The notes under the pieces are model-generated. The model saw only the letters and a list, made by a program, of their open reading frames with translations. It searched no databases and was not told where the DNA came from. Of a stretch of DNA of 64,000 bases, positions 1 through 64,000 are shown piece by piece; position 1 is the first letter of the stretch; each line of letters opens with the position of its first letter. The stretch comes from Minwuia sp. (GTDB taxonomy: Bacteria; Pseudomonadota; Alphaproteobacteria; Minwuiales; Minwuiaceae), in NCBI GenBank assembly GCA_029210175.1, contig JARGPL010000032.1, forward strand, positions 1-64,000, given 5' to 3'. A program made the position numbers and the translations under genes.

Positions 1-63
1 GTGACCCGCCTCGGCAAGCGAGACAATGCGCGTGCGTAGATCAATTGATAGCGGTCTAGCCAT
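1..63 (-). CDS. IS630-family transposase, N-terminal fragment
   Basis: Reading leftwards from an ATG at 63-61 gives 21 codons open to the window edge, beginning MARPLSIDLRTRIV and continuing SLAEAGH. This is the characteristic start of IS630-family transposases, before the helix-turn-helix domain. A GGAGG Shine-Dalgarno lies just upstream at about 70-74. Only the first residues are visible, so the catalytic DDE domain and any frameshift between ORFs cannot be judged. Function (TA-targeted cut-and-paste transposition) follows from family knowledge. Confidence 0.75.
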   Translation of the reverse strand, partial: MARPLSIDLRTRIVSLAEAGH

Positions 64-89
64 GATTCACCTCCAAATAGGGTGAATCA
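63..89 (-). promoter_or_regulatory. Inverted repeat over the transposase ribosome-binding site
   Basis: TGATTCACC (63-71) and GGTGAATCA (81-89) are perfect 9-bp inverted arms around a 9-nt loop. In the transposase mRNA the downstream arm contains part of the GGAGG and ends on the A of the start codon, so a folded message would hide the initiation site. Known insertion sequences use such folds to block translation from readthrough transcripts. That role here is inferred from geometry. Confidence 0.55.
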
Positions 90-139
90 CATCCAGACCG
101 ATTTGGGAATCCCCGATTCTGCAATCAGGTCCGATGCTC

Positions 140-358
140 TATCGCTCTCCGACCAGCAATGCCGCCCTGCGCAAGCCGGGCAGTGGTGTGGCCAAGAAGA
201 GCTATCACATGCGCGGCATGGCGGCGGATATCCGGGTGCCGGGTGTCGATCTGCAGACCCTGCACCGCGCCGCGCGGAACGCGCGTGCCGGTTGCGTCGG
301 CAAGTACACCAGGTCGAATTTCGTGCATTTCGACGTTGGTCCCGTCCGCTACTGGTAA
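140..358 (+). pseudogene. DUF882/YcbK-type (peptidase M15-like) protein, C-terminal remnant cut by the IS
   Basis: Only the C-terminal ~72 residues remain. They start at YRSPTSN and contain the metal-site motifs of the family: SYHMRGMAAD (His and Asp ligands) and FVHFDVG (the final His), ending in VRYW. DUF882 proteins are exported zinc hydrolases of the D-Ala-D-Ala carboxypeptidase fold thought to act on peptidoglycan. The usual gene has a Tat-type signal and about 100 further residues upstream, which would lie beyond the IS. An ATG at 134 is in frame but belongs to the IS end, so I do not treat it as a functional start. Confidence 0.7.
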
Positions 359-387
359 CCTTCTCGAAGACTGCCGAACGTGCCCGC

Positions 388-2241
388 TCAAAGATCGAAC
401 GTGAGCGCGGCAACGACGGTGAACGTCAGCCAGATCAGCAAGACCAGCGGTACACCTGCGCGCAGGTAATCCACGAAGCGATAGTGGCCGGGACCCATGA
501 CCAGCAGATTGGTCTGGTACCCCATGGGGGTCGCGAACGAGCAGTTGGCTCCGAACAGCGTCGCATAGACGAAAGCGATCGGGGGCACCCCCAGCTGTTG
601 CGCCAGGCCGATGCCGATGGGGGTGAACAGCACCGCCGTCGCATTGTTGGACAGCACGTTGGTGAAACCGGCGACCAGCAGGAAGAAACTGGACAGGATG
701 ACCAGTGGTGGCGCGCCGTTCAGGACCGCCATCATCTGCTGCGCCACATAGTCTGCGCCACCGGTTCCGTGCAGCGCCGTGCCCATGGCCAGCGCGGCCC
801 AGACCAACACGGCAACACGACGGTCCAGCGCTCGTGTGGCCTGGTAGATGTTCAGGCACCCGGTGGCGAGCATCAGCACCGCACCACCAAGCGCGGCCAC
901 GACAATGGGCAACACGCCGGTTGCTGCGGTCACGACCACGGCCGCGAAGATCAGCGCCGCCCGTGTCGCGAGTTCCCTGGCGGGCAGGTCATAGGCGGAC
1001 CATTCCTGCAGGATCACATCGCGGTTGAAGCGCAGCCTGTGCACATCGCTGCGATGGCCGAGTGTCAGCAGCACGTCACCCGCTTCCAGCCGGATGTCGT
1101 TCAGCCCCTGCCGGATCATGCGGCTGCGGCGCTGGATGCCCAGCACGGTGCAGCGGGTGCGGGTATGAAACACGATCTGCGCCAGATTGCGCCCGATCAT
1201 CCGGCTGGCCGGCGCGACGATCACCTCCGCCAGCAGGAAATCCCGATCCATCGGCGCCGAGTCGTCATCGGGGGGCGGCAGGTCGTCGCTGGCGTGCATC
1301 GCCTGCAGCAGATCCGGGGTGCGGGCCATGGCTTCCGTGATCGATTTTCGCGTTGCCGCGATGATCAGCTCGTCCCCGGGCTGCAGTTCGATCTCGTCGA
1401 ACGGCGGCAGGATCTGTTCCTCACTGCGGTGGATCAGGCGCACGGTGATGCCGGGCAAGCTTGGGAACAACCCCGCGCGGGGCTTTTCGCCGACCAGGGA
1501 TGTTCCCGCACGAACATCGATATGGGCGATGAACTGGCGTCCCTCGACGCCATGCGTCAGCGACTGGGCCAGGGTTGCCCGGTCCGACAGCAGGCGCGGC
1601 GCCACGAAGATGACGTAGATCATGCCGACCCCGGCCAGCACGATGCCGATGGCGGTGATATCGAAGAATTCGATCCGCGGCTGACCTGAACGGACGGCCG
1701 CCGCGGACACCAGCAGGTTGGTTGATGAGCCGATGACCGTGGTCATGCCGCCCAGAATGGCGGCATAACTGAGCGGGATCATCAGGCCGCTGGCGCTGCG
1801 GCGCATGCGGTCGGCCATCACCACCATGATCGGGATGAAGATGACCACGACCGGCGTGTTGTTCAGGATGCCGCTCAACGCCATGACAGCCACCAGTGCG
1901 GCTGTGACGGCGAGGAACGGGTGCTTGCGGCGCAGCGAAACCATGCGCCGCGCCGGACCGTCAAGCGCACCGGTGCGGACAATCCCCTGACCGACGACCA
2001 TCAGGGCGAGCACGGATATCAGGGCGGGGTCCGCCAGTCCGGCCAGCAGGCTGGTGGTCGTGATTTCCGGCAGGCCGTGCTGGGCCATCTGCGGCATGTG
2101 AAAGAACAGGGCGGCAAGCGTTGCGACAACGCAAAGCGATACCATTTCGATGGAGAACCGTTCCGTGGCATAGGCGACGATGGCCACGGCAATCACGCCG
2201 AAGACCAGCCACATCTGCAGTGTCGGCTCTATCGCCGCCAT
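388..2241 (-). CDS. SLC13-family permease with two TrkA-C domains
   Basis: This 617-residue protein is a multi-spanning inner-membrane carrier of the SLC13/DASS-ArsB type, expected to move anions such as sulfate or dicarboxylates with sodium. The N-terminal half has hydrophobic segments and the motif GILNNTPVVVIF; the C-terminal half has VLSNNATAVLFTP, the matching repeat. Two regulatory RCK-C/TrkA-C domains lie between them (about residues 205-375). The start MAAIEPTLQMW at 2241 is chosen because GGGGGA lies just upstream; the frame is open 43 codons further but without a good ribosome site. It is convergent with the peptidase remnant. The substrate cannot be read from sequence. Confidence 0.85.
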   Translation of the reverse strand: MAAIEPTLQMWLVFGVIAVAIVAYATERFSIEMVSLCVVATLAALFFHMPQMAQHGLPEITTTSLLAGLADPALISVLALMVVGQGIVRTGALDGPARRMVSLRRKHPFLAVTAALVAVMALSGILNNTPVVVIFIPIMVVMADRMRRSASGLMIPLSYAAILGGMTTVIGSSTNLLVSAAAVRSGQPRIEFFDITAIGIVLAGVGMIYVIFVAPRLLSDRATLAQSLTHGVEGRQFIAHIDVRAGTSLVGEKPRAGLFPSLPGITVRLIHRSEEQILPPFDEIELQPGDELIIAATRKSITEAMARTPDLLQAMHASDDLPPPDDDSAPMDRDFLLAEVIVAPASRMIGRNLAQIVFHTRTRCTVLGIQRRSRMIRQGLNDIRLEAGDVLLTLGHRSDVHRLRFNRDVILQEWSAYDLPARELATRAALIFAAVVVTAATGVLPIVVAALGGAVLMLATGCLNIYQATRALDRRVAVLVWAALAMGTALHGTGGADYVAQQMMAVLNGAPPLVILSSFFLLVAGFTNVLSNNATAVLFTPIGIGLAQQLGVPPIAFVYATLFGANCSFATPMGYQTNLLVMGPGHYRFVDYLRAGVPLVLLIWLTFTVVAALTFDL

Positions 2242-2372
2242 TGAATTCCCCCTGTTTCGGTCTTCTGCGACCGTTGTCCAATATGGCGCTCCGGCAACCG
2301 CGTTGCAAAGTCTGCCCTTGCCAGCGCCGCTGCTCGCTTGCGGGGACCAGCCTCCATTGGCATAAGGCATTC

Positions 2373-3653
2373 ATGAGCGCACCCCCGAAAGCCTGGTCCT
2401 ATTACGAAGCCACCGTCACGCGGCCCGCATTTCATGATGCGCCGATGGGCGACGTGGACACGGATGTCTGCATCGTTGGTGGTGGTCTGACCGGTATCAG
2501 TGTCGCACTGGACCTGGCGGAACAGGGGGCAAGTGTCAGGCTTGTCGATGCGGGGCGGATCGGTGGCGGTGCCAGCGGGCGCAACGGGGGACAGATCAAC
2601 ACCGGCCTCGCCCCGGGTGCCGCGGGATTGCTGGATGTCTGCGACCGGGCAACCGCGCAGGCGCTCTTCGCGCTGTCCGAGGATGCGATCCGCCTGATCG
2701 ATGACCGGGTGGTCCGGTATCGGATCGACTGCGATCTGGCGCGCGGGTTCTTCTATGGCGCAGCCAAACCGGGGCGCATGAAACACATGGCTGTCGAACA
2801 TGCGGCACTGCGCGATGTCTTCGGCCTGGATCGCGTCCATATGCTCGACCGCGCAGAGGCGGTCGCGCTGACCGGCTCCGACAGGTTTCACGGGGGTCTG
2901 CTGGATCCGGGGGCAGGGCATGTGCACAGCCTGAAGTACTGCCTTGGCCTGGCCCGCGCCGCCGCCGCCGCCGGGGCGATGTTGCACGAAGATGTTCCGG
3001 CGCTGTCCGTCGATCCGGAAAGGGGGATCGTCGTCACGCCGCAGGGCAGGATCCGCGCCGAACACGTGGTCATTGCCGCCAATGCCTATTTCGATGGCCT
3101 GCTGCCGAATGTGGAACCGCGGGCGCTGGGGGTCGGTACCTGGGTGATGACCACGGCCCCGCTGGCGCCCGAGGTGCGTGACCACCTGTTGCCGGGCAAT
3201 GAATGCGTCTGCGACGATAATGCGGTCCTCGACTACTTCCGTTTCACGGCGGACAACCGTCTGCTGTTTGGTGGCGGTGTCAGCTATCTGGGGCGGGAGG
3301 ATGGACCCGCGGCCGCGGGCCTGCTGCGTCGGCGGATTGCGGCCACCTACCCCGAACTGGCCGATGCGCCGGTGGGGGAGGTCTGGGGCGGCAAGGTCTC
3401 CATTACCCGCAATCGCCTGCCCGACATTGGCCGCGCCGGTCGGCGGGTCTGGTACGCCCATGGTTTTTCCGGTCAGGGTGTGGCGATCACCGGCATCGCG
3501 GGGAAGCTGATTGCCGCCGCGATTCAGGGCGACGATGCCGGGTTCAGGATCATGTCCGGTGTCCCGCATCGCGATTTCCCCGGCGGCCCCTACCTCCGGC
3601 GGCCACTGGTCACGCTCGGTCGTCTCTGGTATCGGCTGCTGGACCGGTTCTGA
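2373..3653 (+). CDS. DAO-type FAD-dependent oxidoreductase (gamma-glutamylputrescine oxidase-like)
   Basis: A 426-residue soluble flavoprotein. The N-terminal dinucleotide fold CIVGGGLTGISVALDLAEQG is followed by ASGRNGGQI, the pattern of D-amino-acid/glycine oxidase relatives such as PuuB and OrdL. The C-terminal part has GFSGQGVAITGIAGKLIA, the FAD-closing segment. Such enzymes oxidise secondary or primary amines to imines with release of peroxide or electron transfer. The start at 2373 follows a TAAGG element; upstream sequence in the same frame overlaps the divergent transporter and is not counted. It is transcribed away from the SLC13 gene. The exact substrate is unknown. Confidence 0.82.
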   Translation: MSAPPKAWSYYEATVTRPAFHDAPMGDVDTDVCIVGGGLTGISVALDLAEQGASVRLVDAGRIGGGASGRNGGQINTGLAPGAAGLLDVCDRATAQALFALSEDAIRLIDDRVVRYRIDCDLARGFFYGAAKPGRMKHMAVEHAALRDVFGLDRVHMLDRAEAVALTGSDRFHGGLLDPGAGHVHSLKYCLGLARAAAAAGAMLHEDVPALSVDPERGIVVTPQGRIRAEHVVIAANAYFDGLLPNVEPRALGVGTWVMTTAPLAPEVRDHLLPGNECVCDDNAVLDYFRFTADNRLLFGGGVSYLGREDGPAAAGLLRRRIAATYPELADAPVGEVWGGKVSITRNRLPDIGRAGRRVWYAHGFSGQGVAITGIAGKLIAAAIQGDDAGFRIMSGVPHRDFPGGPYLRRPLVTLGRLWYRLLDRF

Positions 3654-3808
3654 CCCGGACGGGAAAGTGGACGGGGAAAGCGGACGGTGAAAGCGAACGG
3701 CGAAAGCGAATGGGGTGGGATGGCGATGGTTCCCAGGTCGCGCCGCATCGTGTATCTTCCTGTCTGGGAAGTTGATTTTCCAATATATGCCAAGGGGTTG
3801 TGAGCGAA

Positions 3809-4928
3809 ATGCGCGCCGAAACCGAACAATTTGTCGCCAACATCAAGCAGTCACTGGAACTGCTGAGGAGGCGTCTTTGACTGGGATCAGTCCCTGCGCC
3901 GACTTGATGAGCTGAACGCCCTCGCCGAGGACCCTGACCTGTGGAATGACGCAGACAAGGCCCAGGCGCTGATGAAGGAACGCACCAACCTCGACCAGGC
4001 CATCACCCAGCAGCGCGCGATGGAGCAGGATCTGGATGATTCCTGCGAACTGATCACCATGGGTGAGGAAGAGGACGACGCGGCGACGGTGGAGGAGGCT
4101 GAGGCCACCCTGCGCAGCCTGAAGGAAAAGGCCGACCGCCTGTCGCTGGAGGCCCTGCTTTCCGGTGAGGCTGACAGCAACGACAGCTATCTCGAAGTTC
4201 ACGCGGGTGCAGGCGGCACCGAAAGCCAGGACTGGGCCGAGATGCTGCTGCGCATGTATGTGCGCTGGGCGGAAAAGCGCGGCTACAAGATTGAATGGAT
4301 CGAGGAATCGGGTGGGGAGGAGGCCGGCATCAAGTCCGCCACCGTGCGCGTCCAGGGCCACAATGCCTATGGCTGGCTGAAATCGGAAAGCGGTGTGCAC
4401 CGTCTGGTTCGCATCTCTCCCTACGATTCCCAGAGCCGCCGCCACACCAGCTTTGCCTCCGTCGGGGCGTTCCCGGCCATCGATGACGAGATCGATATCG
4501 AGATCGAGGACAAGGACCTGCGCGTCGATACCTATCGCGCGTCCGGGGCCGGTGGTCAGCACGTCAACCGGACCGACTCGGCGGTACGCATCACGCATGA
4601 ACCGACGGGGATCGTGGTGCAGTGCCAGAACGACCGCAGCCAGCACAAGAACCGTGCCGCCGCCATGTCGATGCTGAAGGCGCGCCTGTACGAACGCGAA
4701 CTGCAGATCCGTGAAGCCGAGAAGCAGGCCCTGCATGATGCCAAGGGCGATATCGGCTGGGGCCACCAGATCCGCTCCTACGTCCTGCACCCCTACCAGA
4801 TGGTCAAGGACCTGCGGACGGGCGAGGAAACCGGCAACACCCAGGATGTGCTGAACGGCGGCCTCGACGCCTTCATGGAAGCCGCCCTCGCCCAGCGCGT
4901 CGGCGGTGGTGAGGATGAGGCGGGCTAG
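3809..4928 (+). CDS. prfB: Peptide chain release factor 2, made by +1 programmed frameshift
   Basis: RF2 recognises UGA and UAA stop codons and triggers peptide release. The first 23 codons (3809-3877, starting MRAETEQFV) end at an in-frame TGA (3878-3880). A +1 shift at CTT TGA C continues as [15 protein letters not shown] to the TAG at 4926-4928, giving 372 residues, the normal length. The release domain has [13 protein letters not shown] with the catalytic GGQ. The codon-recognition loop reads [13 protein letters not shown], where E. coli has SPF. ATG 3809 is preferred over an in-frame GTG at 3800 because relatives begin MRAE. A DUF3883 gene follows 15 nt later. Confidence 0.96.
3866..3881 (+). 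promoter_or_regulatory. prfB: prfB autoregulatory +1 frameshift site
   Basis: An internal AGGAGG (3866-3871) sits exactly three nucleotides before the slippery CTT (3875-3877), followed by TGA C (3878-3881). This is the same spacing and shift site as in E. coli prfB. When RF2 is scarce, slow termination at UGA lets the ribosome slip onto the +1 frame and make more RF2. The sequence elements are directly visible; the mechanism is well established for the family. Confidence 0.95.
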
Positions 4929-4943
4929 GGACAGTCAGGTGTC

Positions 4944-5795
4944 ATGAGCGGAGAATCGCCAACAGGTCAGGACTGGACGGATCGCGAGATCGACCTGATC
5001 GTTGCCGACTACTTCGACATGCTGCGACTGGAGCTGGCTGGCGAAAGATACAACAAGACAGAGCATCGCCGGGCGTTACAGCAGTTCGTGAAGCGCTCTG
5101 ACGGCTCCATCGAGTTCAAGCACCAGAACATCAGCGCCGTGTTGCGGGAAATCAGCCTGCCGTGGATCTGGGGTTACAAGCCGGCGAAGAACTACCAGAA
5201 GACTGCCCTGCCTGAAGGTATAGAGCGCTGTCTGGGCGGTCAGCCGTCATTCCTGACCATAGCTGCTCAACCACCCGCGCCGTCCATGCCGGGCATGCAG
5301 GAAAGTTCGATCATCTATCTGGATCAGGCTCCGACGCTGGTGTCCTCTGACGCCGAGACAACGCCGGAAATGCGTCGGCTGATACGCAAGTTCGATCCCG
5401 CTGCCCGTGACGCCCGCAATCGCGCGCTCGGCCTGCAGGGGGAGGAGAAGATCTTCCATGACGAGCGTGCGCGGCTGATCCAGATGGACCGCCAAGACCT
5501 GGCACGCAAGGTCGAGTGGACGTCGCAGGAACGCGGCGATGGCGCAGGGTACGACATCAGGTCGTTCGACGCGCAGGGGCAGGAACGACTGCTGGAAGTG
5601 AAGACGACGACGGGCACCAGAACGACGCCGTTCTTCATTTCTGCCAACGAGTTCAGGTTTTCGGAAGAACGCTCCGATGCCTTCCGCCTTGTCCGCCTGT
5701 TTCAGTTCAATCATGAACCGGGCGGTTTCGAACTCAGGCCGCCCTTGGACAGGTCGGTGAAACTGGAAGCAACGAACTACCGGGCATCGTTCTGA
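4944..5795 (+). CDS. DUF3883 domain protein with nuclease-like C-terminus
   Basis: A 283-residue soluble protein. The C-terminal third reads GAGYDIRSFD then RLLEVKTTTG, the GYD...EVK pattern of DUF3883, related to the PD-(D/E)XK restriction-endonuclease fold, with Asp, Glu and Lys in catalytic order. The N-terminal ~100 residues (WTDREIDLIVADYFDMLRLE onward) resemble a small helical domain often found ahead of such nuclease-like domains. It starts 15 nt after prfB, so the two are probably cotranscribed. DUF3883 occurs in restriction-type defence proteins, but no methylase, helicase or other defence gene is nearby, so the role remains unknown. Confidence 0.75.
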   Translation: MSGESPTGQDWTDREIDLIVADYFDMLRLELAGERYNKTEHRRALQQFVKRSDGSIEFKHQNISAVLREISLPWIWGYKPAKNYQKTALPEGIERCLGGQPSFLTIAAQPPAPSMPGMQESSIIYLDQAPTLVSSDAETTPEMRRLIRKFDPAARDARNRALGLQGEEKIFHDERARLIQMDRQDLARKVEWTSQERGDGAGYDIRSFDAQGQERLLEVKTTTGTRTTPFFISANEFRFSEERSDAFRLVRLFQFNHEPGGFELRPPLDRSVKLEATNYRASF

Positions 5796-5814
5796 TCCTG
5801 ACTCCCCATCCCCC

Positions 5815-7212
5815 TCAGCACTCCACCAGACTGACCGGTATGCGCAGTGCGAGGCCGCCGAGGGAGGTTTCCTTGTAGGTGGCGGCCATGTCGCGTCCGG
5901 TTTCGCGCATGGTCTCGATGACCTGATCCAGGCTGACGAAGTGGGTGCCGTCGCCCTTCAGCGCCAGGCGGGCGGCGTTGATGGCCTTCACGGCGCCCAT
6001 GGTGTTGCGTTCGATACAGGGGATCTGGACCAGACCGCCAATGGGGTCACAGGTCAGGCCCAGGTTGTGTTCCATGCCGATCTCGGCGGCGTTCTCCACC
6101 TGCTCGTTGCTGCCGCCAAGCACCGCAGCCAGCCCGCCTGCGGCCATGGAGCAGGCAACGCCGACTTCCCCCTGACAGCCGACCTCTGCCGCCGAGATGG
6201 AGGCATTGAGCTTGTAGAGGCTGCCAATGGCGGCGGCGGTCAGCATGAATTTCACCACGCCAGCGTCGGACGCGCTGTTCACGAAGCGGGTGTAATAGGC
6301 CAGTACGGCGGGAATGACCCCGGCGGCCCCATTGGTCGGCGCGGTCACGACGCGCCCGCCGGCCGCATTCTCCTCATTCACCGCCAGGGCATAGAGGTTG
6401 ATGTAGTCCATCACCGTAAGAGGGTCCTTCATGCTGGCTTCCGGCTTGTCCAGCAGGGACTGGTGGATGGCGCGGGCGCGACGTTTCACCTTCAGGCCGC
6501 CGGGCAGGATGCCGGTTTCACGGCACCCGCGCTCGATCGAACTCTCCATCACCTGCCAGATGTGCAGCAACCGCGCCTCCACCTTTTCGTCGGGGCTGAT
6601 TGCCGCTTCGTTGGCTGCCATCATTTCCGCGATGCTCAGCCCGGTTTCCTTGCCGCGCGCCAGCAATGCGACGGAACTGGCGAACGGATGCGGGATCTCA
6701 ACATTGCGTCCGGCCCAGGCGGGGGTCTCGCCGCGAATCTCGGCCCGGTCCTGCACGAAGCCCCCACCGACGGAGAACATGACCTCCCGATGCAGCTCCG
6801 TCGCGGCGGTATCTTCGGCGATGAAGATCATGCCGTTCGGATGTTCGGGCAGGCTGTCGGCGGCACGGAAATCCATGTCCCGGCGCGGGTCGAAGCGGAT
6901 TTCCCGCTCCCCGTCGAGGTGCAGGCGAGCTGCCGTCCGCACATCGGCGACGATGCGGGCCGCGTCATCGGCATCGACAGTGTCCGGCACCTGCCCGGCG
7001 AGGCCGAGGATGAGGGCCTTGTCCGTGGCATGGCCAAGCCCGGTCAGCGCCAGGGAGCCGTAAAGCTCCACCCGCACGCGGTGCGTCCGGTCCTTCAGGC
7101 CCCGGCTGTCCAGCGCATCCAGGAACCTGCGCGCCGCCCACATGGGACCCATGGTGTGGGAACTGGACGGGCCGATACCGATCTTGAACATGTCGAAGAC
7201 GCTGATGGTCAT
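5815..7212 (-). CDS. sdaA: L-serine ammonia-lyase, single-chain iron-sulfur type
   Basis: Converts L-serine to pyruvate and ammonia. The 465 residues contain the beta domain at the N-terminus ([20 protein letters not shown]) and the alpha catalytic domain at the C-terminus. Cysteines that bind the [4Fe-4S] cluster are visible in [24 protein letters not shown] and [12 protein letters not shown]. Length matches the fused E. coli SdaA/SdaB form. An AGGAG stands 10 nt before ATG 7212. It is convergent with the DUF3883 gene and divergent from the CoA-transferase. Supplies pyruvate and ammonium, in keeping with the two glutamate dehydrogenases in this window. Confidence 0.95.
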
Positions 7213-7389
7213 TGCCGGACGCTCCTGATTGACGCTGCGTCACAGCCTATCGTCTTTTGCCGTTTGCGGGGGCGGTCCATGCACGGCGCGGACGGGATGA
7301 ATACCGACATTGCCCAGATAGCGGTTTGACCGGTGCTGTCCCGCCCGCCTAGTTTCACGGGACACGATCTGATGGGGAGGGTGAATACC

Positions 7390-8523
7390 GTGACATTGCC
7401 TCTGGAAGGCCTGACGGCCTACGAGTTCGGCAGCAACGTGGCGGGTCCGTTCGCGGGCTCGATCCTGGCGGAGCTGGGTGCGACCTTGATCAAGGTGGAA
7501 CGACCGGAAGGCGATGACGCCCGTGTCTGGGGGCCGCCGTTCGCCGACGACGGCACGGCGACGATCTTCCATGCCCTGAACCGCAACAAGCGGTCCATCA
7601 CCGTTGATCTGAAGGATCGGACGGCGCTGGACGCCCTGAAGCAGAAGATCGCGGCGGATGGCGATATCGTGGTGCAGAACATGCGGCCCGGCGCCATGCG
7701 GAAACTTGGCCTGGATTCAGAGACCCTGCTGGCGCTGAACCCGCGCCTCATCGTCTGCAACCTGCATGCCTTCGGCGCGTCTGGCCCGCTGAAGGACCGC
7801 CCGGGATATGACGCGCTGATGCAGGCGTTCGGCGGTATCATGTCGGTCACCGGTGAGGAAGGTCGCCCGCCGGTGCGTTGCGGCATCTCCGTCATCGACA
7901 TGGGGACCGGCATGTGGTGCGCCATCGGTATCCTGTCCGCCTTGCTGCGACGCGGGGTGACGGGCAAGGGCGGCGTGGTGGATGCAGCCTTGTTCGAGAC
8001 CGCTGTCCAGTGGATGACGTTCTATTCGGCGGACATGCAGGTGACAGGCAAGTCACCGACCCGGCATGGGTCCGGCGTGCGTGGCATCGCCCCCTATGAA
8101 GCGTTCGAGTGTGATGACGGCTATCAGATCGTGGCCGCGTCCAACGACCGGCTGTTCTTCAAGCTGGCCGACGCGCTGGGCCATCCCGAATGGAAATCCG
8201 ACCCGCGCTTTGCCACCAACCCGCAGCGCGATGCCCATCGCGTCGAGCTGAAGACCATGCTGACCGGAATCTTCCTGCGTCAGCCGCGGTCTCACTGGCA
8301 GGCCATCCTGGACGACGCCGGGGTGCCGAGTGCGCCGACGCAGACGACCGAGGAAGTGCTGGCACATCCCCAGACCATCGCTTCTGGCATGATGCAGAAA
8401 CTGGCCGGATACCCGCTCAGCCTGATCGGCATGCCGCTGCAGTTCGATGGCAACCGCCCGGGCCTGCGCTCATCCGCGCCGGCGCTGGGGGAGGGGAATG
8501 ACGAAATACTGAAACCCGGCTGA
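7390..8523 (+). CDS. CaiB/BaiF-family (class III) CoA-transferase
   Basis: About 377 residues. The N-terminal region PLEGLTAYEFGSNVAGPFAG and ATLIKVERPEGDDARVWGPP, followed by ALNRNKRSITVDLKD, are diagnostic for family III CoA-transferases, which move CoA between carboxylic acids through an aspartyl-CoA intermediate. The probable catalytic Asp is in GISVIDMGTGMWCAIG. I choose GTG 7390 because GGGGAGG (7374-7380) lies 9 nt upstream; an ATG at 7372 overlaps that site and is less likely. The gene stands alone, head-to-head with sdaA. Family members serve carnitine, oxalate, DMSP or mesaconate metabolism; the substrate here is not determined. Confidence 0.88.
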   Translation: MTLPLEGLTAYEFGSNVAGPFAGSILAELGATLIKVERPEGDDARVWGPPFADDGTATIFHALNRNKRSITVDLKDRTALDALKQKIAADGDIVVQNMRPGAMRKLGLDSETLLALNPRLIVCNLHAFGASGPLKDRPGYDALMQAFGGIMSVTGEEGRPPVRCGISVIDMGTGMWCAIGILSALLRRGVTGKGGVVDAALFETAVQWMTFYSADMQVTGKSPTRHGSGVRGIAPYEAFECDDGYQIVAASNDRLFFKLADALGHPEWKSDPRFATNPQRDAHRVELKTMLTGIFLRQPRSHWQAILDDAGVPSAPTQTTEEVLAHPQTIASGMMQKLAGYPLSLIGMPLQFDGNRPGLRSSAPALGEGNDEILKPG

Positions 8524-8558
8524 CCAGCAGAGAAAGCTGAATCACCGGCCTGCCCGGA

Positions 8559-9365
8559 TCACCTGTTCGGCCAGTCAGGCTCCCGCTTCTCCTGAAACGC
8601 CCGGAATCCCTCCTTGGCGTCGTCGGTGCCGGCCATGACGGGCAGCATCAGCTGGGTATATTGCTGCGCCTCATGGATCGGCATGTCCTGCACTGCATGC
8701 AGGGCCAGCTTGCCGAGACGCATCGCGGTGGGGGATCGGCGGGTGATGTCGGCCAGCATCTCGTCCAGCACCTTGTCCAGTTCACCGACGGGGGCGACAG
8801 TGTTCAGCAGCCCCTCGGCGGCGGCGCGCTCCGCGCTCCATGGCGTGCCGCGCATGCAGAGTTCCATCACCTTGCGCCGCGGCAGGACGCGCAGCATGTA
8901 GGGCAGGATGGTCATGGGAAAAAGCCCGACACCGACCTCTGGCGTACCAAGGCGTGCACCTGAAACACCGACGGCCAGATCCGCGACGCAGACCAGACCC
9001 AGGCCACCGCCGAGCGCATGGCCATTGACCCGCGCGATGACCGGCAGGGTACAGGTTTCGAACGCGCGAAACATCTCGGTCAGTTGCAGTTGCGGGCGTG
9101 CGGGATCGGTGGCGAACGGGCTGCCGTCCGGTTGCGGTGACAGATCACCACCCGCGCAGAAAACCCGGTCACCGGCCCCGGTGAGGACAATGGCCCGGAT
9201 CGCCGGGTTCGCCTGGGCATCGGCCAGACCGGTCGCGATGCCGGACGTGACCTGATCGTTCAGCGCGTTGCGCCGTTCAGGCCGATCGATGGTGATCCGG
9301 CAGACCGCGCCATCCATCGCCACCTTCACCGGCGCGTCCCCGGCTGATCTGTTTGTGTCGCTCAT
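8559..9365 (-). CDS. Enoyl-CoA hydratase/isomerase (crotonase) family protein
   Basis: A 268-residue crotonase-fold enzyme. The oxyanion-hole segments are VFCAGGDLS and NGHALGGGLGLVCVADLAVG. Both classical catalytic glutamates appear to be present: GTPEVGVG and RRKVMELCMRG. Expected to hydrate or isomerise a trans-2-enoyl-CoA. ATG 9365 is chosen over 9374 because GGGGAG lies 9 nt before it but directly abuts the first ATG. The gene converges on the CoA-transferase at 7390-8523, which could supply its CoA substrate; that link is inference. Confidence 0.87.
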   Translation of the reverse strand: MSDTNRSAGDAPVKVAMDGAVCRITIDRPERRNALNDQVTSGIATGLADAQANPAIRAIVLTGAGDRVFCAGGDLSPQPDGSPFATDPARPQLQLTEMFRAFETCTLPVIARVNGHALGGGLGLVCVADLAVGVSGARLGTPEVGVGLFPMTILPYMLRVLPRRKVMELCMRGTPWSAERAAAEGLLNTVAPVGELDKVLDEMLADITRRSPTAMRLGKLALHAVQDMPIHEAQQYTQLMLPVMAGTDDAKEGFRAFQEKREPDWPNR

Positions 9366-9455
9366 GCCCGGCATCTCCCCTGAATCTCTCCCACCGTGAA
9401 GCGTAAGGGATCAGGGGAGGCACGGCAAAGACCAGCAGCGGGCAAGGGCCCTGCG

Positions 9456-9896
9456 TCAGCCGCAACAGGCGCTGCTGGCACCCATCGCCGGTTTCTCGAT
9501 ATCATCCAGCGGCTGATGGTCAGAACCGAACATCTGGATGTCGGCCATGGTGTGAAACGTTTCCCACGGCACACCTGCCGGGTCGCGGGACCAGGACTTG
9601 TTGCCCTTGGCATAACAGCAGGCGGCGTCACGCTGTGGTGCAACCTTTTCGTTGGCTGCGGCCAGACGGGCTTCGATCTCCTCGACTTCCTCGTCGGTGT
9701 CGACCTGAAGGCCCAGATGGTCCAGTCCGTCGCGTCCGGCGCGGGTGGAAATGGCGAAGTTCACTGCCGGGTCATCCAGCATCCACTTCACATAGTCGTC
9801 CTTGACCACGGCCGGCGTGGTGTCGAACAGAGTGGAGTAGAAGTCGGTGGACCGATCAAGATCCGTGACGGCGATATGGACGTGAAGGCGTTTCAT
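9456..9896 (-). CDS. arsI: ArsI/CadI-type VOC metalloenzyme (organoarsenical C-As lyase family)
   Basis: 146 residues with a vicinal-oxygen-chelate fold. Metal ligands are visible: His in RLHVHIAVTDLD, His in GLDHLGLQV and Glu in GVPWETF. The vicinal cysteines that bind trivalent arsenicals in ArsI are present in AACCYAKGNKSW, and a further pair ends the protein (SACCG). ArsI cleaves the carbon-arsenic bond of methylarsonite; the close relative CadI is linked to cadmium resistance. A GAGGAGA stands before ATG 9896. Its start lies inside the end of the upstream arsR-like gene, so the pair is an operon. Confidence 0.88.
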   Translation of the reverse strand: MKRLHVHIAVTDLDRSTDFYSTLFDTTPAVVKDDYVKWMLDDPAVNFAISTRAGRDGLDHLGLQVDTDEEVEEIEARLAAANEKVAPQRDAACCYAKGNKSWSRDPAGVPWETFHTMADIQMFGSDHQPLDDIEKPAMGASSACCG

Positions 9897-10191
9897 CGGT
9901 TTTCTCCTCTCGGGCACAGCAATTCTGCATCAGGAACATCGACAGCAGGCCGACCTTCGGTATCTCGGCGCGATGGACCATGCGACGACCGTCGCGGGTG
10001 GCACTGATCAGGGTGGTCCGTTTCAGGTGGTCGAGATGGTGACTGAGCGTCGTCCAGGCGATCCCCAGTTCCCGCACCATGGTGGAGGCATCGGCACCGT
10101 CGCGTCCGCATTCCACCAGGAAGCGCAGGATGGCAATCCGGCTGGGGTGACCCAGGGCACCAAAGGCCTCTGCTGCTGTCTCATTATCCAT
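9856..10191 (-). CDS. ArsR/SmtB-family metalloregulator
   Basis: 111 residues with a winged helix: LGHPSRIAILRFLVECG, then the recognition region WTTLSHHLDHLKRTTLIS, and the wing TRDGRRMVHRAEIP. A C-terminal Cys pair (LMQNCCAREE) is a plausible arsenic or metal sensor site. As a repressor it would release DNA when As(III) or MAs(III) binds. Its last 41 nt overlap the start of the arsI-like gene, which strongly suggests joint control. There is no obvious Shine-Dalgarno before ATG 10191. A TCTA...TAGA palindrome immediately upstream is a candidate operator. Confidence 0.87.
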   Translation of the reverse strand: MDNETAAEAFGALGHPSRIAILRFLVECGRDGADASTMVRELGIAWTTLSHHLDHLKRTTLISATRDGRRMVHRAEIPKVGLLSMFLMQNCCAREEKTDETPSRPYRRHGS

Positions 10192-10194
10192 GCT

Positions 10195-10208
10195 TCTAGA
10201 TATATAGA
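10195..10208. promoter_or_regulatory. Candidate ArsR operator between arsR and the amine oxidase gene
   Basis: TCTAGATATATAGA contains TCTA/TAGA inverted arms around GATATA and stands out as an AT-rich island. It lies 4 nt before the arsR-like start codon, so a bound repressor would block initiation. ArsR-family operators are typically AT-rich inverted repeats of this kind. Assignment rests on position and composition only. Confidence 0.4.
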
Positions 10209-10274
10209 TACAATTGAGCAGGGCAAGGGTTTTCTGTATGGCTGGGACACATTCTTGAACCGAAGGAAATTCGG

Positions 10275-11621
10275 ATGATCAGTCGCAGAGGCGTGCTGGA
10301 GATCCTGGCAGCGGGCAGCGTGCTGGGCGCGTCCGGCCCGGTGTTCGCGCAACCGGCGCCGGGGGATCGATCAGTGCTGGTGATCGGTGCGGGTGTTGCG
10401 GGGCTGGCCGCGGCGCAGACGCTGCGACGCAACGGTTTCGATGTCGTGGTGCTGGAGGCATCGGACCGCATCGGTGGCCGCCTCTGGACGGACCGCGACC
10501 TGGGAGCGCCGTTCGAAGTGGGTGCAGGCTGGATACACGGGCCGGAGGGTAATCCCATGTCCGTGCTCGCCGCCGCCGTGGGGGCGCATACTTTCGTCAC
10601 CGATGATGAGAGCCTGGAGGTCATGTACGCTGATGGCGAGACTGTGCCTGACGGGACCATCGTGGATGCGGAAGAGCAACTGGAGAACATCTACGAACGG
10701 GTTGATGAGGAAGCGGGCCGGGGCGAAAGCCTGAGCGCTGCACTTGACCGTCTGGATTCCGGGTTCCTGGATGATGCGGTGCGCCGATGGATGACCTCGG
10801 CCTATACGGAATTCGACAATGGTGCTGCCCTCGATGACCTCTCCGGTCAGTTCTTTGACGAGGACAGCGTGTTCCCCGGGGACGACGTCATTCTGACCGG
10901 TGGCTACGATCAGGTGCTCGCACCTCTGGCGAATGGCGTCGACGTGAGATTCGGGCAGCGGGTGCGGTCGGTGCGGCTGCTGGAGGAAGAAGGCGTGGAG
11001 GTCACCACGGACCAGGGGGCGTTCCGTGCCATGTATGTCATCTGCACCTGCCCGCTTGGTGTCCTGAAGCAGGGCCAGGTGACCTTTGACCCGCCCCTGC
11101 CGGGCAGTCACGCGCGGGCCATGGACCGCATGGGCATGGGCAATGTCACCAAGATTGCCCTGAAGTTCGACGCGCCGTTCTGGCCGGTGGATACGCAGTA
11201 TCTCGGGCTGGTGACAGAACCGCCGGGGCGCTGGAACTACTTCCTCAATTACAGGACGTTCACCGATCAGAACATGCTGGTGGGCCTGTCGGTCGGTGCC
11301 TACCCGCTGGTGGCGGAGGCCATGTCGGATGCCGAGATGGTGGCGGACGCGATGCTGGTGCTGCGCGACGCCTATGGCGATGCGGTGCCGGACCCGATCG
11401 CGTTTCGCACCACGCGCTGGTCAGAGAATCCCAACAGTTACGGTGCCTATTCCTATAGTCGGGCTGGCAGTTCACCCGACGACTGGGAGACCCTGGCCGA
11501 ACCGGTCGATGGCACCCTGCTGTTTGCCGGGGAACACACTTGCTGGGACAACAAGGGCACCACGCACGGCGCCTTGTTGAGCGGCAGGGCAGCGGCGCGC
11601 TGGATCATCGACGACGCGTGA
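10275..11621 (+). CDS. Flavin monoamine oxidase, exported (Tat-like signal)
   Basis: 448 residues. The N-terminus has SRRGVLEILAAGSVLG, a twin-arginine-like signal ending near VFAQ, so the enzyme probably acts in the periplasm. The FAD site follows: VLVIGAGVAGLAAAQTLRR and EASDRIGGRLWT. The C-terminal FAD segment is LLFAGEHTCWDNKGTTHGA. The arrangement matches polyamine/monoamine oxidases of the amino-oxidase family (spermine oxidase-like), which oxidise amines to aldehydes or imines with peroxide release. AAGGAAA precedes ATG 10275. It is divergent from arsR and could share its control region, but nothing else links the two. Confidence 0.85.
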   Translation: MISRRGVLEILAAGSVLGASGPVFAQPAPGDRSVLVIGAGVAGLAAAQTLRRNGFDVVVLEASDRIGGRLWTDRDLGAPFEVGAGWIHGPEGNPMSVLAAAVGAHTFVTDDESLEVMYADGETVPDGTIVDAEEQLENIYERVDEEAGRGESLSAALDRLDSGFLDDAVRRWMTSAYTEFDNGAALDDLSGQFFDEDSVFPGDDVILTGGYDQVLAPLANGVDVRFGQRVRSVRLLEEEGVEVTTDQGAFRAMYVICTCPLGVLKQGQVTFDPPLPGSHARAMDRMGMGNVTKIALKFDAPFWPVDTQYLGLVTEPPGRWNYFLNYRTFTDQNMLVGLSVGAYPLVAEAMSDAEMVADAMLVLRDAYGDAVPDPIAFRTTRWSENPNSYGAYSYSRAGSSPDDWETLAEPVDGTLLFAGEHTCWDNKGTTHGALLSGRAAARWIIDDA

Positions 11622-11654
11622 TCGTCGCAAGCCAGCGCGCGCCGGACTTCAGCC

Positions 11655-12695
11655 CTACAGCAGTTCCTTCGCCAGGATTTCCAGCGCTTCCTTTGAGGTC
11701 GCGCGGCAGAGCATGGCGTTCACTTTCCGCTCCTTGCCGGCCTGCTTCCAGGCGGCGAGCTGTTCGCGGATGTGGCCTGCCGGGCCGACAAGGGCGACCT
11801 TGTCCACCAGTGCGTCCGGAACCATGGAGAAAGCCTCTGCGCGGCGGCCGGCCAGGAACGCGTCCTGAATGGCGCTTGCCGCGTCGCCATACCCCAGACG
11901 GGTGGCATATTCGGCGTAGTAGTTCTTCTTCTTCGCGCCCATGCCACCGATGTAGAAACCCATGTTTTCCTTGACCGGACGGCGGGCCTTTTCGATGTCG
12001 TCGTCCACCACGACGGTGACGAAGGGGCAGACGTCGAAGTTGTCCAGGCTGCGCGCACCGTCGGTCTTGGCAAAGCCCTGATCGATGTAGGTGCCGATGG
12101 CCCCATAGTTCGACGGATCCATGTAGACCGGAATGACGCCATCGCAGACCTCTGCCGCGGTGCGGATGCCGCCCGGAGAAATGGATGCGGAATAGATCTT
12201 CAGCGGATGTTCCGGGCGCAGGATGGTCTTCAGCGGCTTGCCGAGACCCGTTGCATCCGGTCCGGCATAGGGCAGCTGATAGTGCTTGCCCTCATGCGTC
12301 ACGGGTTCCTCGCGCGCGATGATCTTGCGCATGATCGAAACATATTCACGGATCAGCTCCAGCGGCTGACCATAGGGCACACCGTGCCAGCCTTCGATCA
12401 CCTGCGGGCCGGACGGGCCAAGGCCCAGGATGAAACGACCGCCGGACAGGGCTTGCAGGGTCAGGGACGTGGTGCTCATCAACGCGGGGGATCGGGCCTG
12501 CATCTGGCAGATGCCGGTGCCGACCTTGATCTTGGACGTCTGGCTGAGAATCCACGATGCGGAGGAAATCGCGTCCGCGCCCCAGGCCTCGGAGGTCCAG
12601 ACGGAATTGTAACCCATGGCCTCCGCCGCCTTGATCATCTCCATATCGATCCGGTAATGGGCATCGCCCGTCCCGAGAATCAGTCCGACTTCCAT
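11655..12695 (-). CDS. LLM-class flavin-dependent oxidoreductase
   Basis: 346 residues with the luciferase-like TIM barrel. It begins MEVGLILGTGDAHYRIDM and has AEAMGYNSVWTSEAWGADA, KIKVGTGICQMQARSPALM and LSGGRFILGLGPSGPQV, typical of F420- or FMN-dependent LLM enzymes. GGGAGGA stands 7 nt before ATG 12695, which decides the start. Reactions range from monooxygenation to hydride transfer, so the substrate is unknown. The adjacent divergent genes encode a two-subunit CoA-transferase, which hints at a shared catabolic pathway. Confidence 0.85.
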   Translation of the reverse strand: MEVGLILGTGDAHYRIDMEMIKAAEAMGYNSVWTSEAWGADAISSASWILSQTSKIKVGTGICQMQARSPALMSTTSLTLQALSGGRFILGLGPSGPQVIEGWHGVPYGQPLELIREYVSIMRKIIAREEPVTHEGKHYQLPYAGPDATGLGKPLKTILRPEHPLKIYSASISPGGIRTAAEVCDGVIPVYMDPSNYGAIGTYIDQGFAKTDGARSLDNFDVCPFVTVVVDDDIEKARRPVKENMGFYIGGMGAKKKNYYAEYATRLGYGDAASAIQDAFLAGRRAEAFSMVPDALVDKVALVGPAGHIREQLAAWKQAGKERKVNAMLCRATSKEALEILAKELL

Positions 12696-12781
12696 TGCGT
12701 GTATCCTCCCGCATCGCTGAATTTGCTGTGGCGAGACTAGGTCAGCCATGCCTTGAACCGCAAGCAGCGCGGTTGTTCTAC

Positions 12782-12837
12782 ACCCGTCCCGCTTTGCTGG
12801 GCCCATGCCCGGATGCGGGTTTCGACACGGGACGGGT
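12782..12837. repeat. 10-bp perfect inverted repeat upstream of the CoA-transferase genes
   Basis: ACCCGTCCCG (12782-12791) and CGGGACGGGT (12828-12837) are perfect inverted arms separated by 36 nt of GC-rich sequence. The repeat lies in the divergent intergenic region between the LLM enzyme and the CoA-transferase pair (12696-12974), where I see no other gene. It could be a regulator site or an mRNA structure. GC-rich sequence makes chance occurrence more likely. Confidence 0.3.
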
Positions 12838-12974
12838 CATGGGTCGTGAGACGGCACGCGCGCCGGAGACAGGCTGGATGGCTGATATGCAGAACACATC
12901 CGATGCGATGGTCGGCATTGTTCAGGGGGGCAGGATCCTGCTAGAAATAGCACACAAAACAGGAGGAATGCGCG

Positions 12975-13814
12975 ATGACCGGTCTGGTTCATGATTCTGT
13001 CGACAGTCTTGCGGCTTTGATTCCGGATGGCGCGAAGGTCGCTATTCCGGCGGATTACACCGGCATTGCAATGGGCCTCACGCGGGCCATGATCCGTCGC
13101 GGTGTCCGTGACCTCTATCTGGTCTGCCTGCCGACCTGCGGCCTGCAGGGTGACATGCTGATCGGCGCCGGTGCGGTGAAGACCATCGAGACGTCTGCCG
13201 TGACCCTGGGCGAGTTTGGTGGTGCGCCGCGTTTCCAGGCGGCTGTTGGCGACGGCAGCCTGACCATCAAGGATGCAACCTGTCCGGCCATTCACGCCGG
13301 TATCCAGGCGGGGCAGAAGGGCATTCCCTACATGCCGCTGCGGGGCATGATCGGTTCCGATGTGCTGGCCAGTCGCGATGACTGGAAAGTCATGCAGAAC
13401 CCGTTCAGTGACGGGGAAGATCCGATTGTCCTGCTGCCCGCCATCAAGCCGGATTTCGCGCTGATCCATGCCAAGAAGGCGGACCGGCACGGCAATATCT
13501 ACATCGGTCTCCGCCGTGAAGTCATGGCGCTGGCCGGCGCATCCCGCCAGACGCTGGTGACGGTGGAGGAAATCGTCGACGGCAATCTGCTGCGTGACGA
13601 CGCGACGGCGACCGGTACGCTGCCGGCCCTGTATGTCGGCGGCGTGGCCGAGGCGAAACAGGGCGCCTGGCCGCTGGCTTTCTGGGAGGAATATGCCACG
13701 GATGAGGCGCACATGACGTCCTACGTCGCCGCCGCCCGCTCGCCGGAGGGGTTCAAGGCCTATCTTGATGAATTCGTCACCGGTGGTGGCGCGCGCGCCG
13801 CAGCAGCGGAGTGA
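12975..13814 (+). CDS. CoA-transferase family I, subunit A
   Basis: 279 residues. It has the CoA-transferase alpha-subunit pattern: SLAALIPDGAKVAIPAD near the start, then IGAGAVKTIETSAVTLGEFG and MPLRGMIGSDVLA. The best resemblance is to glutaconate CoA-transferase-type alpha subunits and to IpdA, the steroid-ring hydrolase subunit of actinobacteria. AGGAGGA precedes ATG 12975. Subunit B begins 4 nt after its stop, so the two form a complex. Whether it transfers CoA or hydrolyses a cyclic CoA ester cannot be decided here. Confidence 0.85.
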   Translation: MTGLVHDSVDSLAALIPDGAKVAIPADYTGIAMGLTRAMIRRGVRDLYLVCLPTCGLQGDMLIGAGAVKTIETSAVTLGEFGGAPRFQAAVGDGSLTIKDATCPAIHAGIQAGQKGIPYMPLRGMIGSDVLASRDDWKVMQNPFSDGEDPIVLLPAIKPDFALIHAKKADRHGNIYIGLRREVMALAGASRQTLVTVEEIVDGNLLRDDATATGTLPALYVGGVAEAKQGAWPLAFWEEYATDEAHMTSYVAAARSPEGFKAYLDEFVTGGGARAAAAE

Positions 13815-13818
13815 TCCG

Positions 13819-14580
13819 GTGAGTGATTTGTCCGCCCCTGACGACCTCCGTACCGAAGAACTGCTGATCACGCTCATCGCCAGGCTGCTGGAAGGCTGTC
13901 GTCTGGTGTCATGTGGTGCTTCTTCCCCCATTCCCGGCGGTGGCTGCCTGCTCGCCCGGCAGCAGTCCGGTGGTGCCATGCAGGTCAACGTACTGGGCAG
14001 CCGGGTGAACAACCTGATGACCAATGGCGGCGTTGAACTGTTCGACTGGGCCGCGCAGGGACGCCTGGATGCGTTCTTCCTGGGCGGCGGCCAGATCGAC
14101 GGCCAGGCCAACATCAATCTGGTGGGGGTCGGCGATTATCCGCAGGCCAAGATCCGCTGGCCCGGCTCCTTCGGGTCTGCCTATCTGTACTATCTGGTGC
14201 CGCGCGTGATCCTGTTCCGTGAGGAACACACGCGCCGGGTATTTGTCGAGAAGGTGGATTTCGTGTCCACGCCGGGCACCAGTGATCCCGAGGTCTATCG
14301 CACCGGTGGTCCCCACGCGCTGGTTTCACCGCTCTGCCAGATGGGGTTCGACAAGGACCGGAAGAAATTCCATCTGGTGTCTGTCCATCCGGGTCACACG
14401 GTGGAGGAAGTGCTGGACAATACCGGTTTCGAGATCGACGTGCCGGACCAGGTGCCCGAGACCGTGCTGCCCGACCGCGCCACCCTGGACATCATCCGCC
14501 AGCAGATCTCCCTGGAGATCGCGGAGACCTATCCCCGTTTCGCGGCAAAGGTGTTCCCGGACGCGATGAACGCCGCCTGA
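13819..14580 (+). CDS. CoA-transferase family I, subunit B
   Basis: 253 residues, starting at GTG 13819 (VSDLSAPDDLRTEELL) with GGAG overlapping the end of subunit A. The motif VSCGASSPIPGGGCLLARQ near residue 37 and the glycine-rich LGSRVNNLMTNGGVELFDW fit the beta subunits of glutaconate-type CoA-transferases and IpdB. An ATG at 13765 in the same frame lies inside subunit A and is unlikely to be used. It forms the heteromeric partner of the preceding gene. The strand then ends in a 417-bp repeat-rich stretch. Confidence 0.85.
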   Translation: MSDLSAPDDLRTEELLITLIARLLEGCRLVSCGASSPIPGGGCLLARQQSGGAMQVNVLGSRVNNLMTNGGVELFDWAAQGRLDAFFLGGGQIDGQANINLVGVGDYPQAKIRWPGSFGSAYLYYLVPRVILFREEHTRRVFVEKVDFVSTPGTSDPEVYRTGGPHALVSPLCQMGFDKDRKKFHLVSVHPGHTVEEVLDNTGFEIDVPDQVPETVLPDRATLDIIRQQISLEIAETYPRFAAKVFPDAMNAA

Positions 14581-14583
14581 AGC

Positions 14584-14736
14584 TCACGGCGCACGCGGAC
14601 TTGATCCGCGTGTCCAGCCTTTCAGAGGTTGAGGCGTCCCCAGGTCTCGCCCGGGCACGCCGTTCCTGGCAGGCGGCGGCGCTTCTCATCGCAGCAAGGG
14701 AACGCTGTCGTCCCTGCCTTGAGCCGGGGGCCACGC
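14584..14736. repeat. Intergenic direct repeat, copy 1 (about 153 bp)
   Basis: This block recurs 244 bp downstream with about half a dozen substitutions. It starts TCACGGCGCACGCGGAC and ends GAGCCGGGGGCCACGC. Within it CACGCGGA (14592-14599) and TCCGCGTG (14605-14612) form a perfect hairpin. It has no credible coding frame and sits in the longest gene-free stretch of the window (14581-14997). It looks like a dispersed genomic repeat that has been duplicated locally. Confidence 0.8.
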
Positions 14737-14769
14737 TTTCTCACGCTCACGTGCGCGGCAAAGCGTGGA

Positions 14770-14798
14770 TGCCGGATCGGCGCTCCGCTTGTCCGGCA
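14770..14798. repeat. Palindromic element between the two direct repeats
   Basis: TGCCGGA (14770-14776) and TCCGGCA (14792-14798) are inverted arms around a 15-nt GC-rich loop. They lie within the context GCGTGGATGCC...CATGACA, a type of short palindrome scattered between genes in many alphaproteobacterial genomes. It lies in the 91-bp spacer between the 153-bp copies and may be a nucleic-acid structure or a terminator for convergent genes. Confidence 0.55.
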
Positions 14799-14827
14799 TG
14801 ACAGTTCGGGATTGGCTTGCCCTTGTT

Positions 14828-14980
14828 TCACGGCGCACGCGGACTTGATCGGCGTGTCCAGCCTTTCAGAGGTTTAGGCGTCCCCAGGTCTCGCCTGGGC
14901 ACGCCGTCCGTGGCAGGCGGCGGCGCTTCTCATCGCAGCAAGCGAACGCTGTCGTCCCTGCCTTGAGCCGGGGGCCACGC
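14828..14980. repeat. Intergenic direct repeat, copy 2 (about 153 bp)
   Basis: Second copy of the block at 14584-14736. The match is almost continuous. Differences include one base in the hairpin arm (TCGGCGTG instead of TCCGCGTG), which weakens the fold seen in copy 1. No target-site duplications or transposase are associated with it. The block ends just before the stop codon of the convergent carboxyltransferase gene. Confidence 0.8.
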
Positions 14981-14997
14981 CTTTCCTGTTCGGCCAG

Positions 14998-16626
14998 TTA
15001 CGGGCGCATGGGATAGAGCCTGGGGCCGACCAGCCCTTTCAGGCGCTCCTGACTGACATCCAGCCAGCGGCAGAGCATTGGACGGGTTTCGCGCGGGTCG
15101 ATCAGTTCGTGGAACGCAAACGACTCGGCGCGGGGGAAGGGGGACTGGCGCGCGGCCAGCATGTCTTCCAGTTCCTGCCTGCGGGCATCCGGATCCGGGT
15201 GGGCGGCGATCTCGCGACCGAACGCAACAGCCACGCCGCCTTCGACAGGCAAGGGCCCGAACTCTGCCGACGGCCAGGCCATGACGTGACACTTGCTGGC
15301 ATAATGTGCCGCTGCGGCGACACCGAAGTTCTTCTTGATGATCACGGATGCCCAGGGCACCTGACAGTCGGCGGCAGCCAGAACCGCCGCAGTGCCGGGA
15401 CGGATTGTCCCCTCCGCCTCTGCCGCCGGGCCGATCATGAAGCCGGGTTCATCCACCAGTGCGATGATCGGCAGGTGGAAGGTCTCGCAGAGTTCGATGA
15501 AACGTTTCACCTTCCGCGCACCGGCAGCCGACATCGCCCCGGCATAATAGCGGCAGTCGTTGCTGTAGATGCCGACAGGCTGACCGTTCATCCGCGCCAG
15601 TCCGACGATCTGGCCCGGGCCGTACTGTCTCCCGGTCTCGAAGAAGCTGTCCGTATCCACCACCATGGCGATCAGCTTCCGCATGTCATAGGCCTTGCGC
15701 CGGTCGCGCGGCACGATGCTGGCCAGCCGGTCATCGCAGCGGTCCACCGGGTCCGTGCAGGCAATCGTCGGCGGCAACTGATCGACATTCGGTGGCATGT
15801 AGCTGAGGAACTGCCTGATCTGGCGGAAGGCGTCGTCCTCATCCGCCGCGCCATTGTCGATGGCACCGCTTTTCAGGTGAACCTGTGCGCCACCCAGTTC
15901 TTCCTTGTTGATCTTGTGGCCGAGTGCGCGCTCCACCACCGCAGGGCCGGCGACCAGAACCTGAGCGGTTTCCCGTGTCATGACCGTGAAGTGGGACGCG
16001 ACCAGACGTGCGGCAGGCAAGCCGGCTACCGGGCCGACGGCTGCCGAACAGACCGGAATGGCACCCATGGTGCGGGCCACGGACAGGAACCGGTGCGGGG
16101 AATAGACAGGGTCCCCGACGGGGCCGCTGTTGCCGCCCTTCTTGCCGCCAGCACCTGTCACCGAACCGCCGCCGCCTTCATGCAGACGGATCAGCGGCAC
16201 GCGGTACTGCAATGCCATTTCCTCGGTATAGATCGACTTGCGCAGGCCCGCCGGATTGGGGGAGCCACCGGAAACCGTGAAGTCTTCACCACCGACGACG
16301 CAGGTCTGACCATTCACCTTGCCGAAGCCGAGAATGAAATTCGCCGGGGTCAGGGTCTCGAAGTTGCCGTCGGCATCGGTCTCCGCCGCACCGGCACCCA
16401 TCCCCATCTCGTGAAAGCTGCTGGTGTCGAGCAGCCGGTCGATGCGTTCCCTGAGGGTCAGTCGGCCCTTGCCATGCTGGCGCGCGACAGCTTCCGGCCC
16501 ACCATGAGCCTTTGCCATTTCGCGCCGGAGGTGGATCGCGTCGATCCGCTCCCCCCAATCCGAATTGGCCGGGGGTGCCTTCGGCGCACCTTTCCCGGGT
16601 TTTTCACCCAACGGCTTGTCACTCAC
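14998..16626 (-). CDS. Biotin-dependent acyl-CoA carboxylase, carboxyltransferase (beta) subunit
   Basis: 542 residues covering both crotonase-like halves of the carboxyltransferase family. The N-half has GKGRLTLRERIDRLLD, RLHEGGGGSVTGAGG and MGAIPVCSAAVGPVAGLPAARL. The C-half has YDMRKLIAMVVDTDSFFE, GAMSAAGARKVKRFIELC and IIALVDEPGFMIG. The enzyme moves carboxyl from carboxybiotin to an acyl-CoA such as propionyl- or methylcrotonyl-CoA. It overlaps the upstream acyl-CoA dehydrogenase gene by 4 nt (ATGA), giving coupled translation. No biotin carboxylase or carrier subunit is encoded in the window, so the partner must lie elsewhere. Confidence 0.9.
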   Translation of the reverse strand: MSDKPLGEKPGKGAPKAPPANSDWGERIDAIHLRREMAKAHGGPEAVARQHGKGRLTLRERIDRLLDTSSFHEMGMGAGAAETDADGNFETLTPANFILGFGKVNGQTCVVGGEDFTVSGGSPNPAGLRKSIYTEEMALQYRVPLIRLHEGGGGSVTGAGGKKGGNSGPVGDPVYSPHRFLSVARTMGAIPVCSAAVGPVAGLPAARLVASHFTVMTRETAQVLVAGPAVVERALGHKINKEELGGAQVHLKSGAIDNGAADEDDAFRQIRQFLSYMPPNVDQLPPTIACTDPVDRCDDRLASIVPRDRRKAYDMRKLIAMVVDTDSFFETGRQYGPGQIVGLARMNGQPVGIYSNDCRYYAGAMSAAGARKVKRFIELCETFHLPIIALVDEPGFMIGPAAEAEGTIRPGTAAVLAAADCQVPWASVIIKKNFGVAAAAHYASKCHVMAWPSAEFGPLPVEGGVAVAFGREIAAHPDPDARRQELEDMLAARQSPFPRAESFAFHELIDPRETRPMLCRWLDVSQERLKGLVGPRLYPMRP

Positions 16627-17828
16627 AGGCCGAGGACCAGCTTCGCCATGATGTTGCGCTGCACCTCGGACGCGCCGGCATAGATCGTCGCGGCACGGCT
16701 GTTCAGGTGCTTGGCCATGACACCGACCGAGTGGTCAGGACCAACCGGGATGGCATTGGAAAACGGGGTACGGGTATCAGGCTCGAACGGGTTGGCGTAG
16801 TAGCTGATGGCTTCCACAGCCAGCTCGGCCGTCGCCTGCATGCATTCCGATCCGCGCAGCTTCATGATCGACGACGCCGCGCCGGGGTTTTCCCCCGTGT
16901 TCAGGGCGCTCATCGTCTTCTTCTCGAAGAATTCCAGCGCGACGACCTGCGCTTCGATATCTGCCAGACGGGCGCTGAAGGCCGGATCATTGATCAGGGC
17001 ATCGCCATCACCGGCGGCCTCTTCCGCGGCGATCCGCTTCAGCTTGTCCAGCATGGCATGCAGGCTGGGGCTGTAGGCCGAGCCACCACGCTCGAACTCC
17101 AGCAGGTACTTGGCGACCGTCCAGCCTTCATTCTCCGGGCCGATGCGGTTGGCAACGGGGACACGGACGTCATCGAAGAAGACCTGATTGACCTCATGAT
17201 CACCGGACATGGTCAGGATCGGCTCGACCTTGATGCCGGGCAGGTCCATGGGGAAGACAATGAAGGAAATACCCTGCTGCGGCTTGCCGTCCTTCGATGT
17301 GCGAACCAGGCAGAACATCATGTTTGCGTGGTGGGCGCCCGTGGTCCAGATCTTGGTGCCATTGATCACGTAATCATCGCCATCACGGTCGGCGCGGCAC
17401 TGCAGGCTGGCGAGGTCGGAGCCGGAACCGGGTTCGGAATAGCCCTGACACCAGACGTGTTCACCGGCGTAGATCCTGGGCAGATAGGCGTCCTTCTGCT
17501 CCGGGGTGCCGAACTTCATGATCACGGGGCCAACCATGCGGAGACCCATGGCGAACAGGCGCGGCGCGCTGGCGCGCTGGCATTCGGAATCGAAGATGTA
17601 GCGCTGCATCGGGCTCCAGCCCGGTCCGCCATGCTCTTCCGGCCAGAACGGCGCGATCCAGCCCTTCTTCGACAGGGCCTTGTACCAGTCCATGGAACCT
17701 TCGAAGTCGGAAACCACGCCCGCGGTCAGGCGACCAGCTTCCCTGGCGTTCTCAGTCATCGATGTTTCAAGGAAGTCCCGTACCTCGGCACGAAACGCTT
17801 CTTCTTCGGCTGTCAAAGACAGGTCCAT
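16623..17828 (-). CDS. Acyl-CoA dehydrogenase
   Basis: 401 residues with the standard helical N-domain, beta middle domain and C-terminal helical domain. QGYSEPGSGSDLASLQC and YVINGTKIWTTGAHHANMM are the FAD and substrate contact segments. The C-terminal part has GASEVQRNIMAKLVLGL, a typical end. It catalyses alpha-beta dehydrogenation of an acyl-CoA and passes electrons to ETF. GGGGAGGA precedes ATG 17828. Its stop overlaps the carboxyltransferase start, suggesting dehydrogenation and carboxylation in one pathway, as in leucine or branched-chain breakdown. Specificity is not clear. Confidence 0.92.
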   Translation of the reverse strand: MDLSLTAEEEAFRAEVRDFLETSMTENAREAGRLTAGVVSDFEGSMDWYKALSKKGWIAPFWPEEHGGPGWSPMQRYIFDSECQRASAPRLFAMGLRMVGPVIMKFGTPEQKDAYLPRIYAGEHVWCQGYSEPGSGSDLASLQCRADRDGDDYVINGTKIWTTGAHHANMMFCLVRTSKDGKPQQGISFIVFPMDLPGIKVEPILTMSGDHEVNQVFFDDVRVPVANRIGPENEGWTVAKYLLEFERGGSAYSPSLHAMLDKLKRIAAEEAAGDGDALINDPAFSARLADIEAQVVALEFFEKKTMSALNTGENPGAASSIMKLRGSECMQATAELAVEAISYYANPFEPDTRTPFSNAIPVGPDHSVGVMAKHLNSRAATIYAGASEVQRNIMAKLVLGL

Positions 17829-17955
17829 GGTCGTCCTCCCCGACGCTTTACACTGCTTGCAAGCTTTTTAGCCGATCCGGCGCGATGGCAGAAGGCTTGA
17901 GATGCGGGGGAGGGGTTGCAGGAGGCGACGGATGCGCCGGATGCGCCGCCGCATG

Positions 17956-18564
17956 TCACCTGGCCGGGGTGCCAACCACTCTTGCTCCGGCGGCGACATC
18001 GCTGACAACCGCTGCGCCAGCCCCGACCGTGGCGTCGTCTCCGATGGTCACGCCGGGTCGCGCCACGGCCCCGGCCCCGAACAGCACACGGGCACCGAGT
18101 GTCACATTCCCTGCCAGATGCGCGCCGACGGCGACATGGGAAACGTCGCCGATCCCGCAGTCGTGGCTGACGGTTGCGCCGGTGTTGATGATGCTGTGGC
18201 GGCCCAGGTGCACCCCGGTCTGCACGACGCAGCCAGCGAATATCATGCAGCCGGGTGCGATATCGGCGCTGGGCGAAATCCAGGAAAAGGGGTGAATGAG
18301 CGTGGCAAACGTGCGCCCGCCAAGTGTTGCCACAATCCGGGACCGCGCCGCATTGTCGCCCACCGCGATGATCCATTCGGTACCGTCGGGATCATGTGTT
18401 TCAGGTTCGCCGCGCAACACCGGGATGCCCAGGATCGCGCCGTCCCATCGGGCCTGATCATGATCCAGCAGGCCGCAAACTTTCCGTCCGGCAGCTTCCG
18501 ACGCCTCGATGCATTCCCGCGCGTGACCTCCGGTGCCGACGATCAGCAGGGGCGGGAGTGACAT
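17956..18564 (-). CDS. NeuD/PglD-type sugar O- or N-acyltransferase
   Basis: 202 residues. The N-terminal part has LLIVGTGGHARECIEASE, the nucleotide-sugar binding start of the NeuD/PglD family. The C-terminal half is a left-handed beta-helix of hexapeptide repeats (for example IAPGCMIFAGCVVQTGVHLG), with the acetyl-transfer His probably in TVSHDCGIGD. Such enzymes acetylate sialic acid or amino-sugar intermediates of surface glycans. The gene lies 25 nt after an NAD-dependent epimerase on the same strand, which fits a role in surface sugar modification. Confidence 0.85.
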   Translation of the reverse strand: MSLPPLLIVGTGGHARECIEASEAAGRKVCGLLDHDQARWDGAILGIPVLRGEPETHDPDGTEWIIAVGDNAARSRIVATLGGRTFATLIHPFSWISPSADIAPGCMIFAGCVVQTGVHLGRHSIINTGATVSHDCGIGDVSHVAVGAHLAGNVTLGARVLFGAGAVARPGVTIGDDATVGAGAAVVSDVAAGARVVGTPAR

Positions 18565-18589
18565 GGTGACGGACCTTCGTTCAGTTGCC

Positions 18590-19513
18590 TCAGTCGCTTT
18601 CCAGCGTCAGGCGCAGGCCATCGCGGAAATTCATCTGGGCGGGCACATCGAATGCCGCCGTTGCGCGTGCCGGGTCACCAATCGATGTGCGGATGTCGCC
18701 GGTACGGGCATCCGCATGGGTGATGTCAGCCTCCGCGCCGCAGATCTCTGCCACCATGTGTGCCAGTTCGAGGACGGACGTCGACTTGCCGGTGCAGACA
18801 TTGAACACGTCGCCCGCACCGCCACCTGCGTCCATCGCGGCGACCAGATGGCGGACCACGTCGACCACATAGACAAAGTCACGCACCTGGCCACCGTCAC
18901 CGAAGATGGTGATGCCCTGACCAGCCTTGATGCGGTCGGTGAAGATGGCAATGACACCGGAATAGGGCGACTTCGGGTCCTGCCGTGGCCCGAAGACATT
19001 GAAGAACCGGAACCCCGTGTTGGGGACACCGTGGACGCCGTGGGCAACGCGGCCATGCAGTTCGCAGCCAAGCTTGTCGGCACCATAGGCGGACAGCGGC
19101 CTGGTCACGGCATCCTCGTTCAGCGGCACGTTCTCATTGTCACCGAACACCGCAGCGGATGACGCGTAGACCACCGGAACCGGCCCGCCGTCCTTCGCTG
19201 TCTTCGCAGCTTCGAAGATGGTGACGGTCCCGGTCAGGTTGGTGCGATGGCTGGAAACCCATTCTTCCGTACAGCGCTGCACGGACGCGATTGCCGCCAG
19301 ATGGAAGCAGCCGTCCTTGCCCGCCAGCGCCTTCCGCATCAGGGCGCTGTCGGAAATGTCGCCGACAATGACCTCCACTTCCGCAGGCACATTCTCTCGC
19401 TTGCCGGTGGACAGGTCATCAACGATGGAGACCTTGTCGCCACGGTTCAGCAAGAATTCCGTGAGGTGCGAACCGATGAAGCCGCAGCCGCCGGTAACGA
19501 GCCAATGTGCCAT
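18590..19513 (-). CDS. NAD-dependent epimerase/dehydratase (UDP-sugar 4-epimerase-like)
   Basis: 307 residues, extended SDR fold. Cofactor motif VTGGCGFIGSHLTEFLL and the NAD-contact Asp in VDDLSTG lie at the N-terminus. The catalytic Ser (VYASSAAVFG) and YGADK (Tyr, Lys) are present, and FNVFGPRQDPKSPYSGV is the substrate loop of GalE/WbpP-like enzymes. It likely interconverts UDP-hexoses or UDP-HexNAc for cell-surface polymers. It precedes the NeuD-like acyltransferase and follows a small two-component pair on the same strand. Confidence 0.87.
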   Translation of the reverse strand: MAHWLVTGGCGFIGSHLTEFLLNRGDKVSIVDDLSTGKRENVPAEVEVIVGDISDSALMRKALAGKDGCFHLAAIASVQRCTEEWVSSHRTNLTGTVTIFEAAKTAKDGGPVPVVYASSAAVFGDNENVPLNEDAVTRPLSAYGADKLGCELHGRVAHGVHGVPNTGFRFFNVFGPRQDPKSPYSGVIAIFTDRIKAGQGITIFGDGGQVRDFVYVVDVVRHLVAAMDAGGGAGDVFNVCTGKSTSVLELAHMVAEICGAEADITHADARTGDIRTSIGDPARATAAFDVPAQMNFRDGLRLTLESD

Positions 19514-19563
19514 ATGTGGGGGTCTCCTGAAATGTCGGTCGGTGGGCTGCGTAGTCTGAATGC

Positions 19564-19932
19564 TCAGAGCTTGAGGATCGACCGGACCGCCTCGATGAAC
19601 TGATCCACCTGGATCGGCTTCGGCAGATAGGCATCAGCGCCGGTTTCCAGCACCTTGCTCTCGTCGCCCGCTGTCGCCATCGTGGTCACGACGATGATCG
19701 GCACATCCTTCAACGCCGGGTCGCCCTTCATCTGGCGCACCAGATCCAGCCCGGACACGCCTGGCAGCATCACGTCCATGATGATCAGATCCGGCGTTTC
19801 CTCTGCCGCCAGTTCCAGTGCCTCCTGCCCGTCGTCAGCGGTGACGACGTCGCAATCCAGCTGTTGCAGGGCAGAGGCATAGACCTCCTGCACCAGCATG
19901 TTGTCTTCTACAACAAGAATACGCTTTTCCAT
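19564..19932 (-). CDS. Single-domain response regulator (CheY-like)
   Basis: 122 residues consisting only of a receiver domain. The acidic pocket is ILVVEDNMLVQ, the phosphoacceptor Asp is in LIIMDVMLPGVSGLD, the switch Thr in IIVVTTMA, and the conserved Lys in DAYLPKPIQ. It has no output domain, so it works by protein contacts or in a phosphorelay. MEKRILVVEDN at 19932 is chosen because GGGGAT precedes it; an ATG at 19962 is less well placed. An Hpt protein encoded just upstream is its probable phosphate donor or sink. Confidence 0.9.
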   Translation of the reverse strand: MEKRILVVEDNMLVQEVYASALQQLDCDVVTADDGQEALELAAEETPDLIIMDVMLPGVSGLDLVRQMKGDPALKDVPIIVVTTMATAGDESKVLETGADAYLPKPIQVDQFIEAVRSILKL

Positions 19933-19977
19933 CAAATCCCCGATTTTGTCGCTGGTATTCACTGTCCGAGCGCGTGC

Positions 19978-20346
19978 TCAGGCCAGGTTCGGATAGGCTT
20001 CCCGGATCGCCGCCTCGGTCGCCGGTGCCATGTCCACCAGTTCCTGCGCCTTCGCCAGCCCTTCATCTTCATTGCCCTGCTTGACGGCCATCTCGCAGGC
20101 ACTCGCCGTATCACGCATGGCGCCAAGCCCGACGGAGCCGGAACTGGATGTCAGATCATGCGCCTGCTGGCGCACGTCTGCCATGTCGCGGCTGTCGATC
20201 GCGGTTTGCAGCCTGGCGGTCTTTTCCTTCATCTGGACAACGAACTTGCCCAGCAGCATTTCCACCAGCTGATCGCCGAGACTCGCCTTGAGGGCCTCGA
20301 ACGCTGCGGCATCAAACTGTTCCGTCATGTCCCGAACGAACTCCAT
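19978..20346 (-). CDS. Histidine phosphotransfer (Hpt) domain protein
   Basis: Up to 122 residues, all helical. The phosphorylated His lies in RQQAHDLTSSSGSVGLGAM, the hallmark of Hpt modules. It would pass phosphate between a hybrid histidine kinase and the single-domain response regulator encoded 45 nt downstream. The kinase itself is not in the window. The start is uncertain: ATG 20346 or an internal ATG at 20328 (MTEQFDAAAF). The two genes together look like an orphan phosphorelay arm. Confidence 0.85.
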   Translation of the reverse strand: MEFVRDMTEQFDAAAFEALKASLGDQLVEMLLGKFVVQMKEKTARLQTAIDSRDMADVRQQAHDLTSSSGSVGLGAMRDTASACEMAVKQGNEDEGLAKAQELVDMAPATEAAIREAYPNLA

Positions 20347-20509
20347 GCTTCCGAACCAAGAAACGCCCAGAAGCTACCCGAATGGCGCGCATAATGCGAG
20401 ACCTGCAATGGATGGGATGGCTCTGCTACCGCTCCGCACTTGATCCGACCGGCGGGTAGACCTAGTTTCGCGCAACATGTGCAGACAAACCTGCTGAGGC
20501 GAGAAGGGG

Positions 20510-21367
20510 ATGGCGATGCGTTTCGAAGGCACCAGTAACTATGTGGCAACCGAGGATCTCATGGTTGCGGTCAACGCCGCAGCTACCCTGGAGCGGCCTC
20601 TGCTGATCAAGGGTGAACCGGGAACCGGCAAGACGGTGCTGGCGCACGAAGTCGCCAAGGCGTTCAACGCCAACCTGATCGAATGGCACATCAAGTCAAC
20701 GACCAAGGCCCAGCAGGGCCTGTACGAATATGACGCCGTTTCCCGTCTGCGTGATTCGCAGCTGGGGGAGGAGCGGGTCAAGAACATCGGCAACTACATC
20801 AAGCGCGGCAAGCTCTGGGATGCCTTCACGGCCGAAGAGCGCCCGGTGCTGCTGATCGACGAGATCGACAAGGCCGACATCGAATTTCCGAACGATCTGC
20901 TGCTGGAACTCGACCGGATGCAGTTCTTTGTCTACGAGACCGGTGAGACGGTTGTCGCGAAGCAGCGGCCGCTGATGATCATCACCTCGAACAATGAAAA
21001 GGAACTGCCGGACGCGTTCCTGCGCCGCTGTTTCTTCCACTACATCCGCTTCCCCGATACGGAAACGATGCAGGAAATCATCGAGGTGCATTATCCGAAC
21101 GTGCAGTCGGAACTGGTGTCGGAAGCCCTGAAGATCTTCTACGACATCCGCGATGTGCCGGGCCTGAAGAAGAAGCCGTCCACGTCCGAACTGCTGGACT
21201 GGCTGAAACTGCTGATGGCGGAAGACCTGACCGCCGACACGCTGCGCAGCCGCGATCCGAAGAAGCTGATTCCGCCGCTGCATGGTGCGCTGCTGAAGAA
21301 TGAGCAGGACGTGCATCTGTTCGAGCGTCTGGCATTCCTCGCCAAGCGTGAGCAGAACAAGAACTGA
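20510..21367 (+). CDS. MoxR-type AAA+ ATPase
   Basis: 285 residues. Walker A is GEPGTGKTVLA, Walker B LLIDEIDKA, sensor 1 MIITSNN, and the arginine-finger region FLRRCFFHYIRFPD. The C-terminal lid follows. MoxR ATPases act as chaperone-like remodelers and almost always pair with a VWA-domain protein, which is the next gene here (43 nt downstream). The closest familiar arrangement is the CoxD-CoxE pair of carbon-monoxide dehydrogenase maturation, but no dehydrogenase structural gene is nearby, so the client is unknown. Confidence 0.9.
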   Translation: MAMRFEGTSNYVATEDLMVAVNAAATLERPLLIKGEPGTGKTVLAHEVAKAFNANLIEWHIKSTTKAQQGLYEYDAVSRLRDSQLGEERVKNIGNYIKRGKLWDAFTAEERPVLLIDEIDKADIEFPNDLLLELDRMQFFVYETGETVVAKQRPLMIITSNNEKELPDAFLRRCFFHYIRFPDTETMQEIIEVHYPNVQSELVSEALKIFYDIRDVPGLKKKPSTSELLDWLKLLMAEDLTADTLRSRDPKKLIPPLHGALLKNEQDVHLFERLAFLAKREQNKN

Positions 21368-21410
21368 GGCAGCCGTCCGGTGACGCGCCGCCCGAGCAGG
21401 AGGTAACAGC

Positions 21411-22589
21411 ATGTTCGTGAACTTCTTTCTGGAACTGCGCCAGAACAAGGTGCCCGCGACACTGCGCGAATACCTGACCCTGATCGAGGCGGTGAAGCGC
21501 AACGTCGCCGGTTACAGCGTCGAGGATTTCTATTACCTGTCCCGCGCCACGCTGGTGAAGGACGAGAAGAACCTCGACAAGTTCGACCAGATCTTCGGCA
21601 AGTGCTTCAACGGCCTGGATTTCGTGTCCGATCAGGCGGAGCACGAGATCCCGGAGGAATGGCTGAAGAAGATGGCCGAGAAGGTGCTGACGCAGGAAGA
21701 AATGGCGGAGATCGAAGCCATGGGCGGTTTCGAGGAGCTGATGGAAACCCTGAAGAAGCGCCTGGAAGAACAGAAGAAGCGCCACCAGGGCGGCAACAAG
21801 TGGATCGGCACCGCCGGCACGTCACCGTTCGGCGCACATGGCTACAATCCGGAAGGCGTCCGGATCGGGCAGAAGGAAAGCCGCCATCGCCGGGCCGTGA
21901 AGGTCTGGGACAAGCGCGACTTCAAGAACCTGGACGAGGACGTCGAACTGGGGACCCGCAACATCAAGGTGGCGCTGCGACGCCTGCGCCGCTTCGCCCG
22001 GGAAGGCGCGGACCTGGAGCTTGATCTGCCTGACACCATCAAGTCGACGGCGGAGAACGCAGGCTTCCTGGACATCAAGATGGTGCCGGAACGGCGCAAC
22101 ACCGTGAAGGTGCTGCTGATGCTCGACATCGGCGGGTCCATGGACGATCACATCCGCACCTGCGAGGAGCTGTTCTCGGCTGCCAAGACCGAGTTCAAGC
22201 ACATGGAGCATTTCTACTTCCACAACTGCCCCTACGAGAAGCTGTGGAAGGACAACAAGCGCCGCCATTCGGAATTCACGGATGCCTGGCAGGTGCTGCA
22301 CACCTATCCCGCCGACTACAAGGTCGTCTTCGTCGGCGACGCGACCATGAGCCCCTATGAAATCGTCTATCCCGGCGGCTCGGTCGAGCACTGGAACGAG
22401 GAATCCGGCGAGGTCTGGATGAAGCGCTTCCTGGACGTCTATCAGCGTTCGATCTGGCTGAATCCGGTGCCGGAGAAGTACTGGGACTACACCCCGTCGA
22501 TCAAGCTGATCCAGGAACTGATGGGCAACCGCATGTACCCGCTGACCCTGGGCGGGCTGGAACAGGGCATGAAGGAACTGTCGAAGTAG
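21411..22589 (+). CDS. VWA-domain (CoxE-like) partner of the MoxR ATPase
   Basis: 392 residues. The N-terminal half is helical and highly charged (VNFFLELRQNKVPATLREYL; EEWLKKMAEKVLTQEEM). The VWA domain begins near residue 230 with VKVLLMLDIGGSMDDH. The metal-site motif is therefore DxGxS instead of the usual DxSxS; the last Ser and a later Asp (FVGDATMSPYE) remain. AGGAGG (21398-21403) gives a strong ribosome site. It is expected to bind the ATPase and a client protein. A clear intrinsic terminator follows, so the two genes are a complete operon. Confidence 0.88.
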   Translation: MFVNFFLELRQNKVPATLREYLTLIEAVKRNVAGYSVEDFYYLSRATLVKDEKNLDKFDQIFGKCFNGLDFVSDQAEHEIPEEWLKKMAEKVLTQEEMAEIEAMGGFEELMETLKKRLEEQKKRHQGGNKWIGTAGTSPFGAHGYNPEGVRIGQKESRHRRAVKVWDKRDFKNLDEDVELGTRNIKVALRRLRRFAREGADLELDLPDTIKSTAENAGFLDIKMVPERRNTVKVLLMLDIGGSMDDHIRTCEELFSAAKTEFKHMEHFYFHNCPYEKLWKDNKRRHSEFTDAWQVLHTYPADYKVVFVGDATMSPYEIVYPGGSVEHWNEESGEVWMKRFLDVYQRSIWLNPVPEKYWDYTPSIKLIQELMGNRMYPLTLGGLEQGMKELSK

Positions 22590-22617
22590 CCTTCGATTTC
22601 ACCTTGTGAACTGAATA

Positions 22618-22651
22618 GGCCTGCCGCTTCGGATGAAGTTGCGGGCCTTTT
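22618..22651 (+). terminator. Rho-independent terminator of the MoxR-VWA operon
   Basis: GGCCTGCCGCTTC (22618-22630) pairs with GAAGTTGCGGGCC (22635-22647) around a 4-nt loop, with two wobbles and one mismatch, followed by TTTT. It starts 28 nt after the VWA stop codon. Confidence 0.8.
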
Positions 22652-22676
22652 CCATTTCCGACGCCTGGCCTGTGAC

Positions 22677-23084
22677 CTACCGCAGCGCCTTTCGGGCCGC
22701 AGCGGTCACCAGTCCCCAGGCGGCATTGACGGCCAGGCCGGTGATCAGGCCGTTGATGGGGTCACCGCCGGGCGCGATGCCCTTCATCGGGAACACGACG
22801 ACCACGGCGACCAGGGTGGGCAGGATGGCACCGAAGATGGCTACCAGGACCCAGTATTTCGGACCACGCCCGAACCAGGGCGTGATCGCACCCAGGAGGA
22901 TGCCCCAGATGCCGCCCCAGAACGTCAGGGAGACCAGCTGAGGCACGCCGAGCGGCTCGACCGGCTGCATCGGGAACGGTGCGAAGGGGGCAATGCCGGC
23001 ATTGTGCAGCAGCATCAGCACGATCTGATGCCCGGCAAGGACGCCGATGCAGCCCGCGATGAACCAGATAACCAGGAAGCGCAT
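22677..23084 (-). CDS. Small integral membrane protein of unknown function
   Basis: 135 residues, with four likely membrane helices: FLVIWFIAGCIGVLAGHQIV, the stretch around LVSLTFWGGIWGILLGAI, WVLVAIFGAILPTLVAVVVV, and LITGLAVNAAWGLVTAAA. I do not recognise a family or catalytic residues. It ends the minus-strand unit that includes a crotonase and a small hypothetical protein, and starts 2 nt after the crotonase stop, so it is probably translated from the same message. Confidence 0.7.
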   Translation of the reverse strand: MRFLVIWFIAGCIGVLAGHQIVLMLLHNAGIAPFAPFPMQPVEPLGVPQLVSLTFWGGIWGILLGAITPWFGRGPKYWVLVAIFGAILPTLVAVVVVFPMKGIAPGGDPINGLITGLAVNAAWGLVTAAARKALR

Positions 23085-23086
23085 GA

Positions 23087-23884
23087 TCAGCCCTTTCCTT
23101 GCTTGGGATACCAGTCGGGGTCGCGCTTCTCCAGAAAGCTCGCCAGCCCCTCGTCGGCTTCGGGGGTCAGACGCTTGGCGGCGTGCGGGCGCACCATTTC
23201 CTCCATCTCCAGGGCGGAGAAATAGAGGTTCGAATATTTCAGGATGGATTCCTTGGACTGGGCCACGGCATCCGGCGGGGACCGCAGCAGGGCATCGATG
23301 ATCGGTGCCGCGGTGGCATCCAGCTCATCCGCCGCGCAGACTTCGTCCACCAGGCCGATCTCCAGCGCCCGTTCCCCGTCGAACCGCTCGCAGGTGAGGG
23401 AATAGCGCCGTGTCCGGCCCGGTCCCATGCGCGAAATCAGCTGCGGGAAGATCGGTGCCGCCATCAGGCCCCAGCGCGCTTCGGTGATGGAAAAGATCGC
23501 GTCCCCGGCCGCCACGATGATGTCGCAGGCCGCCGCGACGCCAACGCCGCCGCCGAAGCAGCCGCCATGGATCAGCGCGATGGTCGGCTTGGGGAATGTG
23601 GTCAGGCCCTGTACGGCGTGCGTCGTGTTGCGTGAAACATCAGCGTTCGCGGCCCAGTCCTGCGCCCGGACTTCCCTGATCCATGCCAGATCGGCCCCGG
23701 CCTGGAAATGCTTGCCACGACCGCGGATCACCACCACCCGGCAGGCGTCGTCGATCGCCAGCTTGCCGAAGGTATTCAGCAGCGCCTGGATCATGTCGCC
23801 ATTGTAGGCGTTGTTGCGCTCCGGCCGGTTCAGCCAGACGGTCGCCACGCCGCGCGCATCGATCTCTGTATCGACAACACTCAT
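23087..23884 (-). CDS. Enoyl-CoA hydratase, methylglutaconyl-CoA hydratase-like
   Basis: 265 residues of the crotonase fold. Oxyanion-hole segments are KHFQAGADLAWIREVRAQ and HGGCFGGGVGVAAACDIIVA. One catalytic acid is present in FSITEARWGLMAAPIFPQL. The sequence WI...WG pattern and the C-terminal KRLTPEADEGLASFLEKRDP resemble methylglutaconyl-CoA or isohexenylglutaconyl-CoA hydratases of leucine/terpenoid breakdown. The upstream small gene overlaps its start by 4 nt. Specificity is inferred from these short motifs only. Confidence 0.87.
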   Translation of the reverse strand: MSVVDTEIDARGVATVWLNRPERNNAYNGDMIQALLNTFGKLAIDDACRVVVIRGRGKHFQAGADLAWIREVRAQDWAANADVSRNTTHAVQGLTTFPKPTIALIHGGCFGGGVGVAAACDIIVAAGDAIFSITEARWGLMAAPIFPQLISRMGPGRTRRYSLTCERFDGERALEIGLVDEVCAADELDATAAPIIDALLRSPPDAVAQSKESILKYSNLYFSALEMEEMVRPHAAKRLTPEADEGLASFLEKRDPDWYPKQGKG

Positions 23885-24189
23885 GTCGCGTCTCCCTCCC
23901 CGGGGTCGGCCCTGGCGATCCAGTCGGGGAATGTCCCCGACGCGGGATCGAACAGGGCGTTCATGTGTTGCAGCCGCTCGATCGGTGCCAGTGTCGCGGC
24001 GATCATCGGGTCCAGCGGCACGGCGGCGGCCAGCTTCGACCCCCGGATGTCGCCCGCGATGCCGCCCAGCGCCGCATCGACTTCCGCCTCCGTCAGCGCG
24101 CCCCTGGCACGCAAGCTGCCCATCAGGGCGGCAACGGCAAGCAACAGCCCGGCGGTCTGGGCGTCTGAAATGTCGGCATCACTGGTCAT
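23881..24189 (-). CDS. Small hypothetical protein coupled to the crotonase gene
   Basis: 102 residues, Ala-rich and mostly helical by appearance (AGLLLAVAALMGSLRARGAL; EAEVDAALGGIAGDI). No signal peptide, metal motif or known family is recognised. Its stop overlaps the start of the enoyl-CoA hydratase by 4 nt, a sign of translational coupling. The conserved spacing argues it is real; a role connected to the hydratase is only a guess. Confidence 0.6.
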   Translation of the reverse strand: MTSDADISDAQTAGLLLAVAALMGSLRARGALTEAEVDAALGGIAGDIRGSKLAAAVPLDPMIAATLAPIERLQHMNALFDPASGTFPDWIARADPGEGDAT

Positions 24190-24226
24190 GGCGCGGGCCC
24201 CGATTCGGTCTGCAGCGCAGAATACA

Positions 24227-24303
24227 TGGTGATCCCGACAGGATTCGAACCTGTGACCTACTGATTAGGAATCAGTTGCTCTATCCTGCTGAGCTACGGG
24301 ACC
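24227..24303 (-). tRNA. tRNA-Arg (anticodon CCT)
   Basis: Read on the minus strand, the 77-nt gene starts GGTCCCG and ends CGGGATC-A-CCA, with the CCA encoded. The acceptor stem pairs fully (one G-U). The D arm has TAGCTCAGCAGGATAGAGCA, the anticodon arm is ACTGA-TTCCTAA-TCAGT with CCT at 24269-24267, and the T arm has GGTTCGAATCC. It decodes AGG, a rare arginine codon in GC-rich genomes. No integrase or att duplication is visible next to it. Confidence 0.96.
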
Positions 24304-24557
24304 ACGCCCGGCGGAACCTATCAGCGCGGAACCCGGGCGAAAAGGCCTGAAACGCGCTATTGCGCAGCGACCGACAGCCGCCGCAAACCCTTCGTCTGAA
24401 GCGTCCCGGGTTTTCCGGAGGCTGTTTCATTTGGGTCATGCGACGATTATTCATTTAAAGATGACAGCGCTCGGTCATCTGGATCCTCACCGGGTGAAGT
24501 CAAAACTGTAGATTGTAATAATATTGGAAGATATTCTATAGCGTGTGCACCTTGCTG

Positions 24558-25469
24558 TCAGGCCAGCAATCCCCCCATCAGCAGCGCGGCCAGCATGATG
24601 AAGCCCATGCCGATGTTCGACTTGAACTTGGCGAGGCAATCGCGGCTGCTGTTGATGTCGACGCGCACCGTCTGCCAGACCAGATGGACGACCACGCCAG
24701 CGAAGCCGAGCAGGAACCAGTGGCTGAATCCGGCCTCCCGCGCGGCAAGCGCCCAGAGCAGAACGGTTGCGCCATAGAACATCCAGAGCGCCGGGCGGGT
24801 GCGATTTCCCAGCCTTCGGGCTGAGGATTTGACGCCGATCAGCGCATCATCATCCTTGTCCTGATGGGCGTAGATGGTGTCGTAGCCCAGGGTCCAGAAG
24901 AAGCCGCCGGCATAGAGCAGGATGGCGGGCAGTTCGACCGTACCGGCCGCCGCCGCATAGCCCATCAGCGCGCCCCAGTTGAAGGTGAGGCCAAGCCAGG
25001 CCTGCGGCCACCAGGTGACGCGCTTGGTGAAGGGGTAGACCACCACGAGAAACAGCGAGAACACGCCCAGCCAGATCGCGGTCGGCCCCAGCTGCACCAG
25101 GATGAACAGCCCCAGCAGCGCCAGGAACCCGGCCCACAAGATCGCCTGTCGGGTGGTCACCTGGCCGGACGGTATCGGGCGCAGGCGGGTGCGTTCGACC
25201 TCTCCGTCGTAGTTCCTGTCGGCGATGTCGTTCACCGTACAGCCTGCGCCACGCATGATCAGGGCGCCGATGCCGAACAGCACGAACAGGCGCAGGGTTT
25301 CCAGGTCGAGCACCGGGCGCGCCAGGGTGATCGACCACCAGCAGGGCCAGAGCAGCAGCCAGGTGCCGACGGGTCTGTCGAATCGGGCCAGCTTGAACCA
25401 GGGCTTGAGAAATTCCGGCGCGTGCCGGTCGACCCAGTTGTCACCCCGTGCGTCGGCAATGATGCTCAT
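24558..25469 (-). CDS. ubiA: 4-hydroxybenzoate polyprenyltransferase
   Basis: 303 residues with eight or nine membrane helices. The two Asp-rich prenyl-diphosphate sites are VNDIADRNYDGEVERT and LGYDTIYAHQDKDDDALIG, both intact. The enzyme attaches the polyprenyl tail to 4-hydroxybenzoate in ubiquinone synthesis at the inner membrane. N-terminal LARFDRPVGTWLLLWPCWW is typical of UbiA. Its start overlaps the end of the upstream methyltransferase gene by 4 nt (25466-25469). The 254 bp between this gene and the tRNA gene are AT-rich by local standards and hold no other gene I can support. Confidence 0.95.
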   Translation of the reverse strand: MSIIADARGDNWVDRHAPEFLKPWFKLARFDRPVGTWLLLWPCWWSITLARPVLDLETLRLFVLFGIGALIMRGAGCTVNDIADRNYDGEVERTRLRPIPSGQVTTRQAILWAGFLALLGLFILVQLGPTAIWLGVFSLFLVVVYPFTKRVTWWPQAWLGLTFNWGALMGYAAAAGTVELPAILLYAGGFFWTLGYDTIYAHQDKDDDALIGVKSSARRLGNRTRPALWMFYGATVLLWALAAREAGFSHWFLLGFAGVVVHLVWQTVRVDINSSRDCLAKFKSNIGMGFIMLAALLMGGLLA

Positions 25470-26170
25470 CGGTCGCTCTCCGCAGTCTCCGTCTGCCCGG
25501 ACTTCTCGAAGAGCCAGACATCGGTGGAACGGACGTCGTTGTCTTCCAGCTCCCGCGTCGTCGGCACCGCATAATGCGCCAGCCGCCGCATCCCGCCGGT
25601 CGGCCTGTAGGTCCGGCCCGGGTCACCCATGATGACGGGTATGCCAGCACCCACCAAGTCCCGAAACCAGCGTTCCACCCGCCCCGCCAGCGGCTGTTCG
25701 TAGCAGATGTCCCCCGCCAGAAGGATGTCGATGTCGGGCAGGCCAGCGCCGACAATGTCGTCAGCGCTGGCTTCGACGGTGACTTTGTTGGCGATAGAAT
25801 TGAGGCGGATCGCCGCGACACTGAACAGATCCACGTCCACCGCCAGCACGGATCGTGCGCCCGCCATCGCCGCGGCGACGGCCACCAGACCCGATCCGGC
25901 AGCGAAATCCAGCACGCGCTTGCCCCTTACGGTTTCCGGATTGTCGAGGATATAGCGCGCCAGCGCCTGCCCCCCCGCCCAGGCAAAGGCCCAGAACGGC
26001 GGCGGCAAACCCTTCTCCTGCAACGCTTCTTCGGTCAGTTGCCACAACGGCACGGCTTCTGTCGCCAGATGCAGCCGCACCTCCGACACCAGCGGGGACG
26101 GCAGCAAGGCAGTATTGTCGCGGATGAATGCACCGCGATCCGTGATCGGTTCTGTGATCGGTTGCGTCAT
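25466..26170 (-). CDS. Class I SAM methyltransferase, ETFB-lysine methyltransferase (METTL20)-like
   Basis: 234 residues. The motif PPFWAFAWAGGQALARYILD followed by RVLDFAAGSGLVAVAAAMAG (SAM site), VDVD, and LLAGDICYEQPLA matches the METTL20/ETFBKMT group, whose bacterial members methylate lysines of the electron-transfer flavoprotein beta subunit. In older annotation such proteins are called nicotinamide N-methyltransferase- or PrmA-like. It overlaps ubiA by 4 nt. An ETF target would fit the acyl-CoA dehydrogenase metabolism encoded here; the target is inferred from family resemblance. Confidence 0.78.
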   Translation of the reverse strand: MTQPITEPITDRGAFIRDNTALLPSPLVSEVRLHLATEAVPLWQLTEEALQEKGLPPPFWAFAWAGGQALARYILDNPETVRGKRVLDFAAGSGLVAVAAAMAGARSVLAVDVDLFSVAAIRLNSIANKVTVEASADDIVGAGLPDIDILLAGDICYEQPLAGRVERWFRDLVGAGIPVIMGDPGRTYRPTGGMRRLAHYAVPTTRELEDNDVRSTDVWLFEKSGQTETAESDR

Positions 26171-26232
26171 GGTGAGGGCTTATAGCGCGACGGCTGTCCC
26201 GGCGCAGCTTTGAAGCATCGTTTCAGCTTTGG

Positions 26233-26260
26233 TTGAAATCGGGGGCACTGCCGTTATATT
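26233..26260 (+). promoter_or_regulatory. Candidate sigma-70 promoter of the yajC-secDF operon
   Basis: TTGAAA (26233-26238) and TATATT (26255-26260) are separated by 16 bp, about 65 nt before the yajC start codon. Both boxes are close to consensus in otherwise GC-rich DNA. The region downstream to the ATG has no other gene. Confidence 0.5.
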
Positions 26261-26324
26261 CCCGGCACTTTCATAGACACCCGTCTGTTGCGGGCCCCCT
26301 GATCTCCGTGCATGGAGCGACCTA

Positions 26325-26708
26325 ATGCTGATTTCCCCGGCCTACGCGCAGTCCGCTGGCGGCGGTGGTGACATTTTCTCCGCCATCCTGCCTCTCGTGC
26401 TGATTTTTGCCGTCTTCTATTTCCTGCTGATCCGTCCGCAGCAGCGGAAGATGAAGGAACACCGGTCCATGGTGGAAAACGTCCGTCGTGGTGACACGGT
26501 CGTGACTGGCGGCGGCATCATCGGTCGTGTGACCAAGGTGAAGGATGAGGCCACGATTCAGGTCGAGATTTCCGAGAACGTGCGCATTGACGTGGTCAAG
26601 GGCACGCTGACGGAGGTCCGCACCAAGTCTCAGCCAGGCGCGGATGCTGCACCTGCCGCGAAAGAGCAGAAGGGCGGCATTCTGGGCATGTTCGGTTCGA
26701 AGAAGTAA
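26325..26708 (+). CDS. yajC: Preprotein translocase accessory subunit YajC
   Basis: 127 residues. A single N-terminal membrane helix (IFSAILPLVLIFAVFYFLLI) is followed by RPQQRKMKEHRSMVENVRRGDTVVTGGG and GRVTKVKD, the standard YajC core. It associates with SecDF at the inner membrane. The C-terminus is extended by an Ala/Lys-rich tail ending MFGSKK. It leads the secD-secF operon, with 79 nt to secD. Confidence 0.96.
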   Translation: MLISPAYAQSAGGGGDIFSAILPLVLIFAVFYFLLIRPQQRKMKEHRSMVENVRRGDTVVTGGGIIGRVTKVKDEATIQVEISENVRIDVVKGTLTEVRTKSQPGADAAPAAKEQKGGILGMFGSKK

Positions 26709-26787
26709 GCTTCGCGATACGCTGTTCCCTTGTCGTCACCCGCCCTTCGCCAACCGAAACGTGCAGTAAAGGCAGCCGGTCAAGCCC

Positions 26788-28389
26788 ATGCTCTATTTTG
26801 CCAAATGGAAGATCGCGGTCATCTTGGCCGTCTGCCTGCTCGGTCTCGCCTTCACGGCACCGAATTTCATGTCTTCGCAAACCCGCCAGTCCATTCCCGA
26901 CTGGTTGCCGAACCAGTCGATCAACCTCGGGCTTGATCTGCAGGGTGGTTCGCATCTGCTGTTGCAGATCGACAGCGAGGCGGTGCTGCGCGACCGCATG
27001 ACCGACCTGGCGGAGGCGATGCGCAACGACCTGGGGGATATCCGTCCGCGTATCCGCCGTTCCGGTTTTCAGATCGGCGACCGGTCGGTGTCTTTCCAGG
27101 TCCGTGATACGGAACGCATGGATGAAGTGCGCGAGGTCCTGCGCGGGCTGGTGACCCAGATCGGCGGCGGTCTGGCGGTTGGTGCCGGTGGTCCTGACCT
27201 GCAGATCACTGCTGACGGCAATCGCTTCATTGCCACCCTGACCGAAGCGGGGGAGAAGGCGCGGCTGGCAGCAGCGGTTCAGCAGTCCATCGAGATCGTG
27301 CGGCGGCGTGTTGATGAAACCGGTGTCAACGAACCGACCATCCAGCGGCAGGGGGAGGATCGGATCATCATCCAGCTGCCGGGTGTCGAGGATCCGGACC
27401 GTATCAAGCGCCTGCTGGGGCGCACCGCCAAGATGACCTTCCATCTGGTCGATCTGTCGGCCGATCCGAATGCCGACCGTCTGCCGCCAGGCACCATGCG
27501 GGTGTTCGAGGAACGCGACGGCGCGGAAATTCCGTGGGCTGTCCGCAAGAAGGTTGAAGTGTCGGGGGAACATCTGGTCGATGCCCAGCCGAACTATCAG
27601 GATGGCCGCCCGGTCGTGGCATTCCGTTTCGACGCCATCGGCGCACGTCGCTTTGGCCAGATCACCAGCCAGAATGTCGGTCGCCCGTTCGCGATCATCC
27701 TCGACGACAAGGTGGTCTCTGCCCCGCGCATCGAAAGCGCGATCCTGCAGGGATCCGGCATCATCACCGGTGGCTTCTCCGTGCAGGAAGCCAACGATCT
27801 GGCGGTCCTGCTGCGCGCCGGTGCCCTGCCGGCACCGCTGACGATCCTTGAGGAACGGACGGTTGGTCCTGATCTGGGCCGGGATTCGGTGGCCGCAGGT
27901 GAAACCGCCGCCGTGATCGGGTTCGCGGCTGTGGTCGTTTTCATGTTCCTGGCCTATGGACCGGTATTCGGAGTCGCAGCCAACACAGCGCTGATCACCA
28001 ACCTGTTCCTGATCTTCGGTGCCCTTTCCGCGCTTCAGGCGACGCTGACACTGCCTGGCATCGCGGGGATCGTGCTGACCATCGGCATGGCGGTTGATGC
28101 CAACGTGCTGGTGTTCGAGCGGATACGCGAGGAACTTTCCAATGGCCGCTCACCGTTCAATGCGGTGGAAGCCGGGTACCAGCGGGCGCTGACGACCATT
28201 GTCGATGCGAACGTCACGACGGGCTTCGCCGCGGCTGTCCTGTTTGCCATGGGTTCCGGCCCGGTGCGGGGCTTTGCCGTCACCCTCTTCCTCGGCATCG
28301 TCTGCTCCATGTTCACGGCCATCCTGCTCAGCCGGATGATCATCGCATTCTGGCTCCGCCGGAAGCGCCCCAACGTGCTGACTGTCTGA
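26788..28389 (+). CDS. secD: Protein translocase subunit SecD
   Basis: 533 residues. An N-terminal helix (KIAVILAVCLLGLAFTAPNF) leads to LGLDLQGGSHLLLQID, the large periplasmic P1 domain, and the head region with FGQITSQNVGRPFAIILDDK. The C-terminal membrane bundle has AAGETAAVIGFAAVVVFMFL and GMAVDANVLVFERIREEL, the conserved RND-type segment. SecDF uses the proton gradient to pull exported proteins through SecYEG. The order yajC-secD-secF on one strand is conserved in proteobacteria. Confidence 0.97.
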   Translation: MLYFAKWKIAVILAVCLLGLAFTAPNFMSSQTRQSIPDWLPNQSINLGLDLQGGSHLLLQIDSEAVLRDRMTDLAEAMRNDLGDIRPRIRRSGFQIGDRSVSFQVRDTERMDEVREVLRGLVTQIGGGLAVGAGGPDLQITADGNRFIATLTEAGEKARLAAAVQQSIEIVRRRVDETGVNEPTIQRQGEDRIIIQLPGVEDPDRIKRLLGRTAKMTFHLVDLSADPNADRLPPGTMRVFEERDGAEIPWAVRKKVEVSGEHLVDAQPNYQDGRPVVAFRFDAIGARRFGQITSQNVGRPFAIILDDKVVSAPRIESAILQGSGIITGGFSVQEANDLAVLLRAGALPAPLTILEERTVGPDLGRDSVAAGETAAVIGFAAVVVFMFLAYGPVFGVAANTALITNLFLIFGALSALQATLTLPGIAGIVLTIGMAVDANVLVFERIREELSNGRSPFNAVEAGYQRALTTIVDANVTTGFAAAVLFAMGSGPVRGFAVTLFLGIVCSMFTAILLSRMIIAFWLRRKRPNVLTV

Positions 28390-28425
28390 GCCAGTTGCTG
28401 GCCGTCTGAAAAGGACCGACCGATC

Positions 28426-29370
28426 ATGTTTCGTCTGAAACTTGTCCCCGAGAAGACAACCCTGCGGTTCATGGACCGCAGGCGCATCGCCTTTGCCCTG
28501 TCCGTCCTGATGATCCTCGGTTCCGTGGCCATCTACTTCGGTCAGGGTCTGAACCGGGGCATTGATTTCGAAGGCGGCATTCTGGTCGAGGTGAAGACCG
28601 ACGGTCCGGCTGATCTGGGGGCCATGCGGAACCTGATGAACGGTCTGGGTCTGGGCGAAGTGGCGCTGCAGGAATTCGGCGCGCCCGACGACGTGCTGAT
28701 CCGGGTGGAACGCCAGCCGGGGGAGGCGGAGGCGCAGCAGGCGGCTGTGGCCGTCGTCAAATCGGCGCTGGATCCAGAGTTCCCCGGAATAAGCTATCGA
28801 CGTGTGGAATTCGTCGGGCCAACCGTGTCCGGCGAACTGGTGGAGGCCGCGACAATCGCCGTGCTGACCGCCGTGGCGATCATGCTGATCTATATCTGGT
28901 TGCGGTTCGAATGGCATTTTTCCGTGGGCGCGGTCATTGCGCTGGTGCACGACGTCATCATCACGCTGGGCATGTTCGCGATAACGGGAATCGAGTTCAA
29001 TCTGGCATCCGTGGCGGCGGTACTGACCATTGTCGGCTATTCGATCAACGATACCGTCGTGGTCTATGATCGAATTCGCGAAAATCTGCGGAAATACAAG
29101 CAGTTGCCATTGCCCGATCTGCTGAACGTGTCGATCAACGACACGCTGTCGCGCACCGTGATGACCTCTGTCACCACCTTGCTGGCGCTGGTTGCCCTGT
29201 TCATCTTTGGCGGGGAAGTCATTCGCGGCTTTGCGTTCGCCATGATCTGGGGCGTCGTGATCGGCACCTATTCGTCGATCTTCGTCGCAGCACCGGTGCT
29301 GATCGTGCTCGGCCTGAAACGCGGCAGCCGGGACACGGAAGACGAACCCGATGCAAAGGCCATTGCCTGA
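28426..29370 (+). CDS. secF: Protein translocase subunit SecF
   Basis: 314 residues. The first membrane helix is followed by GLNRGIDFEGGILVEVK, the SecF signature, a short periplasmic domain, and a five-helix bundle including VLTIVGYSINDTVVVYDRIR. It completes the SecDF complex. secF starts 36 nt after secD and ends 2 nt before the Mth938-like gene, so translation of that accessory gene is tightly coupled to export functions. Confidence 0.97.
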   Translation: MFRLKLVPEKTTLRFMDRRRIAFALSVLMILGSVAIYFGQGLNRGIDFEGGILVEVKTDGPADLGAMRNLMNGLGLGEVALQEFGAPDDVLIRVERQPGEAEAQQAAVAVVKSALDPEFPGISYRRVEFVGPTVSGELVEAATIAVLTAVAIMLIYIWLRFEWHFSVGAVIALVHDVIITLGMFAITGIEFNLASVAAVLTIVGYSINDTVVVYDRIRENLRKYKQLPLPDLLNVSINDTLSRTVMTSVTTLLALVALFIFGGEVIRGFAFAMIWGVVIGTYSSIFVAAPVLIVLGLKRGSRDTEDEPDAKAIA

Positions 29371-29372
29371 CA

Positions 29373-29750
29373 ATGGACATCACGCCTGCCATTCCAGCGG
29401 GCCGCCAGGTGGTCGAAGCATATGGCGGGGCCGGGTTCCGGATCACGCGCCAGCGCCATGACGGCTCCGTGCTGGTGTTCCCGGTGGAGACACTGGCCTG
29501 GCCTGTCGGGTCCATCTCCGACCTGACATCCGTCCACCTGCAGCCCATTCTGGATCGGGCAGCGGACATCGAAGTGCTGTTGCTGGGATGCGGGGCGTCC
29601 ATCGCGTTCCTGAAACCGGACCTGCGGGCGCTGCTCAAGGAGCAGGGCATTGTCGTCGACCTGATGGATACCGGGGCCGCTTGCCGGACCTACAATGTGC
29701 TGCTGGCGGAGGATCGTCGGGTTGCCGCAGCGCTGATTGCCGTGGATTGA
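29373..29750 (+). CDS. Mth938-like (DUF498/NDUFAF3-type) protein
   Basis: 125 residues, one Mth938 domain: IPAGRQVVEAYGGAGFRIT, then VLLLGCGASIAFLKPDLRALL and GIVVDLMDTGAACRTYNVL. In mitochondria the orthologous NDUFAF3 is an assembly factor of respiratory complex I. Starting 2 nt after secF and 8 nt before the next gene, it is clearly part of the sec operon. The molecular activity of the family is not known. Relation to complex I assembly in this bacterium is by homology only. Confidence 0.88.
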   Translation: MDITPAIPAGRQVVEAYGGAGFRITRQRHDGSVLVFPVETLAWPVGSISDLTSVHLQPILDRAADIEVLLLGCGASIAFLKPDLRALLKEQGIVVDLMDTGAACRTYNVLLAEDRRVAAALIAVD

Positions 29751-29758
29751 CGCACGGC

Positions 29759-30622
29759 ATGGCTGACGATGCAGGCGCACCTCCCCACGGACTGGACCCC
29801 CTTGCGACCGAGTTGCGGGCCGATGATCCCGACCGCTTCTATACCGCGATGTTCGCCGCGGAGCCGGGGCGCAGCAACCTCATGGCCCTCTACGCATTCA
29901 ATCTGGAGGTTGCGCGCACGCGCGAGCGGGTATCCGAGCCGATGCTGGGCCAGATACGGCTGCAATGGTGGCGGGAAGCGCTGGATGAGATCACGGCCGA
30001 CAAACCCCGCAACCACCCGGTCTGCCTGGCGCTGAACGGCTGGGTCGGCGGCAAGCTGTCGCCGGATCTGCGCGCCCTCTTCGATCAGATCCTGACCGCG
30101 CGGGAGAATGATCTGGAGGACACGCCCTTCGCCACGGCCGACACCTTTCACGCCTATGCATCGGCAACCGGTGGGGCATTGCTTCAGCTTGGCATGCATG
30201 CGGTGGGCGCGGCGGATGAGGGGCCGTTGCGGTTGGCCATGCACATCGGGACGGCCTATGCGATCACCGGCCTGATCCGGGCCATTCCCTTCGCGGGGGC
30301 GAATGGTCGGGTGCTGATCCCGCAGGAGATCATGACGTCAGTCGGCGCAACCGACGCCGCAAGCCGCCGCGACCCGGAACGGATGCGGGCGGCGGTCGCG
30401 GCACTCACCGACATGGCAGCGGATGAATTGCGCCAGGCGAAGGCTGCAGGTGTCCGGTCACGCAACCGCACCCGCTCCGTCCTGCTGCACCGGGCGCTGG
30501 CGGAAATGTACCTCGGGCGCATCCGGGCCGCGCAGCACGACCTCAGCGATTCCCGCCTCGACCCCGGAAACGGTGTGCGCATTGCGCGATTGCTTTGGCG
30601 CAATTACCGCCTGAGTTACTGA
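29759..30622 (+). CDS. Squalene/phytoene synthase-fold protein without catalytic Asp (NDUFAF6-like)
   Basis: 287 residues with the all-helical prenyl-synthase fold: DRFYTAMFAAEPGRSNLMAL, then LGQIRLQWWREALDEI. Where true synthases have an Asp-rich DDxxD motif, this protein has EVARTRERVSEP, and the second motif reads LIRAIPFAGANGRVLIP with the aspartates missing. That pattern matches NDUFAF6, a complex I assembly factor, rather than a hopanoid enzyme. The genuine HpnC and HpnD in this window keep both motifs. ATG 29759 is 8 nt after the Mth938-like gene. Confidence 0.82.
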   Translation: MADDAGAPPHGLDPLATELRADDPDRFYTAMFAAEPGRSNLMALYAFNLEVARTRERVSEPMLGQIRLQWWREALDEITADKPRNHPVCLALNGWVGGKLSPDLRALFDQILTARENDLEDTPFATADTFHAYASATGGALLQLGMHAVGAADEGPLRLAMHIGTAYAITGLIRAIPFAGANGRVLIPQEIMTSVGATDAASRRDPERMRAAVAALTDMAADELRQAKAAGVRSRNRTRSVLLHRALAEMYLGRIRAAQHDLSDSRLDPGNGVRIARLLWRNYRLSY

Positions 30623-30689
30623 CCCCGAACCGATATGCCCTGACGCAGCCACCGCCCCAACGGCCAGCGCGGGGCGGCCATGCCAGCGA

Positions 30690-31511
30690 TCAGTTGCCGC
30701 CGGTCACTTCCAGCATCTGGCCGCTGACGTAATCGGACAGGGGCAGGCAAAGCATGACCACGGCACCCGCTGCCTCTGATGGCTTGCCGCCACGGCCCAT
30801 GGGGATCATGCGGTTGGCCATTTCGATGTTCTGCACCGGCACACCGATGAGGACCTTGTTGCCTTCGACCTCGATCATCTTCTTCTCGTCGGTGGCTTCG
30901 GTCAGGCGGGTCTCGATCAGGCCGAAGGCGACGGCATTGACGTTGACCTGATAGCGACCCCATTCCCGGGCCAGGGCCTTGGTCAGGCCGACGACGCCGG
31001 CCTTGCCTGCGGCATAGTTGGTCTGGCCTGCATTGCCCCGCGTGCCGGACACGGACGAGATGTTGACGACCTTGCGGATCACCGCGCCGCCCTGCTTCTC
31101 GACCTCTTCCTTCGACTTCACGCGGATGAATTCGGATGCGGCCTTCAGGATCTGCCACGGTGCCTTCAGGTGAACATCGATCATGGCATCGAACTGATCG
31201 TCGCTCATCTTCTGGATCACCGCGTCCCAGGTATAGCCCGCGTTGTTGACGATGATGTGCAGATTGCCAAAGCTCTCGATGGCGGTACTGACGAAACGGT
31301 CCGCGAAACCGGCTTCGGTGACGCTGCCGGCACAGGCAACGGCCTTGCCGCCCTTTGCCTTGATCTCCGCCACGACCTCGTCCGCCGGACCGGCATCCAG
31401 GTCATTGACCACCACAGACGCACCGAAGCCCGCAAGCTGCAGCGCGACTTCGCGCCCGATGCCCCTGCCAGAGCCGGTCACGATGGCCACTTTTCCGTCG
31501 AGCATTCCCAT
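30690..31511 (-). CDS. SDR oxidoreductase (FabG-like), possible independent product
   Basis: From ATG 31511 the frame encodes a complete 273-residue short-chain dehydrogenase: VTGSGRGIGREVALQL (cofactor site), LHIIVNNAGYTW, catalytic Ser in VVNISSVSG and NYAAGKAG (Tyr, Lys). It ends SGQMLEVTGGN, the normal SDR C-terminus. AGGAGGA lies 7 nt upstream of the ATG, as strong as any ribosome site in the window, although the upstream frame reads straight through it. Probably a 3-hydroxyacyl-CoA dehydrogenase or 3-oxoacyl reductase. Confidence 0.65.
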   Translation of the reverse strand: MGMLDGKVAIVTGSGRGIGREVALQLAGFGASVVVNDLDAGPADEVVAEIKAKGGKAVACAGSVTEAGFADRFVSTAIESFGNLHIIVNNAGYTWDAVIQKMSDDQFDAMIDVHLKAPWQILKAASEFIRVKSKEEVEKQGGAVIRKVVNISSVSGTRGNAGQTNYAAGKAGVVGLTKALAREWGRYQVNVNAVAFGLIETRLTEATDEKKMIEVEGNKVLIGVPVQNIEMANRMIPMGRGGKPSEAAGAVVMLCLPLSDYVSGQMLEVTGGN

Positions 31512-32936
31512 CAGTCTTTCCTCCTGTTCATGATCGAATTTCATGGCTGTTGTGTAGCCGGAGTAGCCAGGCTGGTCGATTGCCACCTGGCGGATGACGC
31601 TTTCGCGCAGATGCGCTGCAAGGCCGGGCAGGTCCAGAGGGATGGAACCATCGCGCAACCCGTCGACCAGGCCTTGCAGCAGGTCCTGATACGTCCCCGT
31701 CCGACCCAGCAGGTCCTGAAGTCCGGCATGGCTGCGGCGTTGATGTTCCGGACCCTGTGCTGTCTCCCGCAGGACGATATCAAGGGAATTGGCCGCGACC
31801 CGGGCCAGAAAACTGGTACGGCCCTCGGTCTCGTGCATGACATCCTGGCGCAGGAAGTCCCGCACGCTTTCGGTCAGTTCCGACAGGCGTGGCATGTTCA
31901 GATCTGTCGCCGCCGTGTCCCCGATGGGCGTCCCCGGCGGTCCCGGGATGATCAGGTTGACGCAGTCGATCTGGCATTCCGATGAACGTCGGGCAATGCC
32001 GGGGCGCTCCACGGTCCTGTCCGGGCCGTTGCGCCAGCGTTCCGCCATGCGCAGGCAGCCAATGGCCCACCAGAAGGATCCGAAAACCTCCCAGAAATGA
32101 ACGTCGGCGCGGTTCACCGTCGTGCCGGACACGGATTCATACCCGGCGAACAGGTCGTCGTAGGTCCCGAACCCGCCCACGGGCAGCTCACTGACACCAA
32201 ACCGCCAGGAATTGGTGCACATCCAGCCGAGGTCGCGCATCGGGTCTCCCAGGCAGGCCACTTCCCAGTCCAGCACCGCAACGATGCCTTCGTCGGGGCG
32301 TATCATCAGATTGCCATTGCGGAAGTCGTTGTGGACCAGCGCCACCCGGTCACTTGCTGGCAGGTTGGCCAGCAGCCAGCGGGCAGTGTAATCGATCATC
32401 GGCTGAGGCGTGCCGAAGCCCTGATAGTCTGTCCAGAGTTCCCGAATGTACGAATCGGGCGTCCATTGCTGCAGCCGCTCTGCAAGGACGGGACTGGCAT
32501 GAACGTCGATGGCGTGGATGCGGGCCAGTATCTCGCCGCACTGTCGGGCGAGCCTGGGTCGGGTACTCGCGAAGGTATCGGCGCGGGCAATGCGTGCGCC
32601 CAGCGTCTCCCCCTCCAGCCATTCCATGAAGAAGCCATGGCCCAACCCCTCCGAGCCGTCGAGCACCGCCACGACCTCAGGTTCCGGAACGCCCGCCGCC
32701 CGTGCCAATCGGATCAGCGCGGCTTCGACATCCAGTCCGGGCCCCACCCGGTCGGTGCCCGGTTCTCCGCCGGGTGCGCGTCGAAACGCGAGCAGCCGTT
32801 TGCCCGACCGGGTTTCGATGGCGACCCGGTGGGTTTCCTGGCTGGCCCCGCCGGAGAGCCGGTCGCAGCTGTCGAGGCGGATGAAGCCGTCGATCCTCTC
32901 GCGCAGGAAGGTCTCGACGGCTTTCCCGAGATCCAC
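30690..32936 (-). CDS. Phosphotransferase (ACAD10/APH-like) - DUF6285 - SDR fusion
   Basis: One uninterrupted frame of about 748 residues carries three modules. Residues 1-~325 are an aminoglycoside-phosphotransferase-like kinase with ALVHNDFRNGNLM and AVLDWEVACLGDP, as in ACAD10-type proteins. A DUF6285 domain (~348-475) begins MPRLSELTESVRDFL. The last 273 residues are a FabG-like SDR. GTG 32936 is chosen since GAGGA precedes it and it lies 10 nt after the amidohydrolase stop; GTG 32972 is also possible. I know these modules as separate neighbouring genes, so either they are truly fused, or the SDR is also made alone from ATG 31511, which has its own strong ribosome site. Confidence 0.72.
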   Translation of the reverse strand: MDLGKAVETFLRERIDGFIRLDSCDRLSGGASQETHRVAIETRSGKRLLAFRRAPGGEPGTDRVGPGLDVEAALIRLARAAGVPEPEVVAVLDGSEGLGHGFFMEWLEGETLGARIARADTFASTRPRLARQCGEILARIHAIDVHASPVLAERLQQWTPDSYIRELWTDYQGFGTPQPMIDYTARWLLANLPASDRVALVHNDFRNGNLMIRPDEGIVAVLDWEVACLGDPMRDLGWMCTNSWRFGVSELPVGGFGTYDDLFAGYESVSGTTVNRADVHFWEVFGSFWWAIGCLRMAERWRNGPDRTVERPGIARRSSECQIDCVNLIIPGPPGTPIGDTAATDLNMPRLSELTESVRDFLRQDVMHETEGRTSFLARVAANSLDIVLRETAQGPEHQRRSHAGLQDLLGRTGTYQDLLQGLVDGLRDGSIPLDLPGLAAHLRESVIRQVAIDQPGYSGYTTAMKFDHEQEERLMGMLDGKVAIVTGSGRGIGREVALQLAGFGASVVVNDLDAGPADEVVAEIKAKGGKAVACAGSVTEAGFADRFVSTAIESFGNLHIIVNNAGYTWDAVIQKMSDDQFDAMIDVHLKAPWQILKAASEFIRVKSKEEVEKQGGAVIRKVVNISSVSGTRGNAGQTNYAAGKAGVVGLTKALAREWGRYQVNVNAVAFGLIETRLTEATDEKKMIEVEGNKVLIGVPVQNIEMANRMIPMGRGGKPSEAAGAVVMLCLPLSDYVSGQMLEVTGGN

Positions 32937-32946
32937 GTTCCAGTCC

Positions 32947-34161
32947 TCAGGCCGCGATGGCCTGAACGGCACCGGATACGGTCTGCCCGCCCTTGATCAC
33001 CGCCAGATGCCGTGTCCGGTCAGCGGCGGCATGGATGTCGTCGACCGGGTTGCCGGGAACCAGCAGGAAGTCGGCAACCGCGCCCGCGCGAACCACGCCA
33101 CGGTCGCCCGGCTCAACCAGTTCCGCCGCGTTGGATGTGCCAGCGATCAGCGCATCCAACGGCGGCATGCCAGCCTCCACCATGTAAGCCAGTTCCCAGG
33201 CATTTGCGCCATGCAGGTTGAACGGCGTGCCAGCATCAGTGCCCATGGCGACCCGGCCACCGGCAGCGATATAGCGCTTGAAGGCGTCCAGATGCACTTC
33301 ATAGACCCGCTCCGACTTCTCGACCGCCCAAGCCGGAATGCCCTTGTCGCGGTTCAGCAGGATGTTCTTCACGGCGGCCAGCGTGGGCACCAGGAAGACA
33401 CCGCCGTCGATCATCTCGGCGATGCATTCCGCGTCCATGAAGATGCCGTGTTCGATGGAATGGATACCGCCACGCACCGCATTCAGAATGCCTTCGGCAC
33501 CCTGTGCGTGGCTGGCCGTGCGCTTGTTGAAGCGACGGGCCTCGGAAATGCCCGCGGCCATTTCCTCTGCGGTGTAATGGGCGTCCTCGGGGTTCACGCC
33601 CGGGGTCATGACGCCGCCGGTTGCCATGATCTTGATGACGTCGACGCCCTTGTGGACGTTGCTGCGAACGGACTTGATGACTTCGTCGACTCCGTCGGCG
33701 ACAAGGCCCCAGCGGTTACCATGGCCACCGGTCATGCAGATCATCCGACCCGAAGCGCGCATCACGGGGCCGGGAAAGCGCCCGGCGTTCAGGGCATCGC
33801 GGACGTCCAGATCGATGTAGTCCTTGCCGCCACAGTCGCGCACCGCAACGATGCCGCCTTCCAGCGTGCGGCGGGCGTTTTCAAGGGCGCGGATGCCGAT
33901 GCCGGAATGGGTCAGCTTGTCCAGATTCTCGCTGGGGTTGGCCTCGGCACCGTGGCAGATGTGGATATGGCAATCGATCAGGCCGGGCATCAGGGTGGCA
34001 TCGCTCGTGTCCACCTTTGCACCGGCAAAGCCGTCGAATTCACCCGCCGGGGCCACCTTGCTGATCAGGCCGTCTTCCACCAGCACAGCCTGGCCTTCGA
34101 CCGGGGCGTTGATGCCGTCGAATACCAGCCCGCCCGCAAACAGCGTTGCGTTGTTCGTCAT
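32947..34161 (-). CDS. Metal-dependent amidohydrolase (Xaa-Pro dipeptidase/imidazolonepropionase-like)
   Basis: 404 residues with the amidohydrolase TIM barrel. Metal ligands are visible: HxH in MPGLIDCHIHICHG, the bridging Lys in GVDVIKIMATGG, His in RTASHAQGAEG and SIEHGIF, and Asp in AMGTDAGTP. Such enzymes hydrolyse amide or cyclic amide bonds; several relatives are peptidases for dipeptides with a C-terminal Pro or Arg. The start at 34161 (MTNNATLFAGG) follows GAGGACTTGAGA; the frame is open 27 codons further without support. It lies between the GST and the phosphotransferase fusion on one strand. Confidence 0.85.
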   Translation of the reverse strand: MTNNATLFAGGLVFDGINAPVEGQAVLVEDGLISKVAPAGEFDGFAGAKVDTSDATLMPGLIDCHIHICHGAEANPSENLDKLTHSGIGIRALENARRTLEGGIVAVRDCGGKDYIDLDVRDALNAGRFPGPVMRASGRMICMTGGHGNRWGLVADGVDEVIKSVRSNVHKGVDVIKIMATGGVMTPGVNPEDAHYTAEEMAAGISEARRFNKRTASHAQGAEGILNAVRGGIHSIEHGIFMDAECIAEMIDGGVFLVPTLAAVKNILLNRDKGIPAWAVEKSERVYEVHLDAFKRYIAAGGRVAMGTDAGTPFNLHGANAWELAYMVEAGMPPLDALIAGTSNAAELVEPGDRGVVRAGAVADFLLVPGNPVDDIHAAADRTRHLAVIKGGQTVSGAVQAIAA

Positions 34162-34204
34162 GTTCTCAAGTCCTCGAGTTCTGCAGGCAATCGGTGCCTG
34201 GCTG

Positions 34205-34891
34205 TCAGTCGTAGCCGGGGGCGGAACGCGCGACACCGCCATAGGAATCCAGAATGCGGTTCAGCCAGTCGTTCAGGCTGTCATCGGCCTCCAGCAAGCG
34301 GAACGGCGACGTCGCCCGCGCCCAGAGGAAGGGACCGGCGCACATGTGATCGGCAAAGCCCGGCGAACTGCCGGCAACCCACTGCTGATGCTGCAGCGTG
34401 ACCCGCAATGGCGTCAGCGCCTGGCGGAATGCCTTCACGCCCTTGTCGCGGCCCGACTGCACTTCTTCAAGCGTCCGCCCGAAGCGCTTTTCGCGACTCT
34501 CGCGGAAATAGGGCTGATCCACGGGATCGAGATGGTCATAGACATCCTTCAGGATCAGCGACGCGACACCGACGGTCATCACGGCCTCTGACCACCAGCG
34601 GATGAAATTCACCTCTCCCTTGCCATTCGGGAACAGGGTCGGGCGGTCGGGGTAGGTTTCTTCCAGATATTCGGCAATGGCCCATGAATCGGTGACCATC
34701 TTCTCGCCGTCCAGGATGGTCGGGACCTTCTGCGCGCCCAGGGATTCGATGGCCTCGCGATCCGTGAATTTCCAGGGCACCGTTTCCACGTCCAGATCCT
34801 TGTGGGCCAGCGCCAGGCGCGTGCGCCAGCAGAAGGGGCTGAAACGGCGTTCTGGGTCGGCACCGCACAGGTCAAACATCCGGATGGTCAT
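34205..34891 (-). CDS. Glutathione S-transferase family protein (LigE-like)
   Basis: 228 residues. The thioredoxin-like N-domain has FSPFCWRTRLALAHKDLD and KVPTILDGEKMVTDSWAIAEYLEE with the glutathione-binding VP and DS pair; a helical C-domain follows. The SPFCWRTR start resembles the beta-etherase LigE group rather than classical alpha or theta GSTs. It may conjugate or cleave an ether-linked or epoxide substrate. GGGAGAGAG precedes ATG 34891. The gene begins 17 nt after the NAD-glutamate dehydrogenase and is likely expressed with it. Confidence 0.85.
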   Translation of the reverse strand: MTIRMFDLCGADPERRFSPFCWRTRLALAHKDLDVETVPWKFTDREAIESLGAQKVPTILDGEKMVTDSWAIAEYLEETYPDRPTLFPNGKGEVNFIRWWSEAVMTVGVASLILKDVYDHLDPVDQPYFRESREKRFGRTLEEVQSGRDKGVKAFRQALTPLRVTLQHQQWVAGSSPGFADHMCAGPFLWARATSPFRLLEADDSLNDWLNRILDSYGGVARSAPGYD

Positions 34892-34908
34892 CTTGGTCTC
34901 TCTCCCGA

Positions 34909-37900
34909 TCAGTTCAGCAAGCGGGCGATCTGGCGGTTTGCCAGCACCAGCCGCGCGATATCCACGCCGCCGGAAGCCCTGAGTTCGTTCATTACCTGGT
35001 CCACGCGCTGCAGACCTGCCTCGGCACTGGTTTCCAGGTTCTGCAGCGGGTCATCCTGACTGCTTGCAAAGGCCTGCACAACCAGCCTGCGCTGTTGCGT
35101 ATAGCTGTCATCCACCAGCATGGCGACGGCCTGCCGGTCCCAGGCGCTTTCCACATTAAGGCCATTGGCCTGCGCCCGCAGCCAGTCGAGACCCAGCCGC
35201 CCGCCGAGCGCGAAATAGGCGGCGGCGACAGTACGCATGTCCTGTCCTGCGGTTTCCGCCGCATCGACGATATCAAGCGTGGTGGCAAGCGGTGCCAGTG
35301 CCGCGACCTGTTCGGCCAGATCGTTCGGCACACCGTCCGCGATCAACCCGTCGCGTACCCGTTCCCATTCCGCCCGCTCCATCGGACCCAGCTGTTCTGC
35401 CAGGCTGCCCTTGACCTGATCAATGGCAGGGCGGAACCGTTCCACCATGCGACCGCCGTCCAGCGGGCGTATGCCATTGTGCAGGAACCAGAGGCTTGCC
35501 CGCTCCATCAGTCCCTGGACCATGTTCAGCATCCGGGTCTGAATGGCGGCTGGCACGACATTGTCCAGCGCATCGATCGCATCCCACAGGGGTTGCAGGT
35601 CGAAGATATCGCGTACTGCCATGGTCACGCGTGCCACATCGGCGGCACTGACGCCCAGATCGTCCTGCGCCAGCCGCGCGAAGGCCGGTCCGGCGCGGTT
35701 CACCGTGAAGTTGGCTACCTGGGTGGCAATGATTTCCCGCCTCAGCCGGTGCTCCTTGATCTCCGTCACGTACCGTTCGCGCAGATCGTCCGGGAAATAG
35801 GTGATCAGGTCCGCTTCCAGCGATGCCTCATCCGGCAGATCGCTGGCCAGCAACTCCGTCTTCAGCGACATCTTCGCATAGGACAGCAGGACCGAGATTT
35901 CCGGTCTGGTGAGGCCATTCGTCCGGTCAGCCAGTTCGTCGTCGGCGGGCAGGAACTCGACCTCCCGGTTCAGCAATCCGGTGCGGGCATAGGACCGCAT
36001 CATCCGGCCCAGGGGACCGATGTTGCCGCGCCCGGCACTCTCCGCCACCGTGATGGCCTGGCCCTGCACGTAGTTGTCCCGCAGCACCAGTTCGGCGACG
36101 TCATCGGTCATTTCCACCAGCAGGCGATCGCGCTGCTTGCGGGTCATCTCACCCGCGCTTTCGACGGCACCCAGCAGGATCTTCAGATTGACCTCATGGT
36201 CCGAGCAATCGACACCGGCGGAATTGTCCACGAAGTCGGTATTGATCCGGCCTCCCGCTTCCGCGAATTCGATGCGGGCGCGCTGGGTGATGCCCAGATT
36301 GGCCCCTTCGCCCACCACGCGGACCCGCAGTTCGTCGGCATCGACGCGGATCATGTCGCTGGCGCGGTCGCCCACATCGCCATGGCTCTCGTCCGTGGCC
36401 TTCACGTAGGTGCCGATGCCGCCGAACCAGAGCAGGTCGACAGGTGCGCGCAGGATGGCCTGGATGATCTGGAACGGACTGTTGTCCGCGTTCGTGATGT
36501 CCAGCGACTGCATGGCTTCCGGGGTCAGGGTCACCTTCTTGGCCTGGCGTTCGATCACCATCGCGCCGGCAGACAGTTTCTTCTTGTCATAGTCGGCCCA
36601 GCTTGAACGGGGCAGGTCAAACAGCCGCTTGCGCTCCGCGAAGCTGACCGCAGCGTCCGGATCAGGGTCGATGATGATGTGGCGATGGTCAAAGGCCGCG
36701 ATCAGCCGCGTCTGTTCCGACAGCAGCATGCCATTGCCGAACACGTCACCAGACATGTCCCCCACACCGACCGCCGTGAACGGCTGGGTCTGGATGTCGG
36801 TACCGGTCTCACGGAAATGCCGCTTCACGCATTCCCATGCGCCCCGTGCGGTAATGCCCATCTTCTTGTGGTCATAGCCTGCGGCCCCGCCGCTGGCGAA
36901 CGCATCGCCGAGCCAGAAGCCGTAGTCCACCGCGACCTGATTGGCATAGTCGGAAAATGTGGCCGTGCCCTTGTCGGCGGCAACCACCAGGTAGGGATCA
37001 TCCCCGTCACGGCGAACCACGTCGCGTGGTGGCACGATCGCCCCTTCGACAATGTTGTCGGTCACATCCAGCAGGCTGGAAATGAAACTGCGGTAACACG
37101 CAATGCCTTCGGCCTGAACAGCTTCCCGGTCGCCGCCGACAGGCATGTTCTTGGGCACGAAGCCGCCCTTCGATCCCGTCGGCACGATGACCGAGTTCTT
37201 CACCATCTGTGCCTTCACGAGGCCGAGGACTTCTGTCCTGAAATCCTCCCGCCGGTCTGACCAGCGCAGGCCACCGCGGGCGACAAGTCCGCCACGCAGG
37301 TGCACGCCTTCGAAGCGCGGGCTGTAGACGAATATCTCCCGCAGCGGTCGGGGCAGGGGCAGGTCGTGCAGCGCCTGGCTGTCGAACTTGAATGATGCGT
37401 AGGGCCGGACACTGCCGTCCGCTGCCCGCTGGTAGAAACTGGTGCGCAGGGTGGAACGGATGGCGTTCAGGAACCGGCGCAGGATGCGGTCCTGATCCAG
37501 GCTTTCCACGTCGTTCAGCAGGACTTCGACCGATTCCAGAATGGTTTCCGACATCTCGTCGCGGGTACCGTCCGCCATGGGGTCGAACTGCACCTGAAAC
37601 AGCTCCACAAGCAGTTCGGTGATCGCCGGATTGGCGGCCAGCGTTGTCTCCATGTAATCCTGACTGAACTGGATACCGGCCTGCCGCAGGAACTTGCAGT
37701 ATGCACGCAACATCGTCACTTCGGACGGGCTGAGACCCAGGCCGAGGATCAGGCCATTGAAACCGTCATCTTCCATCTCACCATGGAAGATGCGCAGGAA
37801 TCCGTCCTCGAAACCCTTCTTCACGCTCGACAGGGCCAGGGCCTGGCCGCTCATGTTCTCTGTACGGAAATCGTGGATCCAGCAAAGCGGCTGCACCGGG

Positions 37901-39702
37901 TCACCCACCGTGTAGGTCTGCTCCGAAAGCACGCGCAGGCCCAGATGTTCCAGCATAGGCAACACATCCGACAGTGCCAGCGCCTGGCCCTTGCGGAACA
38001 GCTTCAGGCGGATCACGTGATCATCATCCTCTACCTTGCGGTAGAGGTTGAGGCCCAGGTCATTGTCGGGTGTTGCTTCGATGCGGTCGATATCGATCCG
38101 GGCAAGGCCCGGTGAAAAGGCTTCGCGATAGGCCGTGGTGAAGGCCGTGCCATAGCGTTGCAGCAGGCGGGCCGAGCCTTCCTCGCCATGCGCTTCGGTC
38201 AGGGTCGCGGCCAGCGTGTCATCCCAGGACCTGGCCTCTTCGACCAGCCGTTTTTCCAGGGCCGCGTATTCGACATTGCCGCCGTCCGGGTTGCCACCGA
38301 CGATCACATGCAGTCGGGCCAGCGCCGAATCCCCGATCTGTGTATAGTACGCTGAGATGCGCCCCCCCAGGCCCTTGGCCAGAATTTTCTCGAACTTGCG
38401 GCGCAGTTCCGAATCATAGCGGTCACGCGGAATGAAGATCAGGCATGAGAAGAATCGCTGGAACCGGTCGCGGCGCACGAACAGGCGAATGCGCGGGCGT
38501 TCGTGCAGGGCCAGGATGGCAACCGCCGTGTCATGCAGTTCATCCACGGACACCTGAAACAGCTCATCGCGGGGATAGGTATCGATGACATTGACCAGCG
38601 CCTTGCCCGCATGTCCGCGGCGATCGAAACCGGATCTTTCCAGCACGTTTTCCGCCTTGCGGCGCAGGTATGGGATTTCCCTTGGCGTGCGATTGTAGGC
38701 AGCGGAGGTGAACAGGCCGACGAACCGGCGTTCCCCCATCACATTGCCCTTCGCATCGAAACGCTTGATGCCGATGTAGTCCAGATGCACCGGCCTGTGC
38801 ACGGGGCTGCGATAGTTGGTCTTGGTCACGATGACCAGTTCCGGGCGTTGCAGGAATTCGCGCACTTCCGGTGACAGGGTCGGGCCGCCGGAATGGCGGT
38901 TCATCACCCGCCGTTCGGAATTGCGCAGCAGGCCGAGACCGGTGCCGCGCACGATCTCCAGCCGCTCCGATTCCTGGCTGGCCTGATAGTCGTACTCGCG
39001 GTAGCCGAGGAAGGTGAAGTGGTCGGCAATCATCCATTCCAGCAGCGCCTTGCCTTCCGCCACTTCCGTGGCATCCAGCGGCGGCGGATTGGCGTCGAGG
39101 TCCTGCACGATGGCGCGGGCATTTTCCATCATCGCCGGCCAGTCCGTGACCGACACGCGCACATCCTCGAGCATCTGGCTCAGCTTCTGCGCGATCTTCG
39201 ACAGGGCACCGGCGTCGCTGATGCTGCCGATCTCCACCTGTATGTAGCTTTCGCGTACCGTCTGCGCGGCCTTGCTGGCCTGAACCATCTGACCGTCGGC
39301 ATCGCGCGCGATCTCGATCACCGGATGCGCCAGGGCATGGATCGGGTGGTTGTTCTGGTTCAACAGGGAAATGACGGAATCGACCAGAAACGGCATGTCG
39401 TCATTGACCAGTTCGACGATCGTATGGTGGCTGCTCCACCCCTGCTCATCCAGCTGCGGGTTGAACACCCGGACCAGCGCCGTGCCCGGTGCCCGCTGTT
39501 CCGCAAGCTTCCAGAACGACAGCAACGAGGCATAGGCATCGTCGGGGTCCCTCGGCTCGGTCTCGTTGGCTATCATGTGGGGTGCCATGTGCGTGGCGAA
39601 GGCAATCAGGGATTCCGAATCCTCAGGCTTCAGGCGCTGCTGACAATGGGCCGTGATCTTCTCCAGCAGGTTGCTGGCCGTGGCCTCGACGGTCGGATCC
39701 AT
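34909..39702 (-). CDS. NAD-dependent glutamate dehydrogenase, large (GDH2/L_180) type
   Basis: 1597 residues, the size expected for the 180-kDa class. Oxidatively deaminates glutamate to 2-oxoglutarate with NAD. The N-terminal third carries the regulatory ACT-like domains (for example SSHHTIVELVNDDMPFLVDS). The catalytic region has GGLRWSDRREDFRTEVLGL, VKNSVIVPTGSKGGFVPK and GVGDMSGDVFGNGMLLS. The C-terminal helical domain ends VLANRQIARLLN. The start at 39702 has GGGAG 8 nt upstream. It is divergent from the NADP enzyme gdhA across a region with a perfect long inverted repeat, so the two opposite reactions may be co-regulated. Confidence 0.95.
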   Translation of the reverse strand: MDPTVEATASNLLEKITAHCQQRLKPEDSESLIAFATHMAPHMIANETEPRDPDDAYASLLSFWKLAEQRAPGTALVRVFNPQLDEQGWSSHHTIVELVNDDMPFLVDSVISLLNQNNHPIHALAHPVIEIARDADGQMVQASKAAQTVRESYIQVEIGSISDAGALSKIAQKLSQMLEDVRVSVTDWPAMMENARAIVQDLDANPPPLDATEVAEGKALLEWMIADHFTFLGYREYDYQASQESERLEIVRGTGLGLLRNSERRVMNRHSGGPTLSPEVREFLQRPELVIVTKTNYRSPVHRPVHLDYIGIKRFDAKGNVMGERRFVGLFTSAAYNRTPREIPYLRRKAENVLERSGFDRRGHAGKALVNVIDTYPRDELFQVSVDELHDTAVAILALHERPRIRLFVRRDRFQRFFSCLIFIPRDRYDSELRRKFEKILAKGLGGRISAYYTQIGDSALARLHVIVGGNPDGGNVEYAALEKRLVEEARSWDDTLAATLTEAHGEEGSARLLQRYGTAFTTAYREAFSPGLARIDIDRIEATPDNDLGLNLYRKVEDDDHVIRLKLFRKGQALALSDVLPMLEHLGLRVLSEQTYTVGDPVQPLCWIHDFRTENMSGQALALSSVKKGFEDGFLRIFHGEMEDDGFNGLILGLGLSPSEVTMLRAYCKFLRQAGIQFSQDYMETTLAANPAITELLVELFQVQFDPMADGTRDEMSETILESVEVLLNDVESLDQDRILRRFLNAIRSTLRTSFYQRAADGSVRPYASFKFDSQALHDLPLPRPLREIFVYSPRFEGVHLRGGLVARGGLRWSDRREDFRTEVLGLVKAQMVKNSVIVPTGSKGGFVPKNMPVGGDREAVQAEGIACYRSFISSLLDVTDNIVEGAIVPPRDVVRRDGDDPYLVVAADKGTATFSDYANQVAVDYGFWLGDAFASGGAAGYDHKKMGITARGAWECVKRHFRETGTDIQTQPFTAVGVGDMSGDVFGNGMLLSEQTRLIAAFDHRHIIIDPDPDAAVSFAERKRLFDLPRSSWADYDKKKLSAGAMVIERQAKKVTLTPEAMQSLDITNADNSPFQIIQAILRAPVDLLWFGGIGTYVKATDESHGDVGDRASDMIRVDADELRVRVVGEGANLGITQRARIEFAEAGGRINTDFVDNSAGVDCSDHEVNLKILLGAVESAGEMTRKQRDRLLVEMTDDVAELVLRDNYVQGQAITVAESAGRGNIGPLGRMMRSYARTGLLNREVEFLPADDELADRTNGLTRPEISVLLSYAKMSLKTELLASDLPDEASLEADLITYFPDDLRERYVTEIKEHRLRREIIATQVANFTVNRAGPAFARLAQDDLGVSAADVARVTMAVRDIFDLQPLWDAIDALDNVVPAAIQTRMLNMVQGLMERASLWFLHNGIRPLDGGRMVERFRPAIDQVKGSLAEQLGPMERAEWERVRDGLIADGVPNDLAEQVAALAPLATTLDIVDAAETAGQDMRTVAAAYFALGGRLGLDWLRAQANGLNVESAWDRQAVAMLVDDSYTQQRRLVVQAFASSQDDPLQNLETSAEAGLQRVDQVMNELRASGGVDIARLVLANRQIARLLN

Positions 39703-39772
39703 TCTATCGACTCCCTGTTGGCGCGACGACTGACCCAGTGGGTGCCGCCCATTTTTTGACGCGCGCATGACG

Positions 39773-39810
39773 CGATGTGGTTTTGTGCGCCTTGCTACTA
39801 AACCACATCG
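39773..39810. promoter_or_regulatory. Perfect 11-bp inverted repeat between the two glutamate dehydrogenase genes
   Basis: CGATGTGGTTT (39773-39783) and AAACCACATCG (39800-39810) are exact inverted arms with a 16-nt spacer. They lie 71 nt upstream of the NAD-GDH start and about 190 nt upstream of gdhA, in the 297-bp divergent intergenic region that holds no other gene. The arm centres are 27 bp apart. This could be a two-half-site operator or a hairpin in the NAD-GDH leader. The sequence is certain; the role is inferred. Confidence 0.5.
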
Positions 39811-39999
39811 ACCCCGCGAAGCCGAGTATTGACCATGGGGCGGGAGCAACCGACACTACGCGCGAGGGGGCGGTGCACGAACGTGCCTCGCTGCGGCTGT
39901 CTGGTTGCTGCAACGAACAACAGCAAGGATAACCGGGATTTCTTACACATGACGCGCCAGCTAATGGCGCGCCGATCCGGCAATTGAGGGGGATGACAC

Positions 40000-41358
40000 A
40001 TGGCCTCGGGTAACAAAGCACTAGAAAGTTTCATGGAAGGTCTGGAAAAGCGGAATCCGGGTGAGCCCGAATTTCACCAGGCGGTGATGGAGGTTGCGGC
40101 GACGATCATCCCGTTCCTCGACAACAATCCTGAGTATCGCGAGATGCAGATCCTGGAACGCATGGCGGAACCGGATCGCGTGGTATCGTTCCGCGTTTGC
40201 TGGGAAGATGACAAGGGCAATATCCGCGTCAATCGCGGTCACCGCATCCAGATGAACAATGCCATCGGCCCGTACAAGGGTGGCCTGCGCTTCCATCCGT
40301 CCGTGAACACGTCGGTGCTGAAGTTCCTGGCGTTCGAACAGACCTTCAAGAACAGCCTGACCGGTCTGCCCATGGGCGCCGGGAAGGGCGGCGCGAACTT
40401 CAACCCGAAGGGCAAGTCCGCGAACGAAGTCATGCGTTTCTGCCAGTCGTTCGTGACTGAACTCTATCGCCACATCGGCGCGAACGTTGACGTTCCCGCC
40501 GGCGATATTGGTGTGGGCGCGCGCGAGATCGGCTACATGTTCGGCCAGTTCAAGCGCATCACGAATTCGTTCGAAGGCGTGCTGACCGGCAAGGGTATTG
40601 AATTCGGTGGTTCCCTGGTCCGCAACGAAGCTACCGGCTACGGCGCCGTCTACTTCATGCAGAACATGCTGAAGGCTGCGGGCAACGATGTTGCCGGCAA
40701 GGTCGCTGTCGTGTCCGGTTCGGGCAATGTGGCAACACATGCCGCCGAGAAGCTGATGCAGCTGGGTGCGCGCCCGGTGACGCTGTCTGATTCCGGCGGC
40801 TACATCCACGATCCGGCAGGCTTCACGCAGGAAAAGCTGGACTGGATCAAGGACCTCAAGAACGTCCGTCGCGGTCGTATCAGCGAATATTGTGATGAGT
40901 TCAAGGGCTCGACCTTCCACAAGGGCAAGCGCCCCTGGGAAGTGCCGTGTGAACTTGCCATGCCCTGTGCAACGCAGAACGAACTGAATCTCGACGAAGC
41001 CAAGATGCTGATCAAGAACGGTGTCGTTTCCGTTTCCGAGGGTGCGAACATGCCGACGTCGAACGAAGGCGTGGACGCGTTCCTGGATGCGGGCGTCATC
41101 TTCGGCCCGGCGAAGGCTGCCAACGCTGGCGGTGTTGCCGTGTCCGGTCTGGAAATGAGCCAGAACTCGGCCCGCATCAGCTGGGGTGTCGATCAGATGC
41201 AGGAACAGCTGCGCCAGATCATGGAAGACATCCATGGCCGTTGTGAAAACTATGGCAAGGACTATGGCCGCAAGGGCACGACCGACTACGTCGCCGGTGC
41301 AAACATTGCCGGCTTCGCCAAGGTCGCGTCTGCGATGATGGCCTTCGGCGTGGTCTGA
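40000..41358 (+). CDS. gdhA: NADP-specific glutamate dehydrogenase
   Basis: 452 residues, the hexameric 50-kDa class. It assimilates ammonium into glutamate. NNAIGPYKGGLRFHPSVN, FKNSLTGLPMGAGKGGAN (catalytic Lys) and VPAGDIGVGAREIGYMFGQ are diagnostic. The cofactor domain has VAVVSGSGNVATHAAEKL, the Ser-containing form common to NADP enzymes. GAGGGGG precedes ATG 40000. A strong terminator follows the stop codon. It is divergent from the NAD-dependent catabolic enzyme, so the cell can run the reaction in both directions under different control. Confidence 0.96.
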   Translation: MASGNKALESFMEGLEKRNPGEPEFHQAVMEVAATIIPFLDNNPEYREMQILERMAEPDRVVSFRVCWEDDKGNIRVNRGHRIQMNNAIGPYKGGLRFHPSVNTSVLKFLAFEQTFKNSLTGLPMGAGKGGANFNPKGKSANEVMRFCQSFVTELYRHIGANVDVPAGDIGVGAREIGYMFGQFKRITNSFEGVLTGKGIEFGGSLVRNEATGYGAVYFMQNMLKAAGNDVAGKVAVVSGSGNVATHAAEKLMQLGARPVTLSDSGGYIHDPAGFTQEKLDWIKDLKNVRRGRISEYCDEFKGSTFHKGKRPWEVPCELAMPCATQNELNLDEAKMLIKNGVVSVSEGANMPTSNEGVDAFLDAGVIFGPAKAANAGGVAVSGLEMSQNSARISWGVDQMQEQLRQIMEDIHGRCENYGKDYGRKGTTDYVAGANIAGFAKVASAMMAFGVV

Positions 41359-41404
41359 TCCCCTTCAGGGTCAACCCATGTCGATGAACGGTTCGACGAA
41401 AGTG

Positions 41405-41443
41405 CGCCCGGTCCCGGTCTTCGGGGCCGGGCGTCTTCGTTTG
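41405..41443 (+). terminator. Terminator-like hairpin after gdhA
   Basis: CGCCCGGTCCCG (41405-41416) pairs with CGGGGCCGGGCG (41422-41433), one G-U pair, loop of 5 nt, followed by a pyrimidine-rich TCTTCGTTT. It lies 46 nt after the gdhA stop and only 12 nt before the cyclase start codon. Confidence 0.75.
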
Positions 41444-41445
41444 AC

Positions 41446-42921
41446 ATGAACGCAAGCCGACAATTCGCCATCGCACTGGCCATCCCGGCGAGCGGCAACA
41501 TCCTTGCCAATGCGATGTTTTCCGTCGTGACGGGCGAAATCGGTTATCTGCTCTGGACCCTGTTCTATGACGGTACCGTACTGGTGCTGATCAATATCCT
41601 GCTGGCGCGGAGGTTTCTTTTCCGCCCGGTCCAGGCGCTGATGGCGGGGCAGGACAGCACGGTGGCACGGCGGGCGCTGGAACAGCTGCCGACCCGTGCC
41701 GCGATCTGGTCCTTCGGGTTCTACTTGCTGTTCCTGCCGGTCGGTTTCTATCTGAGCACGCTGGCCGGGTCCTACGGCGGTGATTTCGGGTTGCCGCTCG
41801 ATTACATATATTTCGTCGGCTTCATCCTTGCACTGGTCGCTGGATACCTCGTCTACTTCTTCATCAATTCCCTGGTGACGCGGATCAAGCTGCACCTGTT
41901 TGCCGAGCGGAACCTGATCCTGCCTGGCGGCGGGGGGCGGTTGCGGCGGCGGATGGTCGTGGCAATCAGCGTCATTGCCATCATGCCGGTGGTGTTGCTG
42001 GCGGCCGAATTCTTCTGGTTCACACGCTATCGCGACGGCGGCGGTCTCGACCTGTCGTTCGAGGGCGCGATCATCATGGACATCCTTGTCAGCTTCTTCC
42101 TGATCACGCTGGTGATCATCTATCTGCCGCGATCCATGATCCGGCCTATCGAGATACTGGCGCGGGCTGTCGAAAGGGTGGCCAAGGGCGATCTGACAGT
42201 CCGTGCGCCGGTGACGTCGAATGACGAGATCGGTGGGCTGACAACGCGCTTCAACGATATGGTCGATGGACTGAACGAGCGCCAGGCGATCCGCGAGACC
42301 TTTGGCAAGTACGTGCCGGAAGCGGTCGCGGAACAGCTTATCCGCGACCCTGGCGTGCTGGCGGGTGAGGAGCGGATTGCCACGATCATGTTCACGGATA
42401 TCGAGGGCTTCACGGGCTTCTCGGAAATGCTCACCCCGGCGGAGACCATCGGTCTGCTGAACGAATATTTCGAACTGGTGCTGGAACCGATCCGGGCCGA
42501 AGGGGGCACGGTCAATGCCTTCATCGGCGATTCCATCTTCGCCAGCTTCAATGTCCCGGTGCCGCATGATGACCATGCCGCCCGCGCCATCCGGGCCGCA
42601 CTGGCAATCCAGAAGGTGCTGGACGGCAAGCGTTTCGGCCCCGGCCAGGATATCCGGCTTGTGACCCGCATCGGCATCAACACGGGCACGGTCGCGGCGG
42701 GCGCGGTCGGCAGCGGTGACCGTCTCGGCTATACCATCATCGGCGACACTGTGAATGTCGCGTCCCGGCTGGAGGGACTGGCGAAGGAACTTGGTGGTCC
42801 GATCCTGGTCAGCGACACCACCCGTCGCACCAGCGGAGAGTCATTTGTGTTCGAACCACTCGGAAAAGTGGCCGTGCGTGGCCGCGCCAGGGAAATTTCA
42901 GTCTGGCGCGTGTCTGACTGA
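41446..42921 (+). CDS. Membrane-bound adenylate/guanylate cyclase (class III) with HAMP domain
   Basis: 491 residues. About six membrane helices fill the first 230 residues (for example SFGFYLLFLPVGFYL, IIMDILVSFFLITLVIIYL). A HAMP linker follows (RPIEILARAVERVAKGDLTV), then the class III cyclase domain (~320-490) with metal Asp residues in IMFTDIEGFTGFSE and NAFIGDSIFASFN and TIIGDTVNVASRLEGLA near the end. It makes cAMP or cGMP in response to a membrane signal. The ATG at 41446 has no visible Shine-Dalgarno and abuts the gdhA terminator, so the message may be leaderless or start further in. Confidence 0.9.
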   Translation: MNASRQFAIALAIPASGNILANAMFSVVTGEIGYLLWTLFYDGTVLVLINILLARRFLFRPVQALMAGQDSTVARRALEQLPTRAAIWSFGFYLLFLPVGFYLSTLAGSYGGDFGLPLDYIYFVGFILALVAGYLVYFFINSLVTRIKLHLFAERNLILPGGGGRLRRRMVVAISVIAIMPVVLLAAEFFWFTRYRDGGGLDLSFEGAIIMDILVSFFLITLVIIYLPRSMIRPIEILARAVERVAKGDLTVRAPVTSNDEIGGLTTRFNDMVDGLNERQAIRETFGKYVPEAVAEQLIRDPGVLAGEERIATIMFTDIEGFTGFSEMLTPAETIGLLNEYFELVLEPIRAEGGTVNAFIGDSIFASFNVPVPHDDHAARAIRAALAIQKVLDGKRFGPGQDIRLVTRIGINTGTVAAGAVGSGDRLGYTIIGDTVNVASRLEGLAKELGGPILVSDTTRRTSGESFVFEPLGKVAVRGRAREISVWRVSD

Positions 42922-42936
42922 TCGTGATGGCAGGTC

Positions 42937-44199
42937 TCAAGCGCTGGATCTGATGGCCTTTCCGGCTGCCAGGCGGCCCGACCGGATCGCGCCTTCGATG
43001 GTTGCGGGCAGGCCGCGAACCGTCCAGTCCCCTGCCAGCCAGGCGTTGGTGATGCCGCAATCGGGACCGGGCCGCAGAGGCTCGTTGGCCGGGGTCTCCG
43101 CAAATGTTGCCCGCCTTTCCTTCACCACCCGACAGGGCGGCTGCGCCATCTCCGGCTGCCCGAGGGCGACCGCGACGTCAGGCCAGATTTTCCGTGCGAG
43201 GGTTTCGGCTTCCCGGTCCGCGTGCCGGTCAGCGGCACTGACGGTCACCGAAACAATGTCTTCACGGACGAACAGCCACTGCGCCAGGGAACGGGTCATG
43301 CCGGTCAGGGGCGGCATGTGACGGGCCAGATCACCGACTGAATAATGCAGGTTGAGGATCATGCGCGCGCCGGTCGGCACCGGCTGGTCGGGTAGCAGAT
43401 CGGCAAGGTTCCAGCTTGGTACGGCAAGAATGACCTGCCCGCTGGACGGAAGCTCCAGTCTGTCCCGCGAAGTCTCGATGGCTGCAACTGCACCGTCGGT
43501 ATTGCGCTCCAGCCCGCGGACCCGTTCCCCGAACCGCAGCGAGACTCCGCGTTGTCGCAGGCAGTGCAGGGCCGGGTCGATCAGGCTGTCGGCGAGGCTG
43601 GTTCTCACCGTGACGGGACGCGACAGTCTCTCCCCCTTCGCGAATGTCAGCCTGCAGGTGTTGGCCAGCAGCCGTGCGGCCCCTTCCGACGGGTCCGTGT
43701 TCAGGGCGGCGATTGCCAGCGGTTCCCAGAACCGTTCCCAAAGCGGGCCCTTGTCGGAAATGCAGTCGCTGACCGTGACGTCAGGTCCGGCCATCAGCAA
43801 TCGCAGACCCGACAGCCAGTCCCTGATGCGTACGCCGGGTACACTGCGATCTCGCAAGAATATCCACCACGGCACGGGGCCTGCGTTGGGACGAACGGTC
43901 CACTGTTCGCCGCTGACGGCATCGACGAAGGGAAAGGCCGCTGGCGCACCGATGCCGACCCTGTCGCTTGCACCAATCTCGTCCAGATAGGCGAAGACAT
44001 CATGGTTTGCCGTCATCATCAGGTGGTTGCCGTTGTCGATGATGCGGTCGAGCAGGGGGTCATGGAAGCTGCGGCATCGTCCCCCGGCACCCGGGGCCGC
44101 TTCCAGTACAGTCACCTGGTGTCCGGCTTCGCTGAGACTGAGCGCTGCGGCCAGCCCCGCCAGCCCGGCACCAACGATGACGGTCTCGGTCGGTGGCAT
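42937..44199 (-). CDS. hpnE: Hydroxysqualene dehydroxylase HpnE
   Basis: 420 residues. The FAD fold is at the N-terminus: VIVGAGLAGLAAALSLSEAG and EAAPGAGGRCRSFHDPLLDR, then IIDNGNHLMMTANHDVF, typical of HpnE. The C-terminus has WLAGDWTVRGLPATIEGAIRSG. It reduces hydroxysqualene to squalene, the last step of the HpnCDE route used by many bacteria in place of squalene synthase. Its start codon overlaps the hpnD stop by one base (TGATG), so translation is coupled. It is convergent with the cyclase gene. Confidence 0.92.
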   Translation of the reverse strand: MPPTETVIVGAGLAGLAAALSLSEAGHQVTVLEAAPGAGGRCRSFHDPLLDRIIDNGNHLMMTANHDVFAYLDEIGASDRVGIGAPAAFPFVDAVSGEQWTVRPNAGPVPWWIFLRDRSVPGVRIRDWLSGLRLLMAGPDVTVSDCISDKGPLWERFWEPLAIAALNTDPSEGAARLLANTCRLTFAKGERLSRPVTVRTSLADSLIDPALHCLRQRGVSLRFGERVRGLERNTDGAVAAIETSRDRLELPSSGQVILAVPSWNLADLLPDQPVPTGARMILNLHYSVGDLARHMPPLTGMTRSLAQWLFVREDIVSVTVSAADRHADREAETLARKIWPDVAVALGQPEMAQPPCRVVKERRATFAETPANEPLRPGPDCGITNAWLAGDWTVRGLPATIEGAIRSGRLAAGKAIRSSA

Positions 44200-45047
44200 C
44201 AGATGGTGCGCGCGCGCAGCGCCAGGCCGGCCTTGGTCAGGGGAGAGAGCCGGAGCCGCAGTGTCGGGTCTGCAAACCCCCGGCGACGCAGGCGGTCCAG
44301 ATAGGTCCTGTAGATCAGCGCCATCAGCAAGGCAGGGCGCAGCTTTCGCCGATCATGCTGGGCTGCCTGAGTCCGGGCGTCGGCGAACCGGGTCTCGGCT
44401 TCGCGCAGCAGTTCATCGCAAACCTTGCTTACACCTGGCTGGCGTACTGTTTCCGCTGCAGTGGTCACTGTCACCCCGTGCCGTGCCAGATGATCGGCGG
44501 GCAGGTAAAGACGTCCCGCAGCCGCATCTTCACCGATGTCGCGCAGGATGTTGGTCAGTTGCAACGCATCGCCCAGTGCCAGGGCAAACTGTGTTGCCCG
44601 CGGCTCCCCAAAGACGGGAACGGTCAGCAGACCAACCGCGCCAGCGACCCGTCGGCAATAAAGGTGCAATCCGGCGTGATCCATCGGGCCTGCGGACCCG
44701 AAATCCAGATCCACATCCATGCGCATTCCGGCAATCAACTCGTGAAATTCGGCCTTGGGCAGGTCATATCCTTCCAGCGCGGGGGCAAGGGCAATGGCAG
44801 TCGGCCGCGTCGGGTTGCCTGCGTGAAGGGCTTCGATCTCCGCCTCCCAGGCGGCAAGACCGTCGCGCTTGGCATGCTCTTCCCCCGGCTCGTCGGCGAT
44901 ATCGTCAATCTCCCTGCAGAAGGCATAGATGGCGTACATGGCCCTTTGCTCAGCCGGGGGCAGGGCGTTCATGCCCCGTGCGAAGGATGTGCCGGACCGG
45001 TTGACCACATCGCGGACATGGCGTTCGGCAGCTTCAGTTGTTGTCAT
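44199..45047 (-). CDS. hpnD: Presqualene diphosphate synthase HpnD
   Basis: 282 residues. Both Asp-rich motifs of head-to-head prenyl synthases are intact: FCREIDDIADEPGEEHA and LTNILRDIGEDAAAGRLYLP. The N-terminal SGTSFARGMNALPPAEQRAM is typical for HpnD. It joins two farnesyl diphosphates to presqualene diphosphate. ATG 45047 follows a G-rich ribosome site (GGGGGG) and overlaps the hpnC stop by 4 nt. Squalene would feed hopanoid or sterol synthesis; no hopene cyclase is in the window. Confidence 0.93.
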   Translation of the reverse strand: MTTTEAAERHVRDVVNRSGTSFARGMNALPPAEQRAMYAIYAFCREIDDIADEPGEEHAKRDGLAAWEAEIEALHAGNPTRPTAIALAPALEGYDLPKAEFHELIAGMRMDVDLDFGSAGPMDHAGLHLYCRRVAGAVGLLTVPVFGEPRATQFALALGDALQLTNILRDIGEDAAAGRLYLPADHLARHGVTVTTAAETVRQPGVSKVCDELLREAETRFADARTQAAQHDRRKLRPALLMALIYRTYLDRLRRRGFADPTLRLRLSPLTKAGLALRARTI

Positions 45048-45931
45048 GACCGACGCCCCCCCAGTATCTGCAGCCCGAAACGGCTGACTGCGGTGACGGC
45101 AATCCACGCCGATCGTGGCCGGGACAGGGTAATGCGGTCGCGCAGAGGATCACCGGCACGCAAGGCCGCCACCAGCTGATGTGCCAGCGCCATGATCACT
45201 GCCGATTCCGCACCCAGCCGACGGCTCTGCAATCGGGTTGGAAATGATGCCGCCTGGCTCAGCAGCGTGTCACAGGTGTCGAGGCACCGGTCCAGAACCC
45301 GACGCAGGGCGGGTGAGGTCTCAGCGGCGTCGAGCGCGGTCTCGTCGATCCCGGATTCGTGCATCCAGGTGGTCGGAAGATAGACCCGGTTCATCTGGCG
45401 AAAGTCATCCTGACAATCCTGCAGGTGGTTGATGATCTGCAATGCGGCGCAGAGCGGGTCCGCCAGATTCAGTTTCGACGGATCTTCGCCATGCAATTCA
45501 AGCAGGTAACGGCCAACCGGTGCGGCAGAGCGGTCGCAATAGTCGATCAGGTCCGCCATCGCCGCATAGCGCGCCTGTCGCGCATCCTGGCGAAAGGCAT
45601 TCAGGAGCGCCCGGGCGTGCGCGCTGCTGACACCCGTCTGCTGCAGACTTTCCCGCAGGCGGATGGCTGAAGGCTGGCCCGACAGGTCACCGCCCGTCGT
45701 CAGGGCGGTTTCGCACGCATCGAGGCGTTCAATCTTCTCTGCCGGGGCCAGTTCGGGATCATCGGCGATATCATCCGCCGCACGGGCAAAGACATAGAAA
45801 GCAGCAACATGCGGTCGCAGTCTGCGGGGCAGCAGGAACGAGCCGACGGGAAAGTTCTCGTCCTCCGCCTGCTTGCCCGGCGCGATACCCGCCGGTGATG
45901 CGTGCATCTGTCCCTGCAGTTGAACCGCCAT
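45044..45931 (-). CDS. hpnC: Hydroxysqualene synthase HpnC
   Basis: About 295 residues. First Asp motif FARAADDIADDPELAP, second motif HLQDCQDDFRQMNRVYLP, and GSFLLPRRLRPHVAAFY near the start identify HpnC. It converts presqualene diphosphate to hydroxysqualene. It is the first gene of hpnC-hpnD-hpnE, all overlapping. The start is uncertain: ATG 45931 (MAVQLQGQM) has AGGGGAG somewhat far upstream, and an ATG at 45973 or an internal one at 45907 are alternatives. HpnC and HpnD are paralogues with different N-termini. Confidence 0.9.
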   Translation of the reverse strand: MAVQLQGQMHASPAGIAPGKQAEDENFPVGSFLLPRRLRPHVAAFYVFARAADDIADDPELAPAEKIERLDACETALTTGGDLSGQPSAIRLRESLQQTGVSSAHARALLNAFRQDARQARYAAMADLIDYCDRSAAPVGRYLLELHGEDPSKLNLADPLCAALQIINHLQDCQDDFRQMNRVYLPTTWMHESGIDETALDAAETSPALRRVLDRCLDTCDTLLSQAASFPTRLQSRRLGAESAVIMALAHQLVAALRAGDPLRDRITLSRPRSAWIAVTAVSRFGLQILGGRRS

Positions 45932-46114
45932 GCTGATGTGAACACTCCCCTGGGTGCCGGCGCCATTTGCCAATCATGAAACTGATTGCAGGTCCGCATG
46001 CCGGCAGCTTTACAGGATCGGCAACGGGTGGAGAAGGGGGCGCCATTTCCGCTCGGCGAGGGAGATGGTGCTCGATCCGCCCATAGCGTGTGTAGGTGGA
46101 CCAGTTCTGCGCGA

Positions 46115-46141
46115 TTGATCACGGCGGTCCACGGCTATAGT
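46115..46141 (+). promoter_or_regulatory. Candidate promoter of the TRAP transporter operon
   Basis: TTGATC (46115-46120) and TATAGT (46136-46141) lie 15 bp apart, or GATTGA with a 17-bp spacer, about 50 nt before the start codon of the substrate-binding protein. The TATAGT box is the only good match in this intergenic stretch. Confidence 0.4.
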
Positions 46142-46189
46142 CTCTGCAGCAACAACGACACCAAAGTGTCAAAACCAGGGAGGATATCT

Positions 46190-47239
46190 ATGCTTCACAA
46201 GACGCTGAAAGGCGTGGCGGCCGTAGCCGTTGCGCTGGGTATGGCCGGTGCCGCGCAGGCAGGCAGCCATTCCGATATGGTCGACGGCCCCGCCGTGACC
46301 TGGAACCATTCCATCTGGGGCAAGCCCCGGGCCTACACGGCTGGTCTCGAATACATCGTGGCCGAACTGGATCGCCGTACCGGCGGCAAGTTCCAGTACA
46401 AGCTGTCCTACGGTGGCCTCTCCAAGCCGCGCGAAAATCTGGATGGCATTCAGCTCGGCGCATTCGAAGCTGCAAACTTCTGCAACTTCTACAGCCCGGA
46501 AAAGACCCCTTCATCCATGATCTTCTCCCTGCCGTTCCTGCCGATTGGCGACTGGAATGTCCGGATCAAGGCGTCGGATGCCTATTACCAGCATCCGCAC
46601 ATCAAGAAGGAAATGGCTGTCTGGAACTCCATGATCTACATGGCCGGTCTCCTGCCGCAGTATGAGTTCCTGGGCCGTGGCACGCCGCCAAAGTCTCTGG
46701 ATGACTGGAAGGGCATGCGTGTCCGTGCCGGTGGTGGTGTTGCCAAGGCAATGGAACAGCTCGGCGCGACGCTGATGACCGTTCCGGCGACAGAAGTCTA
46801 CACGCTGCTGGAACGCGGCACGGTTGACGCGGTTTCGTTCCCTTTCACCTACGCGCATGCCGCCTACAAGGTGAACGAAGTGGCAGACTGGTTCACGGGT
46901 AACTTCCAGCCCGGCACCGCTGACTGCCCGACGGTGTTCAACATCGATGCGTGGAACGCGCTGCCGAAGCAGTACCAGGACCTGCTGATGGAACTGCGCT
47001 GGACCGCATACGACAAGATGCGTGAAGCCTTTGAAGCTGCTGACGCGAAGAACCTGCCGATTTTCCGTGCAGGCATGACGGAAATCCGCTTTACCCCGGA
47101 AGAGCTGGCCACGTTCCGCAAGGAAGTTGGTGAGCCGCTTTGGAAGGAAGCCTTCGTCGATGCCTACGGCGGCAAGATCCCGGCACAGGAACTGCTGGAC
47201 TTCTTGCTGGCCGAGGCCGCGAAAGCATCCGGTTCCTGA
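46190..47239 (+). CDS. TRAP transporter substrate-binding protein (DctP family)
   Basis: 349 residues. The signal peptide MLHKTLKGVAAVAVALGMAG ends near AAQA, so the protein is periplasmic. VTWNHSIWGKPRAYTAGLEY and the Arg-containing segment GMRVRAGGGVAKAMEQLGA match the carboxylate-binding region of DctP proteins; ATEVYTLLERGTVDAV follows. It delivers an organic acid to the DctQM permease. GGGAGGA (46178-46184) fixes the start. The substrate cannot be assigned. A 12-bp hairpin separates it from the permease genes. Confidence 0.92.
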   Translation: MLHKTLKGVAAVAVALGMAGAAQAGSHSDMVDGPAVTWNHSIWGKPRAYTAGLEYIVAELDRRTGGKFQYKLSYGGLSKPRENLDGIQLGAFEAANFCNFYSPEKTPSSMIFSLPFLPIGDWNVRIKASDAYYQHPHIKKEMAVWNSMIYMAGLLPQYEFLGRGTPPKSLDDWKGMRVRAGGGVAKAMEQLGATLMTVPATEVYTLLERGTVDAVSFPFTYAHAAYKVNEVADWFTGNFQPGTADCPTVFNIDAWNALPKQYQDLLMELRWTAYDKMREAFEAADAKNLPIFRAGMTEIRFTPEELATFRKEVGEPLWKEAFVDAYGGKIPAQELLDFLLAEAAKASGS

Positions 47240-47257
47240 GACCGGTGACATGATATG

Positions 47258-47290
47258 GGGCGGATTTCCTTCTGGGGATCCGCCCTCTTT
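47258..47290 (+). terminator. Intra-operon hairpin after the TRAP binding-protein gene
   Basis: GGGCGGATTTCC (47258-47269) pairs with GGGGATCCGCCC (47274-47285) with two G-U pairs and a TTCT loop, followed by TCTTTC. It lies 18 nt after the binding-protein stop. Such partial terminators or 3-prime stabilising structures give more binding protein than permease. Confidence 0.65.
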
Positions 47291-47350
47291 CATTTGAATA
47301 TTCGTTTGTTGATTACCTGATTTTCTTTCGTTTCCTGGGGAGGGGCGAGC

Positions 47351-47989
47351 ATGGATGCAACGCACGACGGATCCAATCTGGGTCGGCTTGATCACATGCT
47401 GGGGTCGGTGGAAACCGTCTTCAATCTGATCGCTGCCTTCTCGATCTTCTTCTTGATGTTGCTGGGGGTTTCCCAGATTGTTGGCCGCACGATGGGGTAC
47501 CCCATGTGGGGCTATATCGACTTCGTCGAGCAGTCGATTGCCATCTTCGCTTTCATGGGCATTGCCTATTGCCAGCGCGCAGGGGGGCATGTGCGCATGG
47601 ACCTCGTGCTGCGCTTGCTGAAGGGACGTTCCCTCTGGATAGCGGAGTCATTGGCCATCGTGCTGTCCATGCTCGTGGTCGCCATCCTGATCTATTACGG
47701 CTACACGCATTTCGAGCGGGCCTTCGTTCAGGGCGATTCCACGATTGATGCAAACTTTCCTGTCTGGCCATCCAAGTTGATCGTGCCAGTGGCCTTCAGC
47801 CTGCTCTGGCTGCGGCTGCTGCTGCAACTCATCGGGTATATCCGCATGGTCGTCGATCCGACCCGGGTCCCGATCGGTGTTCCGACCATTCCGACGATCA
47901 AGGATGTGGCGCGGCAGGACATTGACACCATCGGCAACGACGACGGACCGGACAACAAGACGACAGGCCAACGGGGAGCGGGCGCATGA
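47351..47989 (+). CDS. TRAP transporter small permease (DctQ family)
   Basis: 212 residues with four membrane helices (for example IAAFSIFFLMLLGVSQIVGR and AESLAIVLSMLVVAILIYYG) and the DctQ segment GYPMWGYIDFVEQSIAIFAFMG. It forms the membrane complex with the large permease, whose start overlaps its stop by 4 nt. The extended hydrophilic C-terminal tail of about 45 residues (from DPTRVPIGVP) is longer than usual. GGGGAGGGG precedes ATG 47351. Confidence 0.9.
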   Translation: MDATHDGSNLGRLDHMLGSVETVFNLIAAFSIFFLMLLGVSQIVGRTMGYPMWGYIDFVEQSIAIFAFMGIAYCQRAGGHVRMDLVLRLLKGRSLWIAESLAIVLSMLVVAILIYYGYTHFERAFVQGDSTIDANFPVWPSKLIVPVAFSLLWLRLLLQLIGYIRMVVDPTRVPIGVPTIPTIKDVARQDIDTIGNDDGPDNKTTGQRGAGA

Positions 47990-49356
47990 ACATCACCGAT
48001 CCGCTGACGATCGGCATCATCGGCATGGTGGTGCTGCTGTGCCTGATCGCGCTCGGCATGCGCGTCGTTTTCGCCTGTGCCATCGTCGGCATGGTGGGCA
48101 TCATCTCGGTGCTCTATGCCAAGCCGAACTTTGACCTGGTGAAGGCGTTCACTGCCGGCGCTGGCCTTGCCGGCCTGACACCCCATTCGAAATCGGTGGC
48201 CTATACGCTCAGTGTGCTGCCGATGTTCATTCTCATCGGCTATCTGGCGTTCCATGCCGGAATCACCAAGGCCGTGTTCGAAGCGGCGCGGCGTTGGATT
48301 GGCTGGGTTCCCGGCGGTCTTGCCGTTGCCAGTGTCTTCGCCACGGCAGGTTTTGCCGCCGTGTCGGGTGCATCCACCTCGACCGCTGCGGTGTTCGCCC
48401 GGATCGCGATTCCCGAAATGCTGGCGGCCGGGTATGACCGGCGACTGGCTGCGGGTGTCGTCGCCGCTGGCGGCACGCTTGCATCCCTGATTCCGCCAAG
48501 CGCCATCCTGGTGATCTACGCGATCATCGTGGAGCAATCCGTCGGTGCGCTGCTGCTTGCCGGTTTCCTGCCCGGTATCTTCTCGGCCATCGTCTATGCA
48601 CTGCTGATCGTGTTCCGGGCCTGGCGGAAGCCGGAACTCGGGCGTCCGATCACGGGCTACACCTGGAAGCAGCGGTTCCAGAGCATCCCTGGCACCATGC
48701 CCATCCTGATGGTCATTGCGATCATCATTGGCGGCATCTATCTGGGTCTGGCGACGCCGACCGAAGCGGGTGCGCTTGGCGCATTTGTCGTGCTGGTCAT
48801 GGCAACCGTGCGTGGCATGAAGTGGGAACAACTGCGCGAAGCCCTGCTGGAAACGGCCAAGCTGACGGTGATGATCTTCTCCATCATCTGGGGTGTGCTG
48901 ATCTTCGTCAGGTTCCTGGGTTTCGCCCGGCTGCCGGAAAATTTCGCCAACTGGATCGTCGATCTGCCGCTGGATCCCTGGACAATCATGATCATGATCC
49001 TGCTCGCCTATGCGGTGCTTGGCATGTTCATGGATGCCATCGGGATGCTGCTGCTGACCTTGCCTGTGGTCTATCCGGCTGTCGTGGCGCTGGGCCCGGG
49101 GTTGGGTTTCGATCCCGGCTCGAACGACGTGGCGATCTGGTTTGGCATCATCGTGGTGAAGATGGTGGAGATATGTCTGGTCACACCACCCATCGGGTTG
49201 AACTGTTACGTGGTCAACGGCGTCAGACCGGATATTCCCCTGTCTGATGTGTTCCGCGGAATTGGTCCGTTCTTCATTGCTGATGTGCTGACTGTTGCCG
49301 GTCTGGTTGCCTTCCCGGGGATCATCACCTGGCTGCCCAACCAGATGCTGAACTGA
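47986..49356 (+). CDS. TRAP transporter large permease (DctM family)
   Basis: 456 residues with 12 or so membrane helices. FATAGFAAVSGASTSTAAVF and AAGGTLASLIPPSAILVIYA are the conserved DctM segments; the C-terminal repeat has GMLLLTLPVVYPAVVALG and VTPPIGLNCYVVNGV. It uses a sodium gradient to import the ligand brought by the binding protein. The stop is followed within 10 nt by a perfect hairpin (49363-49389), after which tlyA begins on the same strand. Confidence 0.93.
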   Translation: MNITDPLTIGIIGMVVLLCLIALGMRVVFACAIVGMVGIISVLYAKPNFDLVKAFTAGAGLAGLTPHSKSVAYTLSVLPMFILIGYLAFHAGITKAVFEAARRWIGWVPGGLAVASVFATAGFAAVSGASTSTAAVFARIAIPEMLAAGYDRRLAAGVVAAGGTLASLIPPSAILVIYAIIVEQSVGALLLAGFLPGIFSAIVYALLIVFRAWRKPELGRPITGYTWKQRFQSIPGTMPILMVIAIIIGGIYLGLATPTEAGALGAFVVLVMATVRGMKWEQLREALLETAKLTVMIFSIIWGVLIFVRFLGFARLPENFANWIVDLPLDPWTIMIMILLAYAVLGMFMDAIGMLLLTLPVVYPAVVALGPGLGFDPGSNDVAIWFGIIVVKMVEICLVTPPIGLNCYVVNGVRPDIPLSDVFRGIGPFFIADVLTVAGLVAFPGIITWLPNQMLN

Positions 49357-49362
49357 TCCACA

Positions 49363-49389
49363 ATGGATGGTCCGTCATGGACCATCCGT
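49363..49389 (+). terminator. Perfect hairpin between the TRAP operon and tlyA
   Basis: GGATGGTCC (49365-49373) and GGACCATCC (49379-49387) pair perfectly around GTCAT; two more weaker pairs extend it. There is no T run downstream, so it may be a Rho-independent terminator of weak type, an RNA-processing site, or a protein site. It ends 17 nt before the tlyA start codon and covers an alternative upstream frame. Confidence 0.5.
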
Positions 49390-49405
49390 ACAGAAAGCTG
49401 ACAGC

Positions 49406-50161
49406 ATGATGGAGCAACGGGCGGATCAGGCGCTCGTCGCACGCGGCATTGCGCAGAGCCGCGCCCGCGCGCGTGCCCTGATCGATGGCGGCAAGGTCAC
49501 GGTTGACGGGGTGGTGGTTGCGCGTGCGGCGGAACTGGTTCGCGAAGATCAGGTCCTGGCGCTGACCGAGCCGGATTTCCCCTATGTCAGCCGTGGCGCG
49601 CTGAAGCTGGTGGCGGCGCTGGATCACTTCCGGATCGACCCGACGGGTTGCCGCTGTCTCGATCTGGGGGCATCGACCGGCGGGTTCACCGATGTGCTGC
49701 TGCGTCGCGGTGCGGCGCATGTCACGGCGGTCGATGTCGGGCACGACCAATTGCATGACAGCCTGCGGGGCCGCGATGACGTGGCGGTCCTGGAGGGACA
49801 GAATGCCCGGGAACTGACCGCTGAAGACGTGCCGCAGCCCGTTGACCTGATTGTCTGTGATGTGAGTTTCATCAGCCTGACGCTTGTCCTGCCGCCTGCA
49901 CTGTCGCGCGCAATGCCTGGGACCAGACTTGTGGCGCTCGTCAAGCCGCAGTTCGAGGCCGGGCGCAAGGCTTTGGGCAAGAGCGGTGTTGTGCGCAGCC
50001 CCGAAATTCGTGCAGAAGTCCTGACCAGACTGACAGCCTGGCTGGCCGAACAGCCTGGCTGGCAGGTTCTGGGCAGTATCGAAAGCCCGATCACCGGGCC
50101 CAAGGGCAATGTCGAATATCTGCTGGTTGGTGAACTGGCTGCCGGGAATGTGAACACATGA
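49406..50161 (+). CDS. tlyA: TlyA-family rRNA 2'-O-methyltransferase
   Basis: 251 residues. The N-terminal S4 RNA-binding domain is MMEQRADQALVARGIAQSR with ARALIDGGKVTVDG. The FtsJ-type methyltransferase domain has CRCLDLGASTGGFTDVLLRR (SAM site), VDVGHDQLHDSL, LIVCDVSFISL and VALVKPQFEAGR. TlyA methylates 2'-OH groups of 16S and 23S rRNA cytidines and affects capreomycin sensitivity; some relatives are labelled haemolysins. Two adjacent ATGs (49406, 49409) could serve as start. It overlaps the next RNA methyltransferase gene by 4 nt. Confidence 0.9.
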   Translation: MMEQRADQALVARGIAQSRARARALIDGGKVTVDGVVVARAAELVREDQVLALTEPDFPYVSRGALKLVAALDHFRIDPTGCRCLDLGASTGGFTDVLLRRGAAHVTAVDVGHDQLHDSLRGRDDVAVLEGQNARELTAEDVPQPVDLIVCDVSFISLTLVLPPALSRAMPGTRLVALVKPQFEAGRKALGKSGVVRSPEIRAEVLTRLTAWLAEQPGWQVLGSIESPITGPKGNVEYLLVGELAAGNVNT

Positions 50162-51423
50162 CACGCGTGACGATTGATGCACTGGGCAGCGGCGGCGACG
50201 GGATCGCCATGCTGGATGGACAGCAGGTATTCGTTCCCTGCACCGCGCCTGGTGATGAGGTCGAGGTCAGCCTGCAGACCGCTCGGAAGGGCGGTGGTGC
50301 CGCAAAGGCGAAGGCCACGACGCAGCTTGTCGCCGGACCGGACCGTGTTGCACCCGACTGCCAGCATTTCGGCACCTGTGGTGGCTGCGCGGTGCAACAT
50401 CTGTCGGCAGATTTCATGGCCGACTGGAAGCGCGAGCAGGTTCAGGCGGCCCTGGGGCGGCGGGGTGTCGACGGCGTTACCGTGGCTGAAACATTCCGTG
50501 GCGGCCCCGGCAGGCGACGGCGTGCGGGGTTGACGGCGCAGGCCGACAATCGCGGTGCCGTGCGGTTGGGGTTTCATGCCCGCGGCAGTCGGGAACTGAT
50601 TGATCTGCGTGCCTGTCCGGTCCTCGAACCGGATCTGGCGCGGCTGATCGCCCCTTTGCGAAAGGTGCTGGCGGGGAAGCTGGCACCAAAGGAATCGGCG
50701 CGGATCGCGATGAACCTGACCGATACCGGTGTGGACATTCAGGTAGAGGGCGCGTTCGCCCCCGGCCCTGACATCCTGATGGATCTGGCGGCCTTCGCGG
50801 ATGCGTTCGACCTCGCCCGACTGACCTTCACCGGCGGCAGCATGGGTGAGGTGCCGATCGCCACCCGCCGGGCGCCGACCCTGGAATGGCCGGGGCTGCA
50901 TGTCGTTGCACCCCCGGCCACGTTCCTGCAGGCGGATCGGCAGGTGGAGGCAGAGATGCAGCGCCTGATCGCGATTGCATCAATTGATGCGAGGCGGATC
51001 CTGGACCTGTTCTCGGGCATCGGCACCCTGACCGCTGCCGTGCCGCAGAAGGCAGAGGTGCTGGCGCTGGACAGCGCGCCGGATGCCATTGCCGCGCTGC
51101 GTGCCGGGGCGGACAAGGCGCGCCGTACCTGGCTGAAGACCGCCGTGTGGAACCTGATGCGTGACCCGCTGATCGAATCCGAGCTGAAGGGCCACGACCT
51201 CGTCATCCTGGACCCCCCGGCGGCAGGCGCACGGGCACAGGTGGAGACCCTGGCGCGGTCCGATGTGCCGCGCATCGTCTATGTGTCCTGTGCCCCCGGT
51301 ACATTTGCGCGCGACGCCAGGATGCTGATTGATGGTGGTTATCATCTCGCATCGATTACCCCGCTCGATCAGTTCTACTGGTCACCGGAGATCGAGTTGC
51401 TTGCCGTGTTTGATCGCCGGTAA
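50158..51423 (+). CDS. RNA (uracil-5-)-methyltransferase, TrmA/RlmC/RlmD family
   Basis: 421 residues. A TRAM-like N-terminus (IDALGSGGDGIAMLDGQQVF) precedes Fe-S cysteines in APDCQHFGTCGGCAVQHL with a later Cys in LIDLRACPVLEPDL. The methyltransferase domain has RILDLFSGIGTLTAAVPQ, LVILDPPAAGARAQVE and IVYVSCAPGTFARDARML with the catalytic Cys; the usual SCNP is SCAP here. It makes m5U in 23S rRNA or tRNA. It is coupled to tlyA by a 4-nt overlap, so the pair is an RNA-modification operon. Confidence 0.9.
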   Translation: MTRVTIDALGSGGDGIAMLDGQQVFVPCTAPGDEVEVSLQTARKGGGAAKAKATTQLVAGPDRVAPDCQHFGTCGGCAVQHLSADFMADWKREQVQAALGRRGVDGVTVAETFRGGPGRRRRAGLTAQADNRGAVRLGFHARGSRELIDLRACPVLEPDLARLIAPLRKVLAGKLAPKESARIAMNLTDTGVDIQVEGAFAPGPDILMDLAAFADAFDLARLTFTGGSMGEVPIATRRAPTLEWPGLHVVAPPATFLQADRQVEAEMQRLIAIASIDARRILDLFSGIGTLTAAVPQKAEVLALDSAPDAIAALRAGADKARRTWLKTAVWNLMRDPLIESELKGHDLVILDPPAAGARAQVETLARSDVPRIVYVSCAPGTFARDARMLIDGGYHLASITPLDQFYWSPEIELLAVFDRR

Positions 51424-51479
51424 GCTTGCGGTCGCTTCGACGCGCCGTCGAAGGAATTTCCAGAGCCGGGGCCGCACCG

Positions 51480-52187
51480 ATGACAGATGTATCACCTGCT
51501 TCCTTGCCTGACGCACAGGCTCCGACCGTGCGGCTGATGGATTGCCCAAGCTGGATCTATCTGCTGCGGGAGTTCGAGGCGCTCTACCGCTTCGGGTCCG
51601 CCGGGGGCAGCAGCTCGATCCGCAGTCACCGCAAGCGTGTGCGCGACAACCTCTCTGCCGTGATTGCCACCAACCCGGCGATCGTTGCGCGGGAACCGAC
51701 CACCAAGCCGGTGGTGGCGCATCTGCCGCGCGCCCTGGACCTGGGGGAGCGTGCGGCGATGCAGGGCATGGCGAGGGCGCTGCGGGAGGTGCGCAACGAT
51801 CTCCACTGGGAATATGGCTACGACCGCATGCCGAAGGCACTCAGCCGGAAGTACGCCTATTGCGATATCCTCGGGCCGAACGGGCCTGTCCACGCGGACA
51901 GGCTGGTGCTTGGTTTCGTGCTTTTCGCCCCGGGGACAACCTATCCCCAGCACAGCCATCAGGAGATCGAGGAGAGCTACATCTCCATTGCCGGAGCCTG
52001 GTCGGAGAACAATGCCGCCGTATATGCACCCGGATCCCTGATCCTCAACCGCTCGGGCGATGAGCACCGCATCACCACCGGTGATCTGGAACCCTGCCTG
52101 CTGGCCTACGCCTGGACGGGGCCGGGGGAAAGGCTGCGCGCACCCCAGATGAAGCTCTCTCCGACACGGAAACCTCGGTCAGTCTGA
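51480..52187 (+). CDS. dddL: DMSP lyase, cupin type (DddL-like)
   Basis: 235 residues. The C-terminal cupin has the metal-site pattern TYPQHSHQEIEESYISIAG (His158, His160, Glu164 or 165, Tyr167) and LILNRSGDEHRITTGD (His196). The flanking ILGPNGPVHADRLVLGFVLF and PCLLAYAWTG, and an N-terminal YLLREFEALYRFGSAGGS, match my memory of DddL proteins, which cleave dimethylsulfoniopropionate to dimethyl sulfide and acrylate. Other DMSP lyases (DddQ, DddW) share only the cupin core. The start at 51480 has a G-rich site upstream. No acrylate gene is adjacent. Confidence 0.78.
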   Translation: MTDVSPASLPDAQAPTVRLMDCPSWIYLLREFEALYRFGSAGGSSSIRSHRKRVRDNLSAVIATNPAIVAREPTTKPVVAHLPRALDLGERAAMQGMARALREVRNDLHWEYGYDRMPKALSRKYAYCDILGPNGPVHADRLVLGFVLFAPGTTYPQHSHQEIEESYISIAGAWSENNAAVYAPGSLILNRSGDEHRITTGDLEPCLLAYAWTGPGERLRAPQMKLSPTRKPRSV

Positions 52188-52240
52188 CCGATACCCGATC
52201 CGGACTTGTCGGGCCTGATCTGAAAGGACCGGGGGTGATC

Positions 52241-52276
52241 AAAAAAAGGGGAGCGCCGGAACCGGCACTCCCCTTT
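52241..52276 (-). terminator. Rho-independent terminator of the cytochrome c gene
   Basis: Read on the minus strand, GGGGAGTGCCGG pairs with CCGGCGCTCCCC (52248-52273, one G-U) around a 2-nt loop, followed by TTTTTTT (52247-52241). It begins 30 nt after the cytochrome stop codon. An A-rich opposite side makes it usable from both directions, so it can also stop readthrough from the DMSP lyase gene. Confidence 0.9.
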
Positions 52277-52306
52277 CTGCAATTCGCATCAGGCAGATGG
52301 TGCGAC

Positions 52307-52678
52307 TTACATGGTTTCCTGCTTCAGATAGGCGAGCAGGTTGTCGATGTCGGCCTGCTTCTTGAGGCCGGGGAACGCCATCTTGTTCTTCGGAATGTAT
52401 CCGCGCGGATCCTTCATGTAGGCGGTGATGGTCTCGTCGTTCCAGGTGATACCGGAACCCTTCATCGCGCTGGAGTAGCGGAAACCTTCCACGGTGCCGG
52501 CCTCGCGGTCGAAGATGCCATGCAGGCTGGGCCCGACCTTGTTCTTGCCGGGTTCGAGGGCATGACAGATCTTGCACTTCTTGTAGACCTTGGCACCGGC
52601 AGTGGCATCGCCTTCTGCCTGTGCGGCACCCATGCCGAGGGTGAGTGCAACCGCGGTCGCGACGATCAGGTTCTTCAT
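52307..52678 (-). CDS. Periplasmic class I cytochrome c (c2/c552-like)
   Basis: 123 residues. A signal peptide (MKNLIVATAVALTLGMGAAQ, cut near AQA) sends it to the periplasm. Heme attachment is CKICH; the Met ligand lies in PKNKMAFPGLKK, and GKNKVGPSLHGIFDREAG is the usual loop. Class I cytochromes c carry electrons between the bc1 complex and oxidase or dehydrogenases. Start at 52678 is set by the signal peptide. It is divergent from the ABC-transporter operon and ends in a clear terminator. Confidence 0.93.
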   Translation of the reverse strand: MKNLIVATAVALTLGMGAAQAEGDATAGAKVYKKCKICHALEPGKNKVGPSLHGIFDREAGTVEGFRYSSAMKGSGITWNDETITAYMKDPRGYIPKNKMAFPGLKKQADIDNLLAYLKQETM

Positions 52679-52884
52679 GACAACCCTTCCACAATGGACA
52701 ACTGGTTTGGAGCAACTCAGATAAGTGGCTGGCGGGCGACTTGCCACCGGCCAAACGCCGCACCGTTGTCGCAGCCAGAGCCGCGTGTTGTCGTCTTTTC
52801 TGGTTCGAGCCTGCTTGACGCAGGTGCCAGTGGGCCTGAGAGGCCGGGGGCAATTCAATCCCGTCCCCCGATTGGACAAAGACG

Positions 52885-52918
52885 TTGACGGTTGTTCCGG
52901 CGCATAGTCACTATGCGC
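52885..52918 (+). promoter_or_regulatory. Promoter-like box with 19-bp perfect palindrome before the ABC transporter operon
   Basis: TTGACG (52885-52890) resembles a -35 box. The palindrome GCGCATAGT-C-ACTATGCGC (52900-52918) has exact 9-bp arms around one base and covers the region where the -10 would be (a 17-bp spacer leads to TCACTA). It lies 57 nt before the binding-protein start codon. This is the layout expected of a repressor operator, for example of a GntR- or LacI-type dimer. No regulator gene is adjacent. Confidence 0.6.
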
Positions 52919-52975
52919 GGGAAATGGCGCGACAAGCGCCTGAACACGACTGGGAAACATAGCGGGAGACTATTC

Positions 52976-54562
52976 ATGAATATCCGCAACACGCTGCTCG
53001 CGGGTGTAGCCGCGTTCGCGCTTGCTGCCGGTGCTGCCCAGGCAAAGGAACTGACCTTTGCCTTCCAGGGTGATGCCAACTCCATGGACCCCTACAACCT
53101 GAACGAAACGTTCACGCTGGGGTATCTGGCCAACATCTATGAAGGTCTGATCCGTCGTGGTCCGAACCTGGAGATCGAGCCTGCGCTGGCCGAGAGCTGG
53201 GAGATCATGGAACCGACGCGCTGGCGCTTCAATCTGCGCAAGGACGTGAAGTTCCATGGCGGCGAGCCCTTCACGGCTGATGACGTGCTGTTCTCGGCAG
53301 ATCGCGTGCGCGGCGACGGCTCGGATCTGAAGACCCGTCTGGCGGGCGTGACCGAGATCATCAAGGTCGATGATCATACGGTCGACTTCGTGACCGAAGC
53401 GGCGAACCCGATCCTGCATTTCGAGTGGGCTACCTGGGCGATCATGTCCAAGACCTGGGCGGAAAAGAATAGTGCGGTGTCCGCGCAGTCGGCGACTGGC
53501 GATCAGGAAAACTTCGCCACCCGCAACGCCAATGGCACCGGCCCGTTCATGCTGATGAGCCGTGAAGCGGATGTGCAGACGGTCGCTGTCCCGAACCCGA
53601 ACTGGTGGGACAATGCCAACAAGGAACACAATCTGACCAAGGTCACGCTGAAGCCGATCGGCTCTGACGCGACCCGTGTGGCGGCGCTGCTGTCCGGTCA
53701 GGTGGACATGGCCTACCCGATTCCGGTGCAGGACATGAACCGCGTCGACAGCAACGCCGGCACGACGATGCTGGTGGGGCCGGAACTGCGGACCATCTTC
53801 CTCGGCATGGATCAGCATCGCGATGAACTGCTGTATTCCAACGTCAAGGGCAAGAACCCGTTCAAGGACCGCAAGGTTCGCGAAGCGATGTATCGCGCCA
53901 TTGATGTGGAAGCCATCAAGAAGAAGGTCATGCGTGGCCTGTCAGAGCCGAGCGCGCTGATGGTTGCACCGGGGATCAACGGTTCCGATCCGGCATTCAA
54001 GCGCCTGGAACTGGATGTTGACCAGGCCAAGAAGCTGCTGGCCGATGCCGGCTACCCGAATGGCTTCGAAGTCGGCATGGACTGCCCGAACGATCGCTAT
54101 GTGAACGATGAAGCGATCTGTCAGGCCGTGGTCTCCATGCTTGCCAAGATCGGCATCAAGGTGAACCTGCTGGCACAGCCGAAGGCGCTGTACTTCAAGA
54201 AGATTCTGGCGCCGAGCCTGGATACCTCCTTCTACCTGCTGGGCTGGACCCCGGGATCCTTCGACAGCTGGAACCCGATGTTCAACCTGCATGGCTGCTA
54301 CGACGCGGAAAGCGGCAATGGCAAGTTCAACCTGGGGCGCTATTGCAACCCGGATTTTGACGCCCTGACCGCCAAGGTCCTGTCGGAAACCGATTCCGTG
54401 AAGCGCAACGCCATGATCCGCGATGCCTGGGTCATCAGCACCCGTGACATCGCCTACATCCCGCTGCATCAGCAGGCTCTGGCCTGGGGTGCCCGGGACG
54501 GCGTGAACCTGAAGCAGCGTGCGGACAACCAGTTCGCATGGCGTCACGTGACGATGGACTGA
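52976..54562 (+). CDS. ABC transporter substrate-binding protein, peptide family 5 (DppA-like)
   Basis: 528 residues. Signal peptide MNIRNTLLAGVAAFALAAGA with AAQA cleavage, then ELTFAFQGDANSMDPYNLN and FTLGYLANIYEGLIRR, typical of SBP_bac_5 proteins. The motif WRFNLRKDVKFHGGEPFTADDVLFS is the family hallmark. It captures di- or oligopeptides or related ligands in the periplasm for the permease encoded downstream. GGGAG (52964-52968) sets the start. A palindromic operator candidate precedes the gene and a strong hairpin follows it. Confidence 0.93.
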   Translation: MNIRNTLLAGVAAFALAAGAAQAKELTFAFQGDANSMDPYNLNETFTLGYLANIYEGLIRRGPNLEIEPALAESWEIMEPTRWRFNLRKDVKFHGGEPFTADDVLFSADRVRGDGSDLKTRLAGVTEIIKVDDHTVDFVTEAANPILHFEWATWAIMSKTWAEKNSAVSAQSATGDQENFATRNANGTGPFMLMSREADVQTVAVPNPNWWDNANKEHNLTKVTLKPIGSDATRVAALLSGQVDMAYPIPVQDMNRVDSNAGTTMLVGPELRTIFLGMDQHRDELLYSNVKGKNPFKDRKVREAMYRAIDVEAIKKKVMRGLSEPSALMVAPGINGSDPAFKRLELDVDQAKKLLADAGYPNGFEVGMDCPNDRYVNDEAICQAVVSMLAKIGIKVNLLAQPKALYFKKILAPSLDTSFYLLGWTPGSFDSWNPMFNLHGCYDAESGNGKFNLGRYCNPDFDALTAKVLSETDSVKRNAMIRDAWVISTRDIAYIPLHQQALAWGARDGVNLKQRADNQFAWRHVTMD

Positions 54563-54587
54563 CCCAAGCGGTCACGACAACAGAACT

Positions 54588-54620
54588 CCCCGCCGCCGTC
54601 CGGTCTGGACGGCGGCGGGG
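54588..54620 (+). terminator. Strong intercistronic hairpin after the ABC binding-protein gene
   Basis: CCCCGCCGCCGTCC (54588-54601) and GGACGGCGGCGGGG (54607-54620) form a perfect 14-bp stem with a GGTCT loop, 25 nt after the stop codon. No T run follows. It should protect the upstream mRNA and limit expression of the permease genes, the usual way to make binding protein in excess. Confidence 0.7.
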
Positions 54621-54722
54621 GGGAACCGCCCGATCTCGAGATTCCGTCTGCATTCGATTGAACGTGCGGACGTCCCGACCGGCGCCGGATGCCGGTCTCC
54701 TCTGTATTTTCGGGGAAGCTGA

Positions 54723-55706
54723 ATGATTGCCTTCATCATTCGCCGCCTCTTCCAGGCCATGCTCGTGATGCTTGTCGTCGCGCTGATCGGCTTCACCATG
54801 TTCCGCTATGTCGGTGACCCGGTGGCGCAGATGGTGGGGCAGGACACATCGCTGGAAGACCGGGCGCAGTTGCGCGAAGACCTTGGGCTGAACGATCCTG
54901 TACCGATTCAGTTCGCCCGCTTCATCAGCAACACGGTTCAGGGCAAGTTCGGCATTTCCTATCGTATCGGTCGCCCGGTCGATGAACTTCTGGCAGACCG
55001 CCTGCCTGCAACGCTGGAACTGTCGCTGCTCGCGGCATTGTTTGCCATCGTCGTCGGGGTGCCGTTGGGGGTCTATACGGGTCTCTACCCAAAGCGATGG
55101 CTATCGCATGTCTTCCTGACGGTCTCGTTGATCGGCATATCCCTTCCAACCTTTGTCATCGGCATCCTGCTGATCCTGCTGTTCGGGGTGACGCTTGGCT
55201 GGCTGCCGACATTCGGGCGCGGGGAAACAGTGGATATCGGTCTCTGGGATACGGGCCTGCTGACCATCTCCGGCTGGCAATCCATCATCATGCCGGCCTT
55301 CACGCTTGGCATGTTCCAGCTGGCGCTGATCATGCGCCTCGTGCGCTCCGAGATGCTGGAAGTGCTGCGCACCGATTTCGTGAAGTTCGCCCGGGCGCGG
55401 GGCCTCTCGAACCGTGCCGTGCATTTCGGCCATGCCCTGAAGAACACGCTGGTTCCGGTCATCACCATCACCGGACTGCAGGTCGGCTCCCTGATCGCCT
55501 TCGCGATCATCACGGAAACCGTTTTCCAGTGGCCGGGCATGGGGCTGCTGTTCCTGCAGGCGATCCAGTTCGTCGATATTCCGGTCATGTCCACCTATCT
55601 GATCCTGGTCGCCTTCATCTTCGTGGCGATCAACCTGATCGTGGATGTTCTCTATTACGTCGTTGACCCGCGTCTGCGGGTGGAACGCAGCGGCGGAGGG
55701 CACTGA
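54723..55706 (+). CDS. ABC transporter permease (DppB/OppB-like)
   Basis: 327 residues with six membrane helices. N-terminal FIIRRLFQAMLVMLVVALIG and DLGLNDPVPIQFARFI are typical DppB sequences. The ATPase-contact EAA loop is LEVLRTDFVKFARARGLS. It forms the heteromeric channel with the next gene. It starts 160 nt after the binding-protein gene, across the GC hairpin, and ends 2 nt before the second permease. An AAGCTGA element is the only ribosome-site candidate. Confidence 0.93.
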   Translation: MIAFIIRRLFQAMLVMLVVALIGFTMFRYVGDPVAQMVGQDTSLEDRAQLREDLGLNDPVPIQFARFISNTVQGKFGISYRIGRPVDELLADRLPATLELSLLAALFAIVVGVPLGVYTGLYPKRWLSHVFLTVSLIGISLPTFVIGILLILLFGVTLGWLPTFGRGETVDIGLWDTGLLTISGWQSIIMPAFTLGMFQLALIMRLVRSEMLEVLRTDFVKFARARGLSNRAVHFGHALKNTLVPVITITGLQVGSLIAFAIITETVFQWPGMGLLFLQAIQFVDIPVMSTYLILVAFIFVAINLIVDVLYYVVDPRLRVERSGGGH

Positions 55707-55708
55707 TC

Positions 55709-56641
55709 ATGGGTCCGATTGAACGCACGCAGGACAATCTCGCCCGCTTCTTCGACGGTGACATCTGGCACAGTTTCCGTACCAGCCCGGTGACCGTCGT
55801 GGCCACGGTGCTTGCCGTACTGATGATCGTGGCGGCGATCATCGCGCCGTTGATCACGCCACAGGATCCGTTCGATCCCGCCATGCTCGACCTGATGGAC
55901 GCGTTCACCGCGCCGGTCTGGTCGCAGGACGGGGTCTGGCGCTTTCCGCTGGGTACCGACGATCAGGGGCGCGACCTCTATTCAGCGATCCTGTACGGCA
56001 GTCGGATATCCATCGGGGTGGGGTTCGCTTCTGTCCTGCTGTCCATCGTCATCGGCGTGACCCTGGGTCTGATCGCCGGATATGTCGGTGGCACGACGGA
56101 TGCGGTGATCATGCGTATCGCCGATGTGCAGATCAGCTTCCCCGCGCTGCTGGTGGCGCTGCTGCTGAACGGTGTGCTCCGCGCCCTGTTGCCTGGCAGC
56201 AGTCAGGAGACGCTGGCCCTCGTGGTCATCATCTTTTCCATCGGCATGTCGATCTGGCCGCAATTCGCAAGAACCGTGCGTGGCTCGACAATGGTGGAGA
56301 AGAGCAAGGAATATGTGCAGGCGGCACGGGTCATCGGCCTGTCCAGCCGTGCCATCATGTTCCGCCATGTGCTGCCCAACGTCATGGGTCCGGTGCTGGT
56401 CATCGGCACGATCAATCTCGCGATTGCCGTGCTGCTGGAGGCGACCCTGTCGTTCCTCGGTGTCGGTGTGCCGCCAACCGAGCCATCACTTGGTACCCTG
56501 ATCCGCATCGGCCAGGATTTCCTGTTCTCTGGCGAATGGTGGATCGTGATCTTCCCCGGAATCTTCCTGGCGCTGCTGGTGCTGTCGGTCAACCTGCTGG
56601 GTGACTGGCTGCGTGACGCCCTGAACCCGAAGCTGAGGTAG
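55709..56641 (+). CDS. ABC transporter permease (DppC/OppC-like)
   Basis: 310 residues. After an N-terminal helix (TVVATVLAVLMIVAAIIAPL) comes FPLGTDDQGRDLYSAILYGSR, the diagnostic DppC motif, then the EAA loop (MVEKSKEYVQAARVIGLSSR). The six-helix bundle contains LEATLSFLGVGVPPTEPSLG. It pairs with the upstream DppB-like permease. The ATPase gene starts 4 nt after its stop codon. Confidence 0.94.
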   Translation: MGPIERTQDNLARFFDGDIWHSFRTSPVTVVATVLAVLMIVAAIIAPLITPQDPFDPAMLDLMDAFTAPVWSQDGVWRFPLGTDDQGRDLYSAILYGSRISIGVGFASVLLSIVIGVTLGLIAGYVGGTTDAVIMRIADVQISFPALLVALLLNGVLRALLPGSSQETLALVVIIFSIGMSIWPQFARTVRGSTMVEKSKEYVQAARVIGLSSRAIMFRHVLPNVMGPVLVIGTINLAIAVLLEATLSFLGVGVPPTEPSLGTLIRIGQDFLFSGEWWIVIFPGIFLALLVLSVNLLGDWLRDALNPKLR

Positions 56642-56645
56642 CACC

Positions 56646-57659
56646 ATGGCTGAACCACTGCTGACGGTCCGCAATCTCCGTGTCGAATTTCCAACCCGCA
56701 AGGGCTCCCTCGTGGCCGTCGATGACATCTCACTCGACATCGCGCCGGGTGAGGTCCTGGGTGTCGTGGGCGAGTCGGGTGCCGGCAAGTCCATGACCGG
56801 GGCGGCCATCATCGGCCTGATCGAACCGCCGGGACGGGTGGCGAGCGGCGAAATCCTGCTGGATGGTCGTCGTATCGACAATCTGTCGTATGACGAGATG
56901 CGCAAGATCCGGGGGAAGGAGATCGGGGCGATCTTCCAGGACCCGCTGACCAGTCTGAACCCGCTTTATCGGGTGTCGAAACAGCTGGTCGAGACCATCA
57001 TGACGCATATGGATCTGACAGAACGGCAGGCGCGCGCCCGGGCACTGGAACTGCTGAAGGAAGTCGGTATTCCGGCGGCGGAGGAGCGGCTGGACCATTA
57101 TCCGCATCAGTTCTCCGGCGGCATGCGCCAGCGTGTGGTCATCGCTCTGGCACTCTGTGCCGAGCCCCGGCTGATCATCGCCGACGAACCGACGACAGCG
57201 CTGGACGTGTCCATCCAGGCGCAGATCATCACCCTGTTGAAGCGGCTCTGCAGTGAGCATCAGACCGCGATCATGCTGGTTACGCATGACATGGGTGTCA
57301 TTGCCGAGACAGCGGATCGGGTTGCGGTGATGTATGCGGGACGGATCGCCGAGATCGGTCCCGTGCAGGACGTCATCAAGCGCGCCAGACACCCCTATAC
57401 GGAGGGGTTGATGGGGGCGATTCCGACGATTGGTGGTCGCGACGAACTGTTGACCCAGATTGACGGGTCGATGCCGCGGCTGACAGCAATTCCTGACGGG
57501 TGCGCCTTTCATCCGCGCTGCCCGAAGGCGCATTTCAAGTGCCATACCGTACGCCCTGATCTGATCGGCAATGCGCAGCACAGCGCGTCTTGCTGGCTGA
57601 TGGAGTCCGGTGCCGCCGGTGGGGCCAGTGACACAGCAGGTTCGGAGGGCGGACGATGA
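56646..57659 (+). CDS. Peptide ABC transporter ATPase (DppD/OppD-like)
   Basis: 337 residues. Walker [12 protein letters not shown], signature [12 protein letters not shown], Walker [13 protein letters not shown], and switch His in LVTHDMGV are intact. The C-terminal oligopeptide extension has cysteines in [15 protein letters not shown] and a later Cys, where OppD/DppD proteins may carry an Fe-S cluster. It powers the permease pair as a heterodimer with the next gene, whose start overlaps its stop by 4 nt. Confidence 0.95.
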
Positions 57660-58666
57660 CCGACGCCTTGCTCAAGGTCGACAATCTGGTGCGCCATTTC
57701 GATGTTTCACCGCCCTGGCTGAACCGTGTGATAGAGCGCAAGCCGAAGTCCGTGGTCAAGGCTGTGGACGGCGTCGCCTTCGAGATCGGGCGCGGTGAAA
57801 CCTTCAGCCTCGTGGGCGAATCCGGTTGCGGCAAGTCAACCGTCGCCCGGTTGGTCGTCGGGCTCTACAACCCCACTGCGGGCACGCTTGAATTCGACGG
57901 CATGGACATCTCCTCCGGTACCGCGCGGTCGCGCAACCGGGGCGCACAGCGCCGCATGCAGATGATCTTCCAGGATCCCTATGCCAGTCTCAATCCGCGC
58001 TGGCGGGTGATCGACATCGTGGCCGAACCCATCCGCTTCAACAAGCTGGTGGACGGTGATGCCGCCATCAAGGCGCGGGTGGGCGAGTTGCTGGAACAGG
58101 TGGGCCTGTCGGCAGCCGATGGCGAGAAGTACCCACACGAATTCTCCGGTGGGCAGCGCCAGCGTGTCTCCATTGCCCGCGCCCTTGCCGGATCACCGGA
58201 ATTTCTGGTCTGTGATGAGCCGACGTCAGCCCTTGATGTGTCGGTTCAGGCCCAGATCCTGAACCTGATGAAGAAGCTGCAGCGCGAACTTGGGCTGACC
58301 TATCTGTTCATCAGCCACGACCTTGCCGTAGTCTATCACGTGTCCACGAAAGTGGGGGTGATGTACCTGGGGCGGCTGGTGGAATGGGGCGAGACGGAAG
58401 TCATCTTCAATGCGCCGCGCCACCCCTATACCCGGATGCTGCTGGATGCGATCCCCGATCTGGAGATGTCTGGCCGGTCCCGAACGCCGGTTGCGGGCGA
58501 AGTGCCAAGCCCCATTGATCCACCGTCAGGCTGTGCCTTCCACCCCCGCTGCCCGCTGGCGACGGATCGCTGCAAGGCCGAGGCACCGAAGCCGGTGAGC
58601 GTCGGCGCTGCCATGGTGGCCTGCCATGCGGTGGAAGAAGACCGGCTGCCGGAATGGCACGGCTGA
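57656..58666 (+). CDS. Peptide ABC transporter ATPase (DppF/OppF-like)
   Basis: 336 residues. Walker A GESGCGKSTVA, signature FSGGQRQRVSIA, Walker B FLVCDEPTSALD, switch His in FISHDLAVVYH. The C-terminal [16 protein letters not shown] parallels DppD. It completes the five-gene operon (binding protein, two permeases, two ATPases). Ligand not determined; this family also carries nickel, glutathione and amino-polyols. Confidence 0.95.
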   Translation: MTDALLKVDNLVRHFDVSPPWLNRVIERKPKSVVKAVDGVAFEIGRGETFSLVGESGCGKSTVARLVVGLYNPTAGTLEFDGMDISSGTARSRNRGAQRRMQMIFQDPYASLNPRWRVIDIVAEPIRFNKLVDGDAAIKARVGELLEQVGLSAADGEKYPHEFSGGQRQRVSIARALAGSPEFLVCDEPTSALDVSVQAQILNLMKKLQRELGLTYLFISHDLAVVYHVSTKVGVMYLGRLVEWGETEVIFNAPRHPYTRMLLDAIPDLEMSGRSRTPVAGEVPSPIDPPSGCAFHPRCPLATDRCKAEAPKPVSVGAAMVACHAVEEDRLPEWHG

Positions 58667-58720
58667 TACCGGGTATCATTTATTCGGTCATGGACAGCAA
58701 TCGTGATACGGGGTTTCATT
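58664..58720 (+). repeat. Two 17-bp near-identical direct repeats before the PAS-domain gene
   Basis: TGATACCGGGTATCATT (58664-58680) and TGATACGGGGTTTCATT (58704-58720) match at 15 of 17 positions with starts 40 bp apart, close to four helical turns. The first copy is itself palindromic and begins at the stop codon of the ABC ATPase. The second lies 20 nt before the PAS-gene start codon. They may be paired binding sites for a regulator of the downstream gene. Confidence 0.45.
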
Positions 58721-58739
58721 CGCGGAAAAACGACCGATA

Positions 58740-59243
58740 GTGGATTGCATGAGGGAATCGGCACCAGACTTCTGGGTCAAGCATGACCCGGACATGAACT
58801 GCGAAGACGAAACGTTGCAGGCGATCTACCGGTATTGGGATGAGAAGCGGGCCGGACGGCGCTTCCCGGCGCGGGCCGATCTGGATCCGGCCGACCTGGT
58901 GCCGTATCTGGGCAATATTTCAATGATCGACGTTGAATATGACCCGTTTCGGCTGCGCTACAGACTGGTGGGGACCCGCATCACGACCATGATGCGCCGT
59001 GACGCGACCGGGCATTACTACGATGAACTCTATCCGCCGGAACTGATGGAATCGATCTACGACATCTATCACTGGATGATCGAAAATGGTCGGCCCATGC
59101 GCACGTTTGGTGAGCCGGTCTTTGCCGATCTCAGCCATTACCTGCATGAAGCCATCAACCTGCCGCTGTCCGACGACGGCAAGACCATCAACAAGTTCAT
59201 GGGTGCGCTTGCGCTGCACCCGAAGGTGCGGGCCACCCCCTGA
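58740..59243 (+). CDS. PAS-domain protein (PAS_5 family)
   Basis: About 167 residues forming one domain. YRYWDEKRAGRRFPARADLDP and LVPYLGNISMIDVEYDPFRL are the recognisable PAS_5 signature (PF07310), a family widespread in alphaproteobacteria with no assigned function; LRYRLVGTRITTMM lies in the core sheet. No kinase or DNA-binding domain is attached. Start is GTG 58740 or ATG 58749; no strong ribosome site is present. It stands alone between the ABC operon and the convergent decarboxylase pair. Confidence 0.78.
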   Translation: MDCMRESAPDFWVKHDPDMNCEDETLQAIYRYWDEKRAGRRFPARADLDPADLVPYLGNISMIDVEYDPFRLRYRLVGTRITTMMRRDATGHYYDELYPPELMESIYDIYHWMIENGRPMRTFGEPVFADLSHYLHEAINLPLSDDGKTINKFMGALALHPKVRATP

Positions 59244-59290
59244 GACCGCGCGTGTTTCAGGGGGACCGGCACGTGTTCCGATGGCACGAT

Positions 59291-59902
59291 CTATGCTGTT
59301 TCCCCTACCGCTTCCGGGCCCAGCAGGTGGCGGCGGAAACGATCCTTCAGCCAGGCACCGTCCTTTGGCGGCAAGGCGAAGGGTGACGGTTCGGCCCTTA
59401 CCTTCAGCCAGGCGAAGACCGGACCCTTGCCGGTCGAAACTGCAGCAAGTGCATCGTCCAGCGCATCTTCGGTCACGGCGGTGACAATGGTGGGGAATCC
59501 GGCTGCACGGGCAACGCCTGCCAGATCGACACCTGCAGCGGTATGGGTCGCCTGCATGCCGGTCTCGCCATAACTCTCGTTATCGAAGACCACGACGGAC
59601 AGGTTGGCGGGGCGCTGGACGGCGACTGTCGCAAGCGCGCCGAGGCCCATCAGCTGTTCCCCGTCACCGGTCACGACGATCACCCGCTTCTCGGGCTGGG
59701 CCAGGGCAAGGCCCAGACCCATGGCGGCGGCACCGCCCATCGCGCCCCACAGCGGGAACGTGCTGTGGCGGTCACCGGCGGCGGTCAGGTCCCATACCGT
59801 GGCCCCGAGGCCAGCGATGAACAGCGCATCGGGGTTTTCCGAGAGCAGCCGTTTCGCAACGGCCAGCCGGCGGATCTCGAACGTGTTTGCACGATTGGTC
59901 AT
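59291..59902 (-). CDS. TPP-dependent decarboxylase, PP (beta) subunit (ComE/sulfopyruvate or phosphonopyruvate decarboxylase-like)
   Basis: 203 residues equal to the C-terminal cofactor half of thiamine-diphosphate decarboxylases. The diphosphate motif is VVTGDGEQLMGLGALAT with the partner Asn about 26 residues on, in FDNESYGETGMQ. PLWGAMGGAAAMGLGLALA supplies the glycine-rich region. It needs the pyrimidine-binding half encoded 4 nt upstream by the adjacent gene. Known split enzymes of this form decarboxylate sulfopyruvate (coenzyme M, sulfonate metabolism) or phosphonopyruvate; the real substrate is unknown. Confidence 0.82.
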   Translation of the reverse strand: MTNRANTFEIRRLAVAKRLLSENPDALFIAGLGATVWDLTAAGDRHSTFPLWGAMGGAAAMGLGLALAQPEKRVIVVTGDGEQLMGLGALATVAVQRPANLSVVVFDNESYGETGMQATHTAAGVDLAGVARAAGFPTIVTAVTEDALDDALAAVSTGKGPVFAWLKVRAEPSPFALPPKDGAWLKDRFRRHLLGPEAVGETA

Positions 59903-59906
59903 GACA

Positions 59907-60419
59907 TCACTTCCGGAAATTCTTGGTGCCGATCAGCCGCTGGCCGATCAGGACTGCAACGGACATCTGGCCTTCGAAGGCCATGGCGGCGGCGGCGGCG
60001 GTCACGGTGCCGGCGTCGTCGGCATCATCAAGCCGGAAGATGCGTGTTCCCATCATTTCCAGCATCGGCGCCGCGGCCTGACCCATGGACAATTGCCATG
60101 GATTGAACTCGCCGAATTCGCCCCGCATCGTCACCAGCATCAGCAGCGGAAAGCGGCAGGTCTGGGTGGTGGAGAGCATGTTGGGGCAGTTGCCCACACC
60201 GCTGGACTGCATCAGCAGCGCGCCGCGCTGTCCGCCAAGCCATGCGCCGGCCAATACTGCCGGGCCTTCCATTTCGGTGGTCAGTGATACGGCGTGCATG
60301 TCGCCATCAGCGCGGGCGCGCTCGATCAGTCGCTTGTGGCCCGCGTCGGGCACATAGGCGATCTGGCGCACGTCCGCCCCCTGCAAGGCCTCGAATATCC
60401 GGTCTGGCCAATCAGCCAT
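59907..60419 (-). CDS. TPP-dependent decarboxylase, PYR (alpha) subunit (ComD-like)
   Basis: 170 residues, the N-terminal half of a thiamine-diphosphate decarboxylase. The catalytic Glu that activates thiamine lies in SLTTEMEGPAVLAGAWLGG. QSSGVGNCPNMLSTTQTCRF and LVTMRGEFGEFNPWQ match ComD (sulfopyruvate decarboxylase alpha). GGGGGAG precedes ATG 60419; the frame is open far upstream without start signals. It is divergent from an MFS carrier (142 nt between start codons), so substrate uptake and decarboxylation are probably regulated together. Confidence 0.82.
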   Translation of the reverse strand: MADWPDRIFEALQGADVRQIAYVPDAGHKRLIERARADGDMHAVSLTTEMEGPAVLAGAWLGGQRGALLMQSSGVGNCPNMLSTTQTCRFPLLMLVTMRGEFGEFNPWQLSMGQAAAPMLEMMGTRIFRLDDADDAGTVTAAAAAMAFEGQMSVAVLIGQRLIGTKNFRK

Positions 60420-60560
60420 GCAATGCTCCCCCTCGGGTTTTCGGCAATCTGACATGTCGTTTTCGGATACTGATCCGCCCGTCACGTCTCCCCTGCGCCG
60501 ATGATAGTTGCGCTTGGGCAGCCGTCCACACAAACTGCCATGCAATCTGGGGAGGACACG

Positions 60561-61817
60561 GTGGTGGCTGACGGGGGCCGGGAAAAACGGGGCGGCATTT
60601 TCTATGGCTGGGTGATTGTCTGGGCCGCCTTCACGATCCTTTTCGTCAGCTTTGGCGCGGCCTACAGCTTCACGGCGTTCTTCGCCCCGCTGCAGGAAGA
60701 GTTCGGCGCGACCCGTGGTGACACGTCGCTGGTATTCGGCATCGCGGGCTTTCTCTATTTCTTCCTGGGTGCATTTTCCGGCCCGGCGGGGGATCGTCTG
60801 GGGCCAAAACCGGTCGTTGTCTTCGGCGCTGTCGTGGCGGCCCTTGGTCTGTATTTCGCGGCGACTGCCACCAGGATCGAACAGGTCTACTGGGGTTATG
60901 GCCTGGGTGTCGGCGTTGGCGTCGGCTGCATGTATGTTCCTGCCGTCGGGGCTGTTCAGCGCTGGTTTGCCCGGCGACGTGCCACGGCGTCCGGCCTGGC
61001 AATCACGGGGATCGGCGTCGGGACATTCGTGGCGCCGTTTGCCTCCCACGAACTGATATCGCTGCTGGACTGGCGCCAGACCTACATCGTTCTCGCCATC
61101 ATTGTCCTGGTTCTCGGCATCGTCAGCGGGTTGCTGCTGGAGAACTCGCCGGCCGCAAGAGGGCTTTACCCCGATGGGTCAGCGGAACCGCCGAACAGCG
61201 CGGATTCAGCGCCGTCGATGGACGTTCACGCCGCGCGCCGCACCCTGCCGATCTGGCTGGTCTATGTGGGGACGCTGCTGGTTTCCATCGGCCTGTTCAT
61301 GCCGTTCGTGCACCTGAAGCCCTTCGCCAAGGACCTGGGGATGAGCGCAACGACCGGCGTCTGGATCGTGAGTTCGATCGGCATTGGCTCGATCCTGGGG
61401 CGGATGCTGCTGGGACCAATTGCGGAGCGGTACGGACGCAAGCCCGTGGTGCTGGCGCTCTACATCGGCCTCGCCGGGATTTTCCTGTTCTGGTACGTGT
61501 CGACGTCGCTGTGGATGCTGCTCGTCTTCGGCGTCGTCTTCGGCACGCTCTACGGTGGCTTTGTTGCCCTCGCGCCTGCCTTGCTGGCTGACTATTACGG
61601 TGTCGGACACGCGGGCAGCATCCTGGGCTTCGTCTATTCATCGGTCGCGGTGGGGGCCCTGATCGGCAACCCGATTGCGGGTTACCTGTATGACGCTGCC
61701 CAGAGCTACGACGTGCCGATCCTGATCGGCGCGGTCCTGTGCCTGGCCGGTGCGGTCTGCATTCTCGTCATGCCATCGCCGGAAAAATGGCGCGCGAAGC
61801 GCTTTGGCACGACCTAG
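60561..61817 (+). CDS. MFS transporter (monocarboxylate/oxalate-formate antiporter type)
   Basis: 418 residues with 12 membrane helices. FYGWVIVWAAFTILFVSFGA and GPAGDRLGPKPVVVFGAVVA (the MFS loop motif) identify the family, and EERYGRKP-like AERYGRKPVVLALY repeats it in the second half. Members of this branch carry oxalate, formate, pyruvate-like acids or related anions. GTG 60561 (or 60564) is chosen because GGGGAGG (60549-60555) lies just before; an ATG at 60540 would overlap that site. It shares a divergent promoter region with the decarboxylase pair. Confidence 0.83.
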   Translation: MVADGGREKRGGIFYGWVIVWAAFTILFVSFGAAYSFTAFFAPLQEEFGATRGDTSLVFGIAGFLYFFLGAFSGPAGDRLGPKPVVVFGAVVAALGLYFAATATRIEQVYWGYGLGVGVGVGCMYVPAVGAVQRWFARRRATASGLAITGIGVGTFVAPFASHELISLLDWRQTYIVLAIIVLVLGIVSGLLLENSPAARGLYPDGSAEPPNSADSAPSMDVHAARRTLPIWLVYVGTLLVSIGLFMPFVHLKPFAKDLGMSATTGVWIVSSIGIGSILGRMLLGPIAERYGRKPVVLALYIGLAGIFLFWYVSTSLWMLLVFGVVFGTLYGGFVALAPALLADYYGVGHAGSILGFVYSSVAVGALIGNPIAGYLYDAAQSYDVPILIGAVLCLAGAVCILVMPSPEKWRAKRFGTT

Positions 61818-61833
61818 GGGAAGGAAACCCAGC

Positions 61834-62679
61834 ATGGACAGCAGCACGGTCCTCTACTCGGTCTCGGAACGGGTGGCGACGATCACCCTGAACCGGCCCG
61901 AGCGCATGAATGCCATCAATGATGAACTGCCCCAGGAACTGGCCGCCGCCGTTCGCCGTGCCGACGACGATGACGATGTGCATGCCATCGTGTTGCAGGG
62001 GGCCGGGCGCGCATTCTGCGCCGGATACGATCTGAAGGAATATGCCGAGGGCGACCGGGAGAATGCCTACACCCAGTCGATGCCCTGGGACCCCATGATC
62101 GACTACAAGCTGATGAAGGCCAATACGGACGCCTTCACCACGCTCTGGCGCTGCTACAAGCCGACGATTGCCAAGGTGCATGGCTTTGCCGTGGCCGGGG
62201 GCAGTGACATCGCGCTCTGCTGTGATCTTATCGTCATGGCCGATGATGCAAAGATCGGGTATCCGCCGACCCGGGTCTGGGGCTGCCCGTCCACCGGCAT
62301 GTGGGTGCACCGGCTTGGCGCGCAGCAGGCCAAGCGCATGCTGTTCACCGGCGACCTGATTGACGGGGCGGAGGCGGTGCGGATCGGCCTGGCGCTGGAG
62401 GCTGTGCCCGCAGACGAACTGGATGCGCGCGTCGCGGCCCTGGCGGCCCGCATGTCCGGCGTGCCGAAGAATCAGCTGATGATGCAGAAGCTGATGATCA
62501 ATCAGGCCATCGATGCGCAGGGCATGCCGAACACGCAGATGGTTGCCACCCTGTTCGACGGCATCACCCGCCACAGCCCGGAAGGCCTCTGGTTCAAGGA
62601 ACTCAGCGAACGGGTTGGTTTCCAGGATGCCGTGAAGAAGCGCGATTCCGGCGACCTGCTCGGCCCGGGCAGCAATTGA
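61834..62679 (+). CDS. Crotonase-family protein lacking the usual catalytic glutamates
   Basis: 281 residues. The oxyanion hole is formed by GRAFCAGYDLKEY and HGFAVAGGSDIALCCDLIV. The positions of the two hydratase glutamates read YPPTRVWG and AKRMLFTG, so both acids appear replaced. The long insert DRENAYTQSMPWDPMIDYKL is unlike a simple hydratase. It may be a hydrolase, isomerase, lyase or dehalogenase of CoA esters. AGGGGAAGG precedes ATG 61834. It is 16 nt downstream of the MFS gene and 22 nt upstream of the TauE-like gene, in one probable operon. Confidence 0.83.
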   Translation: MDSSTVLYSVSERVATITLNRPERMNAINDELPQELAAAVRRADDDDDVHAIVLQGAGRAFCAGYDLKEYAEGDRENAYTQSMPWDPMIDYKLMKANTDAFTTLWRCYKPTIAKVHGFAVAGGSDIALCCDLIVMADDAKIGYPPTRVWGCPSTGMWVHRLGAQQAKRMLFTGDLIDGAEAVRIGLALEAVPADELDARVAALAARMSGVPKNQLMMQKLMINQAIDAQGMPNTQMVATLFDGITRHSPEGLWFKELSERVGFQDAVKKRDSGDLLGPGSN

Positions 62680-62701
62680 CCGGCGGCCAGAGACCGACCG
62701 C

Positions 62702-63472
62702 ATGATCACGGATCCGATATTCTACGCGGTGGCGATACCGGCCCTGATGCTGGTCGGCATTTCCAAGGGCGGGTTCGGGTCGGGTATCGGTATTGTCGCG
62801 GCCCCCGCGATCTCGCTGGTGGTGCCACCGCTGACCGCCATCGGCATCATGCTGCCGCTGCTCTGCCTGATGGACCTGTTCGGTGTCTGGAGCTATCGGC
62901 GGTCATGGAGCCGACCGATGATGCTCTACCTGTTGCCGGGCGCCATCCTGGGCATTGGTGTTGCCACCCTGACTGCCGGGTTGGTGGACGAACACATGAT
63001 CCGGGTGCTGGTCGGCCTGATCGCCGTGCTGTTTGCCGTGAACCACTGGCTGCAGCGCTGGTGCGGCGGTGGCAGGGTTGTCGAACCCCGCGCGGAAAAC
63101 CGGATCCGGGGCCTGTTGTGGGCAGCGGCGTCCGGTTTCACCAGCTTTGTCGGCCATGCCGGTGGCCCCCCGTTGCAGGTCTATCTGCTGCCGCTGCGTC
63201 TCGACAAGACGATGTTTGTCGGCACCACGGTGATCTTCTTCATGATCGTCAACTACGCCAAGCTGGTGCCCTATGCCTGGCTCGGCATGCTGAACCAGAC
63301 CAATCTGATGACTGCGCTGGTTCTGGCACCGGTTGCGCCCATCGCCATGTGGTCAGGCATCTGGCTGCACGACAAGGTGCCGGAGAAACCGTTCTATGCG
63401 TTGTGTTATGCCTTCGTCTTCGTGGTTGGTCTGAAGCTGTTGTTCGATGGGGTCAGCGGTTGGCTGGGGTGA
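62702..63472 (+). CDS. TauE/SafE-family membrane exporter (sulfite/organosulfonate exporter-like)
   Basis: 256 residues with about eight membrane helices and the internal duplication of the family: LVGISKGGFGSGIGIVAAP in the first half, GFTSFVGHAGGPPLQVYLLP in the second. TauE and SafE export sulfite or sulfoacetate released during taurine and sulfonate breakdown; the family is broader than that. It follows the crotonase gene by 22 nt. Its presence beside a ComD/ComE-like decarboxylase suggests, but does not prove, a sulfonate pathway. Confidence 0.85.
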   Translation: MITDPIFYAVAIPALMLVGISKGGFGSGIGIVAAPAISLVVPPLTAIGIMLPLLCLMDLFGVWSYRRSWSRPMMLYLLPGAILGIGVATLTAGLVDEHMIRVLVGLIAVLFAVNHWLQRWCGGGRVVEPRAENRIRGLLWAAASGFTSFVGHAGGPPLQVYLLPLRLDKTMFVGTTVIFFMIVNYAKLVPYAWLGMLNQTNLMTALVLAPVAPIAMWSGIWLHDKVPEKPFYALCYAFVFVVGLKLLFDGVSGWLG

Positions 63473-63519
63473 CAGTTCGCGGTCTGGCCACCAGGTGCAG
63501 CAGCGGCTAATTCCGGGGC

Positions 63520-64000
63520 ATGTTGCTCAATGCTGTCATCGTCCTGACCGTGGTTGGCGCGGCGCTGCTGCTCTGGTCGCCGCGAATCCGCCGTTCCGTG
63601 ACCTGGCGGGCCATGACCACGCCGCTCGCCTCCATCATCGGCAGCGGATTTCTGGTTCTGGGACCGGTGCTGGATTCGCAGTATGGCAAGTACGCGCCGC
63701 TGATCATGGCAGTACTCTGTGTGGGCGCATACTTCTACGGGGCCGCCATCCGCTACAACATGGTGACGATCGATGGGGGTGATGCCCGTGACCATCCGAT
63801 GGTGCATCGTCTCGATGTCATGTCGTCATGGTCGCTTGGCTTCGCCTACATCGTTTCCGTGGCCTATTACCTGAACCTGTTCGGCGCATTCGGCGTCAGC
63901 CTGACCCCGGTGCATGACCCGCTGAACGCCCGGCTTCTGACCTCGGCCATGTTTGCCGTCATTCTGTTCGTGGGCTGGACCCGTGGGTTCAAGTCACTGG
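63520..64000 (+). CDS. Integral membrane protein, N-terminal part (cut by the right edge)
   Basis: An uninterrupted frame runs from ATG 63520 to the window end (160 codons, no stop). It starts MLLNAVIVLTVVGAALLLW, and further hydrophobic segments are SIIGSGFLVLGPVLD, PLIMAVLCVGAYFYGAAI, GFAYIVSVAYYLNLFGAFG and LLTSAMFAVILFVGW. I do not recognise a family. TTCCGGGGC upstream gives a modest ribosome site. It is 47 nt downstream of the TauE-like gene and may be in the same operon. Confidence 0.75.
   Translation, partial: MLLNAVIVLTVVGAALLLWSPRIRRSVTWRAMTTPLASIIGSGFLVLGPVLDSQYGKYAPLIMAVLCVGAYFYGAAIRYNMVTIDGGDARDHPMVHRLDVMSSWSLGFAYIVSVAYYLNLFGAFGVSLTPVHDPLNARLLTSAMFAVILFVGWTRGFKSL

Follow-up and report, generated by a model that had tools for sequence, protein, structure and literature searches.

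A kinase–DUF6285 gene that continues into a short-chain dehydrogenase in one Minwuia genome: an isolated variation on a widespread two-domain enzyme

Kinases that prepare a hydroxyl group for removal by phosphorylating it have been described in several systems. According to the available text of the reports on the Lva proteins, LvaA together with the 12-kDa protein LvaB phosphorylates 4-hydroxyvaleryl-CoA, and LvaC then eliminates the phosphate (PMC6692424, PMC9399607, PMC11342911). LvaB binds LvaA, and P. putida needs both proteins to grow on levulinic acid (PMC6692424). In ACAD10 and ACAD11 of mouse and human, the same chain holds an APH-type kinase and a second enzyme of the route, an acyl-CoA dehydrogenase domain carrying a catalytic Asp and an HCMR motif; in the accessible part of that account, the combination of the two is special to ACAD10/11, while the Asp is also found in LvaC (PMC12440821). 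In Sterolibacterium denitrificans, a 25-hydroxysteroid kinase (25-HSK) adds to a tertiary steroid hydroxyl a phosphate that is eliminated later, and the available portion of its description mentions no partner domain (PMC8449060).

The window analysed here is the 64,000-nucleotide stretch of a Minwuia sp. genome (GenBank assembly GCA_029210175.1, contig JARGPL010000032.1, positions 1 to 64,000). The source genome has a size of 4.09 Mb in 43 contigs, is 99.99% complete and contains a single DUF6285. A preliminary description of the window had proposed that a phosphotransferase, a DUF6285 and a short-chain dehydrogenase/reductase (SDR) share one stop-free frame, and this was borne out. The minus strand of 30690–32936 carries one open frame of 748 codons followed by TGA, in which three Pfam domains were found: APH (PF01636, residues 26–269, positions 32130–32861; 2.9e-33, 116.1 bits against a cut-off of 23.2), DUF6285 (PF19802, residues 369–458, positions 31563–31832; 8.1e-26, 91 bits against a cut-off of 28.1), and adh_short (PF00106, residues 482–685; 5.5e-45, 153.7 bits, above the curated cut-off). 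The DUF6285 match spans positions 2–91 of the 91 positions of the profile, and its score places the domain in this family. The interval given earlier and the reality of the frame stand; the strand, which had been left unstated, is the minus one, and the plus-strand reading was discarded because it is interrupted by stops. Translation was taken to begin at GTG 32936, because four relatives start with ATG at the aligned position, and not at the alternative in-frame GTG upstream at 32972, which would give 760 codons. The relatives match the kinase–DUF6285 part at 78–86% identity and the SDR at 82–92%; thus, this is not a chance open frame.

The N-terminal part of the protein is a member of the APH phosphotransferase family by its profile and by its catalytic residues. 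H202, D204, N209, D223 and E225, which form the H202-x-D204 and D223-x-E225 motifs, are invariant in all 81 aligned fused proteins. The top Foldseek matches of the kinase were 3dxp, the 25-hydroxysteroid kinase (9ft5/9fsg, the second and fourth matches) and Rv3168, and a sequence search matched ACAD11 chains at 1.7e-11. The fold is shared with 25-HSK; however, the identity in this fold match is 22%. A linker (residues 334–347, positions 31896–31937) leads to the helical DUF6285 domain and is 13–15 residues long in 79 of the 81 rows. The AlphaFold2 model of the two domains, built with the 81-protein alignment, has a pLDDT of 91.7 and a pTM of 0.91, from which we infer that the kinase and DUF6285 pack in a fixed way.

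The preliminary description knew the APH and DUF6285 modules as separate neighbours; by the comparison with other genomes they are more than that, since their fusion is common. Genome contigs were scanned with the aligned fused proteins, and the best 80 of 253 relatives were kept. The kinase and DUF6285 lie in one frame in all 80 of these loci, a set biased by the fused query. In a less biased survey, DUF6285 matches were collected from 289 genomes of the class; 66 of them had a match, and 72 places were listed, of which 57 were read. The omitted places were that of the source genome itself, that of G002 (known to be fused) and 13 weaker matches, and one of the places read gave no DUF6285 frame. 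In each of the 56 readable places, DUF6285 was found in or beside an APH gene, and none was without APH. It is fused to the APH in nine places, and in the other 47 the APH has a frame of its own, on the strand that also encodes DUF6285. The fusion occurs in records labelled as several phyla.

Given the constant company of an APH gene in these 56 places, the fusion in several phyla and the pTM of the two-domain model, DUF6285 is probably a partner subunit of the APH kinase, in the role of LvaB. DUF6285 is named in no paper of the literature searched. As in the case of LvaA and LvaB, an APH-family kinase is accompanied by a small protein, which in the Lva system, by the available text, interacts with the kinase (PMC6692424). 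The stand-alone DUF6285 genes, for example those of 351–396 nt, would encode proteins of about 12 kDa, a size similar to that of LvaB, which was compared by its description. In contrast to the separate LvaA and LvaB, the two form one chain in the source genome. At the same time, no homologue of lvaB turned up in the vicinity of the P. citronellolis lvaA gene (PMC6692424), and LvaB is not named in the available parts of the accounts of the ACAD10/11 kinases or of the Burkholderia LvaA orthologue. As far as these sources extend, a DUF6285-like partner is therefore not needed by all kinases of the APH/LvaA kind.

The acyl-CoA dehydrogenases that accompany these kinases fall into two classes. An acyl-CoA dehydrogenase lies directly upstream of the fused kinase in 51 of the 80 loci, and 53 loci have such an enzyme with at least 500 bits (it is interrupted by N in L150 and lies downstream in L170), whereas in 27 loci none of at least 500 bits is present within the DNA examined. 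An apparent acyl-CoA dehydrogenase–APH–DUF6285 fusion (L150:2165–5236) was rejected, since the scaffold has a stretch of N within this frame. The catalytic position is Glu (TEG) in all 52 readable enzymes of the 53 paired with fused kinases, and HCMR is absent in the 12 of these 53 that were aligned. It is also absent in the G130 enzyme and in G000:C10:84368–85603, the Glu-type orthologue (64% identity) of the partner of fused kinases in the source genome. When the nine fused places of the survey are considered, the nearest acyl-CoA dehydrogenase is of the Glu type in three and of the Asp type in none, with no such enzyme within 4.5 kb in six. For the 47 split places, the nearest one within 4.5 kb is of the Asp/HCMR type in 14, of the Glu type in two and unclassified in four, and 27 have none; two of the 14 Asp/HCMR places are neighbours on a single contig, where the enzyme is encoded by the opposite strand. 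Asp and HCMR were found, for instance, in the enzyme beside the split APH and DUF6285 genes of Thermus thermophilus pTT27, and a second cluster of G003 (L191, G003:C1:3655000–3667000) combines split APH and DUF6285 genes with an Asp/HCMR enzyme. The association of the Asp/HCMR type with split genes is not a strict rule, as the split APH/DUF6285 pair of Sulfitobacter pontiacus has a Glu-type enzyme.

These two classes bear on the supposition that the gene serves an ACAD10-type sequence of phosphorylation, elimination and oxidation. The kinase fold agrees with it (3dxp, the ACAD11 chains and 25-hydroxysteroid kinase), while the Glu-type, HCMR-lacking enzymes of the fused kinases and the SDR, an unusual neighbour of them, do not. 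No acyl-CoA dehydrogenase with Asp and HCMR stands beside the triple-frame gene. Unlike the situation in LvaABC, neither an acyl-CoA dehydrogenase nor a CoA ligase adjoins it at all, and unlike in ACAD10 and ACAD11, the domain joined to the kinase is DUF6285 and, by the run-on, the SDR. The source genome does encode an acyl-CoA dehydrogenase that bears the ACAD10/11 hallmark, HCMR and YDGPSEVH (G000:C39:102855–104015; L189, L198); no APH or DUF6285 ORF was found beside it. Via this enzyme, the kinase could work in a true LvaABC/ACAD10-type pathway of 4-hydroxyacyl-CoA, the more so as the genome has only one DUF6285 and an Asp/HCMR enzyme is nearest in 14 of the 47 split places. However, neither the nine fused places nor the 52 readable partners of fused kinases include an Asp-type enzyme, and the source genome also possesses the Glu-type orthologue. 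This assignment, which would be compatible with the explanation preferred below, is possible rather than probable. An elimination step is putative for the fused clade, because its acyl-CoA dehydrogenase is not of the ACAD10/11 type. The Asp/HCMR and Glu-type partners mark where the ACAD10/11 model may extend and where it may not. We regard the steady pairing of APH with DUF6285 and the two classes of acyl-CoA dehydrogenases as a more useful result than the triple frame itself.

The second joint, between DUF6285 and the SDR, was seen in the source genome only, whereas the first joint is widespread. The kinase–DUF6285 gene is present in four of the six other genomes of the genus (G001, G002, G003 and G005). 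In G001, G002 and G003, the three with a readable junction, the kinase–DUF6285 frame ends with ...GCATCATAG, the stop being TAG (...TCATAG), followed by 11 nt and then by the ATG of the SDR in another frame. In the source genome, the corresponding run-on stretch (31512–31535, minus strand) has several substitutions relative to these three, its distance between the shared AATTC and the ATG of the SDR is different by one base, and it contains no in-frame stop. An out-of-frame TGA preceded by TCA is located at 31528–31530, four columns before the TCATAG of the relatives when counted from the same AATTC. A search for the same triple fusion in related genomes, as suggested in the preliminary description, found none: no SDR lies within an APH–DUF6285 frame in the 80 loci kept from the best of 253 relatives, and G001–G003 have a stop and a separate SDR. 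A conserved three-domain fusion family was thus not seen in these genomes. The triple frame, known from one genome, is a variation on an enzyme whose two-domain form is common, and judging from these comparisons, the stop before its SDR appears to have been lost recently. The joint may be incidental.

The difference of one base also raises the question of a sequence error near 31.53 kb, a missing or extra base, with two genes in reality, kinase–DUF6285 and SDR. The stop at the junction in three relatives, the altered length between AATTC and the SDR ATG, and the TCA-preceded TGA lying out of frame close to the position of the relatives' TCATAG would all agree with such an error. Against it, the junction differs by several substitutions, which is more than a one-letter change. 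As an assembly check, the ORFs of the window were compared with 95 kb of G003, matches of at least 50% identity and at least 120 aa being counted. Among the 29 window ORFs matched, the kinase–DUF6285–SDR ORF alone is split between frames, the match of each of the other 28 staying within one frame; since general frame noise is thus not seen, the source sequence at the junction is probably correct. A purely local error at the junction is conceivable, and taken together we rate the two-gene explanation as unlikely. If the run-on into the SDR is real, it represents a clean natural stop loss that joined two operon genes and kept the downstream ribosome site. In the compared stretch, the window ORFs at 1–17955 and 51424–64000 were unmatched in the 95 kb of G003 at the same thresholds, and synteny with G003 seems limited to window positions 17956–51423.

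The genome closest by the kinase part, G005 (86%), could not serve as a witness for the junction and was dropped, because both of its contigs leave homology there. One of them departs from it after residue 459, and in the other, SDR sequence sets in near residue 511, after a beginning which we take, by eye, to be aspartate-semialdehyde-dehydrogenase-like. These contigs (C486 and C342, loci L010 and L039) come from a metagenome assembly and look chimeric around the kinase/SDR junction. As the junction of this closest relative is unreadable, the run-on could be common to two species and older than it appears.

The SDR module begins at ATG 31511 and comprises residues 476–748 (30693–31511, minus strand). 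It has the classical SDR motifs TGxxxGxG, NNAG and YxxxK, located at residues 487, 564 and 641, respectively, and by these three motifs and its profile it is a classical SDR (PF00106). FabG and the other named SDR models of NCBIfam did not reach their cut-offs among the best 25 of 215 families, the best score there being that of a FabG-like model (207.9 bits against a cut-off of 296). The best sequence match among solved structures was 2et6 (1.8e-63 over its residues 6–218), a (3R)-hydroxyacyl-CoA dehydrogenase whose fusion partners differ from those found here. In the full-length model, the joint at residues 467–478 has a pLDDT below 50 and the start of the SDR is moderately confident. Confident docking of the SDR was not seen in this model, which is weak there, with five SDR rows in the alignment and a pLDDT below 50 for residues 579–748; for the same reasons, the model was set aside as a test of docking.

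An AGGAGGA sequence (31519–31525, minus strand), Shine–Dalgarno-like, stands 7 nt ahead of ATG 31511. With an anti-SD energy of −10.3 kcal/mol, this ATG ranks first of all start-like codons in the frame, and the neighbouring ATG 31505 shares the site with it. Such a score alone is not specific and is no proof of a start, since a value of −10.0 was obtained for a TTG at residue 98, within the kinase domain. Pairing before M348 (31895), where DUF6285 would start, is weak (−5.4), and this residue is M in 66 of the 81 rows; an internal start of DUF6285 was therefore dismissed. Both of the preliminary statements on ribosome sites, a strong one before the SDR and none before DUF6285, agree with these values. 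The suggestion that one gene gives both a fused product and a free SDR is plausible in view of the strong site before the SDR, from which a free SDR may be made beside the run-on product.

A selected trifunctional enzyme that channels hydroxylated acyl-CoA from the kinase to the dehydrogenase can also be imagined. The motifs are intact in all three domains, and the same three domains are encoded by operon neighbours in three relatives. On the other hand, a second example is absent from the 80 loci, the genes of the relatives are separate, the SDR has retained its ribosome site, and the full-length model, weak in the SDR, gives no confident docking. In G004 and G006, relatives of the SDR (82%) occur without an adjoining kinase match, and that of G006 sits among ORFs which, by eye, we assume to encode luciferase-like oxidoreductases. 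The neighbours of other fused kinases were surveyed with custom ORF picking, a residue cap and at most one ORF per side, the four same-genus loci L091–L094, as well as L150, being excluded. The 129 ORFs from 74 loci are varied, and adh_short was found in six of them; the commonest neighbour families have seven members, and amidohydrolase has five (among the best 25 of 112 families). On the count of 6 of 129, in the same best 25 of 112 families, the SDR was rejected as a usual neighbour of the fused kinase gene. All this makes a selected trifunctional enzyme very unlikely.

The explanation that we favour, and consider fairly probable, is that of a hydroxyl kinase with an attached DUF6285 and a loss of the stop into the SDR, which gives a run-on product and a free SDR. 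The kinase would be an APH-fold, ATP-dependent enzyme acting on a hydroxyl group, with DUF6285 as its covalently attached partner, like LvaA with LvaB, presumably doing the job of LvaB. In the source lineage, small changes, an indel among them, would have removed the stop codon that the relatives still have, and the gene may thus run on into the next gene of the operon, the SDR. With no in-frame stop, every ribosome that finishes the kinase continues into the SDR, if the sequence is right. Each kinase chain would then carry an SDR at its end, and the internal ribosome site would add free SDR; the joint is predicted to be flexible, with the two halves working separately.

As for the chemistry, the families of the domains suggest that the kinase may esterify the hydroxyl group of an acyl-CoA-like substrate with phosphate. 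The phosphate could then serve as the leaving group in the reaction of an acyl-CoA-dehydrogenase-type enzyme whose gene lies elsewhere, and the G000:C10 and G000:C39 enzymes are putative candidates for this step. The SDR, whose nearest solved relative is 2et6, would oxidise or reduce a hydroxy- or ketoacyl-CoA. A further and tentative reading, in our opinion less than evenly probable, is that the fused APH–DUF6285 kinases and the Glu-type, HCMR-lacking enzyme constitute a second ATP-dependent route for the removal or by-pass of hydroxyl groups, distinct from that of ACAD10/11 and LvaC. In the Minwuia lineage, the kinase of this route would have turned into a kinase–dehydrogenase chain, with free dehydrogenase made in addition from an internal start. 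As part of the same tentative reading, such a second route on acyl-CoAs would be undescribed; the literature search on kinase/acyl-CoA dehydrogenase fusions surfaced the ACAD10/11 paper alone.

Directly upstream of the kinase, an amidohydrolase gene is located at 32947–34242 (minus strand), and upstream of it a GST-family gene at 34205–34891 (minus strand); the same order is found in three relatives (L092–L094). The amidohydrolase resembles the Xaa-Pro dipeptidase model far below its cut-off (275 against 500 bits), and the GST-family protein resembles the beta-etherase model, likewise far below the cut-off (168.4 against 440 bits). A histidine phosphatase gene follows DUF6285 on Thermus thermophilus pTT27 (L078:7318–7971), and, according to the available text, P. 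citronellolis too has a histidine phosphatase next to its homologue of lvaA (PMC6692424).
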